This document shows, one piece after another, positions 1 through 64,000 of a stretch of 64,000 nt of DNA. The translations under genes and the position numbers were made by a program. Below the pieces are notes generated by a model. It saw only the letters and a list, made by a program, of their open reading frames with translations, did not search any database and was not told the DNA's origin. The stretch is taken from contig SUYO01000002.1 in assembly GCA_015060385.1 (NCBI GenBank), positions 124,001 to 188,000 on the forward strand, given 5' to 3'. Numbering within the stretch: position 1 is the first letter of the stretch; each line of letters begins with the position of its first letter. This stretch comes from Bacteroidales bacterium (GTDB taxonomy: Bacteria; Bacteroidota; Bacteroidia; Bacteroidales; UBA932).

Positions 1-1424
1 CTGTAGGCATCCGGAAGCTGCTGCACCTTTGCCATAAGTTCGTCGTCAAGTGGTTTGAATTCAGTAATGTCACGCATCAGGAAGCATGCATCGGCAATCT
101 CCAGAAAACTGCCTTCTGTCCTGAGGAAAGGATAGTTGATGAAAGCATGTTCAGTCGACATGTGCATGAAGATATCTTTGACATAGTGATAACCTTCAGT
201 AAATGCTGCAGCCGGAACATTCATGACTTCCACAAGGTCTGCCGGTATCAGCCGGTCCCTTTCCTGCATGTATGCGCCAAGTAGTTCTATATACTCTTCG
301 GTAGACTTGTTCTGTGCCAATGTCTTGTTGTAAGCCAATTCAGCAGGGGCGTGGATCAAGCTATAGAGCAGATTCGTGCGTATGAAGAGTGTGAAATACT
401 CCTTGACGGCTAGAGGAAGATCTGCATTCTCGGCCATTTCCATCTCCTTATCTGACTCTTCGATCATCTTGTCGACTAACTTTTTCAGGTCATAGCTTGT
501 CAATTCAGACTCCAAGGAATCACGCATCTCTGCTTCATAGACTCTTAGCTCATTTGAAAAACTATCCTCCAGATCAGCAAAAGCCTGATTCAGCGCAGCA
601 TGTGCTCCTTTGAACACTACAAAAGGTTCTGCAGGTCTTCTGTCAGCGAAGAGTGAATTCCTGCGGCTGTTCTCACGCAGGTTCACGATGCATTCTGTCG
701 TTTCTCCCGGCTCCAGAAAAACTGTCAGAAGCTTGTTGAATCCACCGGATCCTACCTTCACACAACTAGTCTGAACAACCGGAACCTCTACCTGGAAGGT
801 ACCGTCATCAGACAGATAACCATCCTTATATCCGGACTCGGAAAGCAGGTTGTAGTTCTCAAAATATATACGGTTCATCTGATCGTCAGGACGATGGCCC
901 AGGACCTTGATCTTGAGCGTTGCCTTGCCATATTCCTGCTTTATCTCGGGAAGGGGCGCATCGGCTGTGAGCTTCTCCGGCTTCGGCATACTGATCTTCG
1001 GTAATTTTCCGTCAAGACGGATTCCCCATATTCTGAAAGCTCCCTGCTCGTATCCTTCAATGAAGTCTATGGAATTCACTCCGGTCGGAATCGGAGGAAA
1101 GGTCAAGGTAAACTGCGCCTCTCCAGAATCCGGCATCCAGAATTCCTTGTCGAGTTCAATGCCATCTGCCGAGACAATCGGATATTGATTGCCGTTCTCA
1201 TCGGCAAGGAATGTAGATGACACGATCTTGATCCACCAATGCGGAGTGAATCTTGCCTCAACATGAAGGACAGTTGTAGAATCCGTCAGGTCGATTCTTG
1301 ATATTTCGACGGTTTTAGTGTTACGAACCTCATAGAGAGGAGCTTCGATCGTACCGCGATGCGGCTGCTGGCTGCATGCTACAATGCACAGTATTGTCGA
1401 CAAAACAAATAATATCTTTTTCAT
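1..1424 (-). CDS. Lipoprotein, possibly TlpA/thioredoxin-family N-terminal region; truncated by the window edge
   Basis: Minus-strand reading from ATG at 1424 gives MKKILFVLSTILCIVACSQQPHRGTIEAPLYEV..., a lipobox-like signal; open to the window edge, so absent from the ORF track. Confidence 0.6.
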   Translation of the reverse strand, partial: MKKILFVLSTILCIVACSQQPHRGTIEAPLYEVRNTKTVEISRIDLTDSTTVLHVEARFTPHWWIKIVSSTFLADENGNQYPIVSADGIELDKEFWMPDSGEAQFTLTFPPIPTGVNSIDFIEGYEQGAFRIWGIRLDGKLPKISMPKPEKLTADAPLPEIKQEYGKATLKIKVLGHRPDDQMNRIYFENYNLLSESGYKDGYLSDDGTFQVEVPVVQTSCVKVGSGGFNKLLTVFLEPGETTECIVNLRENSRRNSLFADRRPAEPFVVFKGAHAALNQAFADLEDSFSNELRVYEAEMRDSLESELTSYDLKKLVDKMIEESDKEMEMAENADLPLAVKEYFTLFIRTNLLYSLIHAPAELAYNKTLAQNKSTEEYIELLGAYMQERDRLIPADLVEVMNVPAAAFTEGYHYVKDIFMHMSTEHAFINYPFLRTEGSFLEIADACFLMRDITEFKPLDDELMAKVQQLPDAY

Positions 1425-1443
1425 ATAGACTGATTTACATTGA

Positions 1444-2994
1444 TTATTCTACTATTCGTGCTATTATTCTTCTGGTTTTCTGCCAGACACCGTTTTTAAT
1501 TTCAAACTCCACTTTCTCGCCGCAGACGGTTCCTCTTATGATTCCCTTCCTGAATGTCCTCTTGACTGCCGGGAACTCTGCTCGGAATGTATTTGAAGTG
1601 AATCCTGCATCGCGTATGTAATCCTGATCGGTTGGAATTCCGTGCAGTCGTGTGAGTTTGCGTGAGTTGGATTTCTTTATTCTTATCTTCCAGTCGCTGC
1701 CCACAGATATAGGTACGCTGCGATCTTCCTGTATGTATAAAGTGAAGTACAGCATTGTGTTCTTCTCATTCAGTTCGACCCTGTCCAAGATAAGGAAATC
1801 GGGCATGTCGTTGGTGTCTATCTTCCGCAACATGGAAAAAGGTGCCATCACAACCGCATTCACTGTGCCTGCGACAGGATTGTGGCCAAGAGAGGCCTGA
1901 ACTCCATACCACTGGTCGTTGTTGCCGTCCGGATTGATGTCAAACTCAACGATATCAGCATCCAGCGGTTCATAGACATAGCACATCCTGAACTGGCAAT
2001 AATCAGGAGACCAGAATATGTCCTTCTCGCTGCCGGCCATTCCTACGATCTGCCGGCAGCGGTATGTCTTGCCGTCCGCCACGATCACATTGTCTGCATC
2101 GCAGTTGATCCAAAGGTCAGTACCTTGCGATAAAGTCGTGAAAATGCGAAGCTCCTTGGTTGAACGCTCTATCTTAACGATTGTTTCGCCAGTCATGTTC
2201 ACCCTTACAATAGGCTCGTTGATAGTGACGATGTCAGAGGCTGTAGAATTATATTCATTGAGCAGCTGCTTTTCCATCTGTCTTGCCGTATATCCCGGGA
2301 AAGTTGCGGCGAGGTCTCTGTATTCAGGCAGGATAGTGCAATATCTGACGTTTCCTTCCGGCAGAACCATGCTTACCTGCGGAATGTGTGAATCCCATGC
2401 AGAGCGAGCTATCCGATGAATTGTAGCGTATGGGAAATCATCATTCGGATAAAGACAAAGTCCGTGGGCATCAAGCATCGGGACCCAGTACAGCACTTCA
2501 TCAAGAGTCTGGCAAGACCATGAGAAGTCGTTATACCTGATCGAATATGGCTTGTCTTCTCCCTTGATCCACACCCTCACCATTCTGGAATCCGGCATAT
2601 AGGTATTGTCCACATCCTTCTCCTCGTTGGCGATATGGCTTTTTATACCGTTCTTCCACAGCATCTCCATCAATGGCTTATAAGGCATCAGATCGCTGCC
2701 ATCAATCTTTATGGTCAATCTTGTCGCCTTATCAGACTGTAGTTTTTTCAGCAGGCGTCCGCCATATAAGTCTTCAGAAGAAAATACCATAGGCTCGCTC
2801 TGCTTGTTCAGCATATAGACATGCTTACCAGTCGCTTCGGATATCCTCAGCGTCTGATATTTTTCAAGAATTTCGGTACTTTTTGCGGTGTAACCTAATT
2901 TGCCGTCAATGGTTTCGGCTTCCTGTGCGAATGAGTCGATGGCCGAAAGGCAGAAGATGGCAGCCAGGGCCAATAATAGATTTTGAATCTTCAT
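1444..2994 (-). CDS. Secreted protein homologous to the periplasmic part of the 3097..4998 product
   Basis: 516 aa, signal peptide MKIQNLLLALAAIFCLSAIDSFAQ; blocks such as LTIKIDG, NEEKDV.NTY, VPMLDAHGLCLYP and DIFWSPDYC.FR shared with the neighbour. Confidence 0.8.
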   Translation of the reverse strand: MKIQNLLLALAAIFCLSAIDSFAQEAETIDGKLGYTAKSTEILEKYQTLRISEATGKHVYMLNKQSEPMVFSSEDLYGGRLLKKLQSDKATRLTIKIDGSDLMPYKPLMEMLWKNGIKSHIANEEKDVDNTYMPDSRMVRVWIKGEDKPYSIRYNDFSWSCQTLDEVLYWVPMLDAHGLCLYPNDDFPYATIHRIARSAWDSHIPQVSMVLPEGNVRYCTILPEYRDLAATFPGYTARQMEKQLLNEYNSTASDIVTINEPIVRVNMTGETIVKIERSTKELRIFTTLSQGTDLWINCDADNVIVADGKTYRCRQIVGMAGSEKDIFWSPDYCQFRMCYVYEPLDADIVEFDINPDGNNDQWYGVQASLGHNPVAGTVNAVVMAPFSMLRKIDTNDMPDFLILDRVELNEKNTMLYFTLYIQEDRSVPISVGSDWKIRIKKSNSRKLTRLHGIPTDQDYIRDAGFTSNTFRAEFPAVKRTFRKGIIRGTVCGEKVEFEIKNGVWQKTRRIIARIVE

Positions 2995-3018
2995 GATCGG
3001 ATAATTTGTTTCAGTTTT

Positions 3019-3030
3019 GATGAAGCAAAT
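3019..3030 (-). promoter_or_regulatory. Bacteroidetes-type -7 element (TAAATTTG) upstream of 1444..2994
   Basis: Reverse complement of caaattta matches TAnnTTTG. Confidence 0.4.
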
Positions 3031-3096
3031 TTAATCCGACCTTATGCAGCAACGGATATTATTTACATTACATAAGCGTTGCATTTGCGTTGCAAC

Positions 3097-4998
3097 CTAT
3101 TCAGAAACAGTATTTACAGGTTCTCTCTTACCTTTTATGGTTACAGATTCACCACACACGGTACCTGTGACGAAATCGATTTCATCTGTTATCGCAGGGA
3201 ACTCCGCACGGAATGGTGTTGTCGTGTATCCTGCATGACGGATGAAATTCTCATCCATAGGAAGGCCATGAAGTTTCTGGACATTGTAGACACTGCCGGA
3301 CTTGGTGGTAATGGTGAGGTCACTACCAATAAAGACAGGGACATGGCGCTGTTCCATCAAAGAAAGGTCAAAATAGAGCATCGTATTATCTTTATTATAC
3401 TCTATCGCCAACAAAACCAAGCCATCGGTCTGAGAATCCGAATCCACCTTATCAAGTATGACATAGGTGTAAGGCATTTCAAGTTTCAGACACTTCTCGT
3501 ACGGATTATGTCCTGCTGATGCCTGCACACCATACCAATTATTCTTTTCGCTGTCAGGATTGATATCGAACTCCTTGACATCTGCATCCAAAGGCTCAAA
3601 AACATGGCATAATCTGAATCTACAATAGTCCGGAGACCAGAAGATATCCCTTTCACATCCGGCCATTCCTATGATTTCCTTGCATTTGTATGTCTTGCCG
3701 TCAGCCACAATCACATCTTTCGCATCATACGAAATCCACAGATCCGAACCTTGGATAAGCGATGTGAATACGCGAAGCTCCTTGCCGGAACGTTCTATCT
3801 TATCGATGGATACTGATGAAGTCGAAACTCTTACGAGCGGATTCTCTATTGTAACGACATCCGGCTCCGTCGAGTCATACTCACTCAGCAGCTGAGTTTC
3901 TATCTGACGGACGGTATAACCCGGAAATTTAGCTGACAGGTCTCTCGTTTCAGGCAGAATGGTGCAATAATACCCATCTTCCCCCTTAAGCAACATGCTG
4001 ATCTGTTTGTTGTTGGATTTCCATGCCGATTCAGCGATCTTCTGGAGTATTGAATATGGCACATCGTCGGTCATCGGATAGAGACAAAGTCCGTGGGCGT
4101 CAAGCATCGGAACCCAGGACAATACATCCTCAAGCGTCTCGCAGGTCCATGCAAAGTCATTATATCTTATATGATATGGCATATCCTCGCCCTGGACCCA
4201 CACCCTTACCATCCTTGAATCTGTATGGTAGGTGTTCTCTACATCCTTTTCCTCGTTGGTGATGTGGCTTTTGACTCTGACTTTCCAGAGGCTTTCCATC
4301 AAGGATTTGTATGGAGTTATGTCATAGCCGTCTATCTTGATGGTCAATCTGCTTGCTTTTTCCCTTCTCAACTTCTTAGGAAGCTTATCCAAGGCGACCT
4401 GTTCAGGGGCGTTGCCTTTTTTCAGGGAATATTCGACATTCAGCAGATTTTCCGACACCCTTATGAAACGATGCTCGTCAAGAACCTCGTCATTCTTTGC
4501 CGTATAACTCAGTTCTGTCTGTCTGTTGCCCCCTGGGCGTAATATCAGGAACAAGGCAGCCATCACAATACATCCCAGGATTCCCCAGATGTATGGCATC
4601 CGCTTTCTATTATGTCTGATGGTCACCTGGTCCGCTGATTCATCCTTTGGCTCGAAAAACAGACTGAACACTTCCGGATCCATCTTCTTTCTCAGCCTGT
4701 GCTTCATGCTTCGCACACTGCTGTCTTCGATGTTCAGTATCTGGGATATTGTCGTCGATGTAAAGTTCATCGACGACAATACGCATGTTATGATGATGTT
4801 TATGCTCTTGTCGAAGGAGATAGAAAGGAATAGAGCAGAATACACTTTCAGGATACTTTCCTTGATGCGGTTCTTTTCATCGTTTGAAACGGCTGTGCCC
4901 TGCATATGTATCTTCTGAACCAGAAAGTATTCCTCTGTTTCCTTGAACGCAGCATTCAGGGCAAGCAGTTCGGCTGAAAGTTTCTCTTGTGTACTCAT
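3097..4998 (-). CDS. Membrane-anchored HTH regulator: cytoplasmic HTH, one TM helix, large periplasmic domain
   Basis: 633 aa; HTH-like TTISQILNIEDSSVRSMKHRLRKKM, then TM segment YIWGILGCIVMAALFLIL, then a domain paralogous to 1444..2994. Confidence 0.7.
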   Translation of the reverse strand: MSTQEKLSAELLALNAAFKETEEYFLVQKIHMQGTAVSNDEKNRIKESILKVYSALFLSISFDKSINIIITCVLSSMNFTSTTISQILNIEDSSVRSMKHRLRKKMDPEVFSLFFEPKDESADQVTIRHNRKRMPYIWGILGCIVMAALFLILRPGGNRQTELSYTAKNDEVLDEHRFIRVSENLLNVEYSLKKGNAPEQVALDKLPKKLRREKASRLTIKIDGYDITPYKSLMESLWKVRVKSHITNEEKDVENTYHTDSRMVRVWVQGEDMPYHIRYNDFAWTCETLEDVLSWVPMLDAHGLCLYPMTDDVPYSILQKIAESAWKSNNKQISMLLKGEDGYYCTILPETRDLSAKFPGYTVRQIETQLLSEYDSTEPDVVTIENPLVRVSTSSVSIDKIERSGKELRVFTSLIQGSDLWISYDAKDVIVADGKTYKCKEIIGMAGCERDIFWSPDYCRFRLCHVFEPLDADVKEFDINPDSEKNNWYGVQASAGHNPYEKCLKLEMPYTYVILDKVDSDSQTDGLVLLAIEYNKDNTMLYFDLSLMEQRHVPVFIGSDLTITTKSGSVYNVQKLHGLPMDENFIRHAGYTTTPFRAEFPAITDEIDFVTGTVCGESVTIKGKREPVNTVSE

Positions 4999-5028
4999 AA
5001 CGGATTTCCGGTAAAATCTTTACAGAAA

Positions 5029-5039
5029 TACAAAGTTAA
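5029..5039 (-). promoter_or_regulatory. Bacteroidetes-type -7 element (TAACTTTG) upstream of 3097..4998
   Basis: Reverse complement of caaagtta matches TAnnTTTG. Confidence 0.45.
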
Positions 5040-5048
5040 GATTTTCAT

Positions 5049-5086
5049 GCAAAGAAAAGTGAGATGATGCTAAGAAATGGAAAAAT
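5049..5086. repeat. 38-bp direct repeat, copy 1
   Basis: gcaaagaaaagtgagatgatgctaagaaatggaaaaat; 36/38 identical to 8535..8572. Confidence 0.85.
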
Positions 5087-5942
5087 GTTTTTTAGGATTG
5101 ATCGAAAATCGTCTTTGAGACTTGATGGTTCCTTTTTTGTTTCCGAACTTTATTTGAAAAAGAGAAGTATGGGTAATGATATTTTAAAGGGTGGAGCAAC
5201 AGAACATGGTGAGATAATAGTCTATCAGCCGGATGAGGTGACGAGGCTGGAAGTGAGGGTTAGTGATGAGACTGTGTGGGTCAACAGAAATCAGATGTCT
5301 CTGCTTTTTGGAAGAGATGTCAAGACAATAGGTAAACATATCAATAATGCCCTGTGCGAGGAATTATCCGATATGGCAGTTGTCGCAAATTTTGCGACAA
5401 CTGCATCTGACGGCAAAGTATATTCCGTTGCATATTATAATCTGGATATGGTACTATCAGTCGGATATAGGGTAAAATCATCTAAAGGAATACAATTCAG
5501 ACGGTGGGCAAATTATATTTTGAAAGAATACTTGATAAAAGGATATACAATTAATCAGAGACTGAATGATTTTGAAGGCAGAATCAACACCCGTCTTTTA
5601 GAACATGAAATTCGTCTGAAAGAACATGACCAGAAAATTGACTTCTTTGTCCGGACTTCGTTGCCTCCGGTTGAAGGAGTCTTTTATGACGGTCAGATCT
5701 TCGATGCCTATGTCTTTGCAGCAGAAATCCGCACTGGTCGCCTTACCGAAACCCTGAAGCAGGATCTTGTCAGGCATAATGCCCAATATCCTCCCATAAC
5801 CCTGACAAAAGCCCCTGACATCCACGACCGTTTCCTGATCGTGGATGATGATGTCTATCATATCGGTGCCTCCCTGAAGGACCTTGGCAAGAAGCTCTTT
5901 GCCTTTTCAAGGATGTCCGTCCCGAAAGATGTCCTTATATGA
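5064..5942 (+). CDS. RhuM/virulence-associated family protein with C-terminal HDRFL..DD.VYHIGASLKDLGKK segment; likely start 5169
   Basis: VRVSDETVWVNRNQMSLLFGRDVKTIGKHI and RRWANYILKEYLIKGYTIN are typical RhuM signatures. Confidence 0.75.
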   Translation: MMLRNGKMFFRIDRKSSLRLDGSFFVSELYLKKRSMGNDILKGGATEHGEIIVYQPDEVTRLEVRVSDETVWVNRNQMSLLFGRDVKTIGKHINNALCEELSDMAVVANFATTASDGKVYSVAYYNLDMVLSVGYRVKSSKGIQFRRWANYILKEYLIKGYTINQRLNDFEGRINTRLLEHEIRLKEHDQKIDFFVRTSLPPVEGVFYDGQIFDAYVFAAEIRTGRLTETLKQDLVRHNAQYPPITLTKAPDIHDRFLIVDDDVYHIGASLKDLGKKLFAFSRMSVPKDVLI

Positions 5943-5957
5943 GTGCAATACAGGCAT

Positions 5958-8357
5958 CTACTCCTTCTTCAACGCCTCGGCCGGGTTGGTACGTATCAGG
6001 CGTAGTGCCTGGATGGCGATGGCAATGAGGGTCACACCAAGGACGGTCGCGAATGCACCGATGTAGATGAGAGGGGAGTTGTCGGTGCGGATGACGTATC
6101 CTTCGAGCCAGCGGCCGATGACTGTGTATGCGGCCGGGATGGCGAAATAGGCTGATATGATGATCGGTAATGTGAAGTTGAGCACCATCTTGCGAACTAT
6201 CTCTCCCTTCGAACATCCGAACACATTGCGTACTGCATTGTCTTTCTCACCTGTCTTTGCATGATAGCTGCTGAGTCCTACGATGGTCATTATGGTCATA
6301 AGTATGCAGATGACGGAGAAACCGGCCAGAAGCATCAGCATGTTCTTTTCTTCCTGAACCTGCTGTGACTGTATCTCCTGAAGCGAAATCACTCCCATCA
6401 TGTCGGTGTCATACCCTTTTGAGTAATAGAAATCCCATATCCTTTTCATTCTGTCGGCTACATTTCTGTCAACCTGGACACAGAGCTGCTCGCCGATTGA
6501 AAGTGTTGTGCTGAAGTCTTTCAGAACCCTTATTCCGGTTATTTTACCAGCTGTATCTTCAGTGACATCACCCAGTTTCATGTCTGATACAGTGCCGCAT
6601 ACAGGAAGTGCTCCTTGCCATGAAAACAAGGTGTTGTTGTAAAGAAGTTCCCCGATATTTTCATATGTGCTCTGACAGAGATAAAGGTTCTCAGTAGAGT
6701 TGGGTTCACTGAATTCCTCGAGGAATTCGACACCTAGTATGTCAAAATATGTTCTGTCTCCTGCAATTACCCTCACTTCATCCTTGACTTCCCCCGTCTT
6801 ATCGGCGATCATTGTCATTTCCGGATACACAGGCATATTGTTGAAACGTCCGACCTTCGATACATAAGACTGTGCTTCGAGTTCATCCTGATATGTGTTC
6901 ATGCCTTTATCCAGGAACTGGATGAAAACGATGTTGTCAGTCTCATAGCCCCAAGGTTGATTTATCAGATGTCTTGTCTGTCTTGTAATGCCAAAGCAGA
7001 TTGATAATGCTCCTATGCTCAGCAGACCTGCAATGCCGATAAATATCTTGCTGAATATTATCTTGTCCTTGTATCTTGCTTCTCCCTTGATGACATTGAT
7101 TGCCTGATATGATGACAATATGATGGAAGGAACAGCACCGGATAAGGCAACCATTACGAGGATCATCCCGGCAAGTATGATGTATTCACTCAGATATTTC
7201 ATCGGATGAATATCGGTTCCGAGAATCTGACCGATCGGTTCCTTAAAGGCCAGAGCGATCATGACGGCAAATGTGCATGATACCATAAGTAATGTGAATG
7301 CCTCTGCAAAACATCTTCCGATGATACCTTTCCTGTCTGTTCCTAACAGCTGTCTGGTTGCAATCTCCTTGATTCTGAATCTTGAGAACGCAATGGTAAG
7401 GACCACATAGTCAAGCATCGCCACGATAGTCAGGAATATGCACATCAGCAGATAGATGTTGAATAGTTTCTTATTCCTGATATTGTTGAAGTATGTGCCG
7501 ATTTCGTTGATTTCTCCGCTATCAAGTTCGCGAATCCTTTCAAATTGTGTCAGAAGGACTTCTTCGTTATAGTTGTATTGAGGCCCATGAATGAGCTTCA
7601 GGTATTTTCGATATTCGGTATTAAGCAGTTGTGATGTAGCCTCGATGTCAGTATCCTCTCGTGTTCTTATAAAATTCAGTTGACCGAACTGTAACATTTC
7701 TTGAAACAAGGTCTGCATCAGTTTCTGATACAGGTCGATGTTGATAATGATATCGGGTTCGTTGAATATGGTTTTGGGGAAAGGTGCGAAAACACCCGTT
7801 ACTGTCAGGTCTATATCAAGATCTGCGATATCCGGATAAAATCCCTTCAGGGCGTTTTCCTCAAACAGATTGATTACCTTGCCCAATGCGTCTCCTTCCG
7901 GGAAGAATATGTTTGCAAGTTCGTCTGATATGATTACAGAATATTCATTTTCAAGTGCTTCCTTGGGATTCCCTGCCAGAAGAGGGAATGTGAAGAATTC
8001 AAAGAAATTCGAAGAGCCTGCTATAGTGGCGACATGTACTTCCTGATCTGCGTGACGAGCGCATGTTATACCGGTATAAAGCCTTTTTGCATCACCATAT
8101 ACAGGTGCGACCGAACAAGATTCGCTGATATCAGGAATCGTGCTATATATTTCAGGTAGATTGCTGTTGGTCACGACAGAGCCTGCAGTATGACATAAAT
8201 AGATGTCATCAGTATTCTTAAGTGCCTTGTTCACGCTCATGTCATCGACGATGTAAGAACTCAGAACTACGACAAATGCCAATGCAACGCTAAGTCCCAC
8301 GACCTCGATTGCAGTGTACAATTTGTTTCTTGAAAGGAATCTTAAATAGCTTTTCAT
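5958..8357 (-). CDS. ABC transporter permease, FtsX/MacB_PCD family (P8, detached)
   Basis: 799 aa; N-term MKSYLRFLSRNKLYTAIEVVGLSVALAFV, C-term RTNPAEALKKE; multiple TM segments. Confidence 0.9.
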   Translation of the reverse strand: MKSYLRFLSRNKLYTAIEVVGLSVALAFVVVLSSYIVDDMSVNKALKNTDDIYLCHTAGSVVTNSNLPEIYSTIPDISESCSVAPVYGDAKRLYTGITCARHADQEVHVATIAGSSNFFEFFTFPLLAGNPKEALENEYSVIISDELANIFFPEGDALGKVINLFEENALKGFYPDIADLDIDLTVTGVFAPFPKTIFNEPDIIINIDLYQKLMQTLFQEMLQFGQLNFIRTREDTDIEATSQLLNTEYRKYLKLIHGPQYNYNEEVLLTQFERIRELDSGEINEIGTYFNNIRNKKLFNIYLLMCIFLTIVAMLDYVVLTIAFSRFRIKEIATRQLLGTDRKGIIGRCFAEAFTLLMVSCTFAVMIALAFKEPIGQILGTDIHPMKYLSEYIILAGMILVMVALSGAVPSIILSSYQAINVIKGEARYKDKIIFSKIFIGIAGLLSIGALSICFGITRQTRHLINQPWGYETDNIVFIQFLDKGMNTYQDELEAQSYVSKVGRFNNMPVYPEMTMIADKTGEVKDEVRVIAGDRTYFDILGVEFLEEFSEPNSTENLYLCQSTYENIGELLYNNTLFSWQGALPVCGTVSDMKLGDVTEDTAGKITGIRVLKDFSTTLSIGEQLCVQVDRNVADRMKRIWDFYYSKGYDTDMMGVISLQEIQSQQVQEEKNMLMLLAGFSVICILMTIMTIVGLSSYHAKTGEKDNAVRNVFGCSKGEIVRKMVLNFTLPIIISAYFAIPAAYTVIGRWLEGYVIRTDNSPLIYIGAFATVLGVTLIAIAIQALRLIRTNPAEALKKE

Positions 8358-8385
8358 CAGTTTGTTTGATTTTGTCGTTCCGGTA

Positions 8386-8403
8386 TGCTATAGCTGTGCC
8401 AAA
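8386..8403 (-). promoter_or_regulatory. Sigma-54 -24/-12 promoter of P8
   Basis: Minus strand TTTGGCACAGCTATAGCA, GG-N10-GC spacing, 30 bp upstream of ATG at 8357. Confidence 0.65.
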
Positions 8404-8455
8404 GTTGCTAATATGTTGCTGTTCAATGTTTTGCTAAAATTGTGAGTTTCGGCAG

Positions 8456-8485
8456 GTGTAAAGAAACTTTACAAAAGTGTAAAGG
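8456..8485 (-). promoter_or_regulatory. Putative enhancer-binding-protein site (UAS) of P8
   Basis: gtgtaaagaaactttacaaaagtgtaaagg; near-identical to 30692..30721 at the same distance from the -24 box. Confidence 0.6.
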
Positions 8486-8519
8486 TAAAATTTATTTTAT
8501 CATGCTAAAATAAATTTTA
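8486..8519. repeat. Perfect 14-bp inverted repeat
   Basis: TAAAATTTATTTTA-tcatgc-TAAAATAAATTTTA. Confidence 0.85.
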
Positions 8520-8534
8520 GCCTCCCCTCTGGAG

Positions 8535-8572
8535 GCAAAGAAAAGTGCGATGATGCTAAGAAACGGAAAAAT
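8535..8572. repeat. 38-bp direct repeat, copy 2
   Basis: gcaaagaaaagtgcgatgatgctaagaaacggaaaaat; see 5049..5086. Confidence 0.85.
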
Positions 8573-8636
8573 CTTCCTGATTTCACCACATAAATTTTTC
8601 CGTATTACCCTAACTGCTGAACTTCATTGAAAAAAC

Positions 8637-9143
8637 ATGAAGAATTATCGTCTGGCAGTCGACGAAAACGGATCACCATTCGTCCTGAACAGCAAAGGCT
8701 CGATCGATTTCGGGTACATCACTGAAGAAATGAACCTCCCGGCAGCACCTATCAGGGTTGCTGAGGGAGATGAAAGTTATGGACTTGCACATATGATCAA
8801 GAACCATTCTGATCAGTTATCCGAATGTGGATTCGTTGACGTGACATCGTTCGTAGAATATGTGACAAATCATTTCACAACTATCAAGGAAGGTCATAGC
8901 GGATCATATCTTCTTGAAGTGAATGAAGACAGGAACCATACATTGTTCATATCCTTGTCCAGAACCGAAGATTATTGGAAGGTAATCAGTGGAGGAGTGT
9001 TCAGACTGAAGTATTCCAGAAATAAGAAAAAGGTCTATTCCGTACCCGCAATCCGGATGCCTGAACCTGTCTCTCAGGCAAAGGTTCCTGCTTCTGGCGA
9101 GATTCAACAGGACTCAACCGAAGCGAGCGGGAATTCCTTATAG
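8637..9143 (+). CDS. Small protein, tandem paralog 1; possibly a phage-type Barnase/EndoU/RelE-like nuclease domain
   Basis: 168 aa; YGLAHMIKNHSDQL..GF..V..FVEYVTNHF..I.EG....LLEV pattern; N-terminal 44 aa identical to 9194..9661. Confidence 0.55.
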   Translation: MKNYRLAVDENGSPFVLNSKGSIDFGYITEEMNLPAAPIRVAEGDESYGLAHMIKNHSDQLSECGFVDVTSFVEYVTNHFTTIKEGHSGSYLLEVNEDRNHTLFISLSRTEDYWKVISGGVFRLKYSRNKKKVYSVPAIRMPEPVSQAKVPASGEIQQDSTEASGNSL

Positions 9144-9144
9144 A

Positions 9145-9187
9145 CCTTTTCTATCTGCAAATATACAAAATTCATTCAAAATCAATG
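9145..9187. repeat. 43-bp direct repeat, copy 1
   Basis: ccttttctatctgcaaatatacaaaattcattcaaaatcaatg, identical at 9713..9755. Confidence 0.95.
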
Positions 9188-9193
9188 CTTTCA

Positions 9194-9661
9194 ATGAAGA
9201 ATTATCGTCTGGCCGTCGATGAAAACGGATCACCATTCGTCCTGAACAGCAAAGGCTCGATCGATTTCGGGTACATAACTGAAGAAATGAACCTCCCGGC
9301 AGCGCCTATCAGAGTTGCAGAAGGAAACGAACGGTATGGATTATTACATATGGAACAGAGGCATGGTGAACAAATACGGGATAACGGGTTTTCTACGGCT
9401 CTGGAATTTGTTGAATATGTAACAATCAATTTTGATAGGATACGGCAAGGAAACAATGACACCTGTCTTCTTGAGGTAACAGGAGGGAATCATAATGAAA
9501 CCCTATTCGTAAGACTATTTCAAAGTGAAGGCTACTGGAAAGAGATAAGCGGGGGTGTTTTCAATCTGCGATACTCAAAAAAGAAAAAGGAAATCTACTC
9601 CGGCTCTGACAACCGGCCACTGCAGCCTGCTTCTGACAGTGAAGGTTTGGCCCCACAGTGA
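9194..9661 (+). CDS. Small protein, tandem paralog 2; same possible nuclease family (track start 9185)
   Basis: YGLLHMEQRHGEQIRDNGFSTALEFVEYVTINFDRIRQGN; paralog of 8637..9143. Confidence 0.55.
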   Translation: MKNYRLAVDENGSPFVLNSKGSIDFGYITEEMNLPAAPIRVAEGNERYGLLHMEQRHGEQIRDNGFSTALEFVEYVTINFDRIRQGNNDTCLLEVTGGNHNETLFVRLFQSEGYWKEISGGVFNLRYSKKKKEIYSGSDNRPLQPASDSEGLAPQ

Positions 9662-9712
9662 TTGTTGGCAGGATACCAAAGGGGGCAGGCAGTATAACTC
9701 CTTTGTAGAAAT

Positions 9713-9755
9713 CCTTTTCTATCTGCAAATATACAAAATTCATTCAAAATCAATG
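9713..9755. repeat. 43-bp direct repeat, copy 2
   Basis: Identical to 9145..9187; the two copies flank the second paralog. Confidence 0.95.
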
Positions 9756-9770
9756 AATTTATATGATTTT

Positions 9771-12113
9771 TTACTCCTTCTTCAGCACTTCAGCCGGGTT
9801 TGTGCGCGCAGCGCGGAGCGTCTGCCAGAGGACGGCAAGCAAGGAAGTGCAGACTGTTAATGTAACTGCAATTGCGGTCGGGAGCGCATATGATATGTCC
9901 ATGAATGAATATTCTGTCATGTAGGTCTTCATTACATGTAAGCCAAGCGGTGCACCGAGCAGACAGGCTGTTGCAGTCAGGAACATGTAGGTCCTGATGT
10001 TCCGCAGGGTTTCGCTTCTGACAGTGCCTCCGTGTATCTTGTGGACTGCTATGCTTTTCGTGTTTTCGTTGGCATAGTATGAACTCATTCCAAGCATTCC
10101 CAGGATTGATATGAGTATGGAAATGATGGTAAAAAGCCGTACTGTCTTCATCATTCTGTTCTGCTCGAACATGGCCACATCTCTGAATTCTTCCGGATAG
10201 ACGCAGTTTTCAGGAATGCCATATATTATCGAACCTGGTTCTTCCATGGCCAGTTTTGTGTTAAGGTCTATCAGAGCTTTCTTGACTTCTTTACGGTTAC
10301 CAGACAGTTCCATGATATTATATATAAGTCCCTGAGTATCAGGAGTGATGACGACCAAACGTCCCGGATCGGGAGTTTCCGTCTTTCTTGTTACCAGTAG
10401 GAAGTCTTCTATTATTCCTCCAAAGTGATAGTCTGATCTGCCGGTTATAGCGAATATACTTCCTGCAGGCCCGTTCTGCACATCTTCATATGTCAGTCCG
10501 AGATTATTCATGAGCCGTTCAGATATCCAGACAGACTTAATGAGATCTGTATTGAAATCCTGCTTGACCTGAAAATCCATGATGCGGAAAGCTGTTGTAT
10601 CACATAAAAACACATCGGCCTCTATGAGTTCTCCATCTGAAGTCCTCAGCCATTCCCAAAAACCAGCCTGAATCTGCGAGTTTGCCTTGCCAATACTTTT
10701 GACATATGGTGTATTCAGCAGGGCAGCATCATACTTCTCACCATTGGCATATATGATACCGATATCCATATTATTGAATCCCATGGGCTCATTCGCCCTG
10801 AGCTTCATGTCCGCTTCAAGGCAGCAAGCGATTACAAGCAGGGTAGCAGCCAATGTGTTCTGGACGCATATGAATATCTTACCGAAGATCATCTTGCGTT
10901 TCTTGCGGAATGTACCTTTGGTTACTTCTATCGGCTTGTAACTCATAGCCATCAGCGCTGGAGCCAGACCTGCAAACCCACCTACGGTTACTATCAGCAG
11001 CAGAATAATGACAATGGAATCCAGACCGAGAGAGATGTTAAGTTCCGGCATGTTCATCAGTCTCTTCACCAGTGGAACAGCTGCCCATGCGATCAGAATG
11101 GCAAGGAATGTACATATGCTTGTCATGCTCAGGCTTTCCGTCAGTTGGTCAAGGATGATCTTCTTTCTGTCAGCTCCCACAAGCCTCATAGTCGCAAGAA
11201 CATTGCTTCTCTTGGATGTCTGAGCGAACGACAGGTTTATGTAGTTCAGGATAGCAGAGAGCAGTAAGGTCAAGCTGATTATGACCATGACTGTCAATAT
11301 ACCTTGCAAGTCGCCGCCATTCAGACCATTCTTTTGATACTTCACATATAGATCGTCAAGTCTGTGCGCGAATAGATTCTTGTTCAACATCTGAATGTAT
11401 TCGTCCCACTTTGGGAAATGGTTTCTGATCAGGTCATGAACCTTATCTGATAATTCTTCCTGAGTTATGTGACCGGATGTCCTGACAAATATCTGGTCTG
11501 TAGTTGAAGCTTCATATTCGATAAGTGACTTGCCTGCCTGAGTTTCGGCTGCCACAATCACCTCTGTGTTGAAAATCTCATAAGTATAGTCTTCGATAAT
11601 TCCAATAACAGCCAATATAACTTCAGATTCAGTTGAACGACCCACTATTTTGCAATCTAACGTCTGACCCATCGCTTCCTGAACTCCTCCGAACATAGAT
11701 ACAGCCAGGCTTTCAGTTATGAGTGCATTACCTTCATGTTTCAAGGAACTGATATCTCCTGCAAGAACCTTCTTAGGAAACATGTCAAAGAAACCGTCTG
11801 TTACTGCATAACCAATATGTCCTGAGAGATCTTCACCATTCACGACACGAATATGACCATATGACAGTCCGCAAAACTCCTCAATTTCCGGAATCTCATT
11901 CAAGAATTCGGTCATCACCAATGGTCCATTATAATCCGAATGACAGGCCAGCGAATATATATTCCTATGATCCGGATAGATCCATGTCTTGGTATGGATA
12001 TCCCAAGCAAATATCGCCGTGAATATCACGAACGCCAGCGACACACTCAACCCCACCGCCATGATCGCGGTGTAAAGCTTGTTTCTCGATAGGAATCTCA
12101 GGTAACTTTTCAT
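9771..12113 (-). CDS. ABC transporter permease, FtsX/MacB_PCD family (P7)
   Basis: 780 aa; MKSYLRFLSRNKLYTAIMAVGLSVSLAFV...LWQTLRAARTNPAEVLKKE. Confidence 0.9.
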   Translation of the reverse strand: MKSYLRFLSRNKLYTAIMAVGLSVSLAFVIFTAIFAWDIHTKTWIYPDHRNIYSLACHSDYNGPLVMTEFLNEIPEIEEFCGLSYGHIRVVNGEDLSGHIGYAVTDGFFDMFPKKVLAGDISSLKHEGNALITESLAVSMFGGVQEAMGQTLDCKIVGRSTESEVILAVIGIIEDYTYEIFNTEVIVAAETQAGKSLIEYEASTTDQIFVRTSGHITQEELSDKVHDLIRNHFPKWDEYIQMLNKNLFAHRLDDLYVKYQKNGLNGGDLQGILTVMVIISLTLLLSAILNYINLSFAQTSKRSNVLATMRLVGADRKKIILDQLTESLSMTSICTFLAILIAWAAVPLVKRLMNMPELNISLGLDSIVIILLLIVTVGGFAGLAPALMAMSYKPIEVTKGTFRKKRKMIFGKIFICVQNTLAATLLVIACCLEADMKLRANEPMGFNNMDIGIIYANGEKYDAALLNTPYVKSIGKANSQIQAGFWEWLRTSDGELIEADVFLCDTTAFRIMDFQVKQDFNTDLIKSVWISERLMNNLGLTYEDVQNGPAGSIFAITGRSDYHFGGIIEDFLLVTRKTETPDPGRLVVITPDTQGLIYNIMELSGNRKEVKKALIDLNTKLAMEEPGSIIYGIPENCVYPEEFRDVAMFEQNRMMKTVRLFTIISILISILGMLGMSSYYANENTKSIAVHKIHGGTVRSETLRNIRTYMFLTATACLLGAPLGLHVMKTYMTEYSFMDISYALPTAIAVTLTVCTSLLAVLWQTLRAARTNPAEVLKKE

Positions 12114-12215
12114 GTGTTAGGCTATCTATTTGTTAATCAGTGTTTTAGTTGATTAGCCTGCAACCCCGGGGCGGCAGGCTAATCGGGTAAGTTGTTGACG
12201 TGCAGTGTTTTATCC
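12114..12215 (-). repeat. 102-bp inter-permease spacer P6/P7 with hairpin
   Basis: Contains gattagcctgcaaccccggggcggcaggctaatc. Confidence 0.95.
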
Positions 12216-14528
12216 TCATTCCTTCTTCAGCGCCTCGGCGGGGTTCGTCCTGGCAGCGCGGAGCGTCTGCCACAGTACGGCGAGGATGGCGATCAAGAAG
12301 GACAGGGCGATTGCGGATGCATATATCCAGAATGTATTGCCGATCTTTACAACTTCATTTAAAGATAGATGACTTAACAGGAAGTATATGAGCGGCATGG
12401 CTATGATGTCAGCAATCAGTACTATCTTCATGTAAGCCTTGATGTTATTGACAGTCTCTGTCTCGATTGTTCCGCCAAAGATCTTCCTGATGGCTATCTC
12501 CTGCCTCCTTTCAGACGCAAAGTAAACGCTCATACCCGTGAGTCCCAGCATAGTCATAATTATTACCAGAATCATCATGGTTCTCATGAGGACTACAATA
12601 GCCTTTTCTTCTGAAATGTTGCCTTTGTGAACCTCCATCACATAACTTGAAGCATAGCCGAAATGCATGAGGTCCGTAACTTCCTCTCCGGATATCTTTG
12701 AGTAGGCATCAGCTATAATTCTTCTTGCCGTCTCATGATCCGGAATAGTCTTTATTGCAAGGTGCTTTTGCCAGATGTTTTCTTTTGGAGTGACCAGGAC
12801 AAATGTGATCGCTTCACCAGGGCGGTCGCTCTGTGACGGGAAATCCTGAATCATACCCGCTATATTCGTCGTGCTGAAATTCTCTGTCTGGAGGATCTTA
12901 TCCAGAAGACCGGGGATTTCATCGCATTCCTGTTGTGCCTGCGGAGTCATCCAGATACCACATTTGTTATCACTGTCGGCATGAGACAAGATCTCAAAAC
13001 CGAAGGAGTCGAATGCATCTTCATCGCAGTGAACATATGAATATAAGGAGAATCCCATATCGGAATACTGAACTGCCCCTAGCGTTGCAAATCCAGGGAT
13101 ATTGTGTGTCAGACCGACATTCAGAATCTCTGGCCTTCCTTTCAGGATATCGAGCATACCTTCTGTATTGAATTTTCCGTTTCTCGGTGCGAACCAGAAC
13201 ACATCATCGATATCGCAGTTGTAGTTCACATTGCGTAGCTGGGAGAAGCGAGCCTCCATATATAAAGTGACTGCAATAAGCACAACGGATAGAAGGCTTT
13301 GGAATCCGATGAAGATTCTGCTCATGATCTTTTTGCTGTGGTAGCGGAAATCTCCTTTAGTGATATCCAGAGGAGTGAAACGTGAAGCGATCAGAGCGGG
13401 CGTTATTCCGCAGATGAGACCCGTAATGATTATCAACGCCATGAAAATAATGATGTTGGCTGGTGTCCATGATAAAGCCATGTTGCCGGTTCCGGCTCCG
13501 GTGTTGTTCATGAATGAATTCCATACATCTGAGGTGATGTCACTTAGAAGAAGACCGAAAACAAAGCATATGGCCGTAAAGGTCATGGATTCAAGACAGT
13601 ATTTGAAGACGATGTTTCTCTGACTTGCTCCGTTGAGCTTTCTCATGGCCATTTCCTTCGCCCTTTTCGTTGTAAGTGCGACGCTGAGATTTATATAGTT
13701 CAGCAGAGGTATGCTGAAAAGCACGATACAAAGTATTCCCAATATAATGAGCATAGATATCGGATTGCTTTCTATTCCTATGTATGCGGACTCATCTGTA
13801 GTAATCTTATCATACCTGATCAGATCATATGGCGCATTCCTGAAATCCTCTCCCCAGAATTCAATCATGGTATTCTTGACCTTGGCCTTCACCTCATCCA
13901 TGTCTGCAGACGGATTTACCGAGAAGAAGGTCATCGAGCCTCTATGGCCATGTATATTGTCATTATGGCCTGACTTTCTGATGGCCTCATTGTTCATGAG
14001 GATATCGCAGCCGGAAAGCACATTGCTGCCATATTCGTCAAAGACAGCGTTTACAATATATCTGTTCGAGTTGTGATCGATCTCCCTTCCTATCACAGGA
14101 CCGCTCTTAGCCAGATAATCTGCAAATTCCTTTGAAACAGCGATGCTGTTTGGAGTGTCAAGGAAATCGATGCCTCCTTTACTGAACTTTGCTGGGAAGA
14201 AGTAAAAGAAATCCTTGTCCACATAATGGATCTTCCTGTTTGTGTTCTCTATGTCATACCAGGCATTGTTCAGGATCGGGCTGGTCACTTTGTCGATTTC
14301 CGGCACCCTCTCTTTCAGGAAATCTCCGAATCCCGGCGAACTTACCTGCACATAGTCAACACACAGGCTATAAATGTTCTTATAGTTATCATGTCCCTTG
14401 GATATCCGTGCTATATTCGTATAGAAACATATCATCGGTATCACGAACGCCAACGCAAGGCTCAGTCCCACGACCTCGATCGCGGTGTACAGTTTGTTTC
14501 TTGAAAGGAATCTCAGGTAACTTTTCAT
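12216..14528 (-). CDS. ABC transporter permease, FtsX/MacB_PCD family (P6)
   Basis: 770 aa; MKSYLRFLSRNKLYTAIEVVGLSLALAFV...LWQTLRAARTNPAEALKKE. Confidence 0.9.
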   Translation of the reverse strand: MKSYLRFLSRNKLYTAIEVVGLSLALAFVIPMICFYTNIARISKGHDNYKNIYSLCVDYVQVSSPGFGDFLKERVPEIDKVTSPILNNAWYDIENTNRKIHYVDKDFFYFFPAKFSKGGIDFLDTPNSIAVSKEFADYLAKSGPVIGREIDHNSNRYIVNAVFDEYGSNVLSGCDILMNNEAIRKSGHNDNIHGHRGSMTFFSVNPSADMDEVKAKVKNTMIEFWGEDFRNAPYDLIRYDKITTDESAYIGIESNPISMLIILGILCIVLFSIPLLNYINLSVALTTKRAKEMAMRKLNGASQRNIVFKYCLESMTFTAICFVFGLLLSDITSDVWNSFMNNTGAGTGNMALSWTPANIIIFMALIIITGLICGITPALIASRFTPLDITKGDFRYHSKKIMSRIFIGFQSLLSVVLIAVTLYMEARFSQLRNVNYNCDIDDVFWFAPRNGKFNTEGMLDILKGRPEILNVGLTHNIPGFATLGAVQYSDMGFSLYSYVHCDEDAFDSFGFEILSHADSDNKCGIWMTPQAQQECDEIPGLLDKILQTENFSTTNIAGMIQDFPSQSDRPGEAITFVLVTPKENIWQKHLAIKTIPDHETARRIIADAYSKISGEEVTDLMHFGYASSYVMEVHKGNISEEKAIVVLMRTMMILVIIMTMLGLTGMSVYFASERRQEIAIRKIFGGTIETETVNNIKAYMKIVLIADIIAMPLIYFLLSHLSLNEVVKIGNTFWIYASAIALSFLIAILAVLWQTLRAARTNPAEALKKE

Positions 14529-14630
14529 ATATTAGGCTATCTGTTTGTTAATCAGTATTTTAGTTGATTAGCCTGCAGCCCCGGGGCGGCAGGCTAATCG
14601 GGTAAGTTGTTGACGTGCAGTGTTTTATCC
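14529..14630 (-). repeat. 102-bp inter-permease spacer P5/P6 with hairpin
   Basis: Near-identical to 12114..12215. Confidence 0.95.
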
Positions 14631-16994
14631 TCACTCCTTCTTCAGCGCCTCGACAGGGTTCTCCGAAGCAGCGGAATAGCTGCGTAGGAGAACGACTGCG
14701 GCGGTAAGTGCAGTTATGATCAGGTAGGCAAGCAGGAATATCCAGACGGACATGTCTGTGTGGTATGCGAAGCGCGACAGCCACATGTTCATGATCACTA
14801 CACTCATAGGTACAGCCAGAAGGAATCCGATGCTGCTGACAATGACATATTTGCCGAGCAGTGACTTGATTATCTCCCATGTTGTCGCTCCGTTTACCTT
14901 CCTGATGGCGATCTCCCTCCTCATTATCTGGGTTTCGAAATAGACGATCCCAAGTACACCGATAAGTGCGATAAGAAGGCAGAGGATTGAAGAACTGTTG
15001 ATCAGTCTGCTCTGACCGATCTCCTTACGGTACATGTTCTCTATGTCGTCTTTGAGATACGTGGATGTAACAGAAATTTCATCTCCATTCGCTCCACTGC
15101 TGCTGACCAGGTCTCTGAGGGATTTTTCAATCCATTTGACTGTCTCAGAGATATCATCACTTCTGAACTTGAAGAACATGTCTGCACAATTCAGATTGTC
15201 GATATGATAAATCATAGGTTCACGCTCGTGCATCATAGGCCTTGCATTGAAATCTTCAACAACACCGATGATCTCGTATTCCTGCCTGTACATGCTCATG
15301 ATTTTATTACCTATCTGGTAATCCGGATAAGTAGCGGCAAATGTTTCATTGATCACTGCAACCCCGAATTCCCCTTTATTAGGAAACCTTCCGTCCACCA
15401 GCTTGAAATCGAAAAAGTCAAAATAGTTGTCATATCCGCTTCTGAAACTGTACCATACCGGCTCATTGTCCTTGGACATGAGTTCTGAACGGGATGAAAG
15501 TCCTTCGGACATCGGAGAATCTCCGCATGTCACATCAATGATTTCAGGATTCTTCATGAATTCATCAAAACACCTGTGCCAGCGGTACCAAAGATTGACA
15601 TTTACTCGTACGACATTCTCCGAAATGAATCCGTTGTCCTCCTGCATCATGTAGTCAGTCTGCCGGCTGATCATCAGCCCGCAGATCAGGAATACGCATG
15701 AAAGCACGAACTGCGAGACCATGCTGATTCTTCGGAAAGCCGTACCTTTCCCCGAAATCGCAAAATCGCCTTTCAGGACCATGCCGGGCTCGAACGACGT
15801 GCTGTATAAGGCAGAGACGAGCCCGCCCGCAAGTGCCGCAACAAGAGCGACAGTGAGGCCGATGGCAATCGCAGGAACATTGTCGCCGACAGCCAGCGAG
15901 CAGCAGCTGAAAGATGCGAACTGCGAGCCGGCAACAGCTTCCATAAGACCGAGGGCAATTCCGAATGATACGAGACAAATAATGAAATTGTTCTTCAGCT
16001 GAACAAGTATAAGTCGTCCTCTACTTGCTCCATACACCTTCTCTACATTTATCTCATTGATTGTGAATGGAATCGAAGCGATAGCAAAGTTGATGTAGTT
16101 GAAGACTGCAATCAGTAGGAAAAGTATGGAGATGGAGAGAAGGACCAGAGTCTGTGTACTGTCTGCATATGGCTTTACTCCAGGTCTTATGTCATCCGAG
16201 TAGTGAATATCGGACAGAGACGTCAGGCGCAGGTTAGGATATATGTCCTTTTCATATTTTTCTCCCATGCCGGCAGCAACCGCATCGTCATGAACCAGAT
16301 TCCTGAAAGTCATCCTGATGCTTTCCAGCACATCTTCTGCACGCGCCCCATCCCTCAGGCGGAAAAATCCGCAATGTAAGCTGTAATTCGGCATACTCAG
16401 GTCGTCGTCTCCTTCATTGACAAGAAGGCCGTTGATGACACTGCAATTCTCCGGCAGAGTCTTATATACACCGACTATCTTATATTCATTGATATTGAAC
16501 TCAGTAGTCAAATGTTCGCCGACAGGACTTCTGTCGCCAAAGATCGTCTTTGCATGATTCTCAGAAATCAGAGCAGCGTTCTTTACATTATACTCATCCA
16601 GCGTTCCGTCAACGATCTCAATACTGAATACATTCGGGAATGAAGAGTCCGTCTCGACCTGAGCTATCTCATGTTTCCTTACTGTGCCGTCAACATCAGA
16701 ATAAACGGTCTCCAGTTCAAGACCTCGAATATCCTTATAGTCACATGCGACTTCTATATCAGGAGAACATGCTTCGAATGCTTCGATATACGGCCTGCTG
16801 ATTCCCTGAGAATATGTGTAATCATCAACATCATAAACGACAGGCATCTCGAATCTGTATATGTTCTTGTAATCCTCGAAATTACTGTTGAACCGGTAGT
16901 CATGCCAAACCTGTGCAAACAGTGCCAGAAACACCATCAGCGACACACTCATTCCGATGATGTTCAATACCATGCTTATTCTTGTCTTTCTCAT
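14631..16994 (-). CDS. ABC transporter permease, FtsX/MacB_PCD family, second subfamily (P5)
   Basis: 787 aa; MRKTRISMVLNIIGMSVSLMVFLALFA...SENPVEALKKE; FETQIMRREIAIRKVNGAT resembles P2. Confidence 0.88.
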   Translation of the reverse strand: MRKTRISMVLNIIGMSVSLMVFLALFAQVWHDYRFNSNFEDYKNIYRFEMPVVYDVDDYTYSQGISRPYIEAFEACSPDIEVACDYKDIRGLELETVYSDVDGTVRKHEIAQVETDSSFPNVFSIEIVDGTLDEYNVKNAALISENHAKTIFGDRSPVGEHLTTEFNINEYKIVGVYKTLPENCSVINGLLVNEGDDDLSMPNYSLHCGFFRLRDGARAEDVLESIRMTFRNLVHDDAVAAGMGEKYEKDIYPNLRLTSLSDIHYSDDIRPGVKPYADSTQTLVLLSISILFLLIAVFNYINFAIASIPFTINEINVEKVYGASRGRLILVQLKNNFIICLVSFGIALGLMEAVAGSQFASFSCCSLAVGDNVPAIAIGLTVALVAALAGGLVSALYSTSFEPGMVLKGDFAISGKGTAFRRISMVSQFVLSCVFLICGLMISRQTDYMMQEDNGFISENVVRVNVNLWYRWHRCFDEFMKNPEIIDVTCGDSPMSEGLSSRSELMSKDNEPVWYSFRSGYDNYFDFFDFKLVDGRFPNKGEFGVAVINETFAATYPDYQIGNKIMSMYRQEYEIIGVVEDFNARPMMHEREPMIYHIDNLNCADMFFKFRSDDISETVKWIEKSLRDLVSSSGANGDEISVTSTYLKDDIENMYRKEIGQSRLINSSSILCLLIALIGVLGIVYFETQIMRREIAIRKVNGATTWEIIKSLLGKYVIVSSIGFLLAVPMSVVIMNMWLSRFAYHTDMSVWIFLLAYLIITALTAAVVLLRSYSAASENPVEALKKE

Positions 16995-17056
16995 AGATCT
17001 TCGTTCTTTGGTGATACCTTCTCTCTAATCTTCAAAATTCTCAGGTAACTTTTCAT
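16991..17056 (-). CDS. 21-aa leader ORF MKSYLRILKIREKVSPKNEDL, stop overlapping the P5 start (ATGA)
   Basis: Minus-strand reading from ATG at 17056; begins with the MKSYLR codons of the other permeases; TGA at 16993..16991 overlaps ATG at 16994..16992. Confidence 0.5.
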   Translation of the reverse strand: MKSYLRILKIREKVSPKNEDL

Positions 17057-17158
17057 AAATTGTGTTATCTACTTATTAATCAGTGTCTTAGCTGATTAGC
17101 CTGCAACCCCGGGGCGGCAGGCTAATCGGGTAAGTTGTTGACGTGCAGTGTTTTATCC
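17057..17158 (-). repeat. 102-bp inter-permease spacer P4/P5-leader with hairpin
   Basis: Near-identical to the other spacers; 102 bp when measured to the leader ATG. Confidence 0.95.
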
Positions 17159-19435
17159 TCACTCCTTCTTCAACGCCTCGGCCGGGTTGGTGCGGGCGGC
17201 GCGGAGCGTCTGCCAGAGTACGGAGGCGATGGAAATCGCGAAGGACAATAAGACCGAAGCCACATATATCCACCAGACATTTTGCGGTACCGATCCAAGT
17301 GCGATAAAGAACTGCCGGACTAGTTCAGCTACACATATTCCCAGCACAGAAGCGATTCCCGTCATGATCAGGTAGAACCGGAGGTTTCGGATAATTTCAC
17401 CATTTTCCGTCGCTCCGAATATTCTCCTGACCGCGATCTCGTTCTTCCGTTCATTCATGAAATGCATGCTCATTCCGATGAGTCCCATCATGGACATGAT
17501 CACGACCAGCACCATCACTATTCCGATCATCTCGATGATCATTCTGAAAGGTGCAGTTGTTTCCTCGAATATGTCGAGAACATATTTTGCCTTTTCCATA
17601 CCGGTGATGTCGCCATCCGGAGCGATCTTGTTCATCTGCGCTTCGTTGAACAGGGACTGTACCAGCTCACGGCCTTTCTTATGATCTCCTGCAATCTTGA
17701 AGACAACAGAGGTCCTTATGGTCTGCTCCTTGACGGATGCAACTGTCAGACATGGACCACCTCCCTCAAGCGGAGCCATACCCGGAAAGTCATTGACGAT
17801 GCCTGCAATATGGTCCGTTACTGTAGATTTGTACAGATGATCAAGGACGCGTGGATCTTTCTCTATGAACGATTGCGTGAATGGAGTCAGCCACAGGCCA
17901 TTGAAATCATTGCCGTTCTGCTGGATGATTTCGAATCCCAATGTCTCGAATCCGCTTCGGTCGCATTCGATGTGGCTGAAAAGATATTGAGGGGTGTCCG
18001 GAATGTTGATGACACCGCTCAACCCCTGGGCCGGAACCTGAGCGGCACGGCCGCATGATATAATTTCAGGGTATTCAGCTGCTTTTGACAGCATTATCGC
18101 TGCATTTTCAGGGGTTACCCGCATATAAACCACATCTTCGATGTCGCAATTGAAATCAACCTTCATGGCATCCCTGTGACATTTGTCGGCCATCAGCACG
18201 ACGGACAGCAGGACAACCGAAAGAACCGTCTGAAAGCTGATGAAGAATTTTGAAAGCCTTCTTTTGCTGTGTAGCCTGAAATCACCTTTGGTAATGTCCA
18301 GCGGACTGAATCTTGATGCCATCAGGGATGGGGCCAGACCGGCAGCAATTGAGGTGATGAGAATGATCGATGCGGATATCGTGATGGTCCTGATGTTCCA
18401 GATCGGCTCGATTGAAAAGTCTGTGAATCCGTTCATTGCAAGCAATCCTTTGATGAACTGACCGATATATCCGCTCATCAGATATCCGAGTACAAAACAT
18501 ACAGTCGTAAATGCCAATGATTCGCACAGACTACTGATTATCAAGCGCATGCGTGTAGCTCCTACTAGTTTTTTAGTTGCATTCTCCTTTGCTCTGGTAG
18601 TCGAGAGCGCTACGTTCAGGTTGATATAGTTGAGGATGGCAGTAATGAAGATCAGAAGCAGAAGGGCAGCAATCATGCCCATTGAAGCCTGCTGATATTT
18701 CATGAACTGTCCGTAATTCACCATACATGTCGGCAGTTCATCATATCTTACAAGCCCCCTGAAAACCCCGGCCTCCTTGTACTTCAGATATGTTTCGTCT
18801 CCTGCATTGAATGTATCTGCCGCTTCCAGAATACGGTTTTCTATTTCCTTCCTGTCATGTCCATTCCTTATTGATACAAATGTCACTCCGCTGCCAATGC
18901 CTCCGTTTTCACGAAGATCCTTGAATGGAGCAATGTTCTGCAGTATTTCGCATTCCTTCAGGATGTCATTCCTGCTGTTTTTGAAGACAGCGGCTACAGT
19001 ATAATATTTATCCTCTATCTTTACAGCCTTGCCGATAGCCGATCCATCCGCAATCATTGCCGCGAATTTCTCCGATACCGCAATGTTTTCCCTTGAATCC
19101 AGGAATGATTCGTCTCCTTCTACGAACTCGAACGGGAAGAAGTAGAAGAAATCCTTATCAACGATGCTTCTTGGGCCCAGCATAGCGGAAGTAGTCTGTT
19201 CTATTTCCGGGATACTCTCCTTCAGGTAATCACCGAAATTGACTTCTGTATACAGATTACCCATATACGCTACAGCGTATACATCCTCATATCTTTCATG
19301 AGCATGAGATCTTTCATATTTGTCAACGGTGACATTGATCAAAGGAATTACGAACGCCAACGCAAGGCTCAGTCCCACGACCTCGATCGCGGTGTAGAGC
19401 TTGTTTCTCGATAGGAATCTCAGGTAACTTTTCAT
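17159..19435 (-). CDS. ABC transporter permease, FtsX/MacB_PCD family (P4)
   Basis: 758 aa; conserved N- and C-terminal cassettes. Confidence 0.9.
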   Translation of the reverse strand: MKSYLRFLSRNKLYTAIEVVGLSLALAFVIPLINVTVDKYERSHAHERYEDVYAVAYMGNLYTEVNFGDYLKESIPEIEQTTSAMLGPRSIVDKDFFYFFPFEFVEGDESFLDSRENIAVSEKFAAMIADGSAIGKAVKIEDKYYTVAAVFKNSRNDILKECEILQNIAPFKDLRENGGIGSGVTFVSIRNGHDRKEIENRILEAADTFNAGDETYLKYKEAGVFRGLVRYDELPTCMVNYGQFMKYQQASMGMIAALLLLIFITAILNYINLNVALSTTRAKENATKKLVGATRMRLIISSLCESLAFTTVCFVLGYLMSGYIGQFIKGLLAMNGFTDFSIEPIWNIRTITISASIILITSIAAGLAPSLMASRFSPLDITKGDFRLHSKRRLSKFFISFQTVLSVVLLSVVLMADKCHRDAMKVDFNCDIEDVVYMRVTPENAAIMLSKAAEYPEIISCGRAAQVPAQGLSGVINIPDTPQYLFSHIECDRSGFETLGFEIIQQNGNDFNGLWLTPFTQSFIEKDPRVLDHLYKSTVTDHIAGIVNDFPGMAPLEGGGPCLTVASVKEQTIRTSVVFKIAGDHKKGRELVQSLFNEAQMNKIAPDGDITGMEKAKYVLDIFEETTAPFRMIIEMIGIVMVLVVIMSMMGLIGMSMHFMNERKNEIAVRRIFGATENGEIIRNLRFYLIMTGIASVLGICVAELVRQFFIALGSVPQNVWWIYVASVLLSFAISIASVLWQTLRAARTNPAEALKKE

Positions 19436-19537
19436 GTATTAGGCTATCTGTTTGTTAGTCAATGTCTTAGCTGATAAGCCTGCAACCCCGGGGCGGCAGG
19501 CTAATCGGGTAAGTTGTTGACGTGCAGTGTTTTATCC
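19436..19537 (-). repeat. 102-bp inter-permease spacer P3/P4 with hairpin
   Basis: Near-identical spacer, one stem mismatch (gataagcctgc). Confidence 0.95.
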
Positions 19538-21901
19538 TCACTCCTTCTTCAGCGCCTCAGCCGGGTTCGTCCTGGCAGCGCGGAGGGTCTGCCAGAGAAC
19601 CGAGGCGAGGGAGATGGCCAGAGCAAGCAGCACAGCTGCGGCGAACGGCCATATGGTCAGGTCAATCCTGTAGGCAAACTCTTCGAGATAGCGTCCGCAG
19701 AATATCCATGCGACCGGAATGGCAACGGCACTTCCTATGATGGTGATGATCATATATTCCGATATGTTCCTGCGTGTCTCGCTCGTCATCGTTCCGCCGA
19801 AAACCTTGCGTATGGCGATGCCTTTCTCTCTTTCCGAAGCGAAGTAGGTGCTCATGGCGACAAGACCGAGTATGGACAATATGACTGCCAGTATTGCGGA
19901 GATCTTGAGCAGCTTTACAGTCCTGTTGTTTTCCTCCAGTACCCTTACCATCATGTCTTCGACATAGCCGAAATCCCAAGGTTCGATATAGGCTCCGTTA
20001 TATTCATCGGAGAACTTCCGGTATATCCTGTCGAATGTTTCAAAGGCCTCGTCGTGATTTTCATCGGTCTCGATCAGAATGGTGTTGTTATAGAGCCCGA
20101 AGTCATCTACCGGAAGGACGATCACAGCGACCATCGACTGTTCCATTGTCTCGTTCATAGCATTGTCTGAGGCTATATTGCCTAATACTCCGCCGAAGTT
20201 ATCGATCCTGCTTCGGTTGAAGTTACCGTCCCATGATTTTGCAATTTTCTCAGCAGCTTCTCTCGAATCAAAGCAGTTGTAAAGACTTTCAGTGAACCAT
20301 ACCGAATGGGCGAGGGGAGCACCGGAATCTACCTTGATATCGAAATCCCACATCCCGAATGCTTCGGTATCACATATCAGCAACGCCACAGATGTCAGGT
20401 CAGTGCTGTTTTCCAACTGAATGGCAGTGAAGAAATTCATATTTGTAGGGTATCCTCTGGAAAGTGCCACCTTCTTCACGAACGGCAATTGTCTGATTTC
20501 ATCCATGACAGGTATTATATCTCCAGTTTCTACCACATCCGTTGACAGGATGAATTTATCTTCGATGTCCGCTCCCAAAGGCATATTGATCATATGGTTC
20601 ATCTGCCTGTCGAGAATAATCGCCGAGGCGATCAGAGTGATGGCGACGATGTTCTGAAGCAGGATGAACACTCTGTTCAGACCGGCTCTGCTCTTTCTTC
20701 TGTATGTGCCGTTTACAATGCTTATAGGCTTGATGGATGATATGTTCAGAGCAGGGATAAGGCCGCAGATGCTGCCGAGCAGCACAACGAAAAGTACATA
20801 AATGGAGATGCTGGCAGCATTGAACGGTATTGCAACAGTCTGTCCGTCAATGATACGTCCGATATATGGAGCAAGGGCGACCGCAATGCCCACGGCTGCG
20901 ATGGAGCATACTGCCGTAAATCCGATTGACTCAAGTATGTACTTTACTGCGATGTGGGCCTTTTCTGCACCGACAAGACTTCTTGTGGCCATTTCCTTCG
21001 CTCTTTTGTTCGTCAGGGCGAGATTCAGGTTGATGTAGTTGATGACTGCGGAGACCAGAAGAAGCAGGGAAACTATGAGGAGGATGATTATCTGTCTCCT
21101 GTCTCCCATATTAAGAAAATCGTTGATCTCTTCACTGGAAAAGTAAAATCTGTCAAATCTCTCTATACCTATCATATCGGCAAACATTGCTGTTCTGTCA
21201 GCCGGCATCCTCTCTCCCCAGAACTGTTTGAAGACAGTCTGTATCTTTTCCAGGAGTACTGCCTCGTCAGTTGACTCTGCCGCCTTGATGAATGTTGTGG
21301 CGGACAGGGTGAATACCGGGTTCTTCTGCGCGCTGTCGTTCAATGGACCATCACCACTGCAGATGAAGTCCATGTACTTCCAATATTTATGATCGAAATC
21401 CTTGATGACTCCTGTCACGGTCAATGCCTGGGAAGGATATTCTGTCGGAATTATCTTCATTCCGACTGCCAGTTCCGGCTTTCCTGCCAGTTTGACTGCA
21501 TATGATTCACTGACGATGATGTCAGTATGTGATTTCATGCATCCGGCATCCCCGATGACGAATTCATAGTCGAATATGTCGAAGAAGTCCCCTCTGACGG
21601 CAAGTCCTCTGGTAACCAGCCTTTCATCTTCATACTCCATTACGACCTCCTCGATATCGTTGACAAGGGTGATTTTCTCCATTTCAGGAATCTGTTCCTT
21701 CAGCGGATCCAATGCTCCATATGGCATATACTGAGTAAGGATAAACACCCTCTCATAATCCGGATTCTCGTGCGATATGCTGTATTCCTGCCATACATAG
21801 CTGCCGATCAGCAGCACAAACGCCAGCGCAACGCTCAGACCCACGACCTCGATGGCGGTGTACAGCTTGTTTCTCGATAGGAATCTCAGGTAACTTTTCA
21901 T
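19538..21901 (-). CDS. ABC transporter permease, FtsX/MacB_PCD family (P3)
   Basis: 787 aa; conserved N- and C-terminal cassettes. Confidence 0.9.
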   Translation of the reverse strand: MKSYLRFLSRNKLYTAIEVVGLSVALAFVLLIGSYVWQEYSISHENPDYERVFILTQYMPYGALDPLKEQIPEMEKITLVNDIEEVVMEYEDERLVTRGLAVRGDFFDIFDYEFVIGDAGCMKSHTDIIVSESYAVKLAGKPELAVGMKIIPTEYPSQALTVTGVIKDFDHKYWKYMDFICSGDGPLNDSAQKNPVFTLSATTFIKAAESTDEAVLLEKIQTVFKQFWGERMPADRTAMFADMIGIERFDRFYFSSEEINDFLNMGDRRQIIILLIVSLLLLVSAVINYINLNLALTNKRAKEMATRSLVGAEKAHIAVKYILESIGFTAVCSIAAVGIAVALAPYIGRIIDGQTVAIPFNAASISIYVLFVVLLGSICGLIPALNISSIKPISIVNGTYRRKSRAGLNRVFILLQNIVAITLIASAIILDRQMNHMINMPLGADIEDKFILSTDVVETGDIIPVMDEIRQLPFVKKVALSRGYPTNMNFFTAIQLENSTDLTSVALLICDTEAFGMWDFDIKVDSGAPLAHSVWFTESLYNCFDSREAAEKIAKSWDGNFNRSRIDNFGGVLGNIASDNAMNETMEQSMVAVIVLPVDDFGLYNNTILIETDENHDEAFETFDRIYRKFSDEYNGAYIEPWDFGYVEDMMVRVLEENNRTVKLLKISAILAVILSILGLVAMSTYFASEREKGIAIRKVFGGTMTSETRRNISEYMIITIIGSAVAIPVAWIFCGRYLEEFAYRIDLTIWPFAAAVLLALAISLASVLWQTLRAARTNPAEALKKE

Positions 21902-22003
21902 AAATCGTGTTATCTGCTTATTAATCAGTGTCTTAGCTGATTAGCCTGCAACCCCGGGGCGGCAGGCTAATCGGGTAAGTTGTTGAGTGGTAAGGTTTTA
22001 GTG
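21902..22003 (-). repeat. 102-bp inter-permease spacer P2/P3 with hairpin
   Basis: Hairpin conserved; P2-proximal ~20 bp diverged (gagtggtaaggttttagtg). Confidence 0.9.
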
Positions 22004-24409
22004 TCATTCGCTCTTCAACGCTTCGGCGGGGTCGGCAGTAGCGGCGTTCCAGCTGCGGAGGACGACCACGCCGACCGTAACGCCCATCACGGCTACGAGG
22101 GCGATGGCGAACACCCACCAGTAGACAGGGCAGCGGTGTGCGAATGTGGCAAGGTATCTGTCGACGATCAACCAGCCAATCGGAGCGGCCACAGCAAAGC
22201 ATACAAGCACGATCTTCACGAACCTGCTGCTGAACATTTCCAGTATGTCTCGGACTGTAGCGCCGTTCACTCGACGCAGAGAGATCTCCCGGCGGCGATA
22301 CTGTGTCTCGAACATCACCAGACCGAAGACTCCCATCAGGGAAATAATGATGGCTACAAGAGTGAACAGGCTTATGAGCTGAGAAAGCGCCTCCTCCTTT
22401 CTGTATGTGGCGTTCAGGTTTTCATCAAAGAAGTGGATGTCCCATTCATCCGGCGAAACATTGTATTCCCATTCGCTCAGGACATCTGCTATGTGCTTCA
22501 TGACAGCCTGGTAATCAGCCTCGGCCGATACTCTTATGAATGCAGTAGTCGGATACCACCATGGGTTTGTTCCGAAAACATACAGAGCAAACGGTCGTAC
22601 TTCATGTTTGAGCGACTGGAAGCTGAAGTCTTCGCAGAAACCGGCGATGTCCGTTTCAGAGGCGTGACCGGTCACCTTGTCTTCAAGTGTGAATCCATAT
22701 TTCCTGCGTGCCGCATCGTTGAAGATGAATACACCGTTCTCGCTGTGGTTGTCTTCCGGCAGGAAGGTGCGGCCTTCGATGATGTCGATTCCCATGAATT
22801 CAGGGAAGTCGTATGCAACCGGATAACATTCGAAATTGATGTTCTGTCCGTTCCACTGACGGCCCCAGCCCATTCGTTCTTCTGCTATGAGCTTGCCCGC
22901 CGCCCATGTCACGTCCTTGATCTGAGGATCTGTCTTCATCCTTTCTTCCACAGCCTCGGCGTTGTATCCGATGTAATTCGTCGTATGTACATAAAGCAGC
23001 TGTTCCTTGTCAAAGCCCATGTCGAAATCTACCATGTACCTGCGTTGTATCGATATGAACGCGGAACAGATGATCAGGACCATCGATATCACGAACTGCA
23101 TGCCGATGAGGGTATAGCGGAGCGCCTTTCCGGCCTTCGTCGCACCGAACGACCCTTTCAGGACCATTGCCGGTTCGAAGGACGTGATGTAAAAGGCAGG
23201 ATAGAGGCTTGCGACGATCGAAATCGCGACGGCAATTACTACGGTCCATACGGTCACGCCTATGTTCATGGCGAAGGTGCTGTCTGCGGAGATAAGATGC
23301 ACGAGCTGGCTCATGTTGAAGACCATAACCAAGGCGAATGCGAGTACAAGTGCAAGGAATATGAGCCTGATGCTTTCGGCTATCGTGCCAAGGATCAGGT
23401 TTCTGCGGGTGCTTCCAAGGACTTTTTTCGTGTTGACAGCCCTTATGCGTTCGGGGACTAACGCAAAGAAGAAGTTTATATAGTTTATGAAGGCGATGCC
23501 TACTATGAGTATGGCCACGACAAGCAGGATAAGTGTTGTCGTCCTGTTTCCTCTTTCCATCTGGGCATTGTTATAATACAGGCTTTCCAGAGGGATGAAG
23601 TCGGCTACAGCCATATTCAGCATGTCATTCACCTCCTTGTCGAATTCTTCCTGGGTCATACCCATCTCTTCAGGGGAAGGCATGTTTCCGAAGAACCGTT
23701 CCATGTAGTATCCGCGGCTTACTTGTGCCAGTTCCTTTTCCATTTCCTCCACCTGCGACTCATCATGAAGTTTCACGAAATAGGTAAATCCCCATTCTGT
23801 GAAATTTTCGATGCTCCTGTCCGCCATGTTGCTCAGCAGGTCGAGATCCTTGAAATGGGAGTTGTCCGGCATGTCCTTGAATACTGCGACTATGGTACGC
23901 ATGTCTGTACCCTGTCCAAGGCTCGTTCCGACCTTGAGGTCGAATCTCTTTGCTGCACTCTCGCTGATCGCAAGAGTGTTCCTGTTTATGACATCATCCA
24001 ATGAACCCTCCATGGCTTCGAATCCTACGGCCTTCAGCGCGGTTCCGCTGATGTCCGTATGGTTCATGGTAAGGACTTCCTTTTCGCCATCCCTCTCTAT
24101 CCAGAAACTTTCGCCTGCAGTGTTGGTCAGATTGATGATACCTCCGAATTCGATGTTCGGCGAATACTGCATGAGCTTTTCTGCCAGAGGACGGCAATAA
24201 TACAGGGAGTTGTATTTTGCTTCTCCCTGTGCATTGACCGAGAGAGCAAACACTTTCTCCGAATCCTTGATGTCCTTGTTGAAGTTCAGGTCATAATTGA
24301 CCTGTACGAGAATGATGTAGAAAGCGGCAAAGGCAACCGCCATGCCGAGCACATTGAGTATGCCAGACATAGCCGATCCTCCTTTCCTGAATATGTTGAA
24401 TGATGCCAT
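22004..24409 (-). CDS. ABC transporter permease, FtsX/MacB_PCD family, second subfamily (P2)
   Basis: 801 aa; MASFNIFRKGGSAMSGILNVLGMAV...VFETQYRRREISLRRVNGATV. Confidence 0.88.
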   Translation of the reverse strand: MASFNIFRKGGSAMSGILNVLGMAVAFAAFYIILVQVNYDLNFNKDIKDSEKVFALSVNAQGEAKYNSLYYCRPLAEKLMQYSPNIEFGGIINLTNTAGESFWIERDGEKEVLTMNHTDISGTALKAVGFEAMEGSLDDVINRNTLAISESAAKRFDLKVGTSLGQGTDMRTIVAVFKDMPDNSHFKDLDLLSNMADRSIENFTEWGFTYFVKLHDESQVEEMEKELAQVSRGYYMERFFGNMPSPEEMGMTQEEFDKEVNDMLNMAVADFIPLESLYYNNAQMERGNRTTTLILLVVAILIVGIAFINYINFFFALVPERIRAVNTKKVLGSTRRNLILGTIAESIRLIFLALVLAFALVMVFNMSQLVHLISADSTFAMNIGVTVWTVVIAVAISIVASLYPAFYITSFEPAMVLKGSFGATKAGKALRYTLIGMQFVISMVLIICSAFISIQRRYMVDFDMGFDKEQLLYVHTTNYIGYNAEAVEERMKTDPQIKDVTWAAGKLIAEERMGWGRQWNGQNINFECYPVAYDFPEFMGIDIIEGRTFLPEDNHSENGVFIFNDAARRKYGFTLEDKVTGHASETDIAGFCEDFSFQSLKHEVRPFALYVFGTNPWWYPTTAFIRVSAEADYQAVMKHIADVLSEWEYNVSPDEWDIHFFDENLNATYRKEEALSQLISLFTLVAIIISLMGVFGLVMFETQYRRREISLRRVNGATVRDILEMFSSRFVKIVLVCFAVAAPIGWLIVDRYLATFAHRCPVYWWVFAIALVAVMGVTVGVVVLRSWNAATADPAEALKSE

Positions 24410-24458
24410 TTGTTGTCGTTATAGGGTTATTTCGTGTCTATTTGCGTTGGTTTTGTAT

Positions 24459-24551
24459 GAATTTGACGATATGTGGAAGCGACATGCCACCCCCGGCTAG
24501 GGGGTGCCTCCCGATAGGGAGGCGGGGGTCGCTGGAACATACGTCAAATTC
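24459..24551. repeat. Foldback element with ~24-bp imperfect arms and GC-rich core
   Basis: gaatttgacgatatgtggaagcgac ... gtcgctggaacatacgtcaaattc around cacccccggctagggggtgcctcccgatagggaggcggg. Confidence 0.75.
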
Positions 24552-24552
24552 G

Positions 24553-25233
24553 TTACAGTTCGTTCTTTACATCGCTGACGATCTCTCCGTCGAAGAGGTT
24601 CACGATCCTCTGAGCGCAGGATGCATCCTTCTGCGAGTGGGTCACCATCACGATGGTCGTGCCTTCCTTGTTAAGTTCTGTGAGAAGGTCCATCACTTCC
24701 TTGCCGTTCTTTGAGTCGAGGTTACCGGTAGGCTCATCGGCGAGGATCAGCTTAGGGTTCGAAACGACTGCACGGGCGATTGCAACGCGCTGCTGCTGAC
24801 CTCCTGAGAGCTGCTGAGGGAAGTGCTGCGCTCTGTGGCTGATGTTCATCCTCTTGAGCATCTCTGTAACACGCTGCTTGCGCTCTGATGCACTGATGTT
24901 CAGATACTTGAGCGGAAGCTCCACATTCTCATACACATTAAGCTCGTCGATCAGGTTGAAGCTCTGGAACACGAAGCCGATGTTGCCCTTGCGGAACTTT
25001 GTGCGGTCCTTCTCCTTGAGCTTGGCAACCTCCTGTCCGAGAAGCATGTAGCTTCCGTCAGTAGGGTTGTCAAGAAGACCGAGGATGTTCAGGAGGGTAG
25101 ACTTGCCGCATCCTGAAGGGCCCATGATGGCCACGAATTCGCCGTCATTGATTTCAAATGAAACCTTGTTGAGTGCTGTTGTCTCGATTTCCTCTGTACG
25201 GAAAACCTTGCAAAGATCTGTTACTGTAATCAT
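24553..25233 (-). CDS. ABC transporter ATP-binding protein, LolD/MacB type
   Basis: [15 protein letters not shown] Walker [15 protein letters not shown] signature, [12 protein letters not shown] Walker B. Confidence 0.95.
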
Positions 25234-25275
25234 AATGTTTTGGTATTAAATTGTTTATATAATTAATTCTGTTTA

Positions 25276-25357
25276 AGATTCCCACGCTTCGCTCGGAATG
25301 ACATGCTGGATATTCCTGTGATATGTCATTGCGAGAAGCGGAGCGACGTGGCAATCT
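25276..25357. repeat. Dispersed-type palindromic repeat (cattgcgag..gcgacgtggcaatct)
   Basis: agattcccacgcttcgctcggaatgacat ... atgtcattgcgagaagcggagcgacgtggcaatct imperfect inverted repeat. Confidence 0.55.
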
Positions 25358-25362
25358 CCTTC

Positions 25363-27759
25363 CTATTCATTCTTCAATGATTCAACAGGATTGCTCCTCG
25401 AAATACGCAGGCAGTTGATTATCACCGCTCCTACGATGAGCACCATGACTATGATGTCCGCCATGAGGAAGTACCAAGGAGTCAGCGTGATCTTTTCCGC
25501 AAACTGCCTGAGCCATCCTTCTGCCGCAAGCCATGCACAGATGTCTCCGATGACGACGGCAATGATGATGAGCCTGAATACATCCTTTATGAATATGTTC
25601 ATGATCTCATTTGTCGTTGCACCGTTGATCTTCCTGACAGCCATTTCTTTGCTTCTGCGTACAGATTCGTCACGGATGTATCCGATGAGTCCGAACAGGG
25701 CGATAAGAACGGAGAATATGCATCCTACCATGATGGTGTTTCTCATCTTCCTGTCTTCCGAATAGAGGCCTCTGATCTCTTCTTTGAACGAGACTATCTC
25801 AAGTCTTCTTTCGGGGTATAGCTTGTCAACAATCTGCTGTATCCTTCCGATGATGTCCTGGTTTACCTTATTCAGCTTTATCATCACAAGCGGCATCTTG
25901 TATGAATCCTCAGCGTTTCCGTCCTCCCAGAACTTCACGCTCGGGCGCGGATCAGAGGCATTCATGGTACCGATCCTGTAGTTCTCATATACTCCGCTTA
26001 TGGTGAATGACTGTTCAGCAGTCTGGCTGTGTTCCGTGATGAGGAGCTGCTTGCCGACAGCTCCGTCGCTCCAGTCCTCGAAGTCCATCATCTTCTCCAC
26101 GAAACTTCGGCTTACGGCAACTTCATTTGCTGCCCTAGGGGCTCTTCCGTCTATGAACGGTATTTCAAGGATTTCAAAGAATCCGTCTGTTCCTTCATAC
26201 TGGTCTGCGACATTGAATAGCTCCTTGTATTGCCCTCCTTCCATGCTGTATATGTTGTTGCCGCTTGCTCCTCCGGCTGGGAAATCGTAACTTCTTTCGA
26301 TGTCAATCACTTCCGGCAGTTCTTTAACCCTTTCAATGAATGGCTTGATCTCGCTGCCTGGCATGCTGTCGAAACTGCATCCTACCAGATTCTCGAACTC
26401 ATAGCCGGGATCATCGTTCATCGCTTTCTGATACTGCTTTGCAATCACGAGCATCATAGCGACAAGGAATACGTTTATCACAAACTGGACGAGCAGAAGA
26501 GCCTTCTTCCAGTTCCTGCGGTTCTCCTTATAGTTCTTCAGCGCCGCTGATACAGGAATCTTCGCGTACAGATAGCCCGGAACAATGGCTGAAACAAAGA
26601 ATATCAGGATGCAGACAATTGAAAGTGTGACTATGGTCTGAGGTATGAAAAGACCGTGAAGGGTCACTCCGAGCAGGCTTTCTATCACCGGCTTTGCCGC
26701 ATAGACTATCGCCGCTGCCACGATAAGCGATAGTCCCATGTTGACGGCAGTCTCTTTGAAGAGCACGCCGTAAATGTTGATGCCTTCAGCTCCATATGCC
26801 TTTCTGACTCCGACCTCTTTTGAGCGTTTCACTATTGCCGATATGGCGATGAGCACATAATTCATTACAGATATCGCGAGCAGAAGGAATGCTACAAGAG
26901 AAAGGATGAACATCATGTTCCTTGTATGCGGGTCAGATGTGTGGATGGTGCTGAATGGTCTGAGAGTGTACCATAGCTTCATACCCATAGCCTCATACTC
27001 CTCAATATCCTGATGGGTTTCCTGCATGAGCCTCATAGCGTCTTTCAAGGATGCAGGATCCACTCCTTCATGCAGTTTCACGAATCCTCTGTACCTGTCA
27101 TTGCCCATCCAGTTTTCAGTACTGGACTTTGACAATATTTCCATGGATATCAGCACATCATATGGGATGGTGCCGTTCTCCGGAAAGTCTTCATATACTC
27201 CGTTTATTGTAGCAAGAATATCAGGCATCTGGATGTTGCAGATCTGCTTTCCGATGATGTTCTCTATTCCTCCCATCTTTTCGGCAAAAGAACGGCTTAC
27301 CATCACGGAGCCCCACTCTCCGAGTGCCTTTTTTGGATTTCCAGCAAGAATCTCCCTGTCAAATACATCGAAGAAACAGGTGTCAACGATATTGGAAAAA
27401 CCTTCGACTTCATGTCCATCCTGATCTCTCCATATGTGCTGCTCGAAGAGTCCTGTCATTCTTGTCGCAGATTCCACTCCTGGCGCATATTGCTTGATAC
27501 CAGGGGCAATCGCTCCGCTGCACTGATTGAAATCGAATCCATCCTCTCCCTGGATGGCATTGCTGTATATCCAATATATCCTGTCAACGTCTTTGTAGAA
27601 GCCGTCATAGCTCATCTCGAAGCATACCTTGGCGATCAGGACCATTCCTATCGCCAGTCCCGTGCCGAGAGACAGTGCCTTTACTATTGTTTCCTTAAGT
27701 TTCATGTAGTCGGTTAATATGTTGATATCTAATTTGTTAAGTATGTATGCCTGCTGCAT
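25363..27759 (-). CDS. ABC transporter permease, FtsX/MacB_PCD family (P1); likely start 27705
   Basis: 798 aa; MKLKETIVKALSLGTGLAIGMVLIAKVC...RSNPVESLKNE. Confidence 0.88.
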   Translation of the reverse strand: MQQAYILNKLDINILTDYMKLKETIVKALSLGTGLAIGMVLIAKVCFEMSYDGFYKDVDRIYWIYSNAIQGEDGFDFNQCSGAIAPGIKQYAPGVESATRMTGLFEQHIWRDQDGHEVEGFSNIVDTCFFDVFDREILAGNPKKALGEWGSVMVSRSFAEKMGGIENIIGKQICNIQMPDILATINGVYEDFPENGTIPYDVLISMEILSKSSTENWMGNDRYRGFVKLHEGVDPASLKDAMRLMQETHQDIEEYEAMGMKLWYTLRPFSTIHTSDPHTRNMMFILSLVAFLLLAISVMNYVLIAISAIVKRSKEVGVRKAYGAEGINIYGVLFKETAVNMGLSLIVAAAIVYAAKPVIESLLGVTLHGLFIPQTIVTLSIVCILIFFVSAIVPGYLYAKIPVSAALKNYKENRRNWKKALLLVQFVINVFLVAMMLVIAKQYQKAMNDDPGYEFENLVGCSFDSMPGSEIKPFIERVKELPEVIDIERSYDFPAGGASGNNIYSMEGGQYKELFNVADQYEGTDGFFEILEIPFIDGRAPRAANEVAVSRSFVEKMMDFEDWSDGAVGKQLLITEHSQTAEQSFTISGVYENYRIGTMNASDPRPSVKFWEDGNAEDSYKMPLVMIKLNKVNQDIIGRIQQIVDKLYPERRLEIVSFKEEIRGLYSEDRKMRNTIMVGCIFSVLIALFGLIGYIRDESVRRSKEMAVRKINGATTNEIMNIFIKDVFRLIIIAVVIGDICAWLAAEGWLRQFAEKITLTPWYFLMADIIVMVLIVGAVIINCLRISRSNPVESLKNE

Positions 27760-27771
27760 TTTGTAGCAGGC
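27749..27771 (-). repeat. Intercistronic hairpin hlyD/P1
   Basis: GCCTGCT-gcattttgt-AGCAGGC. Confidence 0.6.
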
Positions 27772-27819
27772 GCGGTGTGTTAAGTGATTGATTGTCAGGT
27801 TTTTGGGTACTAGTGGGGA

Positions 27820-29076
27820 TTAAAATACCAGTACTTCATTGTCACCGAAGTTGTCGTAGCCGGAGGTGATGACCCTCTCGCCAGGTTCGAGGCCTTCGAG
27901 CACTTCATAGAACTGCGGGTTCTGGCGGCCGATGCGTATCTCGCGCCTTACAGCCTTTCCTCCTTCAGGAGCTACCACATAGATCCATTTTCCTCCTGTC
28001 TTCTGGTAGAATGTTCCGCGTGGGATCAGGATTGCGCTTTCAGGCTGACCGAGCTGGAGGTTCAGATAATAGGTCTGACCTGTCCTTATGTTTGAAGGCT
28101 GCTCTTCGCTGAAGCGGAAATCCGCCTGGAACTTTCCGTTGCGTACTTCCGGATAGACCTTCCTTATGACTGCATCGAAGGTCTCGTTCTGACGCTCGAA
28201 GGTGGCTGTAAGTCCTGCGAATACTCTGTCGATGTAGTGCTCGTCGATCTGAGCCTCGATCTTGTAGCTGCCTTCCGCATTGATCTGACCGATCTTCCTG
28301 CCGCTTCCGACCGACTCTCCGAGGCCGACCTCGATAAGTCCGATCACACCGTCAATAGGAGCCTTGACATCCAGATTGTCCTTACGGCGGCGGATCCTCT
28401 GCATGTTGATCTTCATGTTGTCGAGACTCTCCTCCATCTGCCTGATCTGCACTTCTCTGTACATGCTGTCCTGACCTGCGCGTGCCATTGTGACTTCAAG
28501 CTTCTTGCAGAAAAGCACATAATCTTCTTCCGAACGCAGGTACTCTTCCTTGCCGATGAGTCCGTCGTCAAAAAGCCTCTTCTGAGACTCCAGGGCACGT
28601 CCCTTCCTCTTCACCTCTGTCTCGAGTTCGAGGATATTGAGGCTGAGCTGCATCTTTTCCTGCTCCATCTGGATCATTGTGTTTCGCAGCGCGTTCTCCT
28701 TTTCTGCAAGGTTCGCCTCCGAATTGAGGATCTCAAGGTCGAGGTCGTCGTTGCTCAGACGGATGATTACATCACCTGCCTTGACCTGTGTTCCTTCCTC
28801 GATCACGATCTCCTCGACGATTCCGGCTTCGCGCGGGCTGACCTGTATCGTGGTCATAGGGTGGACCTGACCGCTGATGCGGATGTAGTCGTTGAATTCG
28901 CCGGCGGTGACTTCGCTGACCGAAAGCGTGTCTCCGTTCACGCGGAGAGTGCTTGCGTCGTCGCGGAAGATGAGCCAGAGGATGAAAGCAGCCATGAATG
29001 CGCCGAACCAGTAGGGGAGGGCCTTCTTGCTGAATACCAGGGCTATGCCTTTCTTTTTTTCTAATACTCTATCCAT
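27820..29076 (-). CDS. HlyD/RND-type periplasmic adaptor subunit
   Basis: 418 aa; TM near N-term, VSPREAGIVEEIVIEEGTQVKAGDVIIRL lipoyl-like motif, coiled-coil hairpin. Confidence 0.93.
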   Translation of the reverse strand: MDRVLEKKKGIALVFSKKALPYWFGAFMAAFILWLIFRDDASTLRVNGDTLSVSEVTAGEFNDYIRISGQVHPMTTIQVSPREAGIVEEIVIEEGTQVKAGDVIIRLSNDDLDLEILNSEANLAEKENALRNTMIQMEQEKMQLSLNILELETEVKRKGRALESQKRLFDDGLIGKEEYLRSEEDYVLFCKKLEVTMARAGQDSMYREVQIRQMEESLDNMKINMQRIRRRKDNLDVKAPIDGVIGLIEVGLGESVGSGRKIGQINAEGSYKIEAQIDEHYIDRVFAGLTATFERQNETFDAVIRKVYPEVRNGKFQADFRFSEEQPSNIRTGQTYYLNLQLGQPESAILIPRGTFYQKTGGKWIYVVAPEGGKAVRREIRIGRQNPQFYEVLEGLEPGERVITSGYDNFGDNEVLVF

Positions 29077-29096
29077 TGTCGTTTAGTTTTATCAGG

Positions 29097-30569
29097 TTAT
29101 AATATCATTTCCTTTACATCGATTTCAAGGTCCTCGCCATTGATGAAATCATACAGGGTACATTGACGGAGGTTGTAGTAGTATGTCCAGAAGTTGCAGA
29201 GATCGCTGATATATTGTCTGCATGCGCTGTCATTCTCCGTCTGGGCCATGTTCAGGTCTGTTACAGTCGCATTACCTTCCTTGAACCTGTGCATGGTCAG
29301 TTCATACCTTTCGTTGGCGATAAGCATTGCCCGGCGTGATACCAGACATTGCTGGCGCTGGTTGTTGAACTGGCTGACAGCGGTGAACATCTGTCTTCTG
29401 TAATCGTTCTCGGACTGCTGGACCTGTGCCTTGACCACTTCCTGGGCAGCCTTGGCCTTCTGGACCTTTCCCTTGCCCTGACCCCAGTCGAAGATAGGGA
29501 TGCTGAAGGTGATTCCCACAACTTCCTGGTCGAGAAGGTCCTTGTATGCCTGCGGGAACTGAGGTCCAGTCTGTGACATTCCGAAACGGGCGTTCAGGGC
29601 GAAGGAGAATCCTCTTGAGGCCTTTGCGTAGGCTACGTTGGATTCAGCATTGAGAAGGCTGAGTTCGTTGTTAAGCGTGAAGCTGGAATTTTCAAGTGAT
29701 TTCTGCATGACGAGGTCGTAGTCCATCTGTATGTCAGGCAGCTGTTCTTCAAGATCAGGCTCTATTTCGAAAGACTCGTCATATCCGAGTATTGAATTGA
29801 GGCTCATCTGTGCTTCGCGTACTGCAACTGCAGTCTCATTGATGGCGATGCTGTCATTGAGCATCCTGAGCTCCAGCTGGAGGTACTCGGCCTTTGTCAC
29901 ATCTCCGAGCTGATGTCTTTCCTTTGCGATCTGGAGCATGTTTCCCGAGTTCTCAAAATTGCTCTGGCTTATAGAGCTGTTCATCTTTGCAAGAAGGAGG
30001 TTGTGGTAGGCGTAGACTACGTTGATGGTAAGTGCTTCCATTCTGGCAAGATAGTCCCTCTTTCCCTTTTCATATTCCTTCGGCTCTATCTTCCTGTCCC
30101 ATTTGAACTGGTTGTATGAAAACAGGGGCTGGTAATATGAGACGGTCACCGGCCTTGAATACCATGTCAGGCTCTTGGAATTACCGAACTGGTCGATGCG
30201 GGAGAGGTCGGAAGATACAGAGAGGGTACCGCCTGTAAAAGTTATGTTCTGGTTGATCTCAAGTCCAAGACTGTTCTGGAGATTGTTGGAACTCACATAT
30301 TTCAGACTTCCGTCCTCCGGATTCTGGAGAAGGGTCAAGGACCTGTCGAAGTTCATAAGATTTCCGTACATGTAGAATGACGGCAGCCTGCTGGCCTTGT
30401 ATGACCTGTAGGCCCAATAGGTGGATATGAATGACTGTCTGGCTGCGAGTGCTTCTACAGACTGGTTGCGTGCCGTATGAATGGCCTGCGATAATGTCAT
30501 CTGTTCTTGAGCAAGGGTCAGAAATGATGTTGCAAACAATGTAAATGCTGTAAGAATATGTCTTCTCAT
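29097..30569 (-). CDS. TolC-family outer membrane efflux protein
   Basis: 490 aa; signal peptide, GITFSIPIFDWGQGKGKVQKAKAAQE motif. Confidence 0.93.
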   Translation of the reverse strand: MRRHILTAFTLFATSFLTLAQEQMTLSQAIHTARNQSVEALAARQSFISTYWAYRSYKASRLPSFYMYGNLMNFDRSLTLLQNPEDGSLKYVSSNNLQNSLGLEINQNITFTGGTLSVSSDLSRIDQFGNSKSLTWYSRPVTVSYYQPLFSYNQFKWDRKIEPKEYEKGKRDYLARMEALTINVVYAYHNLLLAKMNSSISQSNFENSGNMLQIAKERHQLGDVTKAEYLQLELRMLNDSIAINETAVAVREAQMSLNSILGYDESFEIEPDLEEQLPDIQMDYDLVMQKSLENSSFTLNNELSLLNAESNVAYAKASRGFSFALNARFGMSQTGPQFPQAYKDLLDQEVVGITFSIPIFDWGQGKGKVQKAKAAQEVVKAQVQQSENDYRRQMFTAVSQFNNQRQQCLVSRRAMLIANERYELTMHRFKEGNATVTDLNMAQTENDSACRQYISDLCNFWTYYYNLRQCTLYDFINGEDLEIDVKEMIL

Positions 30570-30621
30570 GCTTTATTATGTAATAATAAAATAGTTTTTC
30601 TGTCAAATCTGACCCGAGAAG

Positions 30622-30638
30622 AGCATGGGGTGTGCCAA
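30622..30638 (-). promoter_or_regulatory. Sigma-54 -24/-12 promoter of the tolC-hlyD-permease operon
   Basis: Minus strand TTGGCACACCCCATGCT, GG-N10-GC spacing. Confidence 0.7.
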
Positions 30639-30691
30639 ACTATTCAAAGTATTGGTAATCAGTTGGTTGTAAAAATTGTCGGAATTTCAAA

Positions 30692-30721
30692 GTGTAAAGA
30701 AATTTTACACAGGTGTAAAGT
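30692..30721 (-). promoter_or_regulatory. Putative enhancer-binding-protein site (UAS)
   Basis: Perfect palindrome GTGTAAAgaaatTTTACAC plus third half-site gtgtaaag; matches 8456..8485. Confidence 0.6.
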
Positions 30722-30760
30722 TATTTATCATTTTGTAAAGACGGAATGCGGGAAAAGATG

Positions 30761-30768
30761 TATATTTG
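30761..30768 (+). promoter_or_regulatory. Bacteroidetes-type -7 element (TATATTTG) of GH115
   Basis: TAnnTTTG 18 bp upstream of ATG at 30786. Confidence 0.5.
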
Positions 30769-30785
30769 ATACAAATAAAATTGAT

Positions 30786-33197
30786 ATGAAGATAAAACTG
30801 TTTCTTGTCGCTTTTGCTTCTGCTCTGTTTATGACAGCATGCGATGCTCCTAAGGTTGACCTCTCTGAAGTCACCATCGTATATGACGCTTCAGATGACC
30901 CTCTGACAGCCCTGATGGCGGAAACCCTTGCCGGAGATATCGAGATGGTGTCAGGTCTCAGACCAGCAGTCTCTACCGAACCTGCGGATGGTCCTGTAGT
31001 CGTGCTGGGTACGGCCGGCGGTTCATCGATCGTTGAATGTCCTGAGGATATTGCCGGAAAATGGGAGACATATTGCATCAATACTGAAAAGGGCAGGGTA
31101 GAGGTGGTCGGATCAGACCCGAGAGGCCTTGCTTACGGAGTCTTCCGTATCTCGGAAGCCATAGGCGTAAATCCATGGTACTGGTGGTCAGATGTGCCGG
31201 TAAAGGCTGACAAGTCTCCTTTGTATGGAGAAGACTTTGTCTCTGATGAACCATCAGTAAAGTACAGAGGAGTGTTCATCAATGACGAGGACTGGGGTAT
31301 GAAGACCTGGTCGGAACGCAATTTCGAGAAGGAACTCGGAGACATAGGCCCTAAGACGTACGACAAGGTATGCGAACTCATGCTCAGGCTCAAGGCTAAC
31401 ATGCTTGCTCCTGCAATGCACACATGTACAGGCGCTTTCTACAGCCACCCAGAAAGCCAGGTCATGGCAGACAAATGGGGCATAATGATAACGACAAGCC
31501 ACTGCGAACCGCTTCTGATCAACAATGCAGCTCCTACTGAGTGGGATACTGCTGTGGACGGAGAGTGGAATTACCTCACGAACGGCGACAGGATTGTGAA
31601 GAAGTTCGATGACCGTATCCGCGAGACCGCCCAGTACGACAATATCTATACTACTGGTATGCGTGGCCTGCATGACGAGGCGATGAAGGGTTCTGAGGAC
31701 CCTTCCGTAAGGGCAAGAACCTTGGAGAAGGTCTTTGAGGTGCAGCGTCAGATACTTGAGAAATACAAGGGAATGCCCGCAGATCAGATAAGACAGATCT
31801 TTGTCCCTTACAAGGAGACCCTTGATATCTATGATGCCGGTCTCGTAGTGCCCGAGGACATCACCCTCGTATGGACGGACGACAACTACGGATATATGAA
31901 GCGCGTTCCGAATGAACAGGAAAGACGGCGCAGCGGTGGTAACGGAGTCTATTACCACCTCAGCTATCTTGGTACGCCTCACGATTATCTCTGGATGAAC
32001 ACCACGGCCCCTATGCTCATGTATGAGGAACTGAAGAAAGCCTATGATGCCGGTGCCGACAGATACTGGCTCCTCAATGTAGGAGACATAAAGCCGATGG
32101 AACTCGGCATACAGATGTTCATGGACATGGCCTGGGATATCGATGAATTCTCATACGAGAACGCCAATACATATCAGGCAGAGTGGCTCTCTTCTCTGTT
32201 TGGAAATAAGCATAAGGACAGTTTCCAGACCATTCTGGACGAGTATTACCGTCTTGCGTGGGACAGAAAGCCGGAGTACATGGGATACGAGCGCGAGTGG
32301 GACCCTATCCCATCAAACAACGAACTCATGGACTCGGATTATTCATTCGAGGACGGTTCCGCTCAGGAGCGCCTTGCCTCATACAAGACCATATCCGATA
32401 AGTGTGAAGATATCATGAGGGCCTTGCCTGAGGATCAGGCTACGGCCCTTTTCGAGATGCTGGGATATTCGGTCAAGTCAGCATATCAGATGAACCTGAA
32501 GTTCCTGATGGCACAGAGGAACCATGAGACCGGAAGCAGGGAGTATGCAGATGCGGCTGTAGCTGCAAACGACAGCATCCAGACTCTGATAGATGAATTC
32601 CATGCCATTGAAGACGGTAAATGGGATCAGATGATCTCGGAAGTCCCTCCCGGATTCTGTGCAAAGTACCAGATGATGCCAGAGCTTGTCAGCGAGCCTA
32701 CGGAACGGTTCAAGCTTCCTGACTTCCTGACCTATACGGAGTTCCCGGACAAGATAGATATTTTCTCTTCTGAGGCTAAGGCTCCGTTCAGGATACTTGA
32801 AGGCATGGGAACCGACTGGAAGGTACTTCAGCTGGGTGAGCCTCTGGATGATGCCCGGAATCCTTGCAACGCTTCATCTGACCGTATCGACATATCATTT
32901 ACCCCTGACGCGTTGCCGGAGGGCTCGACAGAGATAACCCTCTGCATCTCTACAGTACCGATGTGGCCTGTCTATGAGGGCAGAAGCAATTCCTTCGGGG
33001 TAAGCCTTGACGGATGTGCGCCTGTAATATGCGAGAACATTGTCAAGGAGTGGGACGAACCATGGAAGATGCAGGTTTCAGAGAACAGAAAGGAATATGT
33101 GGTGACATTCCCTATCGACGCCTCAGTCAGGGAGCACACGCTTTCCTTCCATATAGGAGATCCGGGCCAGCTTATTCAGAAGGTCACATACAGATAA
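30786..33197 (+). CDS. Glycoside hydrolase family 115 (xylan alpha-glucuronidase) lipoprotein
   Basis: 803 aa from ATG 30786 (track start 30558); lipobox FMTAC; NPWYWWSDVPV, YRGVFINDEDWG, LVWTDDNYGYMKR. Confidence 0.88.
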   Translation: MKIKLFLVAFASALFMTACDAPKVDLSEVTIVYDASDDPLTALMAETLAGDIEMVSGLRPAVSTEPADGPVVVLGTAGGSSIVECPEDIAGKWETYCINTEKGRVEVVGSDPRGLAYGVFRISEAIGVNPWYWWSDVPVKADKSPLYGEDFVSDEPSVKYRGVFINDEDWGMKTWSERNFEKELGDIGPKTYDKVCELMLRLKANMLAPAMHTCTGAFYSHPESQVMADKWGIMITTSHCEPLLINNAAPTEWDTAVDGEWNYLTNGDRIVKKFDDRIRETAQYDNIYTTGMRGLHDEAMKGSEDPSVRARTLEKVFEVQRQILEKYKGMPADQIRQIFVPYKETLDIYDAGLVVPEDITLVWTDDNYGYMKRVPNEQERRRSGGNGVYYHLSYLGTPHDYLWMNTTAPMLMYEELKKAYDAGADRYWLLNVGDIKPMELGIQMFMDMAWDIDEFSYENANTYQAEWLSSLFGNKHKDSFQTILDEYYRLAWDRKPEYMGYEREWDPIPSNNELMDSDYSFEDGSAQERLASYKTISDKCEDIMRALPEDQATALFEMLGYSVKSAYQMNLKFLMAQRNHETGSREYADAAVAANDSIQTLIDEFHAIEDGKWDQMISEVPPGFCAKYQMMPELVSEPTERFKLPDFLTYTEFPDKIDIFSSEAKAPFRILEGMGTDWKVLQLGEPLDDARNPCNASSDRIDISFTPDALPEGSTEITLCISTVPMWPVYEGRSNSFGVSLDGCAPVICENIVKEWDEPWKMQVSENRKEYVVTFPIDASVREHTLSFHIGDPGQLIQKVTYR

Positions 33198-33235
33198 TTC
33201 TTTCCTTGACAATCCGTTTAGGAATCCTTTTTGAA

Positions 33236-33261
33236 ATCATCCCTCAGCGGATGATTTTTTT
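33236..33261 (+). terminator. Intrinsic terminator after GH115
   Basis: ATCATCC-ctcagc-GGATGAT followed by T-run. Confidence 0.65.
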
Positions 33262-33263
33262 AT

Positions 33264-33938
33264 ATGGAATACACGGACAGATACGCCCGTCTTGAAGACA
33301 GGAGCGACATAGCCTTGCTCAAGGATATTACATACGGCAATAAGGAGGCATTGAAGGAGCTGACAGGAAGATATCTGGGTATTGTGTCCAGGACTACGTT
33401 CCGGATACTTTGTGACAGGATAGACAGCGAGCAGGTCACCGTGCAGGTATTTGCATCTGTATGGCATGATGTGCTGGATTATGACGACAGGTATACCGTG
33501 GAAGAATGGATCCTGAGAAAGACCTGTCTTTACAGCAGGATAAGGATCATGAGACGGCGTATCCTGAGGATATTCGGCGTCGTCAACGATGTATTCGTCA
33601 GAGTATCTCCCAAAGCGGAAAATGAAGATGACTATGTCACCAAACAGGCCTGGCAGCTGCACTGCAGGGCCACTACACATATGACCCCTCTCCAAAGCAT
33701 GACATACGCCCTTTGCGTGCTTGAAGGCATGGCCAGGGAAAAGGTGGCGACAATAACAGGAATGACCGGATTCAGGATAGGAGTGGCCAAGAACCGTGCT
33801 GAAGACAAGGTACGTGCCGAGCTGAAGGATTATGGTAAGACAGATTATTATGACAGCTACAATGACTTTCTGAGGAAGGTCGCTGACGGTATGAGCGATA
33901 TGGACAAGCTCAATAAAATGATTATATTTGCAGTCTGA
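33264..33938 (+). CDS. Divergent sigma-70/ECF-like protein
   Basis: 224 aa; region-2-like LLKDITYGNKEALKELTGRYLGIV.R..FRIL and a degenerate sigma4-like segment. Confidence 0.5.
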   Translation: MEYTDRYARLEDRSDIALLKDITYGNKEALKELTGRYLGIVSRTTFRILCDRIDSEQVTVQVFASVWHDVLDYDDRYTVEEWILRKTCLYSRIRIMRRRILRIFGVVNDVFVRVSPKAENEDDYVTKQAWQLHCRATTHMTPLQSMTYALCVLEGMAREKVATITGMTGFRIGVAKNRAEDKVRAELKDYGKTDYYDSYNDFLRKVADGMSDMDKLNKMIIFAV

Positions 33939-33951
33939 AAACAGGACTGCC

Positions 33952-35121
33952 ATGAAAAGACTTGCCATACTGCTCATTCTGCTCATGCCGCTTGCAGCTT
34001 CGGCTCAGAATGAAGCATTGATATCATACGACGATTCTACAAAGACGCTTCTGAAGAACTTCAGACATATAAAATCCCATATCAATCTCGAATTCGCTTC
34101 GACGGCTAACGCCTATTTTACCGAAGGCTCATTCGATGAGGCTTCTTTCAAGATGAACCGTGTCCGTCTCGAGATCCTCGGCCGTCTGAACGATGACCTT
34201 TCCTACCATTTCCGTCAGTCGTTCAACAAATACAGCAATCCGTATTCAGTCGACAACATGTCCTCGTCCATCGAGTATGCGTATATAAAGTGGCATCGTG
34301 GAGACTGGTTCGATCTTGTCGCAGGCAAGCAGTTTCTTGCTGTGGCTGGATATGAGGGGTGGGTAAACGGTTTGAAAGTCAGGGAGTTCTGTGACTTCAA
34401 CAATAACTTTGAGATATATCAGACCGGTGTTACCGGGGTAATCAGATTCACACCTGACCAGCATCTTATGCTGCAGGTTACCAACAACAGGAACAGTTCG
34501 GACAGCGAGATCTACCTTTACGGTCTGCCAGCCGGACTGGAAAGCTCGAAGCTCCCGCTTCTGGCCACAGCCAACTGGAACGGATGGTTTGCGGACGGAG
34601 CTGTACACCTTATGTATTCCGCTTCTGCAGGACAGCTTGCCAAGGGTAAGAACGTATATTATCTGATGTGCGGCAATATCTACGAAAAAGGACCTGTCCT
34701 GGCATATCTCGACGTGCTTTATTCACGCTCGGCAATCGACAGCCAGCAGCGTATAACCACCCTCCAGAATCTTCCCGGACTTCCTCCTGTAACAGCACAG
34801 AATGTCGAGTATTTCTCTGTCATCGCCAATATGGATTACAGGTTCCACCCGAAATGGAACGGCTACATAAAGGGTGCATATGAGACAGCATCTGTATATG
34901 AAGCGAACGGCCCGTTTGCTGCCGGAAAGTACATGACTTCATGGAACGCCCAGGCCTGTGTGGAGTGGTTTCCTTTCGTTTCCGACGAGGGTTTCAAAGT
35001 CTTCCTCCACTTCCTTTACAAAGGATATGACCTTACCCAGAATGCAGATGCGTTGGGTGCGGTCATGCCGCATACCCAACGCATCTCACTCGGAATACAG
35101 TATATAATCCCTGTATTATAG
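33952..35121 (+). CDS. Outer-membrane porin, OprO/OprP-like
   Basis: 390 aa from ATG 33952; signal peptide; NRVRLEILGRLNDDLSYHFRQSFNKY. Confidence 0.7.
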   Translation: MKRLAILLILLMPLAASAQNEALISYDDSTKTLLKNFRHIKSHINLEFASTANAYFTEGSFDEASFKMNRVRLEILGRLNDDLSYHFRQSFNKYSNPYSVDNMSSSIEYAYIKWHRGDWFDLVAGKQFLAVAGYEGWVNGLKVREFCDFNNNFEIYQTGVTGVIRFTPDQHLMLQVTNNRNSSDSEIYLYGLPAGLESSKLPLLATANWNGWFADGAVHLMYSASAGQLAKGKNVYYLMCGNIYEKGPVLAYLDVLYSRSAIDSQQRITTLQNLPGLPPVTAQNVEYFSVIANMDYRFHPKWNGYIKGAYETASVYEANGPFAAGKYMTSWNAQACVEWFPFVSDEGFKVFLHFLYKGYDLTQNADALGAVMPHTQRISLGIQYIIPVL

Positions 35122-36003
35122 AATATTCAGACTCTGCTCCTTTATCTTCTCGAGCTCGTCCTTCATCCTTACTACAAGTTTTTGAATTTCAGTATGATTG
35201 GCTTTTGAACCTGTAGTGTTGATCTCACGTCCCATCTCCTGTGCTATGAAGCCGAGCTTCTTGCCGGGATTAGGCTCGTTTGCAAGCGTGTCAAGGAAAT
35301 ATCTGCAGTGCTGACGCAAGCGTACCTTCTCTTCGTTTATGTCGAGTTTTTCGATGTAGAAGATCATCTCCTGCTCAAGGCGGCTCTGGTCAGGTTCTGC
35401 CTTCAGTTCGGCGAATCTGGTCAAAATTTTTTCTCTGATTGCCTCTGTGCGCTCAGCCTCGAACTGCTCGATCTGCCTTGAGAACTCCATGATGTTCTCT
35501 ACCTTCTCGGTAACGTCCTTGCAAAGAATCTCTCCCTCCTGAGAACGGAAGGCATTGATGTTCGCAAGAGCCTGATCGATGCATCCCTCCACAACCGGCC
35601 AGTTCTCGTCTGTGATGACATCCTGCTTCTTTGCGTCCATTACTTCTGGCATCCTAAGAAGCAGGGCAAGGAGGTCATTGGGATTCTTGCTCCAAAGGTT
35701 GACTGCACCTATCTTGTCGCCAAGCTGGGATACCTGCTGGTAATACTCCATCGCAAGGTCCATGTTGATCTTTTTCGCGCTGTCAGCCGCATTCGGCTCA
35801 TATGTCACGAAGAAATCGATGTTTCCGCGCGTCAGCTCGGCTGCAATCTTCTGACGTACAGCCATTTCCTTGTCCTTAGGCAGCATCGATGTCTTGATGC
35901 TTATGTCTGCGGTCTTTCCGTTCAGAGAACGTACTTCTACCGTAATCTTTCCTGTCTCAAGCAAAGCCTCAGCCTTGCCGTATCCTGTCATTGACTTGAT
36001 CAT
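35116..36003 (-). CDS. yicC: YicC/YloC family endoribonuclease
   Basis: MIKSMTGYGKAE start and EMGREINTTGSKANHTEIQKLVVRMKDELEKIKEQSLNI end. Confidence 0.95.
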   Translation of the reverse strand: MIKSMTGYGKAEALLETGKITVEVRSLNGKTADISIKTSMLPKDKEMAVRQKIAAELTRGNIDFFVTYEPNAADSAKKINMDLAMEYYQQVSQLGDKIGAVNLWSKNPNDLLALLLRMPEVMDAKKQDVITDENWPVVEGCIDQALANINAFRSQEGEILCKDVTEKVENIMEFSRQIEQFEAERTEAIREKILTRFAELKAEPDQSRLEQEMIFYIEKLDINEEKVRLRQHCRYFLDTLANEPNPGKKLGFIAQEMGREINTTGSKANHTEIQKLVVRMKDELEKIKEQSLNIL

Positions 36004-36012
36004 AGTTGTCGG

Positions 36013-36579
36013 TTATCTGTTTTCAGCTCGCAAAAATACATCTTTTTTCGGCAAATCATTCACGTGTCGGGCATTTTTGTGGTATGCGTCACGGGGATCG
36101 CCGTTGGCCAGGAAAATGACTCCGCAGCGGGTGAAACCGTATTTCCGGAGTACATGGTGCATTATCACATTGTCAGCATGGGTGTCGATCCGGATGCATC
36201 CGGTACGGGAAAATGCCCAGTCCAGCAGAGTGCGGGCGGCATCGTGTCCCGGCTCGAGGACGGCAATGCGGTGGATGACATGGTAAGGGGAGTCGTCCGG
36301 CCATCTGCCGTCATGAATGACGGCGTAGGTCGGGTCGGGACCGGGAATGAAGGCCATGGTTGCCAGAATTCGGCCGGTACCATCCTCGCACAGGACCACG
36401 CAATGTCCGTTGCCGATATCTGTCCTGACAGTTTCTTCCGACGGATATGAATCGTTCCATTGGTTCATGTTACCGCTCGCGCGCATTATAGCCCGGGCAT
36501 TCGAGAATATCTCCATCAATGCCGGCAGATCCTCGTATGTTGCTGTCCTTATCATCATTCCGCGATCTCTGCAAGCCAT
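36013..36579 (-). CDS. GNAT N-acetyltransferase (likely start 36555)
   Basis: IRTATYEDLPALMEIFSNAR; H.IAVLEPGHDAARTLLDWA. Confidence 0.8.
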   Translation of the reverse strand: MACRDRGMMIRTATYEDLPALMEIFSNARAIMRASGNMNQWNDSYPSEETVRTDIGNGHCVVLCEDGTGRILATMAFIPGPDPTYAVIHDGRWPDDSPYHVIHRIAVLEPGHDAARTLLDWAFSRTGCIRIDTHADNVIMHHVLRKYGFTRCGVIFLANGDPRDAYHKNARHVNDLPKKDVFLRAENR

Positions 36580-38240
36580 GTGACTGCGGCTACAAGGGAA
36601 GCATTCCAGTTTATGGCTATCTCGTTAGAAGCATACGATGGCATTACATCTTCATATGACTCGTCAGGATAGGACGAACTGTATGTCACTTCGGCCTTGT
36701 CATTATGTCCCGGGTTAGGACCTCCGACAAGAAGGCCCGGAATCGGCTCTACAACACCGTCGCTATGGCACAGACGGCTGTGAGGGAACATCGGACTCTT
36801 GCTGCCGAAACCGGTGACGTAGCAGTAGCCTGTGGCATTCTGTCCGAGGATATAGTTTACATTGCGGAATGCGTTTTTCAGATATCCGGCCTTTCCGGTC
36901 AGCTTGTATGCATAGAGGAAACATACTGACTGATCGCAGAAGGTTGAAGCGCATCCCCAGTAGAAGTCACGCGGACTGTTACCGTAAGGGCTGTTGTAAC
37001 ACGATGTTTCCGCTGATTCCATGCTTCTGTCGCAGTATTCCAGCAGCATCTGAAGGCATCTTTCATAGATTTCCTGTTCATCGGCAGATACACCATTCTT
37101 TCCGTTCCTGAGCCATTCGAAGACTCCAAGGGCAGAAACATTGCCCCATGACATGACGCTGAAACTTTCCGGCATGTATCTCTTCACATCTTCAAGATAT
37201 CCGGTCTTTCCTGTAGCGCGATAGAGGCAGGATGCAGCCCAGAAGAATTCGTCTGATGCACTGCCGTCTCCGTATGCTCCCGTACTCACGTCTGGGTCAT
37301 ATGTCCTGTTCATCCTTTCCTGGAAATAGAAGGCAGACGGGTTTGAAGCTGCCCATGCGTAGGCAGCTTCTGCCTTGGCGATAGTCTCCGGATCCGGAGA
37401 ATCGCCAAGCTCGACAAATGAGCATAATGCACCGGCAAAATCAAGGGCGGCTGTAACAGATTTCTGTACCACATATCTTGGCTTGCTGCATTCGAGAGGG
37501 GAGATGAAGCCTTCGAATTCAGGATTGGTAAGCTTGTGGTAGACTCCTCCGTCAGAAGGATCCTGCATCGTGTAGAGCCACTCTGCGTTATATTTCAGCT
37601 CTTCGTGTATGGCCTGGCGTCTGTCTGAATCTTCCGGTGTAGAAAACATCAGGGCAGCCTCTGCCATAAGTCCCATTGAATATCCTGAATTGACCACATA
37701 TTTGTTGTAGTCTCCTGCATCATACCATCCTTTAGGGGAGGAAATCACCGTACCTTCCGGCCTGCCTTCGGATGCTGCGCTTGCATGTATGAAGACCAGG
37801 GTGTCAGGATGGCCTCCTCTTCGTGCCCATTTACCGGCAACAGCTGGGTCGAGGTCCATTCCGCTCCTCTGGTGGTAGAAGCCTTTCAGGGCTGCTTCAG
37901 CAAGGGCGTCAAATGCATTTTCTGAAACGGTGAATTCCGTCTTTTCGCTGCCGGCCTTCACTGTGTAGGTGCCCGGCCTGCTTATTTCGCTGAAATCGAA
38001 TACTCTACGCTCTTTTCCGGACCAAGGGGACTCAGCCGTACGTACCGCCTCTCCTTCCCATACTTTCCTGCCTGCCCTGTAGATGCTTACGGTTTCGCTT
38101 GGGTTGTCCTGCTCAAGGGTGAGCGTCTTCTCCTGCGAGGGATAGAATCCGACCTGGTCGATCCTTATGTTTTCAGATTCAACGGCACATGATCCGGACA
38201 GAAATGCCGCGACAGCAAGTAAGATGATACGCGATTTCAT
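36555..38240 (-). CDS. Glycoside hydrolase family 9 with N-terminal Ig-like domain
   Basis: QVGFYPSQEK, GWYDAGDYNKYVVNSGYSMG, YILGQNATGYCYVTGFG. Confidence 0.92.
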   Translation of the reverse strand: MKSRIILLAVAAFLSGSCAVESENIRIDQVGFYPSQEKTLTLEQDNPSETVSIYRAGRKVWEGEAVRTAESPWSGKERRVFDFSEISRPGTYTVKAGSEKTEFTVSENAFDALAEAALKGFYHQRSGMDLDPAVAGKWARRGGHPDTLVFIHASAASEGRPEGTVISSPKGWYDAGDYNKYVVNSGYSMGLMAEAALMFSTPEDSDRRQAIHEELKYNAEWLYTMQDPSDGGVYHKLTNPEFEGFISPLECSKPRYVVQKSVTAALDFAGALCSFVELGDSPDPETIAKAEAAYAWAASNPSAFYFQERMNRTYDPDVSTGAYGDGSASDEFFWAASCLYRATGKTGYLEDVKRYMPESFSVMSWGNVSALGVFEWLRNGKNGVSADEQEIYERCLQMLLEYCDRSMESAETSCYNSPYGNSPRDFYWGCASTFCDQSVCFLYAYKLTGKAGYLKNAFRNVNYILGQNATGYCYVTGFGSKSPMFPHSRLCHSDGVVEPIPGLLVGGPNPGHNDKAEVTYSSSYPDESYEDVMPSYASNEIAINWNASLVAAVTWLAEIAE

Positions 38241-38302
38241 ATAAGTTCAGTTTAGTTGTGTCATGTAATGAAATATCTCCAAAGATAATGAAAAATTTTC
38301 TG

Positions 38303-38310
38303 TATATTTG
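38303..38310 (+). promoter_or_regulatory. Bacteroidetes-type -7 element (TATATTTG) of glnS
   Basis: TAnnTTTG 34 bp upstream of ATG at 38344. Confidence 0.5.
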
Positions 38311-38343
38311 CCCGATTATTTGCAAATTCAAACGACCAACCAT

Positions 38344-40014
38344 ATGGAAGAGGTAAACAAGGATGTTGTTGAGACCAGAAATCTCAACTTTTTGGAGGAG
38401 ATCATTGAAGCTGATCTCGCAAGCGGAAAGTGTGAATCTGTAATGACACGTTTCCCGCCGGAGCCTAACGGATATCTTCACATAGGACATGCGAAGAGCA
38501 TCTGCATCAATTTCGGTCTTGCCAAGAAATACGGCGGAAAGACTAATCTCCGCTTTGACGATACAAACCCTGTAAAGGAGGATACCGAGTATGTTGACTC
38601 CATCAAGGAGGACATCAAGTGGCTCGGCTTCGAGTGGGAGAACGAAAGATATGCTTCAGACTATTTCGACCAGCTCTACGAGTGGGCTGAGGAGCTTATC
38701 AGAAAGGGATTGGCATATGTCGACGATCAGACCCAGGAGGAGATCCGTGCAGGTCGTGGAACAGTCCAGATTCCCGGCACAGAGAGCCCTTACCGTAACC
38801 GCAGCGTAGAAGAGAACCTCCAGCTCTTCCGTGAGATGAAGGCAGGAAAGTATGCTGACGGAGAGAAGGTACTCCGTGCCAAGATAGACATGGCGCATCC
38901 TAACATGCTTTTCCGCGACCCTCTTCTCTACCGTATCATCCATGCACATCACCACCGTACAGGCGACAAGTGGTGCATCTATCCGATGTATGACTATGCT
39001 CACGGTCAGTCAGACTCGATCGAGAACATCACTCACTCGATCTGTACCCTCGAGTTCGACGTACACCGACCTCTCTATGACTGGTTCATCGAGAAGCTCG
39101 AGATCTTCCCTTCGCACCAGTATGAGTTCGCAAGACTCAACCTTACATATACCGTCATGTCAAAGCGCAAGCTCCTTGAACTTGTGAAGAACAACTTTGT
39201 AAGCGGTTGGGATGACCCTCGTATGCCGACCATCTGCGGTATCCGCCGTCGCGGTTATACTCCGGAATCGATGCGTATGTTCGCTGAGAAAGTGGGTGTG
39301 GCTAAGCGCGAGCAGCTTATCGACCTCCAGCTGATGGAGTGGTGCGTGCGTCAGGACCTCAATGAGCGTTCAAACCGCTACATGGTGGTACAGGACCCTG
39401 TAAAGCTTACCATCACAAACTGGGAGCCGGGCAAGGTGGAGTGGTTCGATGCTCCTCTCAATCCGGCAGATCCTGAAGGACCGTCACGTAAGGTTCCTTT
39501 CACAGGTGAGGTATATATAGAGAGAAACGACTTCATGGAGGAACCTCCTAAGAAGTATTTCCGTCTCAAGCCGGACGGAGAAGTCCGTCTCAAGTACACC
39601 TACATCGTCAAGTGCCAGGAGGTCGTGAAGGACGCTGAGGGCAATATCGTCGAGATAAAGTGTACATACGATCCTACATCAAAGCCTGGAGCAGGTGAGT
39701 GGCGTTCTGTGAAGGGTACCATCCACTGGGTGTCTTCCGAGCACGCCAAGGAAGTTGAACTCAGACTTTATGACAAGCTCTTCACAGAGGCTCAGATGGG
39801 TCAGATACCTGAGGGTGAGGACTACAAGAACTACCTCAATCCTGAATCTCTCGTTATCGGAAAGGGCTTCGCAGAGCCTGCTCTTCTCGAGGACAATTCA
39901 GGCATCGCAGTTCAGTTCGAGCGCGTGGGATACTTCTTCAAGGATCCGGACAGCACTCCTGAAAAGTTCGTATTCAACAAGACAACTGCTCTTAAGGACA
40001 GTTTCAAGTTCTAG
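38344..40014 (+). CDS. glnS: Glutaminyl-tRNA synthetase
   Basis: FPPEPNGYLHIGHAKSICINFGLA, YDYAHGQSDSIENITHSICTLEF, VMSKRKL. Confidence 0.97.
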   Translation: MEEVNKDVVETRNLNFLEEIIEADLASGKCESVMTRFPPEPNGYLHIGHAKSICINFGLAKKYGGKTNLRFDDTNPVKEDTEYVDSIKEDIKWLGFEWENERYASDYFDQLYEWAEELIRKGLAYVDDQTQEEIRAGRGTVQIPGTESPYRNRSVEENLQLFREMKAGKYADGEKVLRAKIDMAHPNMLFRDPLLYRIIHAHHHRTGDKWCIYPMYDYAHGQSDSIENITHSICTLEFDVHRPLYDWFIEKLEIFPSHQYEFARLNLTYTVMSKRKLLELVKNNFVSGWDDPRMPTICGIRRRGYTPESMRMFAEKVGVAKREQLIDLQLMEWCVRQDLNERSNRYMVVQDPVKLTITNWEPGKVEWFDAPLNPADPEGPSRKVPFTGEVYIERNDFMEEPPKKYFRLKPDGEVRLKYTYIVKCQEVVKDAEGNIVEIKCTYDPTSKPGAGEWRSVKGTIHWVSSEHAKEVELRLYDKLFTEAQMGQIPEGEDYKNYLNPESLVIGKGFAEPALLEDNSGIAVQFERVGYFFKDPDSTPEKFVFNKTTALKDSFKF

Positions 40015-40032
40015 ATGGTTTATATAAAAAAA

Positions 40033-40082
40033 AGAGGCTGACTAAAAAGTCAATATGACTGATTAGTCAGTCTCTTTTTTTA
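40033..40082 (+). terminator. Terminator of glnS
   Basis: agaggctgact...agtcagtctct followed by T-run. Confidence 0.75.
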
Positions 40083-40096
40083 TAAATGGTTTAACC

Positions 40097-40254
40097 GGGA
40101 GTATGATAGTGATTGCGGAGGACTCCGTTCGCTTCGCTCACTCCGGCCCCTCCCAACGTTTCCTGCGTGGTCTTCGACCACTTGTCTCCGTCGGGCCCCT
40201 CCCCCTGCCCGTGTCCGGGGGTGGACACGCCTCCGCAATCACTACCATACTCCC
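40097..40254. repeat. Foldback element A (25-bp arms, 24/25)
   Basis: gggagtatgatagtgattgcggagg ... cctccgcaatcactaccatactccc with internal hairpins. Confidence 0.9.
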
Positions 40255-40360
40255 TCTTGAAAACATAGTATAAAAATATAGCTATTCTTTTGATAGTTAA
40301 AGGAATAGCTATTGTTAATGTCAGAAAGATGATAGCAAAAGGCTATTGCGTATGCTCTGA

Positions 40361-40496
40361 AGTGGCGGTAGGGTAAGTTTGGATGGCGTGGCCGCCCGTG
40401 GCCTCGTGAACGGGAGGGGCCCGCGACGAAGTCGTGGGAGGGATGGAGTCGGAACTTGTTCCGACGGAACAAAGCCAAACTTACCCTACCGCCACT
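40361..40496. repeat. Foldback element B (22-bp perfect arms)
   Basis: agtggcggtagggtaagtttgg ... ccaaacttaccctaccgccact with internal hairpins. Confidence 0.9.
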
Positions 40497-40518
40497 GTTG
40501 TCATAGATATATAAACAC

Positions 40519-40558
40519 AAAAGAAGGCGACTAAATCACTTAGTCGCCCTCTTTTTTT
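40519..40558 (-). terminator. Terminator of dsbD
   Basis: ggcgactaa-atcac-ttagtcgcc flanked by A/T runs. Confidence 0.75.
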
Positions 40559-40559
40559 T

Positions 40560-42521
40560 TTATCTGGCGTTGTAAGCGTCGAGTCCGCTATTGAGGAAAT
40601 CTACGAATCCGCTGATCGAGAGATCGTAGCCTCGTACCGGAACGAGCATTTCTCCGTCAGGGGAGAGGAGCACATAATTCGGCTGTGCGTTTACGTCCCA
40701 GAGAGTTCGTGCAGTGTATGAATTTGCTCTTCCGAGATCCTTGTATACCTTTCCTGTTTCTGCGTCAGTAACCCATTTGTCCTTGTCAAGTTTCTGCTTG
40801 TCATCAGTATAGAGGGCTACGACCACGAAATCGTTCTTGAGCATCGAGAGAACTGTAGGATCGCTCCATACACGCGACTCCATTTCCCTGCAGTTTACGC
40901 ATCCATGACCTGTCACATCCACGAATACAGGCTTTCCTGCCTTCTTGGCTGCCTCAAGTCCCTCTTCGAGAGAGAAATAACCCTGAAGACCGAGAGGGAG
41001 GTGAAGGCCGTATTCATTCTCGATTACAGGAGCATCGGTTTCCACGCTGTTGGCTGCTGTTGTGCTGCCCTGACCTATGACGAAGTCCTGGGTAGTGATA
41101 GGAGGCATATAGCCTGAGAGAGCCTTTAGCGGTGCTCCCCACATGCCCGGGATAAGATAGATCACGAATGAGAATACGCCGATTGCAAGCGCAAGACGAG
41201 GTACCTTGAGGTATTCGAGCGGTTCGTCATGTGCGAAGCGGATCTTTCCGATGAGATAGAGGCCGAGGAGTGTGAATACCGCAATCCAGATTGCAAGGTA
41301 AACCTCTCTGTCGAGGATACCCCAGTGGTATGTCTGATCGGCAACGCTGAGGAACTTGAGTCCGAGGGCAACTTCTACGAATCCGAGAACTACCTTTACT
41401 GAGTTCAGCCAGCTTCCGCCGCTCTTCTTGAACTTCTTGAGCAGGGATGGGAAGAATGCAAGCACCGTGAAAGGAAGCGCGAACGCGATTGAGAACGCAA
41501 GCATTGTCACCATCGGCTCCCAGAACTCACCCTGAGTAGACTTGATGAGCACTGAACCTACGATCGGACCTGTACATGAGAATGAAACAAGCACGAGTGT
41601 AAGCGCCATGAAGAAGACTCCTGCAAGACCTTTCTTGTCAGAACCCTTGTCGCTCTTGTTTACGATAGACTCTGGAAGAGTTATCTCAAATGCTCCGAAG
41701 AACGAAGCTGCGAAGATCATGAATACGATGAAGAAGATGATGTTCGGCAGCCAGTGGGTAGAGAGCCAGTTGAAGATATCCGCTGTAACCGCATCTCCTC
41801 CGATTATTCTTGTCAGCAGGATGATGACTGAAATCGGAACAGTATAGAGCAGTACGATGAAAAGACCGTACATCGCGGCCTTGAAACGTCCGGCAGCCAC
41901 GTTCTCGGAACCCTTCATGAAGAAGGAAACCGTCATAGGTACCATAGGGAAGACGCATGGGGTAAGGAGCATTGCGAAGCCCCAGAGGATAGCCTCGATG
42001 ATAAGACCCCAGATCGATCCCTTTCTTTCCGACGATGCCGGTGCCTCGTCCATTACAGCGGTCCCGCTTGAAGGTGCTACAGCTGTCTGCGGGCTGACTT
42101 TCACCTCGAAATCGTAGTATTCTGCCTTGCAGGCACCTCCAGTGCATGCATTTGTAAAGATCGCTCCTGTATAAACGGCAGATTCTCCGTCTGTCTTTAT
42201 GTCCTGTGCGATAACGATCTTGTTATAATAATGTCTTGCCATTTCTCCGAACTCGTCAAGCTCTTCAACCGGCTCGCCGATTTCATACGGCTCTCCTACG
42301 AGCTTGCCGCCATCTACTACGGCGTCCATTATCTCTGTAGCGGAGAACTCGTCAGTCAGGGTATAGGTATGGTATCCGGAAGCAACTTTTCCTGTAAATA
42401 CCACCCTGTAGGTATCATCGCCGACATTCTCAACATGCGAAGACCATGTCACGAGCTGATCCTGGGCAAATGCTGCAAAGCTGAATATTACAGCTGCAAG
42501 CAATGTGATTAATTTTTTCAT
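40560..42521 (-). CDS. dsbD: Thiol:disulfide interchange protein DsbD
   Basis: TPCVFPMVPMTVSFF, multiple TMs, C-terminal DVTGHGCVNCREME thioredoxin. Confidence 0.93.
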   Translation of the reverse strand: MKKLITLLAAVIFSFAAFAQDQLVTWSSHVENVGDDTYRVVFTGKVASGYHTYTLTDEFSATEIMDAVVDGGKLVGEPYEIGEPVEELDEFGEMARHYYNKIVIAQDIKTDGESAVYTGAIFTNACTGGACKAEYYDFEVKVSPQTAVAPSSGTAVMDEAPASSERKGSIWGLIIEAILWGFAMLLTPCVFPMVPMTVSFFMKGSENVAAGRFKAAMYGLFIVLLYTVPISVIILLTRIIGGDAVTADIFNWLSTHWLPNIIFFIVFMIFAASFFGAFEITLPESIVNKSDKGSDKKGLAGVFFMALTLVLVSFSCTGPIVGSVLIKSTQGEFWEPMVTMLAFSIAFALPFTVLAFFPSLLKKFKKSGGSWLNSVKVVLGFVEVALGLKFLSVADQTYHWGILDREVYLAIWIAVFTLLGLYLIGKIRFAHDEPLEYLKVPRLALAIGVFSFVIYLIPGMWGAPLKALSGYMPPITTQDFVIGQGSTTAANSVETDAPVIENEYGLHLPLGLQGYFSLEEGLEAAKKAGKPVFVDVTGHGCVNCREMESRVWSDPTVLSMLKNDFVVVALYTDDKQKLDKDKWVTDAETGKVYKDLGRANSYTARTLWDVNAQPNYVLLSPDGEMLVPVRGYDLSISGFVDFLNSGLDAYNAR

Positions 42522-42527
42522 ATTCTG

Positions 42528-44069
42528 TTATTTTGCAAATGCTACTGATCTTGTTTCTCTGATGACGGTGATCTTCACCTGACCAGGGTAGACCATCTCC
42601 TCCTGGATCTTTCTTGCTATTTCAGTTGACAGTGACTCTGCATCCTGGTCTGTAACCTGGTCTGCGCCGACGATCACTCTAAGTTCACGTCCTGCCTGGA
42701 TTGCATATGTCTTGGTTACGCCAGGGTATGACTGAGCGATGTTCTCCATATCCTTGAGCCTCTTGATGTATGACTCGATGACCTCACGGCGTGCTCCCGG
42801 ACGAGCTCCTGAAATTGCGTCTCCGACGAGTACGAGAGGAGCGATGATAGAAGTCATCTCAACTTCTTCGTGGTGAGATCCGATTGCATTGCATATATCA
42901 GGTTTCTCCTTGTACTTTTCGGCGAGCTTCATACCGAGGATTGCATGTGGAAGTTCAGGATCCTCATCTGATACCTTTCCGATATCGTGGAGGAGTCCGG
43001 CACGTTTTGCAGTCTTAGGATTGAGACCGAGTTCTGAAGCCATTGTAGCACAGATGTTTGCCACCTCACGTGCGTGCTGGAGAAGGTTCTGTCCATATGA
43101 TGAACGGTACTTCATCCTACCGATGAGCTTCACGAGTTCGATGTGCATTCCGTGAATTCCGAGGTCGATGCAGGTTCTCTTACCTGTCTCCATGATCTCG
43201 TCCTCAAGCTGCTTCTGTACCTTTGCCACCACTTCCTCGATACGTGCAGGGTGGATACGGCCGTCGATCACGAGCTGATGGAGCGCCAGACGGGCAACTT
43301 CCCTTCTTACCGGATCGAATGCTGAAAGAAGAATTGCCTCAGGAGTGTCATCAACAACGATTTCAACTCCTGTAGCAGCCTCGAGCGCACGGATATTTCG
43401 TCCCTCACGTCCGATGATGCGTCCCTTGATCTCGTCACTTTCGATATGGAATACAGTTACTGCATTTTCGATGGCAGTTTCAGAAGCTGTTCTCTGTATC
43501 GTGTTGATTACGATACGCTTAGCTTCCTTGCTTGCTGTGAGACGGGCCTCGTCCATCATGTCGTTGATATAAGACTGGGCCTGCGTTCTTGCTTCTGCCT
43601 TCATGCTTTCCACAAGCTGGTTCTTGGCCTCTGCTGCAGTCATTCCGGCAATTTCCTCTATCTGTCTGATCGCATCCTGACGAAGCTTTTCATACTCTTC
43701 GGTCTTCCTGGTTGCGATCTCGACCTGAGCCTTGAGGTTCTCCCTGATGGCGTCAGCTTCCTTGTTCTTGCGGCCAAGCTCCGAGTTCTGCTGGTTCAGG
43801 CTGTTCTCCTTCTGCTTCAGACGGTTCTCCACATCGCTGATGTGCTTGTTCTTCTCATTGATGTACTGTTCATGCTCGCTCTTGAGCTGGAGGAACTTTT
43901 CCTTTGCCTGGAAGATCTTCTCCTTCTTGATGCTCTCTGCTTCAAGTTCTGCCTGTTTGATGATGTCTTCCTTTTGTCCTTTCAGAATTATTCTACGGAC
44001 AATTATGTAGGTGGCTAGTGCGAAAGCCGCACTTAATACCCCTGTCAGAATAAGAATTACGATGTTCAT
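42528..44069 (-). CDS. rny: Ribonuclease Y
   Basis: KH-domain [21 protein letters not shown] and HD-domain [10 protein letters not shown]. Confidence 0.97.
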
Positions 44070-44106
44070 AATGTTTATATATATGGTTTTAGTCGTTCAT
44101 ATTCAT

Positions 44107-44145
44107 GACATCCTCACGTCGGACCATGGTCCTCCTCAGGATGAC
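44107..44145. repeat. Short palindromic intergenic repeat
   Basis: gacatcctcacgtcggaccatggtcctcctcaggatgac. Confidence 0.45.
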
Positions 44146-44150
44146 AAACT

Positions 44151-44186
44151 AAAAAATGACCAGCCGTTTCACGGAAGCGACTGGTC
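44151..44186 (-). terminator. Intrinsic terminator upstream of rny
   Basis: Minus strand GACCAG-tcgctt-CCGT-gaa-ACGG-CTGGTC-ATTTTTTA. Confidence 0.75.
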
Positions 44187-44189
44187 AGG

Positions 44190-44376
44190 TAGTTTAATAA
44201 AAGCCGTTAGCCGGTTTGTCAGAAAATCTTAATAAATAAGATTTAGGCTCCGGAATATAGGTTCTGAAATCCTCCGTCCCGCAAAGCGGAATCCCCATGA
44301 AGGGTAACATAGGTCCGTCATCCCCATCCGAGAAGGCCCGGTTACATTATAAATGTTGATTTCAGCAAAAATGTAA
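44190..44376 (-). ncRNA. Candidate structured RNA downstream of zapA (6S-like?)
   Basis: Nested long-range complementarity, -7-like TACATTTTTG at the 5' side, strong terminator at the 3' side. Confidence 0.35.
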
Positions 44377-44673
44377 CTAACGGCTGTTTTTATCAATGTT
44401 TTCAAGATAACCTTCAATCTCCTTGGCAAGCATGGCCTCGCCGTCCGCAAGATCCTTGATCTGCCTGTTCAAGGTTATGTTCGACATGCAGGTGTTGAGT
44501 GCTACAAAGGAAAGTATCTCTATCATTCCCTTGCCGGGGAATCTTTCCTGATATTTCGCAACCATTCTGTTGATGTCGTCTGCTGCCTTCCTTATGACTT
44601 CTTCATGTTCAGGGGAGTTGACCTTCAGCGGATATGAACGGTCAGCTATCTTTATGTTGATGCTTTGTGCCAT
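44377..44673 (-). CDS. zapA: Cell division protein ZapA
   Basis: INIKIADRSYPLKVNSPEHEEVIRKAADDINRM. Confidence 0.92.
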   Translation of the reverse strand: MAQSINIKIADRSYPLKVNSPEHEEVIRKAADDINRMVAKYQERFPGKGMIEILSFVALNTCMSNITLNRQIKDLADGEAMLAKEIEGYLENIDKNSR

Positions 44674-44676
44674 GTC

Positions 44677-44943
44677 TTATCCCTCCAAAAGTGTAATGCA
44701 CCTGTCAATCTCCTTCATGAGGCTGTTTATCTTCTTCTTCGCTTCAGGACTTCCTGCAGCCTTGAATGCCTCGGCCAGCTTCAGGTTATCAATCTGTCTT
44801 TCTAACTCTGTTATCTGCTTCCTGTAGGTCTCGTTCTGGGTCAGCGCCTGATCGAGGGCGGACTGGAGCCTTGTCCTCTCCATTTTCTCCGCCTCATATG
44901 CGGCAATAAGCCTTTTTATATTCTGCTTTACCTGTTCAAGCAT
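44677..44943 (-). CDS. Small coiled-coil protein upstream of zapA
   Basis: 88 aa, heptad-rich. Confidence 0.7.
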   Translation of the reverse strand: MLEQVKQNIKRLIAAYEAEKMERTRLQSALDQALTQNETYRKQITELERQIDNLKLAEAFKAAGSPEAKKKINSLMKEIDRCITLLEG

Positions 44944-45044
44944 TTTACGCCAAATTTAACCTACCCTGCAAAAATAACAAACTGCTTTGATTTCTCAAAA
45001 TAAATTGAGCAAATCAAAGCAGTTAATTGCAGATTATCGTATGA

Positions 45045-45587
45045 TTACAGCTCTTCTACCGCCTTCATACCTTCTTCGATCGCCTGTTTGTTCAGGGCAA
45101 TCAGGTCTGCGTAGCGTGCAGGGATGCATTTTGCAAGACCCTTGTCGATGTTCTCCGAGAGGATGATCGGCTTCATCTTGAGGAATGCTCCCATGACTGC
45201 CATGTTGTACACCTTTGAGTTTCCGACCTGAGCGGCAACGTTGATTGCATCGATCCTGCAGACCTTGATGTCTGTCCTTGTAGGAGGATTGATGATGCCG
45301 TTAGGATCATAGACGAGAAGACCGCCCGGCTTGACCGCGCTTTCGAACTTGTCGAGGGACTGCTGGTTAAGTATGATCGCTGTATCGTACTTTGTCACGA
45401 TAGGGGAGCTGATCTTCTTGTCGCTGATGATTACGCATACATTGGCTGTACCGCCGCGCATTTCGGGTCCGTATGAAGGCATCCATGTCACTTCCATGTC
45501 CTGCATGATCGCGCAGTATGCCAGAATCTTTCCCATTGAGAGGACACCCTGTCCTCCGAATCCTGCTATGATTATTTCCTCTTTCAT
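45045..45587 (-). CDS. 2-oxoacid:ferredoxin oxidoreductase gamma subunit
   Basis: EEIIIAGFGGQGVLSMGKILAYCAI. Confidence 0.9.
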   Translation of the reverse strand: MKEEIIIAGFGGQGVLSMGKILAYCAIMQDMEVTWMPSYGPEMRGGTANVCVIISDKKISSPIVTKYDTAIILNQQSLDKFESAVKPGGLLVYDPNGIINPPTRTDIKVCRIDAINVAAQVGNSKVYNMAVMGAFLKMKPIILSENIDKGLAKCIPARYADLIALNKQAIEEGMKAVEEL

Positions 45588-45589
45588 GA

Positions 45590-46363
45590 TTACTCCTGTT
45601 TTAATACGTCCTTGATGTCACCGAGCGGATACTTAGGGAACATGTTCTCCACCATCCACTTGTTGGCTGCCACAGGGCTCATCTTCCAACCTGAATTACA
45701 TGTCGCAACGATCTCTACGAAAGAGAGTCCGATGCCCTTCTGGCTGTATTCGAAAGCCTTGCGGATTGCTGCCTTAGCCTTGCGTGCGGCACCTGCAGTG
45801 TGGACCGACTGTCTTGTGATGTAGGCAGTTCCGTCCAGCTGTGCGATCATCGGTGCGAGTACGAGCGGGAAGCCGTTGAGCTTTGCGTCACGACCGTATG
45901 GTGTTGTCGCAGTCTTCATTCCGAGGAGGGTGGTAGGAGCCATCTGTCCTCCTGTCATACCGTAGATACCGTTGTTGATGAAGATCACTACGATGTTCTC
46001 TCCGCGGCTGCAGGCATGGATGATCTCCGCAGTACCGATCGACGCGAGGTCGCCGTCTCCCTGGTATGTAAAGACATATTTCTCAGGATTAAGGCGTTTT
46101 GTGGCAGTTGCAAGGGCCGGAGCGCGTCCATGGGCTGCCTGCTGCCAGTCTACATTAAGATAGTTATATGCGAACACCGAGCAGCCTACAGGGCTGATGG
46201 CGATTGTCTCTTCCTGTATGCCCATTTCCTCGATCACTTCAGCCACGAGCTTGTGAACTGTTCCGTGAGAACATCCCGGGCAGTAATGCATCACATTGTC
46301 AGTAAGAATAGGAGTCTTCTTATAGACGATGTTCTCTGGTTTCTTGATATCTTCTATATTCAT
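45590..46363 (-). CDS. 2-oxoacid:ferredoxin oxidoreductase beta (TPP) subunit
   Basis: CPGCSHGTVHKLVAEV, TYQGDGDLASIGTAEIIHA. Confidence 0.92.
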   Translation of the reverse strand: MNIEDIKKPENIVYKKTPILTDNVMHYCPGCSHGTVHKLVAEVIEEMGIQEETIAISPVGCSVFAYNYLNVDWQQAAHGRAPALATATKRLNPEKYVFTYQGDGDLASIGTAEIIHACSRGENIVVIFINNGIYGMTGGQMAPTTLLGMKTATTPYGRDAKLNGFPLVLAPMIAQLDGTAYITRQSVHTAGAARKAKAAIRKAFEYSQKGIGLSFVEIVATCNSGWKMSPVAANKWMVENMFPKYPLGDIKDVLKQE

Positions 46364-46372
46364 GGTCTTTCC

Positions 46373-47455
46373 TTATTTCAGATTGTTGAACTTCTTGAAT
46401 GCATCCACGATTTCATCAGGAGTGAAGATGTTTCCTCCCTGCCTGCCGTAGAAGCCTACAGGACATGCTCCGTTGACCGCAAGCTTTACATCGTCCACCA
46501 TCTGACCGAGGTTGAGCTCGATGGTCATCATGCTCTTCACCTGGCCTGAGAGCTCCTGGAGTTTCTTTGTCGGGAACGGGAAGAGGGTGACCGGTCTGAG
46601 AAGACCTGCCTTGATGCCTTCCTCGCGGAGCTGGTCAACGACTGCCTCGCAGATACGTGAAGAGCATCCGAATGCCACGAATACATATTCAGCGTCCTCC
46701 GTCATGTACGTTTCATACTTGACTTCGTTCTCCCTGATGACAGCATACTTGGCTGCGAGTTTCTGGTTGAACTTCTCCTGGACGTCAGATTCGAGGGCGA
46801 GGGAAGTGATCACGTTATATGAACGGTCTGCTGTCTTTCCTGTAGTAGCCCAAGGAGCGATCTTGACGAGCTCCTCCTTTGTCATGCGAGGCTTCTCCGG
46901 ACGAAGCTCGACCTTTTCCATCATCTGTCCCACGATACCGTCGGCAAGGATGATGACAGGGGTGCGGTACTTGAACGCAAGGTCGAATCCCCAGTCAACG
47001 AAATCGTACATATCCTGTGCTGATGCCGGTGCAAGCACGATTGCGTTGTAGTCACCGTGTCCTCCACCCTTCACGCACTGGTTGTAGTCGCTCTGGCTTG
47101 GCTGGATCGTACCAAGTCCCGGACCGCCGCGCTGGCAGTTCACGACTACGCATGGAAGCTCAGCACCTGCAAGGTAGCTGAGTCCCTCGCACATGAGGCT
47201 GATTCCCGGAGAGCTTGATGAGGTCATCACCTTCTTTCCGCAGCATGCGCCACCATAAACCATGTTGATTGAAGATGTCTCACTTTCAGCCTGGAGAACC
47301 ACCATTCCTGTGGTAAGCCAAGGCCTTTCCTTCATGAGAGTCTCCATTACCTCAGACTGCGGAGTGATAGGATATCCGAAATATCCGTCCGCGCCGTTGC
47401 GTATTGCCGATATGGCAATCGCTTCGTTTCCTTTCATCAAAATCTTCTCTGCCAT
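46373..47455 (-). CDS. 2-oxoacid:ferredoxin oxidoreductase alpha subunit (VorB-like)
   Basis: GNEAIAISAIRNGADGYFGYPITPQSEVMETL. Confidence 0.92.
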   Translation of the reverse strand: MAEKILMKGNEAIAISAIRNGADGYFGYPITPQSEVMETLMKERPWLTTGMVVLQAESETSSINMVYGGACCGKKVMTSSSSPGISLMCEGLSYLAGAELPCVVVNCQRGGPGLGTIQPSQSDYNQCVKGGGHGDYNAIVLAPASAQDMYDFVDWGFDLAFKYRTPVIILADGIVGQMMEKVELRPEKPRMTKEELVKIAPWATTGKTADRSYNVITSLALESDVQEKFNQKLAAKYAVIRENEVKYETYMTEDAEYVFVAFGCSSRICEAVVDQLREEGIKAGLLRPVTLFPFPTKKLQELSGQVKSMMTIELNLGQMVDDVKLAVNGACPVGFYGRQGGNIFTPDEIVDAFKKFNNLK

Positions 47456-47460
47456 ATCTT

Positions 47461-47679
47461 CTAGATTTTAACTCTGTAAACAGTTATCACCGAATCAGGA
47501 CATACGACTGCACAGTTTGAACATCCGATGCATGCGTCTCCTACCATTTCGGCATAATTATAACCTTTGCTGTTGACCGTCTTAGCGAGCTGGATGCTCT
47601 TGGTCGGACAGTTCTCTACACATACTCCGCAGCCCTTGCATTTCTGTGTGTCGACTTCGATTGCTCCTTTGAATGCCAT
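47461..47679 (-). CDS. 4Fe-4S ferredoxin subunit
   Basis: CKGCGVCVENCP, CIGCSNCAVVCP. Confidence 0.93.
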   Translation of the reverse strand: MAFKGAIEVDTQKCKGCGVCVENCPTKSIQLAKTVNSKGYNYAEMVGDACIGCSNCAVVCPDSVITVYRVKI

Positions 47680-47838
47680 TATCGTTTGATTTAAGAGATG
47701 TTTATTAAAAAATCAAGTAAATATACGTTGAATTTATCTAATTCTCAAATAAAATGTATAAAAAGATCAAAACTTGTAAGTGGTGTGTCATTTGTGCGAA
47801 AATTTATATATCTTTGAAATCTTTAAATGATTCGATCT

Positions 47839-49107
47839 ATGGGAAAGATACTTCTTAAAAATATTGTGACAGAGGGCGTTGTGGCGGACATTCTGATTGA
47901 CGGCAACCATATTGCCGGCATCTTTCCTGCAGGAGCTCAGGATTTCTGCGAAGATGGAGACGTATGTGTGACTGAATGTAGCGGGAAGGTGGCTGTGCCC
48001 GGTTTTGTGAACATGCATACCCACGCCGGTATGTCGATGATGCGTGGCGTAGGCGAAGACATCAAGTTCCATGACTGGCTGGACCGTATCTGGCAGATAG
48101 AGTCCGAGATCGACCCTGAATGGGTTTATCATGCGACGAAGGTAGCATGCCTTGAAATGATAAAGACAGGTACCACTACCTTCAATGACCATTACTGGTA
48201 CATGCCTATGGCTCATAAGGCAGCGGTAGAGATGGGACTTCGTCCTGTGCTTGCTTATGTCATATGCGACAGAAACGACCCGGAAGAGTCGGGGCGTCAG
48301 AAGAAGCAATGTATGGAGATGTACGAAGAGTCGCTGCGATGGAATGACCAGTCGACTTTTGCCGTAGCTGTCCATGCAATATATTCGGTGCGTGAAGAGA
48401 TGATTGTATGGGCTGCTCAATTTGCCAGAGAGAGGGGATTGAAGATACATATACATGTTTCAGAGACCAGCAAGGAGGTAGCGGACTGCAAGGCTCAGCA
48501 TGCAGGAATGTCCCCTGTGGAATATCTTGACAGCCTCGGAGTTCTCGGACCTGACGTCATCGCCGCCCACACACTCTGGCTTTCGGAAGACGACATACGC
48601 ATCCTCGGTGAGAGGGGAGTGACCTGTGTCCATAATGTGAATTCAAACCTCAAGCTCGCCTCAGGCTACAGGTTCCTTTACAACGAGCTTCGTGATGCGG
48701 GTGCGAACATCTGCCTCGGTACGGACGGCTGCGCCTCTTCCAACAACCTCGATATGCTGGAGACGATGAAGACATCAGCGATGATACAGAAGGCATGGAG
48801 AAACGATCCGTCGGCAATGCCTATTGAAGAGATCATGCAGATGGCTACTGCCAATGCCGGCAAGGGGTTGGGGCTCAATATAGGAAAGATTGAAGCCGGT
48901 GCGCTTGCAGACATCCTCATTGTCGATACAGACAATTACAACTTCCTTTCTCCGGGATCCTTTGAAGCCAACCTTATCTATTCAGCCCACTCGGACTGCA
49001 TCGATTCCGTGATATGCAACGGCCGCTTCGTCATGAAGAACAGGGTGGTGCCTGGTGAAAAGGAAATCCTCGCAGAAGCAAGAAAAGTATTGAATAAAAT
49101 ATCATAA
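47839..49107 (+). CDS. Amidohydrolase, SAH/MTA deaminase-like
   Basis: [31 protein letters not shown]. Confidence 0.88.
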
Positions 49108-49111
49108 TAAT

Positions 49112-49939
49112 ATGGATCCAAGAGTTGAGAAGATCATGAAGGCTGCAGAGTATATTGCGGCAAAACTGGATGGAAAGAAACCTTTTGCAGGCATCGTGCT
49201 GGGAAGCGGTCTCGGCAAGCTTGCTGACAAGATTGCCGACCCTGTAGTCATTCCGTACAAGGAGATTCCGGGTTTCCCGGTCTCGACTGCGGTAGGACAC
49301 AAGGGTAATTTCATCGCTGGAGAACTTGGCGGAAAATTCGTTGTCGCCATGCAGGGCAGGTTCCATTATTATGAAGGTTATCCTATGGAGCTTGTGACTC
49401 TGCCGATCAGAGTGATGAAGGTCCTCGGCATACAGTATCTTTTCGTGTCAAATGCGGCCGGAGGAGTGAACTTCGATTTCAAGGTAGGAGATCTCATGGT
49501 CATCACCGATCATATCAGTCATCTTCCTAATCCTCTCATCGGACCAAACATGGATGAGTTCGGACCTCGCTTCCCAGATATGACCCGTCCGTATGACAAG
49601 CAGCTCAGGATGAGAGCTTTCGAACTTGCTGCAGGCCTTGGTTACGAGCTCAAGAGCGGAGTCTATTTCGCCAGCACCGGTCCTACTTATGAGACTCCTG
49701 CAGAATACAAGTACTACAGGCTTATCGGAGCGGATGCCGTAGGAATGTCCACCATTCCTGAGGTCATCGTGGCAAGACATTCGTCCATCCCTGTTTTCGG
49801 CATGTCGGTCATTACTAATGAAGCGCATGACGATTATGCGGAAGACTATGTAAACGACGGCGACGACGTTGTCGTTGCCGCCAACGCCGCCGCCGATAAG
49901 ATGACGACCCTCTTTACTAAGATCATCGAGTCGCTTTAG
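49112..49939 (+). CDS. punA: Purine nucleoside phosphorylase
   Basis: [40 protein letters not shown]. Confidence 0.94.
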
Positions 49940-51477
49940 TCCGCGTACAGTCCCTCACGACTGAGAATATGGTCAAGATTTGCAAGGCCGTAAAGGATTA
50001 CGGCCGTGCATGTCGCAGTATGTTCCTGATACTCGGGGATGCTTTTGTTGTATGTATCCCTCTCGGTGTGCCATATCTCGTCATAGCTGAAGTTATATCC
50101 CTTGGGATCCCTGAGATTGAAGCCTATCGTAGGGACTCCCTCCATAGCGAAATAAGCATGGTCAGAGCCTCCCGCACTTGTCGGTCTTGGTCTTGGATCT
50201 CCCTGACGCTTTTCCACAGTGAAAGTGAATTCAGGATGAGCATCCTTGAGCGGTTCGCTGACCTTTACGAAATCTTCGTACATGGCTTCAGGAACGGTTA
50301 CTCCTGCGCTTAGGAACGGAGTATAGTCCCTGTTGAAATAGTTTGATATCTTGTTCATGTCCACTGTTCCGCTCTGTACGAAATATTTGCTGCCGAGAAG
50401 CCCGAATTCCTCACCTGCCCACAGGCAGAACAGAATGCTTCTTTCAGGCTTTCCGCCCGCTTCGGCGATAAGGCGTGCCGCTTCCATTACAGGGGCCACA
50501 CCGCTTCCGCAGTCCACTCCTCCTGTAGCAACATCATATGCATCAAGGTGACCTCCTGCAAGGACATATTCGTCAGGATACTTGCTTCCCCTGATCACTC
50601 CTATCACATTGTGGTATTTCACAGGTCCCATTCTGAAGTGGTTCCTGATGTCGAATTCAAGCTGGAAATATTCCCTTCTGGCTACCATTTCTTCGATGAC
50701 CTCGTACTGCTGTCCGTCAAGCTTGATGTCAGGTACGGCCGGCAGGTTGTCGAAGGTCATCTGATCGAGGTTCTTCCTGTCGTAGAGTGCTCTGATAGGG
50801 ACTTCAGAAGACTGGATGATGCCGAGGATTCCAGCCTCCACCATCTGTCTGTAGAACATTGCAGGCTCATATTTCCTTGGAATCATTTCGGTTTCGCCTT
50901 TCATCCTTGCCTCGCGGTTCTTTCTGTCTATCTCCATATTCTCGGCAATGGCAGCATTGCGTATGCTGTCTCCCTTTTCCGTCCAGTCGACAGGATAGCC
51001 GTTATTGGTACCTCCGATGAGTACCCAGGCGCCCTTGAGGCTTTCCTTCATGTTGTTGAATTCAGCTTGTGTGAGCGGCTCCTTCAATACATGTCCTCTC
51101 TGCACTCCCTTGGTTCCTACAGTGTACGAAGGCGTTGCAAAATGGAGGTTCATTCCGTTCCCGCCGAGCATTCTTCCGAACCATGGTCCGCGGTTGAAGC
51201 CAACAGGAACCTCCCCGACCTCCTGCACCCATACTTCCAGACCCCATTGCTCGAACATCGATTCACACCATTCCACTGCATTGTCATATGCATTGGAACC
51301 GATCAGTCTGCCGCCGATCCTGTTAGACAGCACGTCAAGATGTTCCATCGTACGGTTGTCGGTGTTTCCTGTCTCTATGATCTTTTCGACCACCTGATCG
51401 TGTCTGGTTTTAGCTGTCGATAAATGCGCAGCAGCAAGCAGGCAGACGAGGATTGCGATTCTTCCAGTTCGTTTCAT
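49936..51477 (-). CDS. M28-family metallopeptidase, secreted
   Basis: [46 protein letters not shown]. Confidence 0.9.
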
Positions 51478-51488
51478 GACAGTTCAGG

Positions 51489-52850
51489 TTATTTCTTTAT
51501 ATAGATGTTTGTGATTTCTCCATATACCAGTTTATGCCAGTCTTTGGCATCGTCATATCCTTCCTGAAGGAAGGTCTTTGATTCTTCAGTGTAGAATTCG
51601 TCTTTTGATACCGTTGACGCGGCTATAAGCTTGCACTCGATTATTATCTTTGCTTCCTGATATGCTGGATAGCCATCAGGCGTTGCCATCGGAGTAAGCT
51701 TGGTCTGTGCCATCTTGTCAGTATTGCGGCCGGACTTGGTTCCGAACTGCATGATGTCACCCTTGTACTGGTCCGGGAAGTAACACATGGTGTATGTACC
51801 TGTCTCCCTGATCTTTTCGAGAGTATATCTGTTGGCGCGGAGGAAGTTCCATGTAACTGGCTTGTTGAACATGATTCCTACTCCTCCCCAGCTGGCAACC
51901 ATTGAGTTGGGATTTTCTCCGGCTGTAATGACTGTGAAATCCTTTCCTACAAGATTGAAGATATTTTCCTCAAAATCTTCTGCTGCAACTGCCTTGTATG
52001 CATAGTTGAAACGCTGCTGGGCAATAGTCCTGTCGCTGTAATTGAATCTGAAACCGTTGTCGAGTGTAACTATCCTGTTGAGACCGCGCTTGCTGCCGGT
52101 GTCTTCTCCTTCAAGAGTGCCAGCGAGCACTTCCTTGGAAATCTGGAGTATCTCCTCGATCCTGTCGATGGTTTCGAGGTTGTCTCCCCAGTAATGGCCA
52201 GGGTAGAAGTTCCTGTATCCCTTCTCCTGGTAATATTTCAGGGATTCAGTACATGTGTTGATAAGGGTCGCCAGATCTGTGTTTACAAGAAGATTGGTGC
52301 TTCCGTATGCGTCTCCGCTGTATCCCTTGTCGGTTCCCACTTCAAGGAAGGTTACGGATCCGTTCGTGTGACCCGGGGTATAGAAGGCTTCAAGGATCCT
52401 TCCTCCCAGGTCGAATCTCTGACCGTTTTCGATATGATGTATGGTACCTTTATAGTTACGGAGCATTCCCTCGTCAGCCTTGTTCATCCATAGCTCATCA
52501 AAACATCCTGCAGCACCGGCGTGGTCACCATGGCCATGGGTAAGAAGCAGACTTACAGGTTTCCTGGTAATTCCCGCAACAATCTTGTCAAGATCCGGAA
52601 TATTAGTGCCGGCATCGATCAGCACAGCCTTGTCTTTTCCTTCTATAAGATACAGGGTCTCTGAGGATACCCTGTTTCCTGAACCGATCCAGGTATTCTT
52701 GTCAAGTTTCCAGAATACCACGTTCCGATCACGGTAAACTTCAGGAAGGTCAAGTTCTGCCTGATTCTTTGTTTCCTGTGCGAAACCGCAGATGCTGAGC
52801 AGCACCGCGATGGCAGCTGATAAAGTCTTTTTCATGTTCATATTATTCAA
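51489..52850 (-). CDS. Secreted metallo-beta-lactamase-fold protein fused to a flavin-reductase-like domain
   Basis: Signal peptide; LLTHGHGDHAGAAG (HxHxDH); C-term NLVGKDFTVITAGENPNSMVASWGGVGIMFNKP. Confidence 0.85.
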   Translation of the reverse strand: MNNMNMKKTLSAAIAVLLSICGFAQETKNQAELDLPEVYRDRNVVFWKLDKNTWIGSGNRVSSETLYLIEGKDKAVLIDAGTNIPDLDKIVAGITRKPVSLLLTHGHGDHAGAAGCFDELWMNKADEGMLRNYKGTIHHIENGQRFDLGGRILEAFYTPGHTNGSVTFLEVGTDKGYSGDAYGSTNLLVNTDLATLINTCTESLKYYQEKGYRNFYPGHYWGDNLETIDRIEEILQISKEVLAGTLEGEDTGSKRGLNRIVTLDNGFRFNYSDRTIAQQRFNYAYKAVAAEDFEENIFNLVGKDFTVITAGENPNSMVASWGGVGIMFNKPVTWNFLRANRYTLEKIRETGTYTMCYFPDQYKGDIMQFGTKSGRNTDKMAQTKLTPMATPDGYPAYQEAKIIIECKLIAASTVSKDEFYTEESKTFLQEGYDDAKDWHKLVYGEITNIYIKK

Positions 52851-52919
52851 GTTTCGTAAGTGTCAAGTTGTTGGCTGATTGAAGATTGGTGAGACTTGTG
52901 AAAATCAGGTCATTTATGT

Positions 52920-54821
52920 TTAGATGCTGTTCTGGAATAATGTGCTCCATGCGTCAGAAGGCATGTCCCAGTCTCCGCGAGGGGAAAGACCTACCGAGCC
53001 TACCTTCGGTCCGTCCGGCAGACATGAACGCTTGAACTGCTGGTTGAAGAATCTTCTGAGGAAGGTCTTCAGCCATTTGCGTATGGTGTCGTTGTCATAC
53101 CTGTCTCCGAAAGCCTTCCTGGCCAGGAACATGATCTTTGCAGGAGCGTATCCGAAGCGGATGAAGTTATAGATGAAGAAGTCATGAAGTTCATATGGAC
53201 CTACCAGATCTTCAGTAACCTGCTGTATCTCGCCGTGCTCATCGGCAGGGAGAAGTTCCGGGCTGATAGGTGTGTCAGCTATGTCGAGAAGTATTTCAGA
53301 TACGTTTCCGAACCTGTTTGCCGCTGCCCAGCATACAAGACTGCGTACCAGCGTCTTAGGTACTCCCGCATTGACTCCGTACATTGACATGTGGTCACCG
53401 TTGTAAGTGGCCCAGCCAAGAGCTAGTTCTGAAAGGTCGCCTGTACCTACCACCAGTCCTCCCGTCTGGTTTGCCACGTCCATGAGAATCTGAGTCCTTT
53501 CCCTTGCCTGCGAATTCTCGAAGGTCACGTCAGTCACATTCCTGTCATGTCCGATGTCTTTGAAATGCTGGTCACAAGCTGCTGCAATCGATATTTCTCG
53601 CGAAGTTATTCCGAGCCCGTCCATAAGGTCCGACGCATTGTTCCTTGTTCGTGAGGTCGTACCATATCCCGGCATGGTTACTCCTATGATCCTTTCCCTT
53701 GACCATCCCAGCTTGTCGAAGGCCAGGACAGTGACAAGAAGAGCGAGCGTACTGTCAAGTCCTCCTGATATTCCCACCACCGCGCTCCTGCAACTGATAT
53801 GGTTAAGTCTTGTTGCAAGACCAGCTACTTGAATATCAAGGATTTCCCTGCATCTGTAGTCCAGGTCCTCCTCCGGAGCAAAAGGATGTGGTTCGATTCT
53901 TCTGCAGAGTTCTGTCTCGAAAGATGTGTCGTTTGCCTCTCCCAGCGATATCCTTTTAAAGCGGTCTAAGGCAGGGGAGCATATGCTCTTCTTCCTGATG
54001 TTATCCAGCTTTTCGATATCTATGTCTGCAATTATCAGGGAGGATTCGGTAAGGTATCTCTCATTTTCCTTCAGACACTCACCGTTTTCCCATATTGAGG
54101 CGGCACCTGCGTATACATTGTCCCGTGTAGACTCTCCGAATCCTGCCGGAGAATGGATGTATCCGGTCATCGTTCCTGCTGAATGCTGACTGAGAAGTCT
54201 GGAGCGGTAACGGTCGGTCATCAGAACTTCATTTTCAGCGGAAGGATGGGCTATCACATGCACTCCGGACATTGCCTGACCCGATGACGGCGGTATCGGG
54301 GACCATAGGTCTTCACCAGTTTCAACAGCAAATACTGTGTCTCCTACCTTGAACTGGAGATCAGGAGAGATGGGGCATTTCTGACCGGCATATCTTATCT
54401 CGAAGTCTTTGTCCGCATTCAGAAAATCACTTCCTGAAGAGAAGATCCTCCTGTCTTCATTTGAAAGATGTATCTTGGGGACAATACCTGCAATCCTTCC
54501 GTCCCTGATCACTATTGAACAGTTGTACAGCCTGCCGGCATATGGAACCGGGGCACCGACAGTCATGACCATGTTCATGCCCTTGCTGAATGCGGCAATC
54601 TTTTCTGCGCTTTCCTCTGCACTCCGGACAAGCAGGGTCTGACTGAACAGGTCACCGCATGTGGAACCTGTGATGCATAGTTCAGGGAATACAACTATAG
54701 TGACTTTCCTGTCGTAAGCTTTTTCAGTAAGCGCGCAGATCTCATCCGTGTTGAAGCCGGTATCGGCTACCTTGACTACAGGAACGGCTGCTGCCGTTCG
54801 TACGAATCCGTATGTCTTCAT
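52920..54821 (-). CDS. nadE: Glutamine-dependent NAD+ synthetase
   Basis: N-terminal nitrilase VVFPELCITGSTCGDLF; SGGLDSTLAL; VGTGDLSELALGWATYNGDHMSMYGVNAGVPKTLV. Confidence 0.95.
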   Translation of the reverse strand: MKTYGFVRTAAAVPVVKVADTGFNTDEICALTEKAYDRKVTIVVFPELCITGSTCGDLFSQTLLVRSAEESAEKIAAFSKGMNMVMTVGAPVPYAGRLYNCSIVIRDGRIAGIVPKIHLSNEDRRIFSSGSDFLNADKDFEIRYAGQKCPISPDLQFKVGDTVFAVETGEDLWSPIPPSSGQAMSGVHVIAHPSAENEVLMTDRYRSRLLSQHSAGTMTGYIHSPAGFGESTRDNVYAGAASIWENGECLKENERYLTESSLIIADIDIEKLDNIRKKSICSPALDRFKRISLGEANDTSFETELCRRIEPHPFAPEEDLDYRCREILDIQVAGLATRLNHISCRSAVVGISGGLDSTLALLVTVLAFDKLGWSRERIIGVTMPGYGTTSRTRNNASDLMDGLGITSREISIAAACDQHFKDIGHDRNVTDVTFENSQARERTQILMDVANQTGGLVVGTGDLSELALGWATYNGDHMSMYGVNAGVPKTLVRSLVCWAAANRFGNVSEILLDIADTPISPELLPADEHGEIQQVTEDLVGPYELHDFFIYNFIRFGYAPAKIMFLARKAFGDRYDNDTIRKWLKTFLRRFFNQQFKRSCLPDGPKVGSVGLSPRGDWDMPSDAWSTLFQNSI

Positions 54822-54834
54822 TTCAATTCATAGC

Positions 54835-54868
54835 TTAAAAACAAGAGGATGGCTTTACGGCCATCCTC
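54835..54868 (-). terminator. Intrinsic terminator of the DUF3276 gene
   Basis: Minus strand GAGGATGGCC-gtaaa-GCCATCCTC-TTGTTTTT. Confidence 0.75.
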
Positions 54869-54886
54869 AGATTCAATATTTAGAGT

Positions 54887-55225
54887 CTAGAGCTCTTCAA
54901 ATTCTACATCAGTGAAATTTTCACCTGCAGGACGGCCTTCATCCTTGAGGCAGTTTGTCCTGATGTACTTGATGACCTCCTCAAGTCCTTCGGTGAACTT
55001 TTCGAAATCCTCCTTGTAGAGGAAGATCTTGTGTTTGTCATAGGCGAAGTGACCGTTGTTGTCTACCCTGCGTTTGCTTTCTGTGATCGTCAGGTAGAAA
55101 TCGTTGCCCTTGGTAGCCTTGACGTCAAAGAAGTATGTACGCTTTCCTGCTCGTACAGGCCTTGAGTAAATGTCTTCGCCTGAACGTTCCTGAGCTTGTG
55201 CTCCATCATAATCCTCACTATACAT
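54887..55225 (-). CDS. Pur-alpha-like DUF3276 protein
   Basis: RAGKRTYFFDVKATKGNDFYLTITESKR. Confidence 0.88.
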   Translation of the reverse strand: MYSEDYDGAQAQERSGEDIYSRPVRAGKRTYFFDVKATKGNDFYLTITESKRRVDNNGHFAYDKHKIFLYKEDFEKFTEGLEEVIKYIRTNCLKDEGRPAGENFTDVEFEEL

Positions 55226-55283
55226 AGCTTTTCTTTTTTTAGTAAATCTTTACAAAGTTAGGGAATTTTCTGAAAAATGAATG

Positions 55284-55291
55284 TATCTTTG
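55284..55291 (+). promoter_or_regulatory. Bacteroidetes-type -7 element (TATCTTTG) of nusB
   Basis: TAnnTTTG 22 bp upstream of ATG 55313. Confidence 0.5.
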
Positions 55292-55312
55292 CATAAAATT
55301 TTGACCAAAAAT

Positions 55313-56272
55313 ATGCTTAACAGAAGAATTCTCAGGATAAAGGCTTTTAAAGTGCTCTATAGCAGCATCTTATCTGGAAACAAATCTCTCTCTGAAGCCG
55401 AGGTTCAGCTCGATCAGGCATGTGAGGCTACCAGGGACCTTTATGTATATATGCTCGGAATCGTATCTCCGCTGACAAAGATAGCCCGTGACAGGATAGA
55501 ATCGGCAAAGTCGAAGTTCAATCCTACAGAGGAGGAACGCAATCCTAACATGAAGTTTGCCGACAATGCTCTTGCAAGACTTCTTGATGAAGATTCTGAC
55601 TTCCGGAAGGTCTTCAACAAGAAGAAGTTCTCGTGGGCTCAGTATGACCTTCTACTGAAGAAGATCATGACTTCAGTATCTTCGAAGGATTACTATGCGG
55701 AGTATATGGCTTCCGGAACAAGCTCTCTCGAGGAAGACTGCAAGCTCTTTACAAGGATATTCGAGGAGGAGTTCGTGGACAGCGAGGAACTCGAGCAGAT
55801 ACTTGAAGAAAAGTCCATGTACTGGAACAATGATCTTCCTTATGCTCTGACATGGTGCTGCAAGACCTTCAAGAGCCTGGCAAAAGGCGAAGGCTGGAGC
55901 CTTCTTCCTCTTTATCAGAGCGAGATCCTGAAGGGTGAGGGCGTAGAAAGCGACAAATATTTCGTACGCAAGCTTCTTCAGGCGTCATTTGCGGGATATG
56001 AGACATATTCGGCTATGGTGGCAGATGCGGTTTCCGGATGGGAGAAGGAGCGTCTGTTCTCAACCGATGTCATTCTCATAGCCATGGGACTGGCAGAAAC
56101 CGTAACCTTCCCTACGATTCCAGTCAAGGTTACCATCAATGAATATGTCGAGATTTCCAAGTACTTCGGTACGCCTAAGAGCCGTTCGTTCGTAAACGGT
56201 CTTCTTGACAGGCTCGTCCAGAACCTTGTCAATGAAGGTAAGGTGAACAAGGAAGGTAAAGGCCTGCTTTAG
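55313..56272 (+). CDS. nusB: NusB-family antitermination protein
   Basis: MLNRRILRIKAFKVLYS; C-term VTINEYVEISKYFGTPKSRSFVNGLLDRL. Confidence 0.92.
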   Translation: MLNRRILRIKAFKVLYSSILSGNKSLSEAEVQLDQACEATRDLYVYMLGIVSPLTKIARDRIESAKSKFNPTEEERNPNMKFADNALARLLDEDSDFRKVFNKKKFSWAQYDLLLKKIMTSVSSKDYYAEYMASGTSSLEEDCKLFTRIFEEEFVDSEELEQILEEKSMYWNNDLPYALTWCCKTFKSLAKGEGWSLLPLYQSEILKGEGVESDKYFVRKLLQASFAGYETYSAMVADAVSGWEKERLFSTDVILIAMGLAETVTFPTIPVKVTINEYVEISKYFGTPKSRSFVNGLLDRLVQNLVNEGKVNKEGKGLL

Positions 56273-56314
56273 CACAGGTGTTGATTATACGGATATAACT
56301 ACAATAAAATAGAA

Positions 56315-56629
56315 ATGAATATGTTTACACTTTTACAGACAACAAATGCCGGTCAGGGTAGCGGACTTTCGATGTGGATCATGCTTGCACTTATCTTCAT
56401 CGTGATGTGGTTCTTCATGATCCGTCCGCAGAGAAAGCAGCAGAAGGAACTTGATAATTTCCGAAACTCCCTCAAGAACGGAGACAAGGTGGTTACCATC
56501 GGCGGTATCTATGGAACCGTATGCGAGGTCAAGGATACATACGTCCTTATCGAGGTTGACAAGGATGTCAAGGTCCGTGTAAGCAAGCAGGCGCTTGTAA
56601 AGGATTTCACTGACCCTGCAAGACAGTAA
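56315..56629 (+). CDS. yajC: Preprotein translocase subunit YajC
   Basis: FFMIRPQRKQQKELDNFRNSLKNGDKVVTIGGIYGTV. Confidence 0.95.
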   Translation: MNMFTLLQTTNAGQGSGLSMWIMLALIFIVMWFFMIRPQRKQQKELDNFRNSLKNGDKVVTIGGIYGTVCEVKDTYVLIEVDKDVKVRVSKQALVKDFTDPARQ

Positions 56630-56648
56630 TCCCATAGAAAAGAGAAAG

Positions 56649-57623
56649 ATGAAGGAGCTGTTAGACAGGCTGCTTAAGTCTTTAGGTATCAGCGGGAGAG
56701 ATTGGGCAGTTCTGCTGCTTGCTCTCCTGTTGGCTTTTAGTACATGGCTCATACACAATCTTTCTCTGAGATACAATGACTTTCTTACAGTACCTGTAGT
56801 CGCCCGGTCCAATATCGAAGGCCATTCCGACATTGCTTCAAATCATTGCAACATCACTGCAAGATGCCGCACGACAGGTTATCATGTAATCCGTCATAAC
56901 TTGCGTCAGGCAAGGAGGATCCGTGCCGTGGATTTCAGACCGGAAGTGATGAAGCATCAGAAGGGCGATGTCTATTATGTGACTGCAGCTGATCTGACTG
57001 AATACTCGCATCTTATCTTCGGAGACGATGTGACTGTGGAATATTTCGAGACAGACACCCTGTTCTTTACGTTCCCTGCAGTCGACCATAAGAAAGTTCC
57101 TGTCTATCCGTCTTATTCCGTTTCCTTCAGGGAGCAGTATACAAGCGTAGGCGACCTGAAGGTCGTTCCGGATTCAGTGACATTGTACGGCGAGATGAAG
57201 ATTCTGGAGAATATTGACCGCGTGATGACCCAACCTTTGAAAAGGACTGACCTTTATACGGATATTCAAGGCATGTTGAAGCTGGAGGATATTCCAAATG
57301 TCAGGTTCTCTGATGATATGGTCCAGTATTCGATGCAGGTGACAAGGTATGTGGAGATCATTGGAGATGTCAGAATAGAGGCACGTAATGTTCCAGTAGA
57401 CAAGGAATTGGTAATCATTCCATCAAGAGTCAAGACATCACTTAAATGCTTCTTCCCGCTGAAAGGAGATCCGGCTTCATCGATGAGGCTTTATGTCGAT
57501 TATGAAGACTTCTTCAATACTGTAAGCGGAAAATGTCCTGTCAGGAATGCAGGTCTGCCGGACGGTGTAATCAGCTATGATGTCGATCCTTTTTATGTTG
57601 AATGTATAGTGAAGGACCTCTGA
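56649..57623 (+). CDS. YbbR-like domain protein
   Basis: N-terminal TM; YbbR-like repeats. Confidence 0.75.
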   Translation: MKELLDRLLKSLGISGRDWAVLLLALLLAFSTWLIHNLSLRYNDFLTVPVVARSNIEGHSDIASNHCNITARCRTTGYHVIRHNLRQARRIRAVDFRPEVMKHQKGDVYYVTAADLTEYSHLIFGDDVTVEYFETDTLFFTFPAVDHKKVPVYPSYSVSFREQYTSVGDLKVVPDSVTLYGEMKILENIDRVMTQPLKRTDLYTDIQGMLKLEDIPNVRFSDDMVQYSMQVTRYVEIIGDVRIEARNVPVDKELVIIPSRVKTSLKCFFPLKGDPASSMRLYVDYEDFFNTVSGKCPVRNAGLPDGVISYDVDPFYVECIVKDL

Positions 57624-58237
57624 TGGATGTACTTGTAGTAACAGGAGGCATAGGCAGCGGAAAGTCTGAAGTCTGCAGGATAATTCAGGAAGAGTCCGGG
57701 TGCGGTCTTTATAATGCGGACACAAATGTCAAGAAACTGTATGATTCCTATCCGTCACTTCTTGACGGGATAGAGGATCTTACAGGATGTCTTCTCCGCG
57801 ATGAGGACGGCAGGTTTGTTCCTTCAAGACTTTCTGAAAAGATCTTTTCAGACAAGGAACTGCTTGACCAGGTGGAGGCACTTGTGTTTCCAGTACTGAC
57901 AGAGGATTTCAGGAAATGGTCAGAGAAATATGCCGAGGATAAGTTTGTAATCTTCGAGTCAGCCACGATACTGGAAAAGCCTTTGCTTTCTGGTTTCGGT
58001 GACAAGGTCATTCTGGTTGATGCTCCGATGCATGTCCGCCTTGAAAGAGCATGCAGGAGGGATTCTTTGTCAAGTGACCAGATTAAGAGAAGAATGATGA
58101 ATCAGACGATGATGAACGACATTTCTGAAGGCAGGATAAGACCTCAGGCCGATGCCGTGATACTTAATGTCGGTTCATTGGATGAGTTGAGAAGAGACAC
58201 CTTGAGTGTGATTGATAATTTTTATGGACATATATAA
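57623..58237 (+). CDS. coaE: Dephospho-CoA kinase
   Basis: VVTGGIGSGKSEVCRI; start overlaps upstream stop (TGATG). Confidence 0.9.
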   Translation: MDVLVVTGGIGSGKSEVCRIIQEESGCGLYNADTNVKKLYDSYPSLLDGIEDLTGCLLRDEDGRFVPSRLSEKIFSDKELLDQVEALVFPVLTEDFRKWSEKYAEDKFVIFESATILEKPLLSGFGDKVILVDAPMHVRLERACRRDSLSSDQIKRRMMNQTMMNDISEGRIRPQADAVILNVGSLDELRRDTLSVIDNFYGHI

Positions 58238-58258
58238 ACGAATATAAATTTAACTGAT

Positions 58259-58684
58259 ATGAAAACAGATCTTTCTAAGATTCTGGCGATTTCTGGCCAG
58301 AGCGGACTTTATCTTTATATCTCACAGGCAAGAAACGGTGCCATTGTGGAGGCTCTTTCCGACAAGAAGAGAAGCAGCGTGAGCTTGTCGAGCAAGATCA
58401 CTTCGCTTGCTGATATCTCGATCTATACCGATGACGAAGAGGTAAAGCTCCAGGAAGTGTTCGTGAATATGCATGAGGTTCTCGGTGATGCGGATGCTCC
58501 TTCTTCGAAGGCTTCTGCAGACGAACTCAAGGCTTTCTTCGAAAAGGCCCTGCCTGCATATGACCGCGACCGTTTCTATGTTTCTCACATGAAGAAGGTC
58601 GTTGACTGGTACAACAACCTCAAGAAGTACGCTTCCCTCGATTTCGTCGATCTCGACGCGGAGACTGAAGAAGCAGCTGAGTAA
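58259..58684 (+). CDS. DUF5606 family protein
   Basis: DLSKILAISGQSGLYLYISQARNGAIVEAL. Confidence 0.8.
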   Translation: MKTDLSKILAISGQSGLYLYISQARNGAIVEALSDKKRSSVSLSSKITSLADISIYTDDEEVKLQEVFVNMHEVLGDADAPSSKASADELKAFFEKALPAYDRDRFYVSHMKKVVDWYNNLKKYASLDFVDLDAETEEAAE

Positions 58685-58686
58685 GG

Positions 58687-60009
58687 ATGAAGATGAAACT
58701 TCAGACTGTCACCTTAGGCTGTTCCAAGAATAAGGTTGACACGGAACATATCCTTTCCCATGTGGAAGATCTGTATGAGATCATTCCTGAGGGAGAGGAT
58801 ATTCCTGTTGACGTCATACTTCTCAATACATGCGGATTCATAGGAGATGCCAAGGAAGAGTCGGTTCAGGCAGTTCTTGAGGCTGTAGATAGAAAGAAGA
58901 GGGGAGAAGCCGGAAAGGTTATCGTATTTGGTTGTCTGTCACAGCGTTATGCGGCTGAACTACCGGAACTTATTCCTGAGGTGGATGCATGGTTCGGTGC
59001 GCGGGAGTTTGATCCTGTCATCCGTGCTCTTGGAGCGGAGCCGGATCCTGGGAAACGCAACCTCAGATATCTCACGACACCTTCCCACTACGCTTATCTG
59101 AAGATTTCAGAAGGCTGTGACAGAAGATGTTCATATTGTGCGATTCCTTTCATAAGGGGCGAACATAAGTCCGTTCCTATGGAAGACCTTGTTGCTGAAG
59201 CTGAAAGTCTGGCTCAGAACGGAGTCAAGGAACTGATCATAATTGCTCAGGACACTACATATTACGGCCTTGACCTGTATCGTCGTCGCGCACTCGCTGA
59301 ACTTCTGCAGAAGCTCTCGGAGGTTGACGGCATTGAATGGATAAGGATACATTATTCGTACCCTGCGTCTTTCCCTGAAGATGTACTTGACCAGATGGCA
59401 GACAATCCTAAGGTGTGCCGTTATATGGATATACCTCTCCAGCATATTTCTGACAAGGTGCTTGATAACATGCACCGCCATGTCACAGGTGCATGGACAA
59501 GGGAACTTATAAGCAGGATGAGAGAAAGGGTACCTGGAGTAGTACTGCGTACAACGATGATAGTCGGCCATCCGGGTGAGGGGAAAAGAGATTTCAACGA
59601 ACTCCTTGATTTTGTACGTGAAGCCCGTTTTGAAAGACTCGGTGCATTCAGATATTCTGAAGAAGAAGGTACTTATGGTGCCGAGAACTTCAAGGACAGC
59701 ATATCTGGCCGCGTAAAGCAGGAAAGACTTGACGAACTCATGACACTACAGGGAGAGATCTCGCTCGCATTCAACCAGTCACGTGTCGGCTCTCTTGAAA
59801 AAGTGATCGTGGATGACTTCACAGACGGCGTATTCGTATGCAGGAGTGAATTTGAAAGTCCGGAGGTCGATGGCGAGATTCTTGTAAGACCGGACTCGGA
59901 TATTCTTGGAGATATCGATCCGTATTCTCTCATAGGAGAGTTCATGACAGTCCGAGTAACGGGTGCGGATGAATATGACCTTATTGCTGAACCGGTAGAA
60001 TTATTATAG
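58687..60009 (+). CDS. rimO: Ribosomal protein S12 methylthiotransferase
   Basis: TLGCSKNKVDTEHIL, SEGCDRRCSYCAIPFIRGEHKS. Confidence 0.96.
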   Translation: MKMKLQTVTLGCSKNKVDTEHILSHVEDLYEIIPEGEDIPVDVILLNTCGFIGDAKEESVQAVLEAVDRKKRGEAGKVIVFGCLSQRYAAELPELIPEVDAWFGAREFDPVIRALGAEPDPGKRNLRYLTTPSHYAYLKISEGCDRRCSYCAIPFIRGEHKSVPMEDLVAEAESLAQNGVKELIIIAQDTTYYGLDLYRRRALAELLQKLSEVDGIEWIRIHYSYPASFPEDVLDQMADNPKVCRYMDIPLQHISDKVLDNMHRHVTGAWTRELISRMRERVPGVVLRTTMIVGHPGEGKRDFNELLDFVREARFERLGAFRYSEEEGTYGAENFKDSISGRVKQERLDELMTLQGEISLAFNQSRVGSLEKVIVDDFTDGVFVCRSEFESPEVDGEILVRPDSDILGDIDPYSLIGEFMTVRVTGADEYDLIAEPVELL

Positions 60010-60010
60010 A

Positions 60011-60943
60011 ATGATCAAGCGTATACTGTACATGACCGCTCTTGTGGCACTCGCTGTTGCGTGTGGCCCCAGCAGACATACTGTTCATGTCGAGATGAGA
60101 CATCCCTCCAAGGTGGGTATAGACTTCGTCGGCAAGAACATAGCCGTCGTTCATCTGGAAAACGGGAATGAAATGGCAGATCTGTTTTCAGAGGGAATGG
60201 CTGATGGACTTGCCTATTCTCTTGAACAGGATTATGGTACTGGAGACGGTTCTGTAGGCATATACAGAATGCCGGTTTCCAAGGGCGGAGACTATGCTTC
60301 CAAAGATACGCTTTTCAATCTGATCATGGATACGGGATCTGATGTCGTCTTCCTGATCGATACGCTTGCTGTAGGCAGCATGTCGATGGGAGGTCTGACA
60401 TCAGTAGCATCCCCGACTTCTGTAGATTCCTCATACATCAGTACAGGACAACTTCCTTTCACGATGAAGATGTACTGCTTCGATGCGATGAACAAGGATG
60501 AAAAGGTCTACAACTTTGCAGGAAGCAGCGTGGCTGTTCCTTATGCCTATTCTGACGGCATACAGAAGAACGAAACGATCCTCAGCAGGGCTGTAGCCTC
60601 ATTGACGGAACTGGGATTTGAAGCGGGTCGTAACCTGTCTTCAAACTTCAAGTCGCAGTGGAGACATGAACAGTATCCTGTCGTCTACTTCGAATCTCAG
60701 GAATGGTTTAAGGCTATGGAATACGCTGACATCCTGCAGTGGAAACCGGCCATGGACATATGGTTCGAATTGCTTGATACCAATGACATGCTGAAGCGCT
60801 CATGTGCAGCGTACAACCTTGCCCTGGCTACATATATGCTCGGTGACTATGACCTTGCCCTGCAGTGGCTTGACAGATCTGATGCTGACAACAAGCTCCC
60901 TATGTCAGATTCATTGAGAAAGCGTATAGTTGCGAGAAAATAG
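60011..60943 (+). CDS. DUF6340-like lipoprotein
   Basis: Lipobox VALAVACG; C-terminal TPR-like region. Confidence 0.7.
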   Translation: MIKRILYMTALVALAVACGPSRHTVHVEMRHPSKVGIDFVGKNIAVVHLENGNEMADLFSEGMADGLAYSLEQDYGTGDGSVGIYRMPVSKGGDYASKDTLFNLIMDTGSDVVFLIDTLAVGSMSMGGLTSVASPTSVDSSYISTGQLPFTMKMYCFDAMNKDEKVYNFAGSSVAVPYAYSDGIQKNETILSRAVASLTELGFEAGRNLSSNFKSQWRHEQYPVVYFESQEWFKAMEYADILQWKPAMDIWFELLDTNDMLKRSCAAYNLALATYMLGDYDLALQWLDRSDADNKLPMSDSLRKRIVARK

Positions 60944-60944
60944 A

Positions 60945-62060
60945 CTACTGTTTCTTTGCAGTCTTGTCCGATTTCCTGGCCTGCCTTCTTACCTGTCTCT
61001 TTGCCTTGCGCTTCTTTAGACTCTGACTTACCTTTTCCTGCACCTGCTCTCTCTTGTGGGTGATCATCATCTTGAGATCCTCACCCATGTTCTCAACGAA
61101 TAGAGGGAAGCGTACCCTCATCCTTGAAATCTTTTCTTCAATGTATGAGTCTATGTGACGCGCCTTCTTTGCATCCACTATCTCATCAAATGCTATCAGG
61201 ATACATGTCTCTTCAGCCTCGCTGAACTCATGGTTGATTCCTCCTCCGAAAGTCTTCATGGTAGGGGAAAGGCTCATGTACGAGTTTACAAGCGGCGGGA
61301 TGTTCTCTCCAAGTCTGCGGACTTCAGCATTGAGGCATTTGTAGTCATCCTTGAATTCGTCCTCTTTAAGGATGCTGTCCATATATGACTTGTCAGTTTC
61401 GATGACAAGGGGATCCATAGGGGTTACGAGATGTTCCTTATCTTCGAAATGCTTGAAAAGGAAGTGCTGGATAAGATCTCTTGCCTGCCTGTTGTATTCC
61501 GGATACATCGTCATTTTACCGAAGAAATACTTCATGTTCGGACTCTGTATCGCAAGGGCACCGAGACCGTCCCATAGGTTGTCAAGAGCAAAGAGTGCCT
61601 TTGTGCCTGCCTTGCTGCTCTGGTATTCGGGAGAAACGAAGCTTCTGCCCAGCTCTATGGTGTAAGGAAGATATTCGTTGATGAATTTCTCTGAGAAATG
61701 GAACATATGGGATGTAGCCAGTATCGGCTGTCCGTCTTCTCCGAGCTTTATGTCGGTTCCCAGAATGAAACGGTATCCTCCGAGGATCTTCTCAGCTTCA
61801 GGGTCCCAGACTATGAGCTGCTGGTACGGATGGTCCATCGTGTCGAATTCATCGATGTCCATTGACAGACCGCTTCCTCCACCGGAATCTCTGAAGGCTT
61901 CTTCGCGGAGACGGCCTATTTCCCTCATCACATTAGGTGAGTCATGGTGGTTGATCACATAGATCTCATTGTGACTCTTGTTAGTGTTCCTCAGCTTCTT
62001 GTTCGGAGTAAGCTCAGCCTTGATCAGGTCGAGGCTGACAGGAGCGATTATAGGTTCCAT
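60945..62060 (-). CDS. GNAT-type acyltransferase (GlsB/OlsB-like)
   Basis: IVWDPEAEKILGGYRFILG, IELGRSFVSPEYQ. Confidence 0.75.
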   Translation of the reverse strand: MEPIIAPVSLDLIKAELTPNKKLRNTNKSHNEIYVINHHDSPNVMREIGRLREEAFRDSGGGSGLSMDIDEFDTMDHPYQQLIVWDPEAEKILGGYRFILGTDIKLGEDGQPILATSHMFHFSEKFINEYLPYTIELGRSFVSPEYQSSKAGTKALFALDNLWDGLGALAIQSPNMKYFFGKMTMYPEYNRQARDLIQHFLFKHFEDKEHLVTPMDPLVIETDKSYMDSILKEDEFKDDYKCLNAEVRRLGENIPPLVNSYMSLSPTMKTFGGGINHEFSEAEETCILIAFDEIVDAKKARHIDSYIEEKISRMRVRFPLFVENMGEDLKMMITHKREQVQEKVSQSLKKRKAKRQVRRQARKSDKTAKKQ

Positions 62061-62092
62061 AGGTATTAGGTTAATTCACGTTTTGCAGCAGG

Positions 62093-63598
62093 TTATTCCA
62101 CCTTCTTGACCGGATCGCAGGTCAGTCCCACGCCGAGCTTCTTGAAGACCTTGTGGTCTACCTCGCTCAGCATTACGGTCGAGTGGACCTGACAGCCTTC
62201 AAGTTTAGGAAGCTGTTCAAGTGCCTTGCGGCAGTTTTCATCCTTTATGCTGAGCATTGAAAGTGCAACGAGAATCTCGTCTGTATGAAGGCGAGGATTA
62301 TGGCCATGCAGGAATTCCACCTTTGTCTTCTGGATAGGGGCGATCATCTCCTGCGGAATCAGACTTACTTCATGCGGAATGTTCGCAAGGTGCTTGAGTG
62401 CATTCAGGATGAGCGCCGCACTCGGACCGAGAAGCGAGCTGGTCTTGGAGGTGATGATTGTTCCGTCCTGAAGCTCAATAGCTGCAGTCGCAACCCCGCA
62501 GACTTCCTTGCGCGCATGCGCTGCCACTGTTGTCCTTCTGTATTCTGTAGTAAGCTTCGCCTGCTTCATTATGAGGGAAATCTTGTTCACCTCACTCTCG
62601 TTGTTGCCCTTTTCTGCGAGATTGCAGAGGGCATAGTAATATCTTCTGATTATCTCTTCCCTCGCTGCATTGCAGCATGCATCTTCGTTTCGCATGCAGA
62701 ATCCGATCATGTTCACTCCCATGTCGGTAGGGGACTTGTACGGACTCTCCCCGTAGATGCCTTCGAACAAGGCGTTAAGGACAGGGAATATCTCGATGTC
62801 ACGGTTGTAGCTGGATGCTATCGTACCATAGGCCTCAAGATGGAAAGGGTCGATCATGTTGACGTCATTAAGGTCTGCGGTCGCAGCTTCATACGCCATG
62901 TTCACAGGATGCTTGAGAGCGAGGTTCCACACAGGGAAGGTCTCGAACTTCGCATATCCAGCCTTGATCTGACGTTTGTTCTCATGGTAGAGCTGGCTCA
63001 GACATACGGCCATCTTTCCGCTTCCGGGACCGGGGGCTGTGACTACTACCAGCGGTCTTGTGGTAACCACATAGTCATTCTTTCCGAATCCTTCGTCTGA
63101 GTCGATGAGGGCGACATTGTTAGGATAACCTTCAATTGTATAGTGGTAGTATACCTTGATGCCTTTCCTTTCGAGTCTCTGTCTGTATGCATCAGCGCTG
63201 GACTGACCGTTGTAATGGGTCATCACTACACTGCTTACATAGAATCCTACCTTCTCGAATTCGTTCTTGAGACGCAGGACATCCTCGTCATATGTGATTC
63301 CAAGATCACCACGCACCTTGTTCTTCTCGATGTCGATCGAACTGATGACGATGATGATTTCCGCCTCGTCCTTAAGCTGCTTGAGCATGTCAAGCTTGCT
63401 GTCGGGCTTGAATCCCGGCAGCACACGGCTGGCATGGTGGTCGTCAAATAACTTACCTCCGAATTCGAGGTAAAGCTTGTCTCCGAACTGTGCGATACGC
63501 TTCTTGATGTGTTCGGACTGTATCTTAAGATACTTGTCGTTGTCAAATCCCGTTTTCATACGGGATACAAAGATAACTTTTCTATCCCTACCCTGCAA
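62093..63598 (-). CDS. DUF1846 family protein (likely start 63559)
   Basis: MKTGFDNDKYLKIQSEHIKKRIAQFGDKLYLEFGGKLFDDHHASRVLPGF. Confidence 0.92.
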   Translation of the reverse strand: MQGRDRKVIFVSRMKTGFDNDKYLKIQSEHIKKRIAQFGDKLYLEFGGKLFDDHHASRVLPGFKPDSKLDMLKQLKDEAEIIIVISSIDIEKNKVRGDLGITYDEDVLRLKNEFEKVGFYVSSVVMTHYNGQSSADAYRQRLERKGIKVYYHYTIEGYPNNVALIDSDEGFGKNDYVVTTRPLVVVTAPGPGSGKMAVCLSQLYHENKRQIKAGYAKFETFPVWNLALKHPVNMAYEAATADLNDVNMIDPFHLEAYGTIASSYNRDIEIFPVLNALFEGIYGESPYKSPTDMGVNMIGFCMRNEDACCNAAREEIIRRYYYALCNLAEKGNNESEVNKISLIMKQAKLTTEYRRTTVAAHARKEVCGVATAAIELQDGTIITSKTSSLLGPSAALILNALKHLANIPHEVSLIPQEMIAPIQKTKVEFLHGHNPRLHTDEILVALSMLSIKDENCRKALEQLPKLEGCQVHSTVMLSEVDHKVFKKLGVGLTCDPVKKVE

Positions 63599-63620
63599 GA
63601 TATTTTTGCAGAATATTTCG

Positions 63621-64000
63621 TCATTTTATGCTCACTTTCGGTATTTCATTCCACCTTGTGGTATAATGCGGTGACTGCTTTTCGCTTGTGTTTCTGATCT
63701 TTCCGCTGCCCTGGACCGCGAGCTTCAAAGTGCCGTCTCCGTAGGTCCTGTTGATGGCGTCGAGAGCAGATGTTATCCTATGTTCCTTCTCGGATGCATC
63801 GGCGTCTTCAAAGATCGATCTGACTGCATCGCTCATGTCTGTGACTCTTGCAGCTATGACACCAGCCTTCTTATATCCGTATCCTTTACGGAAAATTTCC
63901 TTTACGGCAGAGGCCGCAGCGATGACTATCTCCCTCTGTTCCGAGGTCGGGGTCGGAAAGGTAACCAGGAAACTGGCATGAGTCTGCGGAAGATCCTCCT
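63621..64000 (-). CDS. umuC: Y-family DNA polymerase UmuC, C-terminal part (truncated by the window)
   Basis: Minus strand reads ...ASAVKEIFRKGYGYKKAGVIAARVTDMSDAVRSIFED...HYTTRWNEIPKV (DUF4113-like tail). Confidence 0.85.
   Translation of the reverse strand, partial: EDLPQTHASFLVTFPTPTSEQREIVIAAASAVKEIFRKGYGYKKAGVIAARVTDMSDAVRSIFEDADASEKEHRITSALDAINRTYGDGTLKLAVQGSGKIRNTSEKQSPHYTTRWNEIPKVSIK

Follow-up and report, generated by a model that had tools for sequence, protein, structure and literature searches.

REP-like palindromes in the spacers of a permease cassette array in a Bacteroidales exporter operon: sequence support for homogenisation at the cassette borders

The five 102-bp spacers of a permease array in the window, the whole stretch of 64,000 nucleotides that was analysed, are practically copies of a dispersed 90-bp REP-like element, an identity that was not recognised in the initial annotation. 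It is probable that this element has been copied between spacers together with the adjoining gene ends, that the resulting borders serve the turnover of permease cassettes, and that other species use palindromes of their own in the same way. REP-type repeats are already known; the combination found here is that of REP-like repeats inside an apparently recombining array of permease cassettes.

The locus, a TolC-HlyD-ABC exporter operon, has a single ATPase and a variable run of ~2.3-kb permease cassettes. On the minus strand the order is TolC, HlyD, P7, ABC ATPase, P6, P5, P4, P3, P2 and P1, with the spacers S5 to S1 separating P6 to P1; P0 is placed past P1, beyond two small plus-strand ORFs. 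The features are as follows, G numbers denoting genomes and G000 the genome of the window.

5958-8357, minus strand: permease P0, constant ends of the MKSYLR..LKKE type, borders apparently homogenised with Q2
9771-12113, minus strand: P1, MacB_PCD/FtsX permease (Pfam) with the constant ends MKSYLR..LKKE
12114-12215, minus strand: spacer S1, P2 to P1, 102 bp; element 12123-12212, palindrome core 12151-12184
12216-14528, minus strand: P2, MacB_PCD/FtsX permease; orthologue of 87% aa identity in G183
14529-14630, minus strand: spacer S2, P3 to P2, 102 bp; element 14538-14627, core 14566-14599
14631-16994, minus strand: P3, permease of another subtype between the same spacers, without the MKSYLR start; 27% to P6
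16991-17056, minus strand: 21-aa leader ORF ahead of P3, MKSYLRILKIREKVSPKNEDL and stop (from sequence and alignment)
17057-17158, minus strand: spacer S3, P4 to the P3 leader, 102 bp; element 17066-17155, core 17094-17127
17159-19435, minus strand: P4, permease; orthologues of 93/90/90/74/66% aa identity in G376/G334/G187/G304/G169
19436-19537, minus strand: spacer S4, P5 to P4, 102 bp; element 19445-19534, core 19473-19506 with one stem mismatch
19538-21901, minus strand: P5, permease; orthologues of 70-84% aa identity in G187, G299, G392, G039, G376, G183 and G304
21902-22003, minus strand: spacer S5, P6 to P5, 102 bp; element 21911-22000, core 21939-21972, left arm diverged
22004-24409, minus strand: P6, permease adjoining the ATPase; position conserved in several congeners
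24553-25233, minus strand: ABC ATPase, the only one of the operon; 95-98% aa identity across congeners
25363-27705, minus strand: P7, permease upstream of the ATPase
27820-29076, minus strand: HlyD-type membrane fusion protein
29097-30569, minus strand: TolC-type outer membrane efflux protein (OEP)
G000:C27:115405-117780, same genome, outside the window: permease Q2, borders apparently homogenised with P0

Both Pfam families, MacB_PCD and FtsX, score above cut-off in the array permeases, save MacB_PCD in P4 (26.2 vs 27). The profile search placed the ATPase nearest to DarD and the permeases nearest to ADOP and DarB, a likeness to the DarBCDE darobactin-type exporter and ADOP families (NF038007/NF038008, TIGR03434). 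In contrast to those systems, all scores here lie below the curated cut-offs (116 and 178 bits against 622 for the ADOP family TIGR03434) and many permeases accompany one ATPase. The literature yielded no paper on tandem MacB/FtsX permease arrays of Bacteroidales and none on ADOP permeases. P3, whose best match among the permeases compared is P6 with 27% identity, is preceded by the leader, the stop codon (TGA) of which overlaps the P3 ATG at 16994 (ATGA). P3 thus belongs to another permease subtype, and the leader (MKSYLR... and stop) fused in front of it is what remains of a standard 5′ border. A sigma-54 activator response regulator and a histidine kinase adjoin Q1 and Q2 (L126:1074-3637, on G000:C27, outside the window), and the same pair closes the array in several congeners (G204, G304, G299, G026 and G039); the pair is likely the regulator of the operon.

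The two small ORFs between P1 and P0, antisense to the permeases, are tandem near-duplicates (8637-9143 and 9185-9661, both plus strand; 168 and 158 aa) with 87% nucleotide identity over 179 bp. No Pfam or NCBIfam match was found for them; we take them to resemble PBECR/barnase-EndoU-like domains (YGLLHMEQRHGEQIR). In G376, G334 and G299, the last with four in tandem, comparable small ORFs lie next to permease cassettes or separate them. Both ORFs are followed by a direct repeat of 43 identical bp, CCTTTTCTATCTGCAAATATACAAAATTCATTCAAAATCAATG (9145-9187 and 9713-9755), and a 41-bp repeat, GCAAAGAAAAGTGAGATGATGCTAAGAAATGGAAAAATGTT (93%), is present at 5049-5089 and 8535-8575, once where an ORF begins and once 3.5 kb off.

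The gaps between the permeases are each exactly 102 bp, as had been claimed, and the hairpin GATTAGCCTGC-N-GCCCCGGGG-NN-GCAGGCTAATC is common to 5/5 of them, against a chance expectation of 0 matches within the window. The third gap was correctly described as running to the ATG of a leader, a 21-aa ORF and not a permease, so that the ORF-to-ORF gap there is 164 bp. The one stem mismatch that the initial annotation had placed in P3/P4 is confined to the copy at 19473-19506 (GATAAG); the copy at 17094-17127 is perfect. Near identity of the spacers also had to be toned down: they are alike, with pairwise identities of 79-95%, but this means 5-21 differences per 102 bases. The left 44 nt are identical in S1-S4 and the left arm of S5 differs at 9 positions; the right arm is common to S3 and S5 (2 differences; 10-12 in other pairings). 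Crossover inside the spacers was considered by the four-gamete argument and is not claimed here, because a single tree, (S1,S2),S4 / S3,S5, accommodates the informative sites. The constant DNA also takes in coding sequence, ~85 nt at the 5′ and ~75 nt at the 3′ end of the genes, and the direct repeat (D1) that includes these ends is 269 nt long and 71-88% identical.

Alignment of 36 distinct copies by their CCCCGGGG centre defined the element as a 90-bp dyad with the consensus TAA-n4-YTGA-nnn-TCAR-n4-TTA-n-CC-GATTAGCCTGCCG-CCCC and its reverse complement. As it spans positions 4-93 of the 102-bp spacer, spacer and element are practically the same thing. A DNA search of the own genome recovered the five array copies (293-178 bits) and, at 13 other positions, the central part of the element, giving ~18 places in an assembly of 45 contigs and 75% completeness. 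With at most two mismatches allowed, the palindrome pattern has 16 matches in this genome, 7 in G056 and ~7 in G304, the only two of 399 sampled congeners in which it is present (0 matches in the 397 others), and the reversed-pattern control gave 0 matches. Many of the comparison genomes are metagenome-assembled. Among 85,488 named genomes, a set from which records of the own genome were possibly left out, exact matches were found solely in the ruminant-gut Bacteroidales MAGs RGIG8485 and RGIG7696. Of 12 copies examined, 11 are not within any ORF of 150 aa or longer. Being a short, dispersed and extragenic palindrome, the element resembles REP elements. Its consensus from 72 arms has TTAnCC before the stem, without GTAG or GTGG; lacking the GT[AG]G foot, it is termed REP-like and not a classical REP. 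Its 16 pattern matches and ~18 places in a 75% complete genome also stand far below the REP copy number, which is usually over 100 per genome (PMC2817692).

The term REP-like is further justified in G056 (contig C140), where the element flanks a RAYT-type Y1 transposase gene, encoding a 333-aa Y1_Tnp protein, on its 5′ side and directly after the stop codon. This protein scores 29.3 with Pfam Y1_Tnp (cut-off 23) and, at E 1e-10, 41.5 bits with NCBIfam NF047646 (REP_Tyr_transpos), which is below the cut-off of 80. The HuH motif, NHVH or DHVH, and the Y motif, YIGNNP, are 57 aa apart and so depart from TnpA_REP subclass 2.6 (NH[LIV]H and YIH[QN]NP, ~82 aa apart); the Y motif agrees with the YIxNNP of subclass 2.4, and the motif spacing with neither 2.4 nor 2.6. 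Proteins like the G056 RAYT are found in 322/400 congeners, and the RAYT genes inspected in G026, G304 and G056 (a second gene) have their own palindromes alongside. The search of the own genome (75% complete) yielded no member of the matching RAYT subfamily; the best match (E 3.5e-8) is of another subfamily and has no element beside it. A RAYT would presumably be the mobiliser of the element in this genome.

Dispersed extragenic palindromes that flank a Y1 HuH gene are known from REP/RAYT (TnpA_REP) systems, or REPtrons (PMC2817692, PMC6006769, PMC8266576). The present family resembles them in that species-specific extragenic palindromes flank such a gene, and RAYT and palindrome change together between species. 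It differs in the lack of GT[AG]G, in copy number (~18 versus >100) and in its long dyad (90 bp, with TAA/TGA/TCA/TTA boxes). For Bacteroidetes TnpA_REP subclass 2.6, atypical structures that lack GT[AG]G have been documented (PMC6006769). With REPINs/BIMEs (PMC3116915) it shares the small, non-autonomous nature and two inverted arms, but it is one continuous palindrome with a CCCCGGGG centre and not two separate REPs.

Among the species examined, TolC, HlyD and the ATPase are conserved and the permease run differs in content and order. Two spacers of G026 are 94% alike and carry the palindrome that flanks the G026 RAYT (12 copies in the genome). The spacers of G187 are up to 91% alike, with its own RAYT palindrome, 8 of whose 13 copies are in the array, and those of G392 are 90% alike, again with its own RAYT palindrome (15 copies). 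At the P5-P4 junction, G000 has the present element and G187 another palindrome; the junction of G304, of 33 bp, has none. Such differing or absent palindromes indicate that the element is a later, repeated guest which the array does not need. Other repeats were observed as well, for example GTCATCCCCGACCTGATCGGGGATC units in permease spacers of G039 (L120) and G299 (L196) and GTTCTAGTGAAC..GTTCACTAGAAC in those of G299/G392 (L199); different repeats at the same junctions of congeners mean that the junctions attract many repeat types. Single cassettes are 97% identical in amino acids between G026 and G039 amid TolC and regulators of 80-86% (HlyD, 97%), which also suggests mosaic ancestry.

These junctions bear on the possibility of the spacer being under selection as a cis-acting RNA, for mRNA processing, stability or differential expression of the cistrons, with purifying selection alone keeping its five copies alike. 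The RNA hairpin is indeed stable (-25 to -29 kcal/mol, z -3.3 to -5.0), and the element is present in every junction between P6 and P1. Selection of this kind is nevertheless at odds with the unrelated or missing palindromes at orthologous junctions of other species, with the dispersal of the element outside the operon, and with an identity that covers unpaired, variable arm positions and third codon positions of the gene ends. It is already disfavoured by these observations and we consider it improbable, although the hairpin may add an effect on the polycistronic mRNA. An intrinsic terminator was rejected, the spacers being absent from the list of terminator-like sites and the stem having no T-run after it. 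An Rfam search of the region gave chance matches alone.

Outside the stem, the arms of the five array elements are 88% identical, against 55% (maximum 68%) among dispersed copies. This difference makes five independent insertions unlikely, and the array copies appear to descend from one another. A transposase with a site preference for the junction could have placed the element separately in each spacer, and insertions with different palindromes at the junctions of several species agree with such a preference; the flanking gene ends, which are alike as well, do not. For this array, independent insertion is thus already disfavoured and has little probability. A misassembly that joined unrelated permeases via the repeated spacer might be suspected in an assembly of 45 contigs at 75% completeness. 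It is very unlikely in view of the P5-P4 adjacency that recurs in G187 and G304, the private differences in each spacer, and the comparable arrays with alike spacers in several other assembled genomes.

For the reading that we prefer, copying of the element with the adjoining gene ends, borders were compared with interiors. The interiors of P0, P1, P2, P4 and P5 have 19-33% amino acid identity to each other; the array permeases are old paralogues. Orthologues of Q2 (73-79%) and of P0 (~60%) occur in several genomes each; P1 has no close orthologue in the genome set. P4 and its paralogue P2 share 46% of interior nucleotides and 95% of the 5′ border (third positions 86%), whereas P4 and its G376 orthologue share 90% of the interior and 76% of the first 84 nt (third positions 54%). 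Similarly, P0 and Q2 of the same genome are 59% identical in the interior and 95 and 93% at the ends, as opposed to 79% and 83 and 73%, respectively, for Q2 and its G039 orthologue.

The tree of the coding borders, a short alignment of 159 nt, joins P0 with Q2 (99/98) and rejects the clade of Q2 orthologues (p 0.026); at this length neither the P2/P4/P5 clade (p 0.18) nor the P4-orthologue clade (p 0.09) is decided. The interior tree rejects P0+Q2 (p 9e-61) as well as {P1,P2,P4,P5} (p 3e-35). Gene ends and interiors evidently have different histories, decisively so for P0/Q2, and the discordance suggests repeated recombination at the cassette borders. Over 68 permeases of 16 genomes, the nearest neighbour belonged to the same genome in 27% of cases by the 5′ border and in 1.5% by the interior (null 7%; label-shuffle p 0.0005). 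The paired comparison of best paralogue with best orthologue at the border in 16 genomes was not significant (Wilcoxon p 0.12 for 5′, 0.41 for 3′), which means that homogenisation is uneven, with a strong effect in some genomes and a weak one in others.

The initial annotation had pictured each permease as a cassette with constant borders and a variable interior, and the data support this picture: borders and spacers are alike within the genome, and interiors are old with orthologues elsewhere. Its suggestion of ongoing homogenisation is supported by the border/interior discordance and the different array orders in congeners. The opposite outcome that it had named, fixed copy number with tree-congruent ends and interiors, was not what was seen, as array order varies and the trees are discordant. 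The further idea of a reservoir for domain shuffling inside permeases found no backing, with 0 strong discordances between four interior segments in 68 genes and no interior mosaics. A recent tandem duplication or unequal crossover of a permease-plus-spacer unit with fast interior divergence afterwards, the expansion that had also been proposed and that constant borders, tandem order and same orientation seem to invite, is refuted as the origin of the present copies and hardly credible, since the interiors are so divergent, most have closer orthologues in other species, the clade {P1,P2,P4,P5} is rejected, no interior is a recent duplicate, and nearest neighbours by interior belong to the same genome in only 1.5% of the 68 genes. 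Unequal crossover may still be changing cassette number now.

In the explanation that we propose, a 90-bp REP-like element of a RAYT (HuH/Y1)-linked family would have entered one inter-permease spacer and would then have spread from spacer to spacer with ~80 nt of the adjoining gene ends. The spread would have proceeded via homologous recombination between paralogues, either by gene conversion, which is presumably the act of homogenisation, or by cassette replacement at the borders. Exchange tracts would end near codon 30 and ~25 codons ahead of the stop, as the interiors are too diverged to pair. Through the homology of the same ~270-bp borders, whole cassettes would be gained, lost and re-ordered, between as well as within species, and in other species the same process would run with the palindrome of each one's own RAYT. 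The sequence comparisons above support both homogenisation and turnover of cassettes at the borders.

Silent cassette arrays with conserved ends and a variable interior able to recombine are familiar from Neisseria pilS and Borrelia vls. The present array is similar in its variable interior between conserved ends and different in that each cassette is a full-length ORF and neither an expression site nor an interior mosaic was seen. Of the 90 novel duplication junctions sequenced in E. coli, 22 were located at REP sequences (PMC3161906). REP repeats are rearrangement sites in both cases, with dispersed REPs in starving cells there and a regular array with cassettes that differ among species here. 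Since REP repeats are hot spots of duplication junctions in E. coli, the palindrome may play an active role; that DNA ends or single-strand structures at the RAYT-linked spacer palindromes drive the exchange of whole cassettes between gut Bacteroidales species is a tentative proposal, to which we give a rather low probability.

The arrays offer a replicated natural test of the behaviour of REP-type repeats inside operons. In the same permease array, spacers of this kind have in several congeners been occupied by another resident palindrome, which was homogenised there. The exporter operon retains one ATPase, HlyD and TolC yet swaps its permeases as cassettes, and such permease exchange bears on how gut Bacteroidales alter what they export. 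If true, a palindrome-assisted platform for cassette exchange would reshuffle the exporter repertoire between gut Bacteroidales species.
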